From contig QHSO01000030.1 in NCBI GenBank assembly GCA_003220475.1, positions 1 to 32,748 on the forward strand: DNA of 32,748 nt, given 5' to 3'. The notes beneath the pieces were generated by a model. The model had not been told where the DNA came from, did not search any database, and was given only the letters and a program-made list of their open reading frames with translations. The DNA is from Candidatus Rokuibacteriota bacterium. Lineage in GTDB: Bacteria > Methylomirabilota > Methylomirabilia > Rokubacteriales > CSP1-6. The position numbers and the translations under genes are program-made. Numbering within the stretch: position 1 is the stretch's first letter; each line of letters opens with the position of its first letter. Below are positions 1-32,748 of the stretch, in pieces.

Positions 1-1
1 T

Positions 2-190
2 GCGCTCCGGCGTGCGCCGGAGATATTCACTACCAAGGGTCTGGGCGCCGCACGGGGCCGCTAGCAGGCTTCGGGCGGCGCGATCAACGAGTCCGGTGGC
101 CCATTCTCCATCCACACCTCCTGGATTGGAGTTGCCCTCGACGGCTGCGGAGACAACGTCTCCGTCGCCGTAGGTATCGGTCTACTCCCC
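2..190 (+). pseudogene. Relic of a sensor histidine kinase ATPase (HATPase_c) C-terminus
   Basis: Reading the plus strand in the frame of position 17 gives PEIFTTKGLGAARGR, then a TAG stop at 62-64, then in the same frame a stretch containing INESGG, FSIHTS and IGV. Intact PAS-type sensor kinases end with an F-x-TTKG-x-G-x-GTGLGL block followed by a SGGHI-x-V-x-S-x-x-G-x-G-T block. The order and spacing match, but the GTGLGL glycines are lost, a stop is present and the TTF tail is missing. I infer a decayed 3' end of a kinase gene whose remainder lies before the window. It faces the minus-strand permease gene tail-to-tail. The match is by eye only, so another origin is possible. Confidence 0.45.
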
Positions 191-212
191 CCGGCCGTGG
201 TCGTCAAGCGGT

Positions 213-1142
213 TCAGCGGCCGCCGCGAAGTCGCGGATCAAGGACGTCGCGCAGCGCATCGCCGAGCATGTTGAAGCCGAAGACCGCGAGCGAGATCGCG
301 ACGCCTGGCCAGATGGCCATCCACGGTGCGCGCAGCATGTAGGTACGGCCCGAGCCCGACAGCATCGCGCCCCACGAGGGATACGGCGGGGGGACGCCGA
401 AGCCGAGGAACGAGAGCGCCGACTCGGCAAGGATGACGGCGCCGAGGCCGATGGTGGCCAGGATGATGATGGTGGCCACGACGTTCGGCAGGAGATGGCG
501 CACGATGATCCGCATGTGACCGCAGCCCATCGCGCGCGCCGCCTCGACGAACTGGCTTTGCATGACGGTGAGGGTCGCGCCGCGGATCACGCGCGAGTTC
601 GTCGCCGTGGCGATGATGGCGATGGAGACGATGAGGTTCAGCGGTCCGGGACCGAGGACGGCCATCACGGAGAGGATGATCACGAGGTAGGGAAACGACA
701 GCCACGCGTCGACCACGCGCTGCACGGCGAGATCCCACGGGCCGCCGAAGTAGGCGCTGGAGACACCGATGGCGGTGGCCACGACGATCGCGAGCGCGAT
801 CGTGGCGAAACCGACCGTGACCGACACGCGGGCGCCGTACACGATGCGACTCCACATGTCGCGGCTCAGGTTGTCCGTGCCGAGCCAATGCGCCGCGCTC
901 GGCGGCGTCATCCGCGCGCCGCGGACGGTCTCGTCGTACCGATACGGCGCGATCTGTTCCGCGAAGACCGCCATGACCAGCATCGCCAGCACGATCATGC
1001 CGCCGATGGCGCCGAGCGGCTTTCTCCGCGCGAAATGCGCGACGGCGAGGGCCCAGCGCACGGCGACGGTGCGCGGCCGCGCGCCGGCCGGTGCGGGCGC
1101 GGCGCCGTTCAGCTCGAGCGTGGCCGACGTCGTCGCGCTCAA
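213..1142 (-). CDS. Peptide/nickel-type ABC transporter permease, DppC family
   Basis: Inner-membrane permease of a peptide-class importer of about 309 residues. A cytoplasmic tail of about 40 residues precedes the first membrane helix. The DppC signature LGTDNLSRDMWSRIVYGAR lies near residue 88, and the EAA loop that contacts the ATPase (EAARAMG...HLLPNV) near residue 200. The C-terminus has the usual LSFLGFGVPPPYPSWG and DPRLR. The start is inferred as TTG at 1140-1142, overlapping the TGA of the upstream permease (1139-1141), which fits translational coupling. No ATG exists near the expected N-terminus. It is the last gene of the run. No ATPase gene follows, so the ATPases must be encoded elsewhere. 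The substrate cannot be told from sequence. Confidence 0.9.
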   Translation of the reverse strand: MSATTSATLELNGAAPAPAGARPRTVAVRWALAVAHFARRKPLGAIGGMIVLAMLVMAVFAEQIAPYRYDETVRGARMTPPSAAHWLGTDNLSRDMWSRIVYGARVSVTVGFATIALAIVVATAIGVSSAYFGGPWDLAVQRVVDAWLSFPYLVIILSVMAVLGPGPLNLIVSIAIIATATNSRVIRGATLTVMQSQFVEAARAMGCGHMRIIVRHLLPNVVATIIILATIGLGAVILAESALSFLGFGVPPPYPSWGAMLSGSGRTYMLRAPWMAIWPGVAISLAVFGFNMLGDALRDVLDPRLRGGR

Positions 1143-2083
1143 TAGCGGATCCGCGGATCGAGCACGGCATAGAGCGCGTCGACCACGAGGTTGACGAGCA
1201 CGACCGTGGAGACGACGAGCAGGTTCACGCCCTGGATCACCGGATAGTCGCGCTGGTTGATGGCGTCGAAGAGGAAGCGGCTCACGCCGGGCAGCCCGAA
1301 GATCTGCTCGATGATGACGGTGCCGCCCAGGATGAGCGGCAGCTGCGTGCCCAAGAGCGTGATGACCGGGATCACCGCGTTGCGCAGCCCGTGTTTGATC
1401 ACCACCGCGCGCTCGGTGAGTCCTTTCGCCCACGCCGTGCGCACGTAGTCCTGGCGCAGCACCTCCAGCAGCATGCCGCGCGTCAGCCGCATGAGCGCGG
1501 CCGCCGAGGCGATGCCGAGGATCAGGGCCGGCAGCAGGATCTGCGCGACGTGAGCCACCGGGTCCTGGCGGAACTCCACGAAGCCGGTGACGGGGCGCCA
1601 GCCCCACCAGATCGCCGGCAGCACGATCAGCAGCGTGGCCAGCCAGAAGTTCGGGACGGACAGACCGAGGATCGCCAGGCTGCGCAGCACGTAGTCGGAG
1701 AGACTGTCCTGCCGCGCCGCCGCCACCACGCCGATCGGAAGCGCGATCAGCAGCGCGCTGACGGTGGCGTACAGCGCGAGCTCGCCCGTGACCGGCAGCC
1801 GCTGGGCCAGCTCGCTCAGTACGGGCCGGCGTGTCCACAGCGATTCGCCGAGATCGCCGCGCGCGGTGCGAGCGAGCCACTCGACGTACTGGACGTGGAA
1901 GGGCCGGTCCAGGCCGAGCTTGGCGCGCAGCTCGTCGATGTCCTTGGCGTACGACGTCTCGGCCAGCATGAGCTGCACGGCGTCGCCCGGAATCAGCCGC
2001 GGCAGCATGAAGACGATCGCGCTCGCGATGAGCAGCGAGGGCACGGCGACGAGTAACCGGCGCGCCAGATACCGCTTCAGCAC
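1139..2083 (-). CDS. Peptide/nickel-type ABC transporter permease, DppB family
   Basis: First permease of the importer, 314 residues, the normal length for DppB/OppB. It begins MLKRYLARRLL, the positively charged start typical of the family, followed by a membrane helix (about residues 11-30). The periplasmic segment has LGLDRPFHVQYVEWL and GDLGESLW. The EAA motif (DYVRTAWAKGL...HGLRNAVIPV) is near residue 205. The C-terminus reads INQRDYPVIQG and ends DPRIRY, all family hallmarks. The gene lies 22 nt downstream of the binding-protein gene and its stop overlaps the start of the DppC-like gene, so the three are one transcription unit. Confidence 0.92.
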   Translation of the reverse strand: MLKRYLARRLLVAVPSLLIASAIVFMLPRLIPGDAVQLMLAETSYAKDIDELRAKLGLDRPFHVQYVEWLARTARGDLGESLWTRRPVLSELAQRLPVTGELALYATVSALLIALPIGVVAAARQDSLSDYVLRSLAILGLSVPNFWLATLLIVLPAIWWGWRPVTGFVEFRQDPVAHVAQILLPALILGIASAAALMRLTRGMLLEVLRQDYVRTAWAKGLTERAVVIKHGLRNAVIPVITLLGTQLPLILGGTVIIEQIFGLPGVSRFLFDAINQRDYPVIQGVNLLVVSTVVLVNLVVDALYAVLDPRIRY

Positions 2084-2105
2084 GCCGGCGTACGCTCCGC
2101 GCGCC

Positions 2106-3731
2106 TCAGCGGTCGAGCCAGGCGGCCATCAGGCGGCCGCCATAGTCGTAGCCGAGGTTGGGGCCGTAGTTCTTCAGCGCGCCGTCCCACACCACCGTGT
2201 ACATCGTGCCGACCGATGTCGTGTAGTAGACCTGTTTCGCGAGGTAGCGCTGGGCCTCGTGGATCAGCTCGCGACGCTTCCCGACGTCGAAGGTCCGCCG
2301 CTGCCGGACGAGCATGTCGGCCACGACGGGGTCGTTCACGTGGCTCTGGTTCTTCATCTCGCCGGGGTAGTAATAGCCGAACAGATAGTTGTCACCGTCG
2401 AGGAACGGCGTCTGCGGCCCGAAGGCCAGCGAGTCGAATTTGCCGTAGAAGCACGTCGAGATGTACGCCCCGTACTCCTTGGTGTCGAGCTTGGCGTCGA
2501 TCCCGACGTCCTTGAAGTACTTCACGACGAGCTGCGCGTGATCGACGACGATCGGAGTCCCGTACGTCGTCCAGCAAATCGTCGCCGGGAAGCCGTTGGG
2601 ATAACCCGCGGCGGCGAGGAGCCGCTTGGCCTCCTTCGGGTCGTACGCGAAGTTCTTGGCGCCGTCGCCAAGCTGGTCCACCGGCAACGACCAGTCCTTC
2701 AGCGCCAGCGGCACGCCCGGCGGATTCGCCACGCCCGAGCCCTCGTAGAGTGTGTCGATCAACGCCTTGCGGTCGAGCGCCATCGACATCGCCTGGCGCA
2801 CGCGCAGGTCGCTGAACGGCTTCTGGTCCACGCGCATCGAAACGTGATTGCCGACGTTGCCGGGAAACTCCGCGACGCGAAGATTGGGCCGCTTCGTCTT
2901 CAGCGTGTCACGGAGCTGCAGCCAATCTGATCGGACGATGCCGCCGGGAAGCTCCCAGCCGAGGTCGTACTTGCCGGCCAAGAACGAGGCCGTGCGCGAG
3001 GCGTTGTCCTCGTCGACGGTGACCTCGACGCGATCGATGTAGGGCTGGCCCGCGACGAAATAGGCCGGGTGGCGCACGTACGTGTAGCCGATGTTCGGCC
3101 GGTAGCTGTCCAGCATCCATGGCCCAGTCCCGATCACCGACTCCCAGGGCTTGAGGTCGCCATACTTGTCGACGACTTCCTTGGCGACGATGGCGACGGC
3201 CATGGGATTGGCGAGCATGTCCAGGAACCAGGCGAACGGCTCCTTCAGCGTGAACTTCACGGTGTACTTGTCGGGCGCCTCGACCTTGTCCACCGAGCGA
3301 AGCATGTAGGCGTTGGCGTTGCCCTTCACCGTGAGGAACCGTTCGACCGTATAGCGCACGTCCTCCGCGGTCAGCTCGCGGCCGTTCACCGGCGGCTTGT
3401 TGTGCCAGCGCACGCCTCGGCGAAGCTTGAAGACGTACGTTGTCTCGTTCGGCTGCGTCCAGGACTCGGCGAGGTCCCCCTCGATGACGAGGCTGCCTGG
3501 CGCGACGCCCGGCCCCGCCTTGTGTTTCACCAGGCGGCTGTGCGTGAAGGTGTGCGCGATGTGCGTCTTGTACGAGATGGTCTGGTCGAGATCCCAGTTC
3601 GGCGGATCCCACAGTCGCAACGCGAGGGTGCCGCCGCGTCGCGGCGTCTGCGCGCTCGCAGTGCGTGGCAGCAGCGTGGTGGCGGCGAGCGTCGCGCCGC
3701 CGGCGAGCACGTCACGTCGCCTGAGCTCCAT
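2106..3731 (-). CDS. ABC transporter substrate-binding protein, family 5 (peptide/nickel type)
   Basis: Periplasmic solute-binding protein of SBP_bac_5 type, 541 residues. The N-terminus MELRRRDVLAGGATLAATT with a following A-S-A cleavage site is a twin-arginine-like signal peptide (RRRDVL). Family landmarks are present in order: LAESWTQPNETTYVFKLRRG near residue 90, RWHNKPPVNGRELTAEDV, the VxAPDKYTVKFTL strand, IGTGPWMLDSY, and VRQAMSMALDRKALIDTL near residue 315. An AGGAGG ribosome-binding site sits 4 nt before the ATG. It precedes its two permeases and follows the aminotransferase gene by 26 nt. The ligand is unknown; an amine or amino-acid derivative would suit the neighbouring aminotransferase, but that is inference. 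Confidence 0.92.
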   Translation of the reverse strand: MELRRRDVLAGGATLAATTLLPRTASAQTPRRGGTLALRLWDPPNWDLDQTISYKTHIAHTFTHSRLVKHKAGPGVAPGSLVIEGDLAESWTQPNETTYVFKLRRGVRWHNKPPVNGRELTAEDVRYTVERFLTVKGNANAYMLRSVDKVEAPDKYTVKFTLKEPFAWFLDMLANPMAVAIVAKEVVDKYGDLKPWESVIGTGPWMLDSYRPNIGYTYVRHPAYFVAGQPYIDRVEVTVDEDNASRTASFLAGKYDLGWELPGGIVRSDWLQLRDTLKTKRPNLRVAEFPGNVGNHVSMRVDQKPFSDLRVRQAMSMALDRKALIDTLYEGSGVANPPGVPLALKDWSLPVDQLGDGAKNFAYDPKEAKRLLAAAGYPNGFPATICWTTYGTPIVVDHAQLVVKYFKDVGIDAKLDTKEYGAYISTCFYGKFDSLAFGPQTPFLDGDNYLFGYYYPGEMKNQSHVNDPVVADMLVRQRRTFDVGKRRELIHEAQRYLAKQVYYTTSVGTMYTVVWDGALKNYGPNLGYDYGGRLMAAWLDR

Positions 3732-3757
3732 GGGGCCTCCTGGGCGTGTCGGAGCGA

Positions 3758-4909
3758 TCAGCTACGCGCGAGCGTCGCGAGCACCTCGTCGAAGATGGCC
3801 AGCGTCTCTGCGACGTCGGTGTCGGAATGCGCGAGCGACACGTAGATCTTGTTCACGGCCTTCACCACGCCGCGCCGGAGCAGCTCCTGATTGAATCGCG
3901 TGATCTTCGCGCGATCGGCGGTCAGCGTGGCGCGGTAGTCGACGATCGGACGGTCGGTGAAGAACAGGTCGAAGACCGGCGGCTCGCCGCTCACCTGCGC
4001 GGCCACGCCGTGCTTCGTCACCGCCGCCTGCAGCCCGGCCTTCAGCCGCGCACCCGTCTGGAACAGCCGCTCGTACGTACCGGGCTTGCGCAGCTCGGCG
4101 AGGGTGGCGAGGCCCGCCGCGGCCGCGATGGCGTTGCCGTTGAAGGTGCCGGCCTGCCAGACGTAGTCGGGGGTGCCGTCGAGCGCGGCGTCGAAGTGAC
4201 GCATGATCGCGGTCGGTCCCGCGATGCACGCGAGCGGGAAGCCGCCCGCGACGACCTTGCCGAAAGCGGCGAGGTCGGGCACGACCTTGTAGAACTCCTG
4301 CGCGCCGCCGTACGCGAAGCGAAAGCCGGTGACGATCTCGTCGAACACGAGCGGCACGCCATCGTTGTAGGGCGCGATCAGCACCTCACCGTCGATCACG
4401 TGCGGAATGCCGGCGGAGTCGGCCATGGGCGCCGGGAAGGCCTTCGGCGACCGCGGCACCACGCTCATGAGCACGTAGTCGTGCGTGCCATGGAAGCCGC
4501 CCTCGAATTTCATGATCTTGTCGCGCTTGCGATAGGCGCGCGCCACGCGCAGCGCGAAGAACGTCGCCTCGCTGCCGCTGGCCGTGTAGCGCACCTGCTC
4601 GGCGCACGGCACGGCGGCCACGATTTCCTCGGCCAGTCGGATCGCGGGCTCGTTCACGATGAAATACGAGGTGCCGCGCGCCATCTGCCGCTGCACGGCG
4701 TCCACCACCGCGGGATGCGCGTGGCCGAGCAGCATCGGCCCGGAGCCGAGCAGGTAGTCGAGATAGCGCCGTCCGTTCATGTCGTAGAGATAGGCGCCGC
4801 GGCCCTCACGCACGACGAACTCGAGGCCGGGGCCCGAGCGGTGACTGCCGAGAAGCCCACCGGGAAGCACGCGCGCAGCGCGCGCGAGCAGCACGTTCTG
4901 ATCAGTCAT
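3758..4909 (-). CDS. Class III aminotransferase (glutamate-1-semialdehyde aminomutase-like) with an internal deletion
   Basis: PLP-dependent fold type I enzyme related to HemL. The phosphate-binding SGSEAT (residues 111-116), FEGGFHGTHDY (135-145), the PLP-nitrogen aspartate in VFDE (D190) and the Schiff-base lysine (K218 in GKVVAGGFP) are all seen. The protein is only 383 residues against about 430 for relatives. YND (181-183) runs directly into GVPLVFDE, so about 47 residues normally found there, including the conserved IVEPV strand, are missing in frame. This could be a true variant, an inactive enzyme or an assembly collapse. The gene sits between an alcohol dehydrogenase and a transporter operon, so a catabolic amine or amino-acid role is more likely than heme synthesis. 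Confidence 0.85.
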   Translation of the reverse strand: MTDQNVLLARAARVLPGGLLGSHRSGPGLEFVVREGRGAYLYDMNGRRYLDYLLGSGPMLLGHAHPAVVDAVQRQMARGTSYFIVNEPAIRLAEEIVAAVPCAEQVRYTASGSEATFFALRVARAYRKRDKIMKFEGGFHGTHDYVLMSVVPRSPKAFPAPMADSAGIPHVIDGEVLIAPYNDGVPLVFDEIVTGFRFAYGGAQEFYKVVPDLAAFGKVVAGGFPLACIAGPTAIMRHFDAALDGTPDYVWQAGTFNGNAIAAAAGLATLAELRKPGTYERLFQTGARLKAGLQAAVTKHGVAAQVSGEPPVFDLFFTDRPIVDYRATLTADRAKITRFNQELLRRGVVKAVNKIYVSLAHSDTDVAETLAIFDEVLATLARS

Positions 4910-4936
4910 GGCAAGACCATCCTTGCTGAGAGTGCG

Positions 4937-5932
4937 TCATGATACCAGAACTCCCGAGCCCGCAAACGCGCCGCGCTTGAGCGCGCTGAGCGCGCGGTTG
5001 GCATCGGTGAGCGCGAACGTCGTGGTCGCGAGCCGCACCGGGATCCGCGCCGCTTCGGCGAGCAGCGCCTCGCCGTCCGCCCGCGTGTTCGCCGTGACCG
5101 ATCGCACCTGCCGCTCGTAAAAGAGATCGCGCGTGTAGTCGAGCGGCGGCGTCGGGGTCATGTAGATGCCGGCGAGGGCCAGCGTGCCCCCGCGCGCGAG
5201 CCGCTGTAGCGCGACGGGAACGAGCTCACCGACGGGCGCGAAGACGATCGCCGAGTCGAGCGGCTCCGGCGGCACGTCGCCGAGGTCGCCCGTCCACACG
5301 GCGCCGAGCGCGCGGGCCAGCTCGCGGTGCGACGGCTCGCGCGTGAGGACGTACACGCGCGCGCCGCGCGCGCGGGAAATCTGAAGGGTGACGTGCGCGG
5401 AGGAGCCGAAGCCCCAGAGGCCGAGCCGCCCGCCGGCCGGCACCGCCGCGCGCTCGAGCGCCCGGAACCCGATGATGCCCGCGCAGAGCAGCGGCGCCGC
5501 CTCCACGTCGCCGAAGACGGCGGGAATGGCGTACGCGAACGCGGCGGGCACGACGGCGAACTCGGCGAAGCCGCCGTCGGCGTGCCAGCCCGTGAACTCC
5601 GCGCGCTCGCACAGGTTCTCGCGTGCCGACACGCAATACGCGCAGCGGCCGCACGTGCGCCGCAGCCACGCGATGCCCACGCGGTCGCCGCGGGCGAACC
5701 GCCCGCCGGCGGTCGCAGACTCCACGACCCCGACCACCTGATGGCCCGGCACGATGCGCTTGCGCACCGGCGGCAGATCGCCCTCGACGACGTGGAGATC
5801 GGTGCGGCAGATCCCGCACGCGCGCACGCGCACGAGCAGCTCGTCGTCGCCGGGCGCCGGCACGGGAACGTCTTCGCACCGGAGCGGCTGCGTCTCGATC
5901 GGCGCCTGGCCGTGCAGCACCATGGCGCGCAC
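4937..5932 (-). CDS. Zinc-dependent alcohol dehydrogenase family protein
   Basis: Medium-chain dehydrogenase/reductase of 331 residues. It has the catalytic-zinc cysteine in GICRTDLHVVEGDLP (near residue 42), GHQVVGVVE with the zinc histidine, and a structural-zinc knuckle CGRCAYCVSARENLC. The nucleotide-binding loop LGLWGFGSSAHVTLQ is a modified GxGxxG. The overall pattern resembles the small zinc-binding ADH group that handles alcohols or aldehydes with NAD(P). A GTG start at 5930-5932 lies 6 nt after the lyase stop; an ATG at 5921-5923 is an alternative. It probably interconverts an alcohol and an aldehyde in the same pathway as the flanking lyase and aminotransferase. Confidence 0.85.
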   Translation of the reverse strand: MRAMVLHGQAPIETQPLRCEDVPVPAPGDDELLVRVRACGICRTDLHVVEGDLPPVRKRIVPGHQVVGVVESATAGGRFARGDRVGIAWLRRTCGRCAYCVSARENLCERAEFTGWHADGGFAEFAVVPAAFAYAIPAVFGDVEAAPLLCAGIIGFRALERAAVPAGGRLGLWGFGSSAHVTLQISRARGARVYVLTREPSHRELARALGAVWTGDLGDVPPEPLDSAIVFAPVGELVPVALQRLARGGTLALAGIYMTPTPPLDYTRDLFYERQVRSVTANTRADGEALLAEAARIPVRLATTTFALTDANRALSALKRGAFAGSGVLVS

Positions 5933-5938
5933 CGCGGG

Positions 5939-6811
5939 TCAGCCTCCCGCGCGGGCGATGAGCTTCTTGGCGAGCGCCAGGTGCGGCGCGTCCACCATCC
6001 GGCCCTTGAAGCGGAACGCGTAGGCGCCGCGCGCGGCGTGCTCGGCGAAGGCCGCCACCAGCTCGCGCGCCTCTGTCACGGCCTCTTTCGACGGCGTGAA
6101 GACGTCGTTGATGACCGCGATCTGGCTCGGATGGATCGAGATCTTGCCCACGAAGCCCATCGCCACGCCGTCCTCGCACTCGCGCCGCAGACCGTCCAGG
6201 TCGGCGATATCCGTGTACACGGTGTCGAGCGCGTCGACGCCGGCGGCGGAGGCCGCGATCGCGCACATCGTGCGCGCGTAGCGCGGGATGTCGAGATAGG
6301 CGCCCCGCGCGTCGCGCACGCGCGGCAGACCCATGGCCGCGCCGAGGTCCTCGATGCCCCACGAGATGGCGACGGTGCGCGGCGTGGCGGTGGCGACGTC
6401 GCGGATGTTCAGCAGCCCTTCCGGCGTCTCCGTCGCGATGAGCACCAGCCGCGTGCTGCCGTGCGGAATTCCGCGGCGATGCTCGAGCCCGTCGAGGATC
6501 TGCGCAATCTCTCTCACGTCCGCCGCGTGACGCGGCTTGGGCACCACGTATCCGGTCGGCCGGCCGGCGATGGTCTCCGCGAGATCGTCGTGGCCGAGGC
6601 CCGTGGCGAGCGGGTTCATGCGCACCCAGCGCTCACGGCCGCCGAAGTCGCGCCCCAGCCACTCGCGCACGATCGGTCGGGTGGCCGCCTTGAGATCCGG
6701 CGGCACCGCGTCCTCGAGATCGAGAATGAGCCCGTCGGCCGGCAGCGTGAGCGCTCGGTCGAGCATGCGCTGCTGTCCGCCCGGGACGAAGTGCAGCGAG
6801 CGCCGCGGCAT
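5939..6811 (-). CDS. CoA-ester lyase, HpcH/HpaI aldolase family (CitE-like)
   Basis: Mg-dependent lyase of 290 residues of the citrate lyase beta/malyl-CoA lyase family, which splits or forms 3-hydroxyacyl-CoA esters such as malyl-CoA or methylmalyl-CoA. It begins RRSLHFVPGGQQRM and has the DGLILDLEDAV strand, the arginine in WVRMNP, the metal-binding glutamate in ATETPEG and the aspartate in WGIEDLGAAMG. SIHPSQ near the C-terminus closes the active site. The upstream MaoC gene is 30 nt away; the same pairing of hydratase and lyase is found in mesaconyl/methylmalyl-CoA pathways. The precise CoA ester cannot be told here. Confidence 0.88.
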   Translation of the reverse strand: MPRRSLHFVPGGQQRMLDRALTLPADGLILDLEDAVPPDLKAATRPIVREWLGRDFGGRERWVRMNPLATGLGHDDLAETIAGRPTGYVVPKPRHAADVREIAQILDGLEHRRGIPHGSTRLVLIATETPEGLLNIRDVATATPRTVAISWGIEDLGAAMGLPRVRDARGAYLDIPRYARTMCAIAASAAGVDALDTVYTDIADLDGLRRECEDGVAMGFVGKISIHPSQIAVINDVFTPSKEAVTEARELVAAFAEHAARGAYAFRFKGRMVDAPHLALAKKLIARAGG

Positions 6812-6841
6812 CAGCGTGCCCTCGCCCGACGCGGCGCGGCC

Positions 6842-7315
6842 TCAGCCCGCACTGCGCTTGCGCATCATCGCGTTACGGCGCGCGCGCATCACGAGCTCGC
6901 CGTGCTGATTCTTCGCGCGGTGCTCGAACGTCACGATGCCCCACTGGGGACGGGACTTCGATTCGCGCTTGTCCACGATCTCCGTCTCCGCATAGAGCGT
7001 GTCGCCGTGAAACATCGGCTTGGGAAACTCCACGTGCTCGAAGCCGAGGTTGCCGACCGTCGTCCCGAGAGTAGTCTCGCCGACCGACAGCCCCACGGCG
7101 ATGCCGAGCGTGAGCAGACTGTTCACGAGCGGCTTGCCGAACTCGGCCTTGCCCGCGGCGTGGAAGTCGAGGTGCAGCGGCTGCGGGTTCATGGTCAGGC
7201 ACGTGAAGAAGACGTTGTCCGCCTCGGTGATCGTGCGCCCCGGCTGATGCGCGAGCACGACGCCGACCTCGAGCTCCTCGAAAAACTTGCCCGCCATCAT
7301 GCCCCTCTTGGTCAT
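6842..7315 (-). CDS. MaoC-family (hot-dog) enoyl-CoA hydratase/dehydratase
   Basis: About 157 residues with a single hot-dog fold. It carries [18 protein letters not shown] and PQPLHLD, the position of the catalytic aspartate/histidine pair of MaoC hydratases (here N-x-Q-P-L-H), and [14 protein letters not shown]. Likely role: hydration of an unsaturated CoA ester to the 3-hydroxy ester cleaved by the lyase encoded next. The start is taken as ATG at 7313-7315, with GAGG upstream at good distance. A downstream ATG pair (7295-7300), preceded by AGAGGGG, is an alternative. It appears to be the first gene of the minus-strand run. Confidence 0.85.
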
Positions 7316-7418
7316 CGCTCGCCTCGGACGGCAGGCACTCACGCAGGCTCGCCTCGCCTGCGGCTGCGGCTCGCACGACGGCCCCGCGACGTCCTGCCCT
7401 GCGGCGGTGGGCGGATGG

Positions 7419-7424
7419 TAACAT
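7419..7424 (+). promoter_or_regulatory. -10 box for the zinc-ribbon membrane gene
   Basis: TAACAT preceded by TGG (extended -10 style). Transcription would begin about 7430, which is the ATG chosen for the downstream gene, so the message would be leaderless. No convincing -35 box. Confidence 0.4.
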
Positions 7425-7429
7425 TCCAG

Positions 7430-8035
7430 ATGTCCATGAGCGACGCCCCGCCTCCGGCCGCGCCCGGCACGGCCACCTGCGCGCGCTGCGACAAGCCGCT
7501 GACCGACGCCGATCGCGTTCTCGCGGTCGACCGCGCGTTCTGTCGGTCCTGCTACGAGACGCTGACGTTCGAGCTGCAGCAGGCGATGACACGGATGTCG
7601 CAGGACATCAACTATCCGCTGGCGGCGCTCGGTGCGGCGCTGGGCGGCGCCGCGGGCGCCCTGGCGTGGTGGGGCTTCACGGTGCTCACGCAGTTCGGCT
7701 TCGGCCTCATCGCCGTCGTCATCGGCTTCCTCGCCGGCCACGGCGCCGTGCGGTTCGCCGGTGGAAAGCGCAGCGCAGGGCTGCAGGCGATCGCCGTCGT
7801 CGCGGGCACGCTTGCGTTCCTGGTCGCGACCTATCTGGTGAACATGAGCTTCGTGAACCAGGTGCTGCACGAGCGTGGCGAGGGCTGGCGCGTCCCGTTT
7901 CCGCCCGACAGCCTGGAGACGCTCTATCGCGTCATCGCGCTGAACTTCGGGGTGATGAAGCTCGTGTTCCTCGCGATCGTGGTCTACGAGGCGTGGGTGA
8001 TACCGCGGCCGCCGAAGCTGGCGCTGGCCACGTGA
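7430..8035 (+). CDS. Zinc-ribbon membrane protein of unknown function
   Basis: About 201 residues, not recognised as a named family. The N-terminus carries two CxxC pairs (CARCDKPL and CRSCYETL) about 23 residues apart, a LIM- or B-box-like zinc ribbon. Four hydrophobic helices follow: [19 protein letters not shown], a helix around [14 protein letters not shown], one around [18 protein letters not shown], and a last around [14 protein letters not shown]. ATGs at 7415, 7430 and 7436 compete. 7415 overlaps the apparent -10, so 7430 is preferred. The stop (TGA 8033-8035) overlaps the ATG of the site-2 protease gene, so the two are probably co-translated and may work together at the membrane. Confidence 0.7.
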
Positions 8036-8853
8036 TGGACGACGCCGAGCGCCGCGCGCGCGAGATCGACAATCTGCGCGCCGTCTACCAGAGCCTGCAC
8101 GGCGGCGCCGCGCCGCGCGAGGGACGCGTGGGACGCAACGTCGCTGCGGGCGCGGCCGGCGGCGGGTTGCTGTTCATCCTCGGCAAGGCCAAGTTCCTGG
8201 GACTGCTCGCGGGGGCGCTGAAGTGGAAGACGCTCGCCACGATGCTGCTGTCCATCGGCGCCTACGCGCTCGAGTGGGGCTGGGCCTTCGCCGCCGGCTT
8301 CGTGCTCCTGATCTTCGTGCACGAGATGGGTCACGCGGTGGCGCTCCGGCGTGAAGGCATTCCGGCCGGGGCGCCGGTGTTCATTCCGTTCGTCGGCGCC
8401 TTCGTCGCGATGCACGGACAGCCGCGCGACGCGGCCGTGGAGGCGCGCGTCGCGATGGCGGGCCCGGTCACGGGCTCGCTCGCGGCGTGGGCCGTGCTCG
8501 GTGCCGGGCTCGTGTGGCAGTATCCGCTGCTCGTGGCGCTCGGCCACACGGCGGTGCTGCTCAACCTGTTCAATCTGGTACCGGTGCCGCCGCTCGACGG
8601 CGGCCGTATTGCCGGCGCCTTCACGCGCGGCTACTGGGTCGCCGGCTATGCGATCGGCGCCGTCGCCCTCGTGCTGACGCGGTCGCCGCTGTTGCTGATC
8701 GTGCTGATCCTCGGGCTCGTGACGCTCGTGCGGCGCTGGCGCGACCCCGTGCCGGGCTACGACGCGCTGCCGGCCCGGCAGCGCGTGACGATCGGCCTGG
8801 TCTACGCCGCCCTGGTCGCCGCGCTGCTCGTCACGCTTCCGCTCCACGACTGA
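8035..8853 (+). CDS. Site-2 protease family membrane metalloprotease (M50)
   Basis: 272 residues. It has the zinc motif HEMGH (residues 96-100) in a membrane helix and the second site-2 signature [12 protein letters not shown], where the aspartate is the third zinc ligand. Several other hydrophobic helices are visible. M50 enzymes cut substrates inside the membrane, commonly anti-sigma factors or other regulators. There is no PDZ or CBS domain. The N-terminal 35 residues are charged and soluble. The ATG overlaps the upstream TGA (TGATG), implying coupling to the zinc-ribbon protein. The natural substrate is not evident. Confidence 0.88.
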
Positions 8854-8863
8854 GCGTCCGGTG

Positions 8864-9721
8864 ATGTCGGTCCCGGCGCTCGCGCTCGCGAGTGCCCTCT
8901 GCTCCGCGGCCTCGACCGTCCTGATCTCCCGCGGCCTCGTGCGATACGGACCGTACACCGGCACCTGGGTCAACCTCGTCGTCGGCAGCACGTGTGTGTG
9001 GATCGCGCTGCTGTTCGCGGGCGGCCTCGGTCGCCCCACCGCGAGCGCGGTGGCGTACTTCGCCCTCGCGGGCCTCATCGGGACCGTCGGCGGCCGGCTC
9101 CTGCGCTTCATCAGCATCGAGACGGTCGGCGCATCCATCAGCGCCGCGCTCATCAATCTGAGCCCGCTCGTGGCGTCGACGCTGGCCATCGCCGTGCTCG
9201 GCGAGCGCGTCACCGTGCCGATCCTCGTCGGCACGCTGGTGATCGTGGGCGGCACGACGCTGCTCTCGGTCGGCGGCCGCGCCAGCGGCGTGCGCGCGGT
9301 CGCGCTCGTGCTGCCGCTGATGTCCGCGGTGTGCTTTGGCGTGGTCGCGGTGCTGCGAAAGATCGGGCTGAGCGGCATGGCGCCGATCCCCGGCTTCGCC
9401 GTCAACGTCACGGCCGCCCTCGTCGCCTACACGGCATTCCTGATCGCGTCGCGGCAGAGCACGTTGATGCGCTGTGGGGGTCGGAGCCTCGCCTACTTCG
9501 TCATGGCCGGGGTGGCCGAGAACGCCGGCGTGTTTCTCCTGCTGCTCGCGCTCAGCATGGGCACCGTCAGCGTGGTCGCCCCGCTGGCGAGCGTGTCGCC
9601 GATCTTCGTCCTCGTGCTGTCGTTCTTCTTTCTACGTGGGATCGAGATGCTGAACGTGCGCATCATCGCCGGCACGGTGCTGATCGTGGCGGGTGTCTAT
9701 CTGATCACGACGCTCCGCTGA
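8864..9721 (+). CDS. EamA/DMT-superfamily transporter
   Basis: About 285 residues forming ten hydrophobic helices in two homologous EamA halves, the usual layout of drug/metabolite exporters. Helix-ending motifs such as GGRLLRFISIETVGAS, INLSPLVAS (first repeat) and PLASVSPIFVLVLS (second repeat) are seen. A GTG directly precedes the ATG (8861-8863) and could be the start. It lies 10 nt after the site-2 protease gene on the same strand and is likely co-transcribed. The substrate is unknown. Confidence 0.85.
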   Translation: MSVPALALASALCSAASTVLISRGLVRYGPYTGTWVNLVVGSTCVWIALLFAGGLGRPTASAVAYFALAGLIGTVGGRLLRFISIETVGASISAALINLSPLVASTLAIAVLGERVTVPILVGTLVIVGGTTLLSVGGRASGVRAVALVLPLMSAVCFGVVAVLRKIGLSGMAPIPGFAVNVTAALVAYTAFLIASRQSTLMRCGGRSLAYFVMAGVAENAGVFLLLLALSMGTVSVVAPLASVSPIFVLVLSFFFLRGIEMLNVRIIAGTVLIVAGVYLITTLR

Positions 9722-9724
9722 CGC

Positions 9725-9754
9725 GGCCGGCGCGCACGTCGACGTCAGCCGGCC
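9725..9754. terminator. Hairpin between convergent genes
   Basis: GGCCGGC (9725-9731) pairs perfectly with GCCGGCC (9748-9754). The enclosed ACGT/ACGT segment can pair further. The hairpin covers the stop of the DinB gene and follows the EamA stop by 3 nt. There is no T-run, so it is terminator-like by position and structure only. Confidence 0.4.
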
Positions 9755-10239
9755 AGCGCCGCCCGGATCTGCGCGAGATGGTTCAGGTCGTGCTCGGCCC
9801 AGTGCTCGAGCATGTCGCGCACGCGCAGGCGGCCATACTCGGGGTGGCGCGCGGCCGCCACGCGCTGCGCCGGCGTCATGCGGCGCACCTGCTCGACGTT
9901 GGCCGCGCGCAACGCCGCGTAGGCGTCGAGCAGCGTGCGCGCGTCGCCGCGCCGGTGGCGAAGCCCCGCGGTCCACCGCTCCTGGTCCCAGGCGACGATC
10001 ACGCCGCCGGGTTCGGCCGCGAGCTTGCGAATCCGGAAGCCCAGCGTGACCTCTGCGTCGAGCAGATGGCCGATGATCTCGGTCGGCGACCATTCGCGGG
10101 GCGCCGGGCGCCGCGCCAGGCGTCCCCGCGAGGCGCGACGCAACGACGCACGGATGGCGCGGGGCGCCGCCGCCAACGCGTCGAGCACGTTGCGGCGACC
10201 GAGACGATGGTGGGGCTCTCGACACATCGGGCACGCCAT
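9745..10239 (-). CDS. DinB-like putative metal-dependent protein with N-terminal CxxC
   Basis: 164 residues of the DinB/DUF664 four-helix fold. The three metal-binding histidine positions appear as GHLLDAE (near residue 58) and HWAEHDLNHLAQI (near 145-157). The N-terminus MACPMCREPHH has a CPMC pair that ordinary DinB proteins lack, a possible extra metal site. A GAGGAGG ribosome-binding site lies just upstream. DinB-fold proteins include mycothiol- and bacillithiol-dependent transferases, but the activity here is unknown. A second member of the family lies at 24387-24914. Confidence 0.75.
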   Translation of the reverse strand: MACPMCREPHHRLGRRNVLDALAAAPRAIRASLRRASRGRLARRPAPREWSPTEIIGHLLDAEVTLGFRIRKLAAEPGGVIVAWDQERWTAGLRHRRGDARTLLDAYAALRAANVEQVRRMTPAQRVAAARHPEYGRLRVRDMLEHWAEHDLNHLAQIRAALAG

Positions 10240-10269
10240 CTCGCGACCTCCTCCTCGTGACGGATGACA

Positions 10270-10275
10270 TACAAT
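10270..10275 (+). promoter_or_regulatory. -10 box of the L-2-hydroxyglutarate oxidase gene
   Basis: TACAAT matches 5 of 6 of the TATAAT consensus. Transcription would begin about 10282, 2 nt before the GTG start, giving an essentially leaderless message. No clear -35 box. Confidence 0.45.
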
Positions 10276-10283
10276 ATCGCCCC

Positions 10284-11495
10284 GTGACGTACGACATCGC
10301 GATCATCGGCGGCGGCATCGTCGGCCTCGCCACGGCGCGCGCGATCCTCGAGCGGGCGCCGCGCGCACGGTTGACGATCCTCGAGAAGGAAGCCGACATC
10401 GCGCAGCACCAGACCGGTCACAACAGCGGCGTCATCCACTCCGGCATCTACTACAAGCCCGGATCGCACAAGGCGCGCCTGTGTGTCGAGGGAGCGCGTC
10501 TGATGAAGGCGTATTGCGACAAGAACGGCATCCCGGTCGAGACGTGCGGCAAGGTCATCGTCGCCACGTCGCAGGACGAGGTGCCGCGGCTCAAGACGCT
10601 GTACGAGCGCGGCGTCGCCAACGGCGTGCCGGGAGTGAGCATGATCGACGCCGCGCGGCTCACGGAGATCGAGCCACACGCGCGCGCACTCGCCGGCATC
10701 CACTCCCCGCAAACGGCGATCGTGGACTATCGCCGGGTCGCCGAGACGCTCGCGAAGGAGCTGACGGGTTCCGGCCTCACGCTCGAGCGGAATTTCCGCG
10801 TCGCGTCCATCGCACGCTCGCGGGGCGAGGTGCGGCTGGGCGCAGCCGACAGCCGCGTCGTGACGGCCACATATCTGGTCAACTGCGCGGGTCTGCACTC
10901 CGACACCGTCGCGCGTCTCGCGGGCGCCGCGGTCGACGTGCAGATCGTGCCGTTCCGCGGCGAGTACTACATGCTCCGTCCCGAGCGTCGGTCGCTCGTC
11001 AATGGCCTGATCTATCCGGTCCCGGACCCGGAGTTCCCGTTCCTCGGCGTCCACTTCACGCGGACCGTGCACGGCGACGTCGAGGCCGGGCCCAACGCCG
11101 TGCTCGCGCTGGCGCGCGAGGGTTACACATGGCGTCGCGTGCGGCCGGCCGAGCTCTTGGCCACGCTGCGCTTCGCGGGCTTCCGCACGATGGCCAGGAA
11201 GTACTGGCGGACCGGCGCGTACGAGATGTACCGCTCGCTGTCCAAGCGCGCGTTCGTGAGCGCGCTCCAGCGTCTCGTCCCGGCGCTGCGCGCGGAGGAC
11301 ATCCGGCCCGGCGGCGCCGGCGTTCGGGCCCAGGCGGTGACCGCGGACGGCGCGCTCGTCGACGATTTCCGCATCGTGCAGAGCGCGGACGCGGTCCACG
11401 TGCTCAACGCGCCCTCGCCGGCCGCGACGGCATCGCTCGCAATCGGCCGTCACATCGCGACGATCGCGGCGCAGACGTTCACGCTGCCCTCGTAG
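10284..11495 (+). CDS. lhgO: L-2-hydroxyglutarate oxidase
   Basis: FAD-dependent oxidoreductase of the DAO superfamily, about 403 residues. It oxidises L-2-hydroxyglutarate to 2-oxoglutarate, passing electrons to quinone or oxygen. The FAD motif IIGGGIVGLATA starts at residue 8. The LhgO/L2HGDH signature GHNSGVIHSGIYYKPGS follows near residue 50, then PFRGEYYMLRPE near 230 and YPVPDPEFPFLGVHFT. The C-terminal GGAGVRAQAV is also typical. The start is set at GTG 10284, next to the -10 box; an ATG at 10257 would precede the promoter. Neighbouring genes do not belong to an obvious glutarate pathway, so a metabolite-repair role is plausible. Confidence 0.9.
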   Translation: MTYDIAIIGGGIVGLATARAILERAPRARLTILEKEADIAQHQTGHNSGVIHSGIYYKPGSHKARLCVEGARLMKAYCDKNGIPVETCGKVIVATSQDEVPRLKTLYERGVANGVPGVSMIDAARLTEIEPHARALAGIHSPQTAIVDYRRVAETLAKELTGSGLTLERNFRVASIARSRGEVRLGAADSRVVTATYLVNCAGLHSDTVARLAGAAVDVQIVPFRGEYYMLRPERRSLVNGLIYPVPDPEFPFLGVHFTRTVHGDVEAGPNAVLALAREGYTWRRVRPAELLATLRFAGFRTMARKYWRTGAYEMYRSLSKRAFVSALQRLVPALRAEDIRPGGAGVRAQAVTADGALVDDFRIVQSADAVHVLNAPSPAATASLAIGRHIATIAAQTFTLPS

Positions 11496-11544
11496 CGTTC
11501 ACGCGCGCTCAAAGCAAAGGTCCGTCCAAGCGAAAACGCCTCTG

Positions 11545-11573
11545 TTGACAGGGGTTTGGCGATCAGTTACAGT
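11545..11573 (+). promoter_or_regulatory. Near-consensus sigma-70 promoter for the DGQHR gene
   Basis: The -35 box TTGACA (11545-11550) is a perfect match, the spacer is exactly 17 nt, and the -10 box is TACAGT (11568-11573). The start point would be about 11580, 3 nt before the ATG. The -35 lies in an inverted repeat (11541-11556, CCTCTGT with ACAGGGG, one T-G mismatch) that could be an operator. The whole interval 11496-11582 is otherwise empty. Confidence 0.75.
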
Positions 11574-11582
11574 GTCGCGGCG

Positions 11583-12725
11583 ATGATCACAGTGCCTGCG
11601 CGCCGCGTGAAACAGTTCGGAGTCGAGTTCTACCAGGCCGGCCTCTCGGCCAAGGACATCGATCGCCTGGTGAAATTCGAGGTCCTCGGCTACATCACGG
11701 ACGACATGAACGGCGACGCGAAGGCCAAGGCCCGCAAGGCCGCCGCGTCGCGCTCGCGGGTGAACTGGGACCTGCTCGAGAAGCGCATCAGCGAGAGCGA
11801 GAACGCGTATCAGCGACCGATCATCCGCCGCAAGATCGACGAGCTGGCCGCGTACTACCGCGAGTGCAAGGACGCCGCGACGCTGCCGGCGATTCCCGGC
11901 GCGGTCATCATCACCTCGGAGAAGCGCTTCACGTTCACGCCGGTCGCGGGACACCACGATCTGGGGTTGCTGCAGATTCCCGAGGAGCACGGCGTGCTGC
12001 GGGTGCTCGACGGCCAGCATCGATTGCTGGCGCTGCACTCGCTGAGCCAGACGGGCGACGCGCTGGGCATCGAGGTGCCGGCCGTGCTGTTCGACTCGCT
12101 CGACGCGCGCCAGATCGTCGAGCTGTTCGTGACGATCAACGCCAAGCACACGCGCCTGAATCCCTCGCACATCATCAGCCTGGCCGGGCGCAAGCTCTAT
12201 CCCGATCCCAACCAGGCGCTCGCGCACGACGTCATCCGCTCGCTCAACGAGGACGACACCTCGCCGCTGCACGGCGAGATCAAGATGCTCGGCACCGGCC
12301 GTGGGCGGGTCAGCCAGGCGCCGCTCGCCGAGGAGATCGTGGACCTGCTCGAGACGGTCGAGAAGCTCGGCGGAGGCGCGCGCATCCAGGAGCTGCGGCA
12401 GCACGCCAAGCGCTTCTTCCTGAACTACATGAAGGCGCTCTCGACCACCTTCCCCTCGGCGTGGGCCGGGCGCAAGTACTCGATCAAGACGGGCGCCGCG
12501 CTGCGCGCGTTCGTCCGCGCCGCGCCGGACGTGATGGCGCGTGCCAAGGAGCTCAAGCGCGAGCCGTTCGATCTCAATGGCATCCGCGAAGCCATCAAGC
12601 CGTGGGGCGAGCGGCTGCGCGATCGGCGCTTCGAGACCGAAGGTGAGTGGAAGCTGAAGCTCGCCGGCGGCACGCGCGGCACGGTGGAAGTGCTCACGCG
12701 CGAGCTGCGCGAAGCCCTGCGCTAG
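11583..12725 (+). CDS. DGQHR-domain protein (DndB-like), orphan
   Basis: About 380 residues. The defining motif DGQHR lies at residues 143-147 within VLRVLDGQHRLLAL. The conserved downstream strand FVTINAKHTRLNPSH (near 180) agrees with the DGQHR/DndB family, whose fold resembles ParB/sulfiredoxin. Known members act with DNA phosphorothioation (DndB) or DNA 7-deazaguanine systems, but many solitary copies have no assigned job. No dnd, dpd, restriction or helicase gene is nearby. The start at 11583 is supported by the promoter just upstream; a GTG or ATG further upstream would fall inside the promoter. The C-terminal 130 residues are helical and rich in charged residues. Function unknown; regulation or DNA-linked work is possible. 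Confidence 0.8.
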   Translation: MITVPARRVKQFGVEFYQAGLSAKDIDRLVKFEVLGYITDDMNGDAKAKARKAAASRSRVNWDLLEKRISESENAYQRPIIRRKIDELAAYYRECKDAATLPAIPGAVIITSEKRFTFTPVAGHHDLGLLQIPEEHGVLRVLDGQHRLLALHSLSQTGDALGIEVPAVLFDSLDARQIVELFVTINAKHTRLNPSHIISLAGRKLYPDPNQALAHDVIRSLNEDDTSPLHGEIKMLGTGRGRVSQAPLAEEIVDLLETVEKLGGGARIQELRQHAKRFFLNYMKALSTTFPSAWAGRKYSIKTGAALRAFVRAAPDVMARAKELKREPFDLNGIREAIKPWGERLRDRRFETEGEWKLKLAGGTRGTVEVLTRELREALR

Positions 12726-12744
12726 CGACGCACCTCGACCGCCG

Positions 12745-13227
12745 CTACTCGGTCCAGGCGAAGTTGACTTCGAGGATCTCGAACGTCTTCTTGCCGGCGG
12801 GCAGCTGCGCGGTGACACTGTCGCCCACGCGCTTGCCGATCAGCGTGCGCGCGAGCGGCGAGAGGATGGAGATGCGGCCTTTCGGCGGATCGGCCTCGTC
12901 GGAGCCGACGATCCAGTAGCGGATCTCTTTGCCGGATTCGTCCTCGAGCCGCACGGTGGACGCGAACGTCACGCGATCACCGCCGCGCGGCGTGTCGATG
13001 ACCTCCGCGCCGTTCACCTTGCCCTCCAGGTCGTTGATGCGCCCCTCGACGAACGACTGCTTCTCGCGCGCGGCGTGGTACTCGGCGTTCTCCGACAGAT
13101 CGCCGTGGGCGCGCGCTTCGGCGATGGCCTTGATGATGCTGGGGCGCTCGACGCGCTTGAGACGGTCGAGCTCGTCCCGCAGCCGCGCGAAGCCCGTTCG
13201 CGTCATCGGCGTGCGTTGGATCGCCAT
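12745..13227 (-). CDS. greA: Transcription elongation factor GreA
   Basis: 160 residues, the normal length. The N-terminal coiled coil (about residues 10-78) includes the tip signature [17 protein letters not shown] with the acidic residues that reach the polymerase active site. The C-terminal FKBP-like globule has the [18 protein letters not shown] strand and ends [15 protein letters not shown]. GreA stimulates cleavage of backtracked RNA by RNA polymerase. AAGGTGAG upstream of the ATG is the ribosome-binding site. The gene lies just downstream of the broken PpiD-type gene, which is read in the same direction. Confidence 0.95.
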
Positions 13228-13247
13228 GCGCTCACCTTAGCACGTGG

Positions 13248-15001
13248 TCAGGAGCGTCTCGGCAACGCCAGCATCTCGATCTTGGCTGTGCTGCGCGCCT
13301 GCGCGACCCAGGCCTCCCATGCCTGGCTCTGCTTCTGCGCGAGGACCTCGCGCGAGAGCTTGTCACGCTCGGCGGCGAGGTCGGCGATGTTCGGCGCGAT
13401 ACGCTCGAGGACCTTCAGCACGTAGTAGCCCTGCGGCGACTTCAGTGGACTCGTGATCGTGCCCGCCGATGATTGCAGCGCCGCGAGCTGCACGTCGCCC
13501 GGCAGCCGCTCCGCGGGCTTGCTCCGCGAGAAGCGAACGGTTTCCCCGGTCTGCGCGCCGACGGCTTTCGCGACGGCGGCGAAGTCGCTCGGGCGCGCGT
13601 CCGATACCAGCTTGGTGGCTCGGTCGAGCGCAACGGCCTCCGCCTTCTGCCGCTTCACCGCCGTGCTGACCTTGTCGCGAATCTCGGCGAGCGGCGGCGC
13701 CCCGGCCGGGATCGCCTCGATTGATTTCAACACGACCCGAGCCGTCTGGCCTCGGCCATGAAATCCTTCGCGCTCTGCAGCGGTGCCTTCACCTCGTCGG
13801 CCTTCGCGCGCGCGGCGCGGTCGGCGGCCTCGGCAGCGAGACGGTCCCGGATCGACGCCGCCACGTCTTTCAGCGGCTTCTTGGACGCCGCGCGTGTCTC
13901 GAGCACCTTGATGGCGTGGAATCCGAACGGCGTGCGCACGGGCTCGGGCGAGATCTGCCCTGGGCCGAGTGCGAACACCGCCGTGTCGAAGGCGGGCACC
14001 ATCTCGCCCTTGGTGATCCAACCGAGATCGCCGCCCTTGGTTTTCGTGCCGGGATCCTCGGAGACCTGGGCGGCGAGACGCGCGAAGTCCTCGCCCGCCT
14101 TGGCGCGCCGGATCACGTCGGCGATCTTCTCTCGCGCCTTGTCCTCGGCCTCGCTGCCGCCCGTCTGGGGTACCGGCACCAGCACATGAGCGGCGTGCAC
14201 CTGCTGCGGTGTCTCGAACTCCCGCGCGTGCTCGGTGTAGTACTTCTCCACCTCCGCCTCGGACACCTGGGGACGGAAGTCCTTCGGCGCCAGCATGACG
14301 TACTGCACGCGGCGGCGCTCGGGCAGCTGGAACTCCGCGGAATGCGTCTTGAGATATGCGGCGATGTCTTCGTCGCCGGCGGTGGCCGAGGACATGAGCG
14401 GCGCCGTCTCCACCAGCGCCCACGCCGCGCGAACCTCCTCGCGCCGCAGCGCGAACGCGCGCTCCAGCTCGGGGTCGGAGACCTTGATGCCGGCCCGGAT
14501 GACGCCGGAGGCCTTTTGATAGGTCAGCTGCCGCCGCACCTCCTCGACGTAATCCTTCTCGGTAAAGCCGGCGCGCTGCAGCGTGCGCTCGAATTGCCGG
14601 CGCGTGAAGCGGCCGTCTTCCTGGAAGGCGCGCATCGTGTGGACGTACGCGTTGATCTCCTCGTCGCTGGCCGCCAGCCCCTCGCCGCGCGCGCGCTGGA
14701 CGACGATCTCCTCGGCCACGAGCGCGTCGCGAACGTTGTCGGCGATGCGCAGCTGCTCGATCAGCTCGGGCGTGAGCGGCTGTCTCGAGTACTGCGTCAT
14801 CTGATTGACGTACGACTGGAACGCCCGGCGGTAGCGATCGACCGGAATCGCCTCGCCGTTGACGGTGGCGATGGCGTCGGCCCGGGCGCGCGATCCGCTG
14901 GACATCGAGCCGATGTACACCGAGGTCAGCACGAACGCGGCGATGACGCCGAGCAGGCCGACCTGCAGGACTCGGCGATAGCGACGCATGACGGTGATCA
15001 T
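13248..15001 (-). pseudogene. PpiD/SurA-type periplasmic peptidyl-prolyl isomerase, frameshifted
   Basis: The 5' part (15001-13727) encodes an N-terminal membrane anchor (VGLLGVIAAFVLTSVYIG), a SurA_N-like chaperone region and a parvulin domain (HAAHVLV...GGDLGWITKGEMVPAF...PFGFHAIKVLE). It then stops after EARRLGSC. The 3' part continues in another frame (RVVLKSIEAIPAG through PQGYYVLKVLERI to the stop at 13248), clearly the rest of the same family. The frames switch near 13740. Relatives carry some 40 more residues between these two points, so a deletion with loss of frame is likely rather than a single indel. A GAGGAG ribosome-binding site precedes the ATG. If real, the anchor and isomerase domain survive without the C-terminal region. 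An assembly error is possible. Confidence 0.8.
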
Positions 15002-15025
15002 CGGATCTCCTCGACGTCCGGCGCG

Positions 15026-15862
15026 CTACTCGTCGCGGTCGGGTGCGACGAGCCGGGGCGCCGGCGCCCCCTCCTCGGGCACCACGCGCCGGGCCACCGT
15101 GATGAATCCCGTGTGGGCCACCATGCGGTGGAACGGCCGCACGGACGTCCCCTCGATGTTCCAGGGCCGATAGAGCGTCTCGAACGTCTCCACCAGCGCC
15201 CACTCGCGCTCGCGGTTCAGCGCCTCGGCGATCTGGTGCGACTGGATGATCGTCGGCACGTAGGAGAGGAAGATGCCGCCGGGACGCAGTACGCGCGCCA
15301 TCGCCTGCGTGAGGCGCCACGGCTCGGGCAGATCGAGCAGCACACGGTCCACGGGCTCTTCGTCGCCGACGCCGTCCTCGACCGGACCGAGCCGCATGGT
15401 GAGGTTCGTGACCTCGCCGCAGCGCATGTGGATGTTGGCCAGCGCGCGCCGCGCGAATTCCTCGCGCTGCTCGAACGTGATCACGCGTCCCTCGGGGCCG
15501 ACCGCGCGCAACAGCGCCAGCGTCAGCGCCGCCGAGCCCGTGCCCGCTTCGAGGACGCGGCAGCCCGGATAGATGTCGGCCCAGAACAGGATCATCGCCA
15601 GGTCCTTGGGATAGATCACCTGCGCGCCGCGCGGCATGTCGAGCACGAACTCCGCCAGGGTCGGGCGCACCGCCAGATACCGCAGGCCCATCGACGAGCG
15701 GACCCACGAGCCCTCCGGCTGGCCGATGATCGCATCGTGCGAGATCCAGCCGCGGTCGGAGTGAAACGTCTCCGACTTCCTCAAGAAGAGGAGGTGACGC
15801 TTGCCGCGCGCGTCGATGAGCAGCACCTGCTCACCGTCCTGGAGCGGAAGGACTTCCTTCAC
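15026..15862 (-). CDS. tRNA (adenine-58-N1)-methyltransferase, TrmI family
   Basis: About 278 residues of the GCD14/TrmI family. It has an N-terminal beta domain (VLLIDARGKRHLLFLR), then the Rossmann methyltransferase core with SAM motif I VLEAGTGSAALTLALLRAVG, the acidic FEQREEFARRA, and the motif IV-like LDLPEPW that replaces DPP in this family. The enzyme adds N1-methyl to A58 in the tRNA T-loop. The start is GTG at 15860-15862, overlapping by 4 nt the stop of the upstream transporter gene (GTGA), so the two are co-translated. The downstream neighbour is the PpiD-type gene. Confidence 0.88.
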   Translation of the reverse strand: MKEVLPLQDGEQVLLIDARGKRHLLFLRKSETFHSDRGWISHDAIIGQPEGSWVRSSMGLRYLAVRPTLAEFVLDMPRGAQVIYPKDLAMILFWADIYPGCRVLEAGTGSAALTLALLRAVGPEGRVITFEQREEFARRALANIHMRCGEVTNLTMRLGPVEDGVGDEEPVDRVLLDLPEPWRLTQAMARVLRPGGIFLSYVPTIIQSHQIAEALNREREWALVETFETLYRPWNIEGTSVRPFHRMVAHTGFITVARRVVPEEGAPAPRLVAPDRDE

Positions 15863-17073
15863 CGAGTCCTGGGCGCCGGCAAGAAGCACGCGGCGGCGAA
15901 CGCGGCCAGCGGCGTCAGCGCGCTGATGGCCAGCGCGGCCGGCAGGCCGTGGTGGTCGGCGACCCAGCCGAGCACGGCGAGGCCGAGGCCACCCGCGCCG
16001 AACGCGAAGCCGACGATCAGCCCCGACGCCATGCCGGCGTACCGTGGCAGATAGGATTGCGCGAGGAGCACGGACACGGAGAAGCTGGCCGTGAGCACGC
16101 CACCGAACATCGCCAGCATGACGACGGCGAGCGCGCCCCGCGTCGCGAGGAAGAGCAGCCCGAACGGAATCGCCGCGGGCAGCACGCATCGCATGAAGGT
16201 GCGCGGGCCCCAGCGGTCGGCGAGCGGCCCCGCGAGCACCGTCCCCAGCGCGCCGGCGCCGAGAAACACGAACAGCACCGGGCCGACGACCCGTGGGTCG
16301 GCCTGCAGATGGTTGATGTAGTAGAGCGGCACGAACGTCGTGAACCCGAGGCTCGCCCACGCGCGGATCATGACAACGAGAATGAGCAGCGCCATCGCGG
16401 CCGGCATGGTCTCGCCGCGCCCGGCATGCGCCGCCGCCGGCGGCGCGGTGCGCGCACCGAAGGTGGGCAGCGCGACCAGCATCAGCGCGCTGACGAGCAG
16501 CGGCGGCACGATCAGACCGAGCGTGCCCGCCGTCGACCACGTCGCGACGAGGAACGTGACGAACAGCGGGCCGAGCGCAATGCCGACGTTGCCGCCGAGG
16601 GAGAAGTAGGAGAGGGCGGTCGCCTTGCGGTCGCCCGCGACGCCGGACGCCGTGCGATAGCCCTCCGGATGCCACGCGGCGACGCCGAGTCCCATCAGCG
16701 CCACGAGCAGCAGAATGCTCGTGTAGTCGCGCGCGACGCCGGTGAGCGCCATGCCGGCGCCGGCGACGATGATCGATGTCGGCAGGATCCAGCGGCGCAC
16801 CGTCTGATCGGCGAAGTATCCGAAGAGCGGCTGGATGATCGAGGACGTGAGGTTCGCGGCGAGCACGATCGTCCCCGTCTCGGCATACGTGAGGCCGTGG
16901 CGCTCTTTCAGAAACGGCAGGACGGCGGGCAGCGCGCCCTGCGTGAGGTCCACCACGAAGTGTCCGAGAGCGAGAAGGCCGATGAGTCCGACGTGCGGCC
17001 GCACACGCTCGACGGTCGTCGCGAACGGGGACGCGGCCGCCGTCGCGAGGGCCGCCGGCTTTGCATCAGCCAT
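15859..17073 (-). CDS. Major facilitator transporter, fosmidomycin-resistance-like (Fsr family)
   Basis: About 404 residues with twelve hydrophobic helices. The Fsr signature is clear: HFVVDLTQGALPAVLPFL in helix 1, AAWHPEGYRTASGVAG, and FSLGGNVGIALGP. The MFS loop motif appears as GPLADRWGPR between helices 8 and 9. Fsr proteins are exporters of fosmidomycin in Escherichia coli; natural substrates in other bacteria are unknown. The ATG at 17071-17073 is preferred because the upstream GTG at 17089-17091 overlaps the promoter. Its stop overlaps the tRNA methyltransferase start by 4 nt. Confidence 0.85.
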   Translation of the reverse strand: MADAKPAALATAAASPFATTVERVRPHVGLIGLLALGHFVVDLTQGALPAVLPFLKERHGLTYAETGTIVLAANLTSSIIQPLFGYFADQTVRRWILPTSIIVAGAGMALTGVARDYTSILLLVALMGLGVAAWHPEGYRTASGVAGDRKATALSYFSLGGNVGIALGPLFVTFLVATWSTAGTLGLIVPPLLVSALMLVALPTFGARTAPPAAAHAGRGETMPAAMALLILVVMIRAWASLGFTTFVPLYYINHLQADPRVVGPVLFVFLGAGALGTVLAGPLADRWGPRTFMRCVLPAAIPFGLLFLATRGALAVVMLAMFGGVLTASFSVSVLLAQSYLPRYAGMASGLIVGFAFGAGGLGLAVLGWVADHHGLPAALAISALTPLAAFAAACFLPAPRTR

Positions 17074-17082
17074 GACCCAGCA

Positions 17083-17092
17083 ATGGTACACT
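17083..17092. promoter_or_regulatory. Overlapping divergent -10 boxes (MFS gene and VOC gene)
   Basis: On the minus strand TACCAT (17083-17088) would start RNA near 17076, 3 nt before the MFS ATG. On the plus strand TACACT (17087-17092), preceded by TGG, would start RNA near 17099, about 20 nt before the VOC ATG. The two hexamers share 2 bp. Confidence 0.45.
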
Positions 17093-17119
17093 ACGGCCGC
17101 GACGGAGACATCACGCCCG

Positions 17120-17524
17120 ATGAAAATCCGCGCGCTCGGTCACGTCTCGCTCTTCGTCCGCGATCTCGCCGCGACGCGACGCTTCTATCGCGATCTGCTC
17201 GGCCTCGCCGAGACCGGCACCGGCAAGGACGGTCGGATCGTCTTCTTTTCCGCCGGCGCGCGCCATCACGATCTGTCGTGTGAGCTCGCGCGCGCGACGG
17301 GCCCGGGGCCGCAGCCGAAAGGCGTGCCGGGGCTCTATCACGTCGCGTTCGAGATCGGCGAGACGCTCCAGGATCTCGCGGCCGCGCGGCGCGAGATGGT
17401 GGCCCACGGCCTCGAGCCGTTCGGCGAGTACGCCAACGGCTTCTGCGTTCGCGACCCCGACGGTCACGAGATCGAGCTCTACGTGGAGCCGACGCCCCCG
17501 CGATCGATCGGCGAGCGACGGTAA
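17120..17524 (+). CDS. VOC-family (glyoxalase/bleomycin resistance/dioxygenase) protein
   Basis: 134 residues, a single vicinal-oxygen-chelate domain of two beta-alpha-beta-beta-beta modules. The metal-ligand positions appear as GHVSLFVRDL (histidine near residue 8), LYHVAFEI (histidine near 73) and DGHEIELYV (glutamate near 120), so a divalent metal site is likely intact. RFYRDLLGL is the usual first helix. GGAG at 17104-17107 may serve as a ribosome-binding site. The reaction cannot be assigned; it may be a dioxygenase-like or isomerase-like enzyme. Confidence 0.85.
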   Translation: MKIRALGHVSLFVRDLAATRRFYRDLLGLAETGTGKDGRIVFFSAGARHHDLSCELARATGPGPQPKGVPGLYHVAFEIGETLQDLAAARREMVAHGLEPFGEYANGFCVRDPDGHEIELYVEPTPPRSIGERR

Positions 17525-17554
17525 GGCGCTCGCCTCTCTGGCGGTCGGCCGCGC

Positions 17555-17604
17555 TTGACAGCCGGACCCGAGTGCCCGCAAATAGCAGCACTCTTCCGGG
17601 AGGT
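17555..17604 (+). promoter_or_regulatory. Probable promoter and strong ribosome-binding site for the second ABC importer
   Basis: A perfect TTGACA (17555-17560) is followed 18 nt later by a weak -10 candidate, CAAATA (17579-17584). GGGAGGT (17598-17604) sits 5 nt before the ATG. Unlike most promoters here, this leaves a short leader with a classical Shine-Dalgarno site. Confidence 0.45.
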
Positions 17605-17609
17605 GTCTC

Positions 17610-19148
17610 ATGAGCGGTCTCACTCGTCGCGAGCTGTTGAAGGCCGCCGGCGTCGCCAGCGCGGCCGCCGCACTGCCGACGGCACGGGCCGCCGCGCAGA
17701 GCACACAAAAGCGCGAGCTCGTCGTCGCCCAGGGCGGCGACATCTCGAAGTTCGATCCGCACTACAGCACGTCGTCCAACGATATCCGGATCTCGTTCAA
17801 CCTCTTCGACAACCTGGTGTCGCGGCACCCCGACGGCAAGCTCTACCCCTCGCTGGCCACGGAGTGGAAGCTGACGAATCCGACCACGTGGACGTTCAAG
17901 CTCCGTCAGCGCGTCAAGTGGCACAACGGCGACGCGTTCTCGGCGGCCGACGTCAAGTACAGTTTCGAGCGGACGTGGGACCCCAAGCTCAACACGCGCG
18001 TGAGCACGGTCTTCACCACCGTGGAGCGCGTGGAGGCGCCGGACGCGACCACGGTCGTGTTCACGACGAAGAAGCCGGATCCGCTGCTCGACGCGCGCGT
18101 GGCGTTCTACGGCGGACAGATCGTGCCGAAGAAATACGTCGAGGCCGTCGGCAACGACACCTTCAACGCCAAGCCGATCGGCACCGGGCCCGTGCGGTTC
18201 GTGTCGTGGACGAAGGACGATCGTGTCGTCCTCGAGGCCAATCCGGATTATTTCGGTGGCAAGCCGGACTTCGACCGCTTCGTCATGCGCTCGATCCCGG
18301 AGACGGCGCCGCGCATCGCCGCCCTGCTCAAGGGCGAGGTCGACATCGTCACGCAGCTGCCGCCCGACCACGCGGAGCGGGTGACCGGCAATGCGACCAC
18401 GCGTGTGGCCGGCGCGCTCTACGCCGGGCTCTACGTGCTGGCCGTCAACAGCAAGGTTCCGCCGCTCGACAACCCGCTCGTCAAGCAGGCGCTCTCGCTG
18501 GGCGTGGACCGCGAGCTGATCGTCAAGGAGCTCTGGCGTGGTCGCGGCATCGTGCCGAACGGGCCGATCGCCAAGGGCGACAATCACTACGACGCCGCGC
18601 TGCCGCCGCTCACGTACGACCCCAAGGAAGCGCGCGACCGGCTGAAGAAGTCGGGCTACAAGGGCGAGGAGATCGTGATCGAGACCACCGTCGGCTACAC
18701 GGCCAACGACAAGCCGATGTCGGAAGCGATCGTCGCGATGTGGCGCGACATCGGCGTCAACGCGAAGGTCGAGGTGCTCGAATACTCCGTGCGGGCGCAG
18801 AAGAACCGTGATCGGACGTTCAAGGGTCTGTGGTGGTCCGATCCGACCTCGACGCTCAGCGATCCCGACGGCATGATGTGGCGGCTGCTCGGCCCCGGCG
18901 GACCGCAGGATTACTGGCGCCACCCGCGCTTCGACGAGCTCGGCGAGGCGGCGCGATTCTCCGTCGACCAGAAGGTCCGCGGCCAGGCATACAAGGAGAT
19001 GACGAAGATCTTCCTCGAGCACTTCCCGTGGATCCCCATCATCCAGCCGTACGAGGACTACGGACTGCAGAAGTACGTCGACTGGACGCCGAATCCGAAC
19101 CAGGCGCTGGAGATCCGCCGCTTCGCGTTCAAGTTCCGCCGCGCCTAG
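17610..19148 (+). CDS. ABC transporter substrate-binding protein, family 5 (peptide/nickel type)
   Basis: 512-residue periplasmic binding protein with a twin-arginine-type signal (TRRELLKAAGVASAAAA, ending near ARAAAQS). Family landmarks in order: LVSRHPDGKLYPSLATEW, FKLRQRVKWHNGDAFSAADV near residue 108, IGTGPVRFVSW near 191, PLDNPLVKQALSLGVDREL near 290 and PWIPIIQPYEDYGLQKYV near the end. It is the first gene of a three-gene cluster with DppB- and DppC-type permeases. It is only distantly similar to the binding protein at 2106-3731. The ligand is unknown. Confidence 0.92.
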   Translation: MSGLTRRELLKAAGVASAAAALPTARAAAQSTQKRELVVAQGGDISKFDPHYSTSSNDIRISFNLFDNLVSRHPDGKLYPSLATEWKLTNPTTWTFKLRQRVKWHNGDAFSAADVKYSFERTWDPKLNTRVSTVFTTVERVEAPDATTVVFTTKKPDPLLDARVAFYGGQIVPKKYVEAVGNDTFNAKPIGTGPVRFVSWTKDDRVVLEANPDYFGGKPDFDRFVMRSIPETAPRIAALLKGEVDIVTQLPPDHAERVTGNATTRVAGALYAGLYVLAVNSKVPPLDNPLVKQALSLGVDRELIVKELWRGRGIVPNGPIAKGDNHYDAALPPLTYDPKEARDRLKKSGYKGEEIVIETTVGYTANDKPMSEAIVAMWRDIGVNAKVEVLEYSVRAQKNRDRTFKGLWWSDPTSTLSDPDGMMWRLLGPGGPQDYWRHPRFDELGEAARFSVDQKVRGQAYKEMTKIFLEHFPWIPIIQPYEDYGLQKYVDWTPNPNQALEIRRFAFKFRRA

Positions 19149-19153
19149 GAGTC

Positions 19154-19184
19154 GGCCGGCCGGGGCCTCGCGCTCCGGCCGGCC
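19154..19184 (+). other. Perfect 10-bp hairpin between binding-protein and permease genes
   Basis: GGCCGGCCGG (19154-19163) and CCGGCCGGCC (19175-19184) enclose an 11-nt loop. The hairpin begins 5 nt after the binding-protein stop and ends 6 nt before the permease ATG. In other importers (malE-malF is the classic case) such hairpins protect the 3' end of the binding-protein message and lower permease expression. Confidence 0.6.
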
Positions 19185-19190
19185 TCATCC

Positions 19191-20117
19191 ATGCGTGCCC
19201 TCGCCGCCTTCCTCGCCGCCCGTCTTGTCCGCGCGCTGATCGCGGTGTGGCTCGTGTCCACGGTCGTGTTCGTCGTGATGCGGCTGTCCGGCGATCCGGT
19301 GCCGCTGCTGCTCCCGGCGGACGCGCCGCGCAGCGAGTACGCGCGCGTGGCGCGAGAGCTCGGCACTGACCGGCCGCTGCCAGTGCAGTACGCGGTGTTC
19401 CTCGGTCACGTCGTGCGGGGCGACTTCGGACGCTCGATCCACTTTCGCGAGCCCGCGATGCGTGTGGCGATCGGCTACCTGCCGGCCACCGTCGAGCTCG
19501 GCCTGACGGCGTTCGCGCTCGCCGTGCTCGTCGCCGTGCCCGTCGGCGTCGTGTCTGCGGTGCGACGCAACACCGCCGTGGATCACGCGGCCATGGCGGT
19601 GGCGCTGGTGGGCCAGTCGGCGCCGACGTTCTTCCTCGGCATCCTGTTCATTCTCCTGCTGTCGCTGAAGGCCGGCCTGCTGCCGACCTCCGGTCGCGGG
19701 GACTGGACACATCTCGTCCTGCCGGCCATGACGCTCGGCGCGTTCTCCATGGCGTCCATCGCGCGCCTCACGCGCTCGGCGCTGCTCGAGGTCCTGCGGC
19801 AGGACTACGTGCGGACGGCGCGTGCCAAGGGGCTGCGCGAGTGGCGCGTCGTGGTCAAGCACGCGTTCCGCAACGCCGCCGTTCCCGTGCTGACGATCAC
19901 CGGCCTGCAACTCGGCACGCTGCTCGGCGCGTCCGTGGTGACGGAGACGGTGTTCGCGTGGCCGGGACTCGGACGGCTGGCGATCCATTCGATCTACAAC
20001 CGCGACTATCCGATCGTGCAGTGCGTGGTGTTCCTCTCGGCCCTCGTCTTCATCGTCATCAACTTCGTCATCGACCTCACGTATGGCCTCCTCGATCCCC
20101 GTATCCGTCCCCGCTGA
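19191..20117 (+). CDS. Peptide/nickel-type ABC transporter permease, DppB family
   Basis: 308 residues. The first helix (LIAVWLVSTVVFVVMRL) is followed by the DppB periplasmic pattern LGTDRPLPVQYAVFLGHVVRGDFGRSI. The EAA loop (DYVRTARAKGL...HAFRNAAVPV) is near residue 205, followed by VFAWPGLGRL and INRDYP-like YNRDYPIVQ. It ends GLLDPRIRP. Same subfamily as the permease at 1139-2083. Its 3' end overlaps the next gene by 35 nt in another frame. Confidence 0.92.
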   Translation: MRALAAFLAARLVRALIAVWLVSTVVFVVMRLSGDPVPLLLPADAPRSEYARVARELGTDRPLPVQYAVFLGHVVRGDFGRSIHFREPAMRVAIGYLPATVELGLTAFALAVLVAVPVGVVSAVRRNTAVDHAAMAVALVGQSAPTFFLGILFILLLSLKAGLLPTSGRGDWTHLVLPAMTLGAFSMASIARLTRSALLEVLRQDYVRTARAKGLREWRVVVKHAFRNAAVPVLTITGLQLGTLLGASVVTETVFAWPGLGRLAIHSIYNRDYPIVQCVVFLSALVFIVINFVIDLTYGLLDPRIRPR

Positions 20118-20988
20118 CGCGCCGCCGGCCGACGCCGCGCGGGGCGGACGGGTGGCCCAGCGCACGCGCCGCCTGGTGGCGGCCGGCGCCGCGTTCGTGG
20201 TGCTGCTCGCGCTGGTGGCGGCGACGGCGCCATGGCTAGCGCCCCACGATCCGGTGCGGCAGTCACTGCGCGCGCGACTGACGGCGCCCACCCTCGAGGC
20301 CGCCGACGGGCGGGCGCACCCGCTCGGGACCGATCATCTGGGCCGCGACGTGCTCTCGCGCACGATTTTCGGCGCGCGCGTGTCGCTCGTGATCGGCTTC
20401 GCGGCGGTCGCCGTCGGCAGCGCGGTGGGCGCCGCGCTCGGGATCCTCGCCGGCTATCGCGGCGGCTGGACCGACACCGTCATCATGACGATCGCCGACG
20501 CGCAGCTCGCCTTTCCGTTCGTGCTGCTCGCCATCGGCATCATCGGCGTCCTCGGGCCGAGCTTCCCGACGCTCGTGGTGGTCATCGGGCTGTCGGGCTG
20601 GGTCGACTACGCGCGTGTGCTGCGCTCGCAGGTGCTCGTGCTGCGCTCACGGGAGTTCGTGGACGCCATCCACGCGCTGGGCGGCGCGGTGCCGCGGATC
20701 GTCGGCCGCCACATCCTGCCCAACGTGCTGTCCACGCTGGTGGTGATCGCGACGCTGCAGCTGGCCCGTGCGATCGTGCTGGAGGCCACGCTGTCGTTCC
20801 TCGGGCTCGGGATCCAGCCGCCGACGCCGTCGTGGGGCGGCATGATCCAGGAAGGTCGCGAGTATCTCGATTCCGCCTGGTGGATCTCGATCTTTCCCGG
20901 CTGCCTGCTGCTGCTGACCTCGCTCGTGGTCAGCCGCAGCGGGGACTGGCTGCGCGACCTTCTGGACCCCACCCTGCGAAGCGAGTAG
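20083..20988 (+). CDS. Peptide/nickel-type ABC transporter permease, DppC family
   Basis: 301 residues. A 30-residue cytoplasmic tail precedes the first helix (AAGAAFVVLLALVAATAPW). HPLGTDHLGRDVLSRTIFGAR near residue 83 is the DppC signature, the EAA loop (VDAIHALGG...HILPNV) is near 190, and LSFLGLGIQPPTPSWGGMI near 245. The ATG at 20083 lies inside the upstream permease gene (35-nt overlap), which suggests coupled translation. As in the first cluster, no DppD/DppF ATPase gene follows; the next gene encodes a receiver-domain protein. Confidence 0.92.
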   Translation: MASSIPVSVPADAPPADAARGGRVAQRTRRLVAAGAAFVVLLALVAATAPWLAPHDPVRQSLRARLTAPTLEAADGRAHPLGTDHLGRDVLSRTIFGARVSLVIGFAAVAVGSAVGAALGILAGYRGGWTDTVIMTIADAQLAFPFVLLAIGIIGVLGPSFPTLVVVIGLSGWVDYARVLRSQVLVLRSREFVDAIHALGGAVPRIVGRHILPNVLSTLVVIATLQLARAIVLEATLSFLGLGIQPPTPSWGGMIQEGREYLDSAWWISIFPGCLLLLTSLVVSRSGDWLRDLLDPTLRSE

Positions 20989-21000
20989 ATTGGGGCGGGG

Positions 21001-21801
21001 ATGCGAATCCTCGTCGTCGACGACTCGTCACCGCACCGCCGGATGCTCACGGCGATCTTCGGGCACGGCGGCCACGAGGTACTCACGGCCTCCGACGGCG
21101 AGGCGGCGCTGGCGATCCTGGAGCGCGAGAAGGTCGACGCCGTCGTCTCCGACGTGCGCATGCCGAAGCTCGACGGCTTTCAGCTGTGCCGCGCGATCCG
21201 GCGCGACGCGCGCTGGGAGCGGCTGCCCTTCATCTTCTATAGCAGCGTGTTCATCGGCGGCCCCGCCCGCGACCTCGGCCGCGACGTGGGCGCTACCGCA
21301 TACCTCGACGCCAAGGACATCACCCCGCAGCAGATGGCCAGCGAGCTCGATCGGCTGGTCGCGCGCCACGTCCGCGCCGAGTACGACGCGACGCTCGTGC
21401 GCCTGCTGGATGACGTCGACTTCGCCCGGCGCTACCACCAGGTCGTGCTCGACTCGCTGCACGGCGCCGGCAAGGAACAGATGCGCGACCTCGTCGCCGA
21501 GAGCAAACGCGCGCTGGATTCGGTGCTCTCGCGGCTCGATTCCGAGCGGCAGACGCTCGCCGAGCGCGCCGATCGCAAGGTCGAGGCCGCGCAGCTGGCG
21601 CTGCTCAAAGAGCTCGGCGAGTTCCTCGGCGACCGCATCAACAATCCGCTCGCCGTCATCATGGCCAGCGCGCAGCTACTGGAAATGCGCGCGCCCGGCA
21701 GCGCGACCACCGAGGCCGCCGAGCGCATCACCGCCGCGGTGAGCAAGATCAACGCCGTGGTTCGCGAGATCGCGGAAAAGAGCGGCGAGCGCGTGATTTA
21801 G
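21001..21801 (+). CDS. Receiver-domain protein with a degenerate histidine kinase dimerization domain
   Basis: 266 residues. The N-terminal receiver domain is intact: acidic pair D7-D8, phosphoacceptor D51 in SDVRMPKLDG, S81 at the switch threonine/serine position and K105. A long helical linker (about 120-200, charged, likely coiled coil) leads to a segment at 206-228 that closely resembles the HisKA H-box region HEINNPLAVI, but reads DRINNPLAVI, so the phosphorylatable histidine is aspartate (D211). No ATPase domain follows. It may be a stand-alone regulator that dimerises through the HisKA-like helices. It starts 13 nt after the permease gene and could be in the same transcript, or use its own -10 (TAGATT, 20986-20991). 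Confidence 0.75.
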   Translation: MRILVVDDSSPHRRMLTAIFGHGGHEVLTASDGEAALAILEREKVDAVVSDVRMPKLDGFQLCRAIRRDARWERLPFIFYSSVFIGGPARDLGRDVGATAYLDAKDITPQQMASELDRLVARHVRAEYDATLVRLLDDVDFARRYHQVVLDSLHGAGKEQMRDLVAESKRALDSVLSRLDSERQTLAERADRKVEAAQLALLKELGEFLGDRINNPLAVIMASAQLLEMRAPGSATTEAAERITAAVSKINAVVREIAEKSGERVI

Positions 21802-21828
21802 GTGGGGGCCCCGAAATGGCCCCCGCCT
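21800..21828. terminator. Bidirectional hairpin terminator between convergent genes
   Basis: AGGTGGGGGCC (21800-21810) pairs with GGCCCCCGCCT (21818-21828) over 11 bp with one G-T wobble and a 7-nt loop. The stop codons of both convergent genes (TAG at 21799-21801 plus, TAG at 21827-21829 minus) lie at its two feet. No T-run follows on either strand. Confidence 0.55.
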
Positions 21829-23002
21829 AAGCCGCCCCGAACGCGTCCAATCCGGTCACGTCGCGGCCGACGATCAGCGTGTGGATGTCGTGCGTGCCCT
21901 CGTACGTGTTCACCGTCTCGAGGTTGAGCATGTGACGGATGATCGGGTGCTCGTCGACGATGCCGGCGGCGCCGAGGATGTCGCGGGCCATGCGGGCACC
22001 ATCGAGGGCGACCTGCACATTGTTCATCTTCGCGAGCGAGATCTGCTGCGGGCGCACGGTCCCCGCGTCCTTCAGCCGTCCGAGCTGCAGCACGAGCAGC
22101 TGCGCCTTGGTGATCTCGTTCAGCATCCAGACGAGCTTCTGCTGCACCAGCTGGTACGAGCCGATCGGCTTGCCGAATTGCACGCGCTGCTGCGCGTACT
22201 GCAGCGCCCAGTCGTAGCAGGCCATGAGCGCGCCCACCGCGCCCCAGGCGATGCCGTAGCGCGCCTGGCTCAGGCAGCCGAGCGGCCCGCGCAGTCCTTT
22301 CACGTTCGGCAGCAGGTTGTCGAGCGGGATCCGGCAGTCCTGGAACGCGAGCTCGGAGGTGATGGACGCGCGCATCGAGAACTTGCCGTGGATGTCGAGG
22401 GTCGAGAAACCCGGCGTACCCTTCTCGACGAGGAAGCCGCGGATCTCCCCGTCCTCGGTCTTCGCCCAGACGACCGCGACGTCCGCGATCGAGCCGTTCG
22501 TGATCCAGAGCTTCGTGCCGTTGAGGACCCACGCCTCGCCTTTGCGAACGGCGCGCGTCTTCATCCCGCCCGGGTCGGAGCCGTGGTCCGGCTCCGTCAG
22601 CCCAAAGCAGCCGATCTTCTCGCCGGTAGCCAGGCGCGGCAGCCAGGCGTCCTTCTGGGCGTCGCTGCCATAGGCATAGATCGGGTACATCACGAGCCCA
22701 CTCTGCACGGACGCGCACGAGCGCAGCCCCGAGTCGCCGCGCTCGAGCTCCTGCATGATCAGCCCATAGGCGACGTTGCTCAGACCCGCGCAGCCGAAGC
22801 CTTTGAGCGTGGCGCCGAAGACGCCGAGCTCGCCGAGCTTCGGGACAAGTCCCACCGGAAACGTTCCCGCGCGATGGTGCTCGGCGATGATCGGAACGAA
22901 CTCGGCCTCCACCCAGTCGCGCACGGCGTCCCGGATCATCCGCTCGTCCTCGGAGAGCAGCCCGTCGATGCCGTAGTAGTCGACGCCTCGAAACTTCTCC
23001 AT
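21827..23002 (-). CDS. Acyl-CoA dehydrogenase, glutaryl-CoA dehydrogenase-like
   Basis: 391-residue FAD enzyme. It closely follows the glutaryl-CoA dehydrogenase pattern: SGLRSCASVQSGLVMYPI, with the arginine that binds the substrate carboxylate, then the FAD-contact GCFGLTEPDHGSDP, RVQFGKPIGSYQLVQQKL, and the catalytic glutamate in NTYEGTHDIHTLI near the C-terminus. GCDH oxidises and decarboxylates glutaryl-CoA to crotonyl-CoA in lysine, tryptophan and benzoate breakdown; a non-decarboxylating relative is also possible. The start MEKFRGVDYYG at 23002 has GACGAGG upstream. It is 11 nt after the queuosine precursor transporter gene, so the two probably share a transcript although their functions are unrelated. 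Confidence 0.82.
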   Translation of the reverse strand: MEKFRGVDYYGIDGLLSEDERMIRDAVRDWVEAEFVPIIAEHHRAGTFPVGLVPKLGELGVFGATLKGFGCAGLSNVAYGLIMQELERGDSGLRSCASVQSGLVMYPIYAYGSDAQKDAWLPRLATGEKIGCFGLTEPDHGSDPGGMKTRAVRKGEAWVLNGTKLWITNGSIADVAVVWAKTEDGEIRGFLVEKGTPGFSTLDIHGKFSMRASITSELAFQDCRIPLDNLLPNVKGLRGPLGCLSQARYGIAWGAVGALMACYDWALQYAQQRVQFGKPIGSYQLVQQKLVWMLNEITKAQLLVLQLGRLKDAGTVRPQQISLAKMNNVQVALDGARMARDILGAAGIVDEHPIIRHMLNLETVNTYEGTHDIHTLIVGRDVTGLDAFGAA

Positions 23003-23013
23003 GCTGAACCTCG

Positions 23014-23673
23014 TCAGAGCCGCACGGGATTGAAATCCGTGTCGTGATCGTACGCGTCCACACCCTCGCTCGCCTTCAGCCAGGCGACGGCGGCATAGGT
23101 GAGCGGCGTGGCCGCCGCCTCGTAGAGGACCTTGAACACCCACTGTCCACCGACGATCTGCGCGAGCACGCCGGGCGGCACCGTGCCCGCGAACGCCAGC
23201 GTGACGAACACGCCGCTGTCCAGTGCCTGGCCCACCACCGTGGAACCGATCGTGCGCAGCCAGAGCCAGCGGCCGCGCGTGGCGATCTTGAGCTTGGCGA
23301 GCACGAACGAGTTCGCGAACTCACCGACGAGGTAGGCGACGAACGAGGCGGCGACGATGCGCGGCGTATGGCCGAGAATCTCCGCGTAGGCGGCGTCGCC
23401 CTTCCAGAACGGTGCGGGCGGCAATTCGCCACCGAGCCAGATCGCGGCCACCATCACCGCATTGCACGCGAAGCCGAGCCAGATCACGCGGCGCGCAGCG
23501 CCGTAGCCCCACACCTCCGTCAGGACGTCGCCGACGACGTACGAGATCGGGAAAATGACGATGCCGGCGGTGAGCACGACGCCGCCCACGACGATCAGCT
23601 TGGCCGCGATCGTGTTCGCGGTAAGCAGGCACGTGACGAAGAGCGCCGCACACGACACGAATCGCCAGCTCAT
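23014..23673 (-). CDS. Queuosine precursor transporter (YhhQ/VUT family)
   Basis: 219 residues with about six membrane helices. VUT family hallmarks are [10 protein letters not shown] in the first helix, [25 protein letters not shown], and [21 protein letters not shown] with DSGVFV. YhhQ imports preQ0/preQ1 for queuosine synthesis in Escherichia coli. It lies head-to-head with queC with only 22 nt between start codons, and a -10-like TATTAT would place the transcript start 2 nt before its ATG. The pairing supports a queuosine role. Confidence 0.88.
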
Positions 23674-23680
23674 GGCGTTC

Positions 23681-23687
23681 GATAATA
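23681..23687. promoter_or_regulatory. Overlapping divergent -10 boxes (queuosine transporter and queC)
   Basis: GATAAT on the plus strand (23681-23686) and TATTAT on the minus strand (23682-23687) each match 5 of 6 of TATAAT and share 5 bp. Start points would be about 23693 (plus) and 23675 (minus), leaving leaders of 2 to 3 nt on each side. Confidence 0.55.
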
Positions 23688-23695
23688 CACTGGCG

Positions 23696-24385
23696 ATGAT
23701 GAAGCGAGCGGTGGTCCTCCTCAGCGGCGGCATCGACTCGACGACGGCGCTCGCCGTCGCGCGCCAGCGCGGGTTCGAGACGTTTGCGCTCTCATTCCGC
23801 TACGGACAGCGACACGCCGCCGAGGTCGAGGCCGCACGGTGCGTGGCGAGGGCGCTCGGAGCCGCGCGTCACGAGGTGATCGCCATCGACCTCCGCGCGT
23901 TCGGCGGCTCCGCGCTCACCGCCGACATCGCCGTGCCGAAGGATCGCTCCATCGGCGACATCGGCCGCGGTATTCCCGTCACCTACGTGCCGGCCCGCAA
24001 CACGATCTTCCTGTCCTACGCGCTCGCGTGGGCGGAAGTGCTCGGCGCGCACGACATCTTCCTCGGGGTCTCCGAGATCGACTACTCCGGCTATCCGGAT
24101 TGCCGTCCCGAATACATCGGTGCCTACGAGCGGATGGCGAACCTCGCGACGAAAGCCGCCGTGGAGGGCCAGAAGCTGAAGATCCACACGCCGCTCATCC
24201 ACCTGACCAAGGCGGAGATCATCGCCGAGGGCACCGCGCTCGGTGTGGACTTCTCGCTGACGCTGTCCTGCTACGACCCGACGCCGGACGGTGCCGCGTG
24301 CGGCCGTTGCGACGCGTGCCTGCTGCGCCGCAAGGGATTCGAGCACGCGGGCGTGGCGGATCCGACGCGCTACCGCGCCGGCTGA
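23696..24385 (+). CDS. queC: 7-cyano-7-deazaguanine synthase
   Basis: About 229 residues. ATP-dependent conversion of 7-carboxy-7-deazaguanine to preQ0, a step to queuosine. The PP-loop [10 protein letters not shown] lies at residues 10-19. FRYGQRH, the substrate region [26 protein letters not shown], and the zinc cluster [18 protein letters not shown] (four cysteines) are all present. The start is ATG 23696 (a second ATG follows at 23699), 10 nt after the -10 box, so the message seems leaderless and has no room for a preQ1 riboswitch. It converges with the DinB-like gene with 1 nt between stops. No queD, queE or folE is in the window. Confidence 0.95.
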
Positions 24386-24386
24386 G

Positions 24387-24914
24387 TCACTCGCCCGCGA
24401 ACTTCTGGCTGTTGCCCATCGCCGGCCAGACGTACGCCTGCACGGTGGCGAGCGCCTGGCGGATGTGGTTGCGATCGTGATGCACCCATTCGTGAAGCAG
24501 ATCGCGCACCGGAAGGAATCCGACCTTGGGGTGATCGCCGCCGCGGTCGAGGTCGGCGGCGCCCAGCGCGCGCACGAGCGCGGCGCTCTCCCGTCGCAGG
24601 GCCGCCAGCTCGTCGAGCAGCGCCCCCATCGGTCGCACGCAGTCGCGCCGATCCCGCGCCACCTCGCGCTGATCCCATGCCTGCAGCGCGGGGCGGTCGC
24701 TCGCGAGAATGATCCGGATGCGGCCGGCAAAGCCGCGGCGCTCGGCCTCGATGAGATGACCGACGACCTCCTTCGCGCACCACTCGCCCGGCGCCGGATG
24801 CCATCCGAGGACGCGCTCAGGCAGCGCGCCGAGCTCGGCGCGCAGCGTCGCCATCGCGGCGTCCAGGCAGGCGGCCACTTCCACGGGCGTCAGCGCGTCG
24901 GTCGTCGTGGCCAT
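24387..24914 (-). CDS. DinB-like putative metal-dependent protein
   Basis: 175 residues, four-helix DinB/DUF664 fold. Metal-ligand histidines appear as EVVGHLIEAERRGFAGRI near residue 50 and HEWVHHDRNHIRQAL near 143-157. The motif WHPAPGEWCAKEV is typical of the family. It ends in a tail containing YVWPAMGNSQKF. The start is ATG at 24912-24914, 11 nt after the HD-domain gene, so it is probably co-transcribed with it. The thiol-dependent transferase activity known for some family members is not provable here. It shares the WDQ-R pattern with the protein at 9745-10239. Confidence 0.78.
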   Translation of the reverse strand: MATTTDALTPVEVAACLDAAMATLRAELGALPERVLGWHPAPGEWCAKEVVGHLIEAERRGFAGRIRIILASDRPALQAWDQREVARDRRDCVRPMGALLDELAALRRESAALVRALGAADLDRGGDHPKVGFLPVRDLLHEWVHHDRNHIRQALATVQAYVWPAMGNSQKFAGE

Positions 24915-24925
24915 GGCGCCCTCGC

Positions 24926-26335
24926 TCAGACGTTGGTGACGATCGCCGACGGCTCTTCCTCCAGCGCGCGTCGCAGCGCGCCGGCAAGCTCGGCGTCGTG
25001 CTCGTGGCTCATCGCGAAGATCCGGCACTGCGCGACCTTGCCCGGCAGATATTTCAGGATCTCCGTCAGCGGCTCCATCGACACGGTGCGCGTGGCCGAG
25101 TCGTAGACGTAGATCTGCCGGTCGCCCATCTTCAGTGGATTGAGCGGACGTGGATCCTGCAGCGCCATGTCGATCTTGAACGGAAACTCGCGCAGCCGCG
25201 CGGGCAGGAACCCGCGCACGCGCTGCTCGACCACCTCGGCGGGAAGGAACGCATGACCACGCCGCGGCTCGAAGAGATCCAGCACGACTTCGTGCGACAT
25301 CCGCCACTTCAGCCGGCGGTCGAGGATGTGGCGCCATTCCGTCCCGAGCCGTTTGCGCTGCGTCTCATCGGCGTCGTGCCAGCGGCCCACCTCCTCCAGA
25401 AGCGTCCACTCGGTGAGGTGCAGATACGGGTGCAGTCCCTTGCCGAGGTCGTGCGGGAACGCGATCCGCATTGTGTCCCGGAAGATCTCCTTGAGATGCA
25501 GGTCGATGCCGCGGGTGGTGCGATGGTAATAGACGTTCGTATACATGTAGAAGCGGGCGTTCAGGAACATGATGAACGCCTGCAGGCCGCCGCGGTCGAG
25601 GGTGAGCCCATTCTCCGAGAAGAACGAGTAATAGATGATGCGCTCGATGTCGATCGGTCCGACGGCCACGCCGCACATGTAGGCGTCGCGCAGGACGTAG
25701 TCCATGTTGTCGGCGGTGAACACCCCCGACAGCAGCGGTTTGAGCAACTTCAGCCATTTCGGATGCTCGGGCAGCGGCTCCGTGTACGCTTTGCCCATCA
25801 GGTAGCAGATCCATTCCGGATCGATGACCTCGTCGGCATTGAAGGCGCCGTTCGGGCTGCGCCGCAGCGCGCGCAGGACGTCGCCCAGCTCCTCGCGGAT
25901 GATCCGCTGCCCGACGAGCTCGTGCGTGAGGTTGTAGTCGATGAGGAAGTTGTCGTCGAAGAAGTGGCCGAACGGACCGTGGCCGATGTCGTGCAGCAGT
26001 CCGGCCATCCGCAGCAATTCCTCGAGCAGCGGCGCCGACGGCGCGTCACCGGCGAACACCGCGCGCAGCGACGGGTAGAGCTGCTGTGCGAGCCGCCCCG
26101 AGAGGTGCATCGCGCCGAGCGAGTGCTGGAAGCGGCTGTGCTCGGCCGCGGGAAAGACCCAGCGTGCCGACTGCAGCTGCGGAATCCGTCGCAGCCGCTG
26201 GGCCCAGGGGGTGTCGATCACGTCCTGCTCGGTCGCCTCGCCGGGGATGCCGCCCGGCCGCGTATAGAGGATGTACTGATGGATCGGGTCGGCGATGAGC
26301 CCGCGGCCCTCGTAGGTGTCGGCGGCGCCTTTCAT
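24926..26335 (-). CDS. HD-domain phosphohydrolase (dNTPase/SAMHD1-like)
   Basis: 469 residues. The HD metal site is complete: HSRFQHSLGAMHL (H66), LLHDIGHGPFGH (H115-D116) and the distal aspartate in FTADNMDYVLRDAYMCG near residue 215. The N-terminal IHQYI and WAQRLRRIPQL pattern is that of YwfO/SAMHD1-type dNTP triphosphohydrolases rather than of dGTPase Dgt. The likely reaction is dNTP to deoxynucleoside plus triphosphate, but substrate preference is unknown. It starts at ATG 26335; a weak TACCCT box (26343-26348, minus strand) would again give a leaderless message. The 20 nt upstream separate it from the HtrA-like gene. Confidence 0.88.
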   Translation of the reverse strand: MKGAADTYEGRGLIADPIHQYILYTRPGGIPGEATEQDVIDTPWAQRLRRIPQLQSARWVFPAAEHSRFQHSLGAMHLSGRLAQQLYPSLRAVFAGDAPSAPLLEELLRMAGLLHDIGHGPFGHFFDDNFLIDYNLTHELVGQRIIREELGDVLRALRRSPNGAFNADEVIDPEWICYLMGKAYTEPLPEHPKWLKLLKPLLSGVFTADNMDYVLRDAYMCGVAVGPIDIERIIYYSFFSENGLTLDRGGLQAFIMFLNARFYMYTNVYYHRTTRGIDLHLKEIFRDTMRIAFPHDLGKGLHPYLHLTEWTLLEEVGRWHDADETQRKRLGTEWRHILDRRLKWRMSHEVVLDLFEPRRGHAFLPAEVVEQRVRGFLPARLREFPFKIDMALQDPRPLNPLKMGDRQIYVYDSATRTVSMEPLTEILKYLPGKVAQCRIFAMSHEHDAELAGALRRALEEEPSAIVTNV

Positions 26336-26354
26336 GCCGACAAGGGTACCGCGC

Positions 26355-27368
26355 TCAGGGCGACGTCGTGCGATACAGCGTGTAGCGGTCCATCGAGCGC
26401 ACCGGGATGACGCGTTCGTCGCCGCCGCGGCGCACGGCGACCTTGATGGTATCGCCGGCCCGTCGGCGCCAGAGCCGCTCGTAGAACTCCTCTTGCGTGG
26501 CCACGCGCACGCCGTCCACGCCGACGACGCGGTCGCCGCGACGGAAGCCGGCGCCGCGCGCGGGGCCGGCGTCGTTGAAGCCGTCGACGACGATGCCGCC
26601 GTCCCCGGCGCTCGTGATCAGGCCGAGCCACGGTCGGGGCTGCCGGCTCGTCACGCGGCCGGCCGCGATCAACTCATCCTTCACGGGCACGAAGGTCTCG
26701 ATCGGAATCGCCAGGTTGACGTACGGCGCATCGCCGAGTCGCAGCGAGACGATCCCGACCAGGCGACCCCGATCGTCGACGAGGGCGCTGCCGCCCCACG
26801 ACGAGATGGCGGGCGCCACGATGAACGCACGCTCGAGCATGTATTCCCACGACGCGGAAAAGCGGCGCACGCTTTCGATCATGCTCGCCGCGTGCACCAG
26901 GTCGTCGTCCTCGTCCACGGCCACGGTGCCGGTGCGTGTGCCCGCCCTGAGATCGCGGGAGTCGCCGAGGGTCGCGACGGGCCACGGCCCCTCACCCTCG
27001 AGCTGCACGACCGCGAGCCCCGACTCGAGGTCCATGCCCACCAGCCGCGCGGGCACGAGGCGCCCATCGCGCAGTTGTGTCTCCATCGTCTCGGCATCAA
27101 CGACGAGGTAGGTCACGGTCACGGCATAGCCGCGTGCGTCGAAGATCACCGCGCTCCCCGCGCGGCGGGCGCCCAGCCGCTGCGAGGAGGGCGCATCCGC
27201 GCGCGCCTTCACGCGCAGTCCCACCACCGCCGGCTCGGCGCGTCGGACGTAGGACGGCAGCGGCGACACCGTGTTCGGCGCCAGCCGCGGCGCGGCGGGG
27301 CGGGTCACGGCGAGCGCCGGCAGCGCGAGCACCGCCACGGGAGCGACGAGCACCATCACCGCGAGCAC
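26355..27368 (-). CDS. HtrA/DegP-like PDZ protein with no catalytic triad
   Basis: About 337 residues from a GTG at 27366-27368. A hydrophobic signal or anchor (MVLVAPVAVLALPALA) precedes a trypsin-like domain with the HtrA frame GSAVIFDARGYAV...VGMDLESGLAVV...LGDSRDLRAGT, and a PDZ domain follows (WLGLI...GFNDAGPARGAGFRRGDRVVGVDG). All three triad positions are changed: His is Y87, Asp is G117, and GNSGGP reads SSWGGSA with W191 at the serine. It should bind peptides but not cut them. In-frame codons upstream (TRRLRSA from a CTG near 27390) would improve the signal peptide, so the true start may be non-standard. It follows rfbB by 37 nt and may share its transcript. Confidence 0.8.
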   Translation of the reverse strand: MLAVMVLVAPVAVLALPALAVTRPAAPRLAPNTVSPLPSYVRRAEPAVVGLRVKARADAPSSQRLGARRAGSAVIFDARGYAVTVTYLVVDAETMETQLRDGRLVPARLVGMDLESGLAVVQLEGEGPWPVATLGDSRDLRAGTRTGTVAVDEDDDLVHAASMIESVRRFSASWEYMLERAFIVAPAISSWGGSALVDDRGRLVGIVSLRLGDAPYVNLAIPIETFVPVKDELIAAGRVTSRQPRPWLGLITSAGDGGIVVDGFNDAGPARGAGFRRGDRVVGVDGVRVATQEEFYERLWRRRAGDTIKVAVRRGGDERVIPVRSMDRYTLYRTTSP

Positions 27369-27405
27369 GGCGCTGCGCAGACGGCGCGTCAGGGGAACTG
27401 CGGTG

Positions 27406-28404
27406 TCAACGGTTGGCGTATTGCCGCTCGTACCAGGCGCGAAACTCGCCCGACTTCAGCGGGCGCCACCAGCTCTCGTGCTCGCGGTACCAGCGCACCG
27501 TGGTCTCGAGCGCGGCCGCGAACGGATGACGCGGCGCCCAGCCCAGCTGTCCGACCTTCGTCGAATCCACCGAGTACCGTCGATCGTGGCCAGGACGGTC
27601 GGTGACACGCCGGATGAGCGTCTCCGGCTTGCCCGTGAGGCGCAGGATCTCGTGCGTCAGCACGACGTTCTCCACCTCGTGGCCGCCGCCGATGTTGTAG
27701 ACTTCGCCGTCGCGGCCGCGGCGCAGCACGAGGTCGATGGCCGCGCAGTTGTCGAGGACGTAGAGCCAGTCGCGCACGTTGCGGCCGTCACCGTAGAGCG
27801 GCAGCGGCTGGTCGTCGATGGCGTTGGTGATGAAGAGCGGCACGACCTTCTCGGGATACTGATACGGGCCGAAGTTGTTCGACGAGCGCGTGATGACCAC
27901 CGGCACGCCGTGCGTGCGCCAGTACGACAGGGCGAGCAGGTCGCCGCCGGCCTTGGATGCCGAGTACGGATTCGACGGGCGCAGCGGATCCTGCTCGGCC
28001 GACGAGCCGTGCGCGACGCTGCCGTAGACCTCGTCGGTGCTGATGTGCAGAAGGCGCGGGATCCGGCACTCGCGCACGGCCTCCAGCAACGTGAACACGC
28101 CGAAGACGTCGGTGCGCAGGAAGCCGTCCGGCTCCACCAGCGAACGATCGACATGCGACTCGGCGGCGAAGTTCACGACGGCGTCCACGCCGCGCAGCGT
28201 CTCGCGCACCAGCGCGGCGTCGCAGATATCGCCCTGCACGAACGCGTAGCGCGGGTCGCGCTGGATGTCGGCGAGATTCGCGGGATTGCCGGCGTAGGTG
28301 AGCTTGTCGAGATTGACGACGCGATCGTCGGCGTGCTCGCGCAGCACGTAACGGATGAAGTTGCTGCCGATGAACCCCGCGCCCCCCGTGACCAGCAGCT
28401 TCAT
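27406..28404 (-). CDS. rfbB: dTDP-glucose 4,6-dehydratase
   Basis: 332 residues, extended short-chain dehydrogenase. The NAD motif VTGGAGFIGSNF is at the N-terminus. The active site STDEVYGS carries the Thr-Asp-Glu of the dehydratase, and YSASKAGGD the Tyr-x-x-x-Lys. NNFGPYQYPEKVVPLFI and VRDWLYVLDNC are diagnostic for RfbB/RmlB. It converts dTDP-glucose to dTDP-4-keto-6-deoxyglucose. The start is 1 nt downstream of the epimerase stop, in an rfbA-rfbC-rfbB order. Confidence 0.95.
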   Translation of the reverse strand: MKLLVTGGAGFIGSNFIRYVLREHADDRVVNLDKLTYAGNPANLADIQRDPRYAFVQGDICDAALVRETLRGVDAVVNFAAESHVDRSLVEPDGFLRTDVFGVFTLLEAVRECRIPRLLHISTDEVYGSVAHGSSAEQDPLRPSNPYSASKAGGDLLALSYWRTHGVPVVITRSSNNFGPYQYPEKVVPLFITNAIDDQPLPLYGDGRNVRDWLYVLDNCAAIDLVLRRGRDGEVYNIGGGHEVENVVLTHEILRLTGKPETLIRRVTDRPGHDRRYSVDSTKVGQLGWAPRHPFAAALETTVRWYREHESWWRPLKSGEFRAWYERQYANR

Positions 28405-28405
28405 C

Positions 28406-28942
28406 TCAGCCCCGCGTCATCTCCCAGACGTCTTTGCCCGCGAAGTCCCACGGCAGACGACCCTCGTCGCACGTCGCCGGCTCCGGCGAGAAGTGCAGGT
28501 CGGTGAAATAAATGATGCGGCCGGGGCTCTCGCCGAGATTGCGCACGCCGTGCGCGACGCCGGGCGGGATGACGAGCAGTCGGGACGTGCCGTTGCCGAG
28601 CATGAGCCGCTGCCGGGCGCCGTCGGTGCGCGAGCCCTTGCGCACGTCGAGCAGCAGCACCAGCATGCGATCGGACGGCGGAACGAACCAGACGTCGGTT
28701 TGGCGCGTGTGCAGGTGGAACGCCTTGATCACGCCCGGCGCCATCTCGCTGTAGTTGACCTGACGCACCGTGAAGTCGCCGAGCCCGGCGGCGCGCCCGT
28801 CGGTCAGACGCGCCAGCTCGGTCATGGCGCCGCCGTCATCGGCGTGGCGCGCCAGCTCGACCAGGCGCACGCCCTCGATGGCGGACGCACCGCCGTACGC
28901 CTGGAGGTTGAACGCGCGCTTGGCCTCCGGCGAGAATTCCAT
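28406..28942 (-). CDS. dTDP-4-dehydrorhamnose 3,5-epimerase family protein
   Basis: 178-residue cupin of the RmlC family. The catalytic histidine region reads GVIKAFHLHTRQTDVWFV, corresponding to GLHYQ in classical RmlC. The cupin strand SRLLVIPPGVAHGVRNLGE, with the conserved histidine after PPG, and IIYFTDLHFSPEPATCDEGRLPW are also typical. It differs from canonical RmlC in the first histidine motif (KAFHLH) and may act on a related 4-keto-6-deoxy sugar. Operon position between rfbA and rfbB supports a sugar-nucleotide role. Whether it epimerises C3, C5 or both is not evident. Confidence 0.82.
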   Translation of the reverse strand: MEFSPEAKRAFNLQAYGGASAIEGVRLVELARHADDGGAMTELARLTDGRAAGLGDFTVRQVNYSEMAPGVIKAFHLHTRQTDVWFVPPSDRMLVLLLDVRKGSRTDGARQRLMLGNGTSRLLVIPPGVAHGVRNLGESPGRIIYFTDLHFSPEPATCDEGRLPWDFAGKDVWEMTRG

Positions 28943-28947
28943 GCGCG

Positions 28948-29832
28948 CTACGCGTCCTCGACCAGTCGCCGCAGATATTCACCGTAGGAGTTGTTGCTCA
29001 TCGGCGACGCAAGCCGGAGGACCTCGTCGGCGCTGATGTAGCCCATGCGGAACGCGATCTCCTCCACGCACGCCACCATCAGCCCCTGCCGCTCCTCGAG
29101 CGTCTGGATGAAGCTCGACGCCTGCAGCAGCGCCTCGTGCGTGCCGGTGTCGAGCCAGGCGATGCCGCGCCCGAGGCGCTCGACGTGCAGCTCGTTGGTC
29201 TCCAGATACGCGAGGTTGACGTCGGTGATCTCGAGCTCGCCGCGCCCCGATGGCTTGAGCGAGGCGGCGATGTCGACGACGCGGTTGTCGTAGAAATACA
29301 GGCCGGTCACCGCCCAGGGCGAGCGCGGCTTGAGCGGCTTTTCCTCGAGCCCGACGGCGCGGCCGTTGGCGTCGAACTCGACCACGCCGTAGCGCTGGGG
29401 ATCACGCACCCAGTACGCGAACACCGTCGCGCCGCGCACGCGCGCTGCCGCGCGCTGGATCGAGTCGGTGAAACCGTGACCGTAGAACACGTTGTCGCCG
29501 AGCGCCAGCGCCACACGGCCCGCGCCGATGAACGTGCTGCCGATGAGAAAGGCCTGGGCGAGCCCGTCGGGACTCGGCTGCACCGCGTAATCGATCGTGA
29601 GACCGAGGTGACGCCCGTCGCCGAGGAGGCGACGGAACGCCTCCGTGTCGTGCGGCGTCGAGATCACGAGAATCTCGCGGATGCCGGCGAGCATCAGCGT
29701 CGACAGCGGGTAGTACACCATCGGCTTGTTGTAGATCGGGACCAGCTGCTTGCTCAGCGCCAGCGTGACGGGATAGAGGCGGGTGCCGAAACCACCGGCG
29801 AGGATGATGCCTTTCGTCGTCGGACTCGTCAT
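28948..29832 (-). CDS. rfbA: Glucose-1-phosphate thymidylyltransferase
   Basis: 294 residues, the expected length for RmlA. The nucleotidyltransferase start [34 protein letters not shown] is full-length and canonical. [13 protein letters not shown] carries the metal aspartate, and [18 protein letters not shown] plus [14 protein letters not shown] follow. It makes dTDP-glucose from dTTP and glucose-1-phosphate. AAGGATT just upstream may serve as a ribosome-binding site, and a strong -10 (TATACT) lies 11 nt before the ATG. Confidence 0.95.
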
Positions 29833-29843
29833 GAATCCTTGCG

Positions 29844-29849
29844 AGTATA
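29844..29849 (-). promoter_or_regulatory. rfbA: Extended -10 promoter of the rfbACB operon
   Basis: On the minus strand TATACT preceded by TGC forms an extended -10 (TGNTATACT, 5 of 6 in the hexamer). The start point would be about 29837, 5 nt before the ATG. No -35 box at 16-18 nt. Confidence 0.55.
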
Positions 29850-29874
29850 GCAGGCGTCACAGGGTAAATAGAGG

Positions 29875-29880
29875 TACCAT
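29875..29880 (+). promoter_or_regulatory. -10-like box of the rhodanese-MoeB gene
   Basis: TACCAT ends 7 nt before the ATG, placing the start point about 29887 and the message without a leader. The same hexamer serves the MFS gene. A TAAATA at 29865-29870 is an alternative. Confidence 0.35.
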
Positions 29881-29887
29881 CAGCTCC

Positions 29888-31111
29888 ATGAAAACACTGA
29901 GGGAAATGCTCGCCGAGGCCCGGCAGACGGTGCCCGAAGAAGGGCCCGAGGACCTCCAGCGGCGCCTCAAGTCGGCCACCCCGCCCGTCGTCATCGACGT
30001 GCGCGATCCCGACGAGTACCGCGACGGCCACATCGAGGCGGCCACCAACATCAGCCGCGGCTTCCTCGAGTTCCGCATCGGCGGCGCCGTGAGCGATCCC
30101 TCCACGCCGATCGTCCTCTACTGCCAGACCGGGCTGCGCTCCGTGCTCGCCGCCAAGCAGCTGAAGGAGCTCGGCTATCAAAACGTGATCAATCTCGCCG
30201 GTGGCTACCAGAAATGGGTGCAGAGCGGCCTACCCGTCGTGAAGGACGTGGCACTGACGCCGGATCAGCTCCAGCGCTACAGCCGGCACTTCCTGCTGCC
30301 GCAGGTCGGTGACAAGGGTCAGCGGCGACTGCTACGAAGCCGCGTGCTGCTGATCGGTGCCGGTGGTCTCGGCTCGCCGACCGCGCTCTATCTCGCCGCC
30401 GCCGGCGTCGGGACGCTCGGGCTCATGGATGGCGACGTGGTGGACATCACGAATCTACAGCGTCAGATACTGCACACGACGGCCGATATCGGTAAGCCGA
30501 AGGTCGAGTCCGGTACACGCGCGCTCAAGGCGCTGAACCCTGACGTCAACGTCATCCCGCTGCCGACGCGCATCACCGTCGACAACGTGATGGACATCAT
30601 CAAGGACTACGACCTCATCGTCGACGGCTCGGACAACTTCGAGACGCGGTACCTCGTCAGCGACGCGTGTTATCTCGCGGGCAAGACCAACGTGCACGGC
30701 TCGATCTTCCAGTTCGAGGGCATGGCCACCGTGTTCGCGCCCAACGAGGGGCCCTGCTATCGCTGCCTGTATCCCTCGCCGCCGCCGCCGGGCCTCGTCC
30801 CCAGCTGAAGCGAGGCGGGTGTCCTGGGCGTGCTCCCAGGAGTGATCGGGCTGGTGCAGGCGACGGAGGCCGTGAAGCTGCTGCTCGGGATCGGTGAGCC
30901 CCTCATCGGCCGGCTGCTGACCTACGACGCGCTCGGCATGCGGTTCCGCGAGGTGCGACTGCGCCGCGATCCGAATTGTCCGCTGTGCGGTAGCGCGCCG
31001 AAGATCACCGACTTGTCGATCCACCGCGGCGGCGGCGATGCGTGCGCCGCGACGCCCAACGGTCATCCCGCCGCGACGGCGACGCCGGCACCGGCGCGCG
31101 CCAGAGCCTAG
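29888..31111 (+). CDS. Rhodanese-MoeB/ThiF adenylyltransferase fusion, putative selenoprotein (Sec307, in-frame TGA at 30806-30808)
   Basis: Read through one TGA, the gene encodes 407 residues. An N-terminal rhodanese domain (about 20-118) has the active-site loop CQTGLRS (C79). The MoeB/ThiF domain (about 125-375) has the ATP loop GAGGLGS (157-163), NLQRQ with the conserved arginine, DGSDNFETR, and zinc pairs CYRC (290, 293) and CPLC (364, 367). At residue 307 relatives have the E1-like cysteine in VPSC-x-E-A-GVLG; here the codon is TGA, and the reading frame continues with perfect family sequence (SEAGVLGVLPGVIG) to TAG at 31109. A SECIS-like hairpin follows. MoeB-type enzymes adenylate and thiolate small sulfur carriers such as MoaD or ThiS. 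The usual fusion order is MoeB-rhodanese; here it is reversed. If not selenocysteine, it would be a point nonsense mutation. Confidence 0.85.
30822..30841 (+). promoter_or_regulatory. Putative bacterial SECIS element
   Basis: TCCTGGG (30822-30828) and CCCAGGA (30835-30841) form a perfect 7-bp stem around the loop CGTGCT. Counting the U of UGA as 1, the loop G and U are at 25 and 26; in Escherichia coli fdhF the key loop G and U are at 23 and 24 as I recall. There are 20 nt between UGA and loop, within the usual bacterial range, and a G is among the first two loop bases. The 3' arm uses CCA and GGA, each occurring nowhere else in the gene. Confidence 0.7.
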
Positions 31112-31130
31112 GACCGGACGACGTCCCTCC

Positions 31131-31183
31131 CGCCGGTGAGCCGCCGCGCGCGATATCGTCGCGCGCGGGGCTCGCGACCGGCG
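31131..31183. terminator. Long imperfect hairpin between convergent genes
   Basis: A perfect 10-bp inner stem (31144-31153 with 31159-31168, loop TATCG) is extended by GAGCC/GGCTC and then CGCCGGT/ACCGGCG, separated by small bulges: 22 bp in total. It fills the 84 nt between the rhodanese-MoeB gene and the lipoprotein gene. No T-run, so termination is inferred from position. Confidence 0.55.
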
Positions 31184-31195
31184 GTGGCGCGTCGC

Positions 31196-32035
31196 TTACT
31201 GACGCTCGAGGACGAGCAGGAACGACGGCGAGGCATCGATGCGGCCGTAGAGCCGATCGCCCTCGCGCTTGAATCGCACCAGCACCGCGGGACCGTCTTC
31301 GAAGCGAGCCACGACCTCGCTGCGCGAGACGCGGATGTTCATCGGCGTGCCGAGCGCGCCGAAGTGCCGCACGACCTCCGGCACGCCGGTGGCGGCGACG
31401 GTGTCGGTCAGCACCATGCGCGCCGTTCCCTTCGTCCCTAGCTGCGCGAAAATCATCTGCGCGTCGCTCTCGCGACGCTCGCCCCACGAGCCGTTGGCGG
31501 CCCAGCGTCCACGCCAGACACCCGTGATGTCCTTGCGATCGATCGGCGCGGGCGCGGACGCCGAGGGAACCGCAGCCGTGCTGGCGGTGGCCACGGCCGG
31601 CGTCGTCTTCTTCCCGCCCGGCAGCATCCGGCGCCACCAGCTCTCCTTCGGCGCGGTGGCGGGTCGGGCGGGCGCGGCGGAATGAGCCGAATCGGGCGTC
31701 GGCTCGGATGACGAGGCGATCGCGGCCGGCGGCATGCTCGGCTTGGGCTTGGCCTTCGTCTTGGCGACGACCGCCACCTTGTCCTGTGGCACCAGCTGGC
31801 CCCACCACTCCTCACGCGCGGCGATCGCCTTATCGGCCTCGCTGATGCTGGCCGGCGTCGGGTGGCTCTTGATCGAGAAGGTCAGGTGCTGGCCGGAGGC
31901 GAAATGCGACGAGTGCTGGGCCCAGACCTGCCAGTCGCTGAGGGCGGTCCCCTGCCACGCCTTGGTACTGCTGCACCCCGACATCGAGAACATCACCGCG
32001 GACAACAGCAGGAGCCACCACTGGAGGCGTTCCAT
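31196..32035 (-). CDS. Putative lipoprotein with Ala/Pro-rich linker and C-terminal beta domain
   Basis: 279 residues, family not recognised. The N-terminus MERLQWWLLLLSAVMFSMSG-C is a lipoprotein signal with cysteine 21 as the lipidation site. A WQGTALSDWQVW segment and an Ala/Pro/Lys-rich low-complexity linker (about residues 75-165) follow. The C-terminal 115 residues look like a beta-sandwich or barrel: GVWRGRWAANGSW, MIFAQLGTKGTARMVLTDT, MNIRVSRSEVVARF. The linker suggests a domain held away from the membrane. GAGGGA at 9 nt before the ATG is the ribosome-binding site. No functional context. Confidence 0.7.
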   Translation of the reverse strand: MERLQWWLLLLSAVMFSMSGCSSTKAWQGTALSDWQVWAQHSSHFASGQHLTFSIKSHPTPASISEADKAIAAREEWWGQLVPQDKVAVVAKTKAKPKPSMPPAAIASSSEPTPDSAHSAAPARPATAPKESWWRRMLPGGKKTTPAVATASTAAVPSASAPAPIDRKDITGVWRGRWAANGSWGERRESDAQMIFAQLGTKGTARMVLTDTVAATGVPEVVRHFGALGTPMNIRVSRSEVVARFEDGPAVLVRFKREGDRLYGRIDASPSFLLVLERQ

Positions 32036-32212
32036 CAGGCCGTCCCTCGAGCCATCGAGCCACGGCCCGATACGGGCCGCGTTGGGCCAGGGTGCAAGGC
32101 GAGGACCACGCCTCGGCGGTTTAACAATTCGCGCAGTTGGCCGCCGGCCGGGCCGGCTCCGTGCCGCTCTGACCGCGACCGCCCGGCGCAAGTGTCGCCT
32201 GGCCGACGGTGC

Positions 32213-32218
32213 TACGCT
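32213..32218 (+). promoter_or_regulatory. Extended -10 box of the PNPOx-like gene
   Basis: TACGCT preceded by TGC ends 7 nt before the ATG at 32226, so transcription would begin next to the start codon. The rest of 32036-32212 holds only GC-rich inverted repeats (GCCGGCCGGGCCGGC near 32142-32156) and an AT-rich patch near 32120. Confidence 0.4.
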
Positions 32219-32225
32219 CGCGGCC

Positions 32226-32720
32226 ATGGCCCGTTCGCTCGGCTCCCGGCTTCCCCCAGCACTCGTCGAGCGCCTGTCGCAGCGCGACCTCGCCAACCGG
32301 CTCGGCATCGCGCTGCCGTTCGTGACGGTTGACCGCGAAGGACGGCCCCACGCGATGCTGCTGAGCTATCTGGAGCTGCGCGCCTACGATTCGGGCACGC
32401 TCGGGCTCGTCGTGCAGGCTCGCAGCGCGAGCGCGCGCAATCTCGCCGAGCGCGGCGGCGGCACGCTGCTGATCCTCGAGCCCGTCGCGGTGGTGTACGT
32501 CAAGAGTCGCGTCGTCGACGGCCCTCTGGACGTGGCGGGCGCCGACGCGCTCGGTTACTTCCTACTGTCCGTCGAAGACGTGCTGGAAGACGCGGCGGCG
32601 GAATGGGAAGCGGGGATGCGTGTGACGGGAGCGGTGACCTACGCTCCGCGACCGGCAGTGGACTCCGCGTGGGCGCGCGCCACGCTCGCCGCACTGGCGG
32701 CGCCGCGCGCCCGCGCCTGA
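32226..32720 (+). CDS. Pyridoxamine 5'-phosphate oxidase-like flavin-binding protein
   Basis: 164 residues. The pattern LPFVTVDREGRPHAMLLSYLELR followed by LGLVVQARSASARNLAERGGGTLLIL is the split-barrel flavin-binding fold, where the S-x-S-x-x-x-NL stretch contacts FMN phosphate. The C-terminal half contains a helix (DALGYFLLSVEDVLED) and a last strand VTYAPRP. Members include F420- or FMN-dependent reductases and proteins with no known activity. The start at 32226 is supported by the -10 box just before it. Confidence 0.7.
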   Translation: MARSLGSRLPPALVERLSQRDLANRLGIALPFVTVDREGRPHAMLLSYLELRAYDSGTLGLVVQARSASARNLAERGGGTLLILEPVAVVYVKSRVVDGPLDVAGADALGYFLLSVEDVLEDAAAEWEAGMRVTGAVTYAPRPAVDSAWARATLAALAAPRARA

Positions 32721-32721
32721 G

Positions 32722-32748
32722 TCACTTCGTCTTCGGCGATTCCTTCGG
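32722..32748 (-). CDS. Possible C-terminal end of a gene running out of the window
   Basis: The minus strand reads PKESPKTK followed by TGA (32722-32724), a Lys/Pro-rich tail 1 nt from the convergent stop of the PNPOx-like gene. Only eight codons are visible, so this is weak. Confidence 0.25.
   Translation of the reverse strand, partial: PKESPKTK

Follow-up and report, generated by a model that had tools for sequence, protein, structure and literature searches.

Proteins of the DndB type that carry a DGQHR motif are discussed in the searched literature as parts of DNA-modification defence. A stretch of 32,748 nucleotides from a Candidatus Rokuibacteriota bacterium (contig QHSO01000030.1, here called the window), part of a 4.8-Mb assembly that is 92% complete, contains a DGQHR gene that a preliminary description had singled out as an orphan with the best promoter in the window. 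This raises the question of what such a gene does by itself and how its expression is controlled. The answer favored here, to which we assign a probability of about 0.6, is that the gene encodes a DGQHR protein of the DndB/ParB-Srx superfamily that stands alone, is inherited vertically, and represses its own transcript, which is probably leaderless, through a dyad that is private to the gene. The features of the locus are listed in Table 1.

Table 1 Features of the DGQHR locus, in coordinates of the window.
Feature	Position	Strand	Details and basis
26-bp conserved block, consensus AAAAnnCCTCTRTTGACAGGGGTTTG	11533..11558	+	Column counts, 43 rows; 44-row alignment
Putative operator, dyad AAAnnCCT-N8-AGGnnTTT	11534..11557	.	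Arms 11534-11541 and 11550-11557; site counts in family genomes
-35 hexamer TTGACA, inside the dyad	11545..11550	+	Promoter search of the window
-10 hexamer TACAGT, 17-nt spacer, ends 9 nt before ATG	11568..11573	+	Promoter search; orthologue rows
DGQHR (DndB-superfamily) protein, stand-alone, 380 aa	11583..12725	+	ATG start; TIGR03187 123.1 bits, PF14072 52.9 bits
Predicted ParB/sulfiredoxin-type NTPase fold, residues 9-191	11607..12155	+	VIA-align of AlphaFold model
DGQHR motif, residues 143-147, then LLALH	12009..12023	+	Invariant in 23- and 42-row alignments

The gene and its genomic setting

The gene had been described as spanning positions 11541-12725; the start of the coding sequence has been moved to the ATG at 11583, and positions 11541-11582 constitute the promoter. 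The window and 47 of 48 locus rows have a start of the form ATGAT followed by C or T, the sole exception being L078, which has GTG. The window yielded no Rfam match and no tRNA. In Rokubacteria, the gene is preceded by that of an L-2-hydroxyglutarate (L2HG) oxidase and followed by greA, surA, and trmI, each of which recurs in part of the loci; the gene upstream differs among lineages. Operon partners were ruled out in Rokubacteria, because the 3' neighbors are convergent or variable. No neighbor is common to more than five of the 12 loci compared in Acidobacteriota.

Protein family and predicted fold

The assignment to the DGQHR family is correct. Residues 6-318 match the DGQHR domain profile TIGR03187 with 123.1 bits (curated cut-off 58.85), and residues 5-197 match the DndB profile PF14072 with 52.9 bits (gathering score 29.1). 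The scores against the equivalog profiles lie far below their cut-offs: 26.1 bits against 328 for DndB (TIGR03233), 46.6 against 450 for DGQHR_dnd_1, and 50.7 against 300 for DpdB (NF041060, residues 71-358), with no DpdA over the cut-off in 59 relatives.

The N-terminal half of the protein is predicted to have the ParB/Srx (ParB-CTPase) fold, on the evidence of the better of two AlphaFold models (mean pLDDT 72, pTM 0.49, residues 33-80 below 50). The 12 best rows of the VIA-align comparison, with Z scores from 8.1 to 6.0, comprise PadC, ParB, Noc, KorB, pNOB8 ParB-N, and a sulfiredoxin. PadC, ParB, Noc, and KorB have Z scores from 8.1 to 6.6, where a value under 8 can mean a common arrangement; the 12 rows align over model residues ~9-191, with two pNOB8 rows extending further, and SspE follows with a Z of 4.2. 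Foldseek alone, run with the better model, gave no match in the PDB below an E of 0.1, with PadC (E 0.59, probability 0.77) placed beneath unrelated rows; viral DNA-sulfur-modification proteins were matched at E 6e-5. With the first structure model (pLDDT 65.9), Foldseek returned nothing meaningful. The GxxRxxA of the DGQHR region presumably resembles ParB box II. The C-terminal half is helical and has no clear structural match; the only match in the search of solved-structure sequences, NifE at residues 272-346 (E 0.002), is regarded as a helical chance match. Structural comparison, which the preliminary description had proposed with DndB, places the N-terminal half of the predicted model in the ParB/Srx NTPase fold, and the literature assigns DndB to the same fold (PMC10853773, partial text); a search for a DndB structure for direct comparison gave none.

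Promoter of the DGQHR gene

The promoter claimed earlier, TTGACA-17-TACAGT, is present; it matches the consensus at ten of 12 positions and is the sole sigma-70-like match in the 32.7-kb window. Shuffled versions of positions 1-20000 contain 1.0 +/- 1.2 such matches, and since shuffled sequence yields about one, the promoter match is not significant by itself. Among orthologues, 42 of 44 rows have an exact TTGACA. The gap between the -10 hexamer and the ATG is 8-9 nt in 34 of the 44 rows, 20-22 nt in six, and 54-57 nt in four; the rows with long leaders have a purine-rich stretch upstream of the ATG. Transcription usually starts 6-8 nt downstream of the -10 hexamer. Therefore, where the -10 hexamer ends 9 nt before the ATG, as in the window, the leader would consist of a few bases at most, and the mRNA of the DGQHR gene is probably leaderless or near-leaderless, with the start position deduced from the sequence.

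A conserved dyad surrounds the -35 hexamer

The -35 hexamer lies within an inverted repeat, as the preliminary description had noticed. The repeat consists of AAACGCCT (11534-11541) and AGGGGTTT (11550-11557), separated by eight nucleotides; it is imperfect, with seven of eight pairs formed and one internal mismatch. A repeat finder that relies on perfect seeds did not report this imperfect repeat when run on the window. The conservation of the repeat in front of orthologues has now been examined. When the rows are aligned at the -35 hexamer, a sharp conserved block extends from -12 to +13 around TTGACA (43 rows), and the columns that flank it are near background until the -10 region. The symmetry center of the 26-bp block is inside the -35 box, and the block is kept upstream of orthologues although their upstream contexts differ. 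Of the 43 rows, which were chosen by their right arm, 41 to 43 retain the left-arm AAA and 42 to 43 the right-arm TTT. Nothing in a sigma-70 promoter demands such conservation of the left-arm AAA. Locus L066, where no recognizable operator site was found, is left out of the operator statistics, and L054 is also left out of the 43-row column counts, which select for the right arm. The 43 or 44 rows include near-identical relatives; there are 38 distinct sequences.

The best dyad setting tried was AAAnnCCT-N8-AGGnnTTT, with 80% Watson-Crick pairs in the 38 distinct sequences. The arms are conserved but do not compensate one another: no covariation was found between them, as 170 of 500 shuffles equaled the observed score. 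Because the arm pairs do not covary, the case for an operator draws on conservation, symmetry, and privacy. One arm has decayed despite retention of the gene at L052, L054, L055, L057, L059, L063, and L079. The operator is missing before the orthologues of the NC10-type class relatives L068-L070 and of Acidobacteriota; therefore, self-control through the dyad would not be general to the protein. The 110 nt upstream of the Acidobacteriota orthologues (L116-L139) often contain an A-run, a TTGAG-type -35, and a TACAAT-like -10, with no visible dyad.

The dyad is private to the DGQHR gene

Of the 36 family genomes searched, 31 contain the sequence TTGACARGGGTTT, at 34 sites in total, and 30 of these sites are directly upstream of the DGQHR gene; the genome of the window has exactly one. 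The pattern AAANNCCTN8AGGNNTTT, which is free of promoter letters, has one site each in 21 of the 36 genomes, 20 of them at the DGQHR gene, and a reversed control pattern has one site in the same genomes. Among 23 genomes from outside the family, the dyad is present in none of three members of the order and in five of 20 members of the class, with unrelated inner letters. A model of 29 positions finds one place in the genome of the window at E<=1, and just five places away from the DGQHR gene in the 36 family genomes (best E 0.0011). The training rows of the model came in part from genomes that it then searched, many of them, so its matches at the DGQHR gene arise by construction and only the scarcity of matches elsewhere is informative.

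Upstream 24-mers of the neighboring genes served as controls. No comparable block precedes greA in 32 loci, where the best mean identity is 0.58 versus 0.85 for the DGQHR gene in 48 loci. The value for surA is 0.84 in 23 loci, from a segment 70-93 nt upstream of the gene that lies within the trmI reading frame of the window. The L2HG oxidase gene gave 0.68 in ten loci, and the MFS gene 0.96 in only four close loci.

The remaining site of the dyad pattern in the 36 genomes is in front of mreB in genome G014 (L141, C80:34000-36800), where a full dyad with an embedded TTGACA is located at C80:35297-35320, ~85 bp before the gene. The right arm is degenerate in the DGQHR promoter of the same genome, and an mreB-type dyad site was seen in this one genome only. 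A second promoter with TTGACARGGGTTT occurs before a gene of one family, encoding 350-400 residues, in G016 and G058, and an upstream sequence that resembles it is found in G019 (L104, L110, L142). The left halves of these extra sites differ from that of the DGQHR dyad.

Proposed mechanism and alternative regulators

From these observations and from the likeness to DndB, we infer that the DGQHR protein binds the dyad, acts as a repressor, and uses nucleoside triphosphates. As a dimer, the protein would occupy the private dyad over the -35 box and thereby keep RNA polymerase away from the promoter of its own gene. It would be released from the dyad when NTP is bound or hydrolyzed in a ParB-type pocket around GQHRLLA, as reported for DndB. 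Transcription would then begin at the ATG or a few bases before it, and the protein would be translated from a leaderless or near-leaderless mRNA.

It is conceivable, if unlikely, that another transcription factor, unlinked to the DGQHR gene and dedicated to it, uses the dyad as its operator, in which case the DGQHR protein would be only the regulated product. The binding of the protein to its own dyad is a deduction and a private site would fit any dedicated regulator; furthermore, the orthologues in Acidobacteriota and at L068-L070 do without the dyad. However, a transcription factor that controls only one gene is usually encoded by that gene or by one next to it, and the upstream gene varies here. 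In addition, DndB, another member of the superfamily, controls its own promoter (PMC4507180, partial text), as is proposed here for the DGQHR protein.

An improbable explanation dispenses with a regulator altogether, so that the 26-bp block would be an unusually strong constitutive promoter, composed of an A-tract, the -35 hexamer, and spacer contacts, which sets a fixed level of the protein. The exact TTGACA in 42 of 44 rows is in line with this, the A-run upstream of the -35 hexamer could be an UP-like element, and Acidobacteriota orthologues often have an A-run before a TTGA-type -35. By contrast, sigma-70 has no known need of a fixed GGGGTTTG in the spacer or of CCTCT before the -35 hexamer, and the two conserved halves of the block are symmetric. 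Moreover, TTGACARGGGTTT is nearly absent elsewhere in the family genomes, and it is therefore not a general design of strong promoters.

Core status and inheritance of the gene

The DGQHR gene is present as a single copy in 53 of 57 family genomes, and the four genomes without it are assemblies that are 64-84% complete. It is also found in all three remaining genomes of the order and, overall, in 68 of 99 relatives. No orthologue was detected in the 15 genomes of family f5, just two of which have distant DGQHR matches. In Acidobacteriota, 28 of 297 genomes encode a full-length orthologue with 52-57% identity, and four more have only relatives with 29-33% identity. Pairs of the orthologues under comparison share at least 47% identity, and the DGQHR proteins of Dnd systems, phages, and plasmids are 17-25% identical to them; for this comparison, the row of the window was taken from a gapped alignment and L154 is outside the tree.

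The protein is more conserved than its neighbors in all loci where both genes reach 90% coverage: 30 of 30 for GreA, 16 of 16 for TrmI, 22 of 22 for SurA, 26 of 26 for the L2HG oxidase, and five of five for the MFS protein. The dN/dS of the L2HG oxidase at L031 was left out because of a frame artefact. Such strong conservation would be odd for a repressor of its own promoter only, which is a counterpoint to a pure autoregulator. Because the conservation of the protein exceeds that of GreA, it is likely to have a conserved output other than the control of its own promoter.

No orthologue-grade match was found in 72,556 plasmid records, in 50,697 phage records, or in a scan of viral contigs. The viral contigs contain 213 DGQHR open reading frames, of which only the phage group L164-L167 falls below E 1e-10 on the profile. 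In its core status, single copy, and vertical inheritance, the gene is unlike mobile defence genes. It is thus very improbable that the protein is an effector of defence or nucleotide depletion, a role suggested for some proteins with the ParB fold, with a repressor-like promoter holding it in check. Distant DGQHR relatives on phages and plasmids do adjoin partner genes, and DndB has been proposed to degrade NTP (PMC10853773, partial text); however, defence genes are patchy and mobile, whereas the DGQHR gene is near-universal in the family and stands alone. In phages and a plasmid (L160 3905-5840, L161 2800-4779, L163 3884-5754), a hypothetical gene of 0.9-1.0 kb directly follows the distant DGQHR gene, which suggests a two-gene module.

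Search for dnd and dpd systems

Partner genes were sought in the genome of the window and in its relatives with the profiles of DndC (TIGR03183) and DpdA (NF041059). The designation of the gene as an orphan holds for the whole assembly, which has one DGQHR gene, no DndC, and no DpdA over the cut-off. DndC was found in one of 59 relatives and DpdA over the cut-off in none; membership in a dnd or dpd system encoded elsewhere was thus not borne out. The "stand-alone" part of the earlier suggestion of a stand-alone regulator is supported by this absence, and its "regulator" part is the function proposed above. The sole genome with DndC, G025, has two further DGQHR genes, one of which ends ~0.3 kb before DndC, and its core DGQHR copy is on a separate contig.

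Weak DpdA matches in 12 of the 59 genomes, that of the window included, are taken to be ordinary tRNA transglycosylases, because they are partial and below the cut-off, and an E. coli control also matches below the cut-off. At positions 23014-24385, the window contains a divergent pair of genes for a queuosine-precursor transporter (Vut_1/TIGR00697) and queC, 11 kb from the DGQHR gene; as evidence of a dpd system the pair was rejected, since these are ordinary queuosine genes. That the DGQHR gene serves a phosphorothioate or deazaguanine system whose genes lie in another part of the genome, as its Pfam and NCBIfam relation to DndB and DpdB and the distant queC pair could hint, is largely refuted by the lack of DndC in its own genome, the position of the single DndC of the relatives beside other DGQHR genes, the lack of DpdA over the cut-off, and scores short of the DndB and DpdB equivalog cut-offs. 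As a core gene that travels alone and has a private site in its promoter, the gene may well have a job unrelated to DNA modification.

Wider meaning

The openly licensed literature searched, including the available part of PMC8569181, gave no account of a core DGQHR gene that stands alone. It is possible, though doubtful, that the gene belongs to a housekeeping lineage within the DndB superfamily. Its ParB-fold protein would sense NTP, repress its own gene, and fill a conserved role in the cell, unconnected with DNA modification, in Rokubacteria, related Methylomirabilota, and part of Acidobacteriota; DndB and DpdB would in that case be copies of this self-limiting switch that defence systems recruited. 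Being single-copy, slow to evolve, and monocistronic, with a private operator, the gene offers a clean system for studying a DGQHR/ParB-fold switch by itself. Such a system could show which nucleotide is read and which DNA is gripped, free of confounding DNA modification, and a core gene of an uncultured lineage of soil bacteria gains a function that can be tested.

Comparison with known systems

The DGQHR proteins of Acinetobacter phage MD-2021a, Pf phage PfAC19, and Providencia plasmids share the DGQHR domain with the core family; however, they are only 17-25% identical to it and adjoin a hypothetical partner gene. The predicted N-terminal half of the protein aligns with PadC, ParB, Noc, and KorB, the last of which is also a transcriptional repressor according to its PDB title. 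The sequence identity to these proteins is 14-19%, and the helical C-terminal half is different. Unlike the setting of ParB-CTPase-fold proteins, the window has no parA neighbor and no match to the ParB family. DpdB (NF041060) has the DGQHR domain in common with the protein; however, the score is below the cut-off of 300, and no DpdA exceeds its cut-off in the 59 relatives.

The closest functional likeness is offered by DndB-type proteins. DndB of Salmonella binds TACG-N10-CGTA motifs in its promoter and regulates dndCDE and its own gene (PMC4507180, partial text), DndB is described as an ATP-dependent negative regulator (PMC10853773, partial text), and a DndB-like protein binds both ATP and GTP (PMC12704722, partial text). 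The ATPase activity of DndI, a relative of DUF262, needs the R of its DGQQR (PMC11662687, partial text). DndB (TIGR03233/PF14072) and the protein described here share the superfamily, the DGQHR motif, and a palindromic element in their own promoter, which here is a putative operator. The elements differ, TACG-N10-CGTA in Salmonella versus AAAnnCCT-N8-AGGnnTTT in Rokubacteria, and unlike dndB the Rokubacteria gene has no dnd genes beside it and is core, monocistronic, and vertically inherited.
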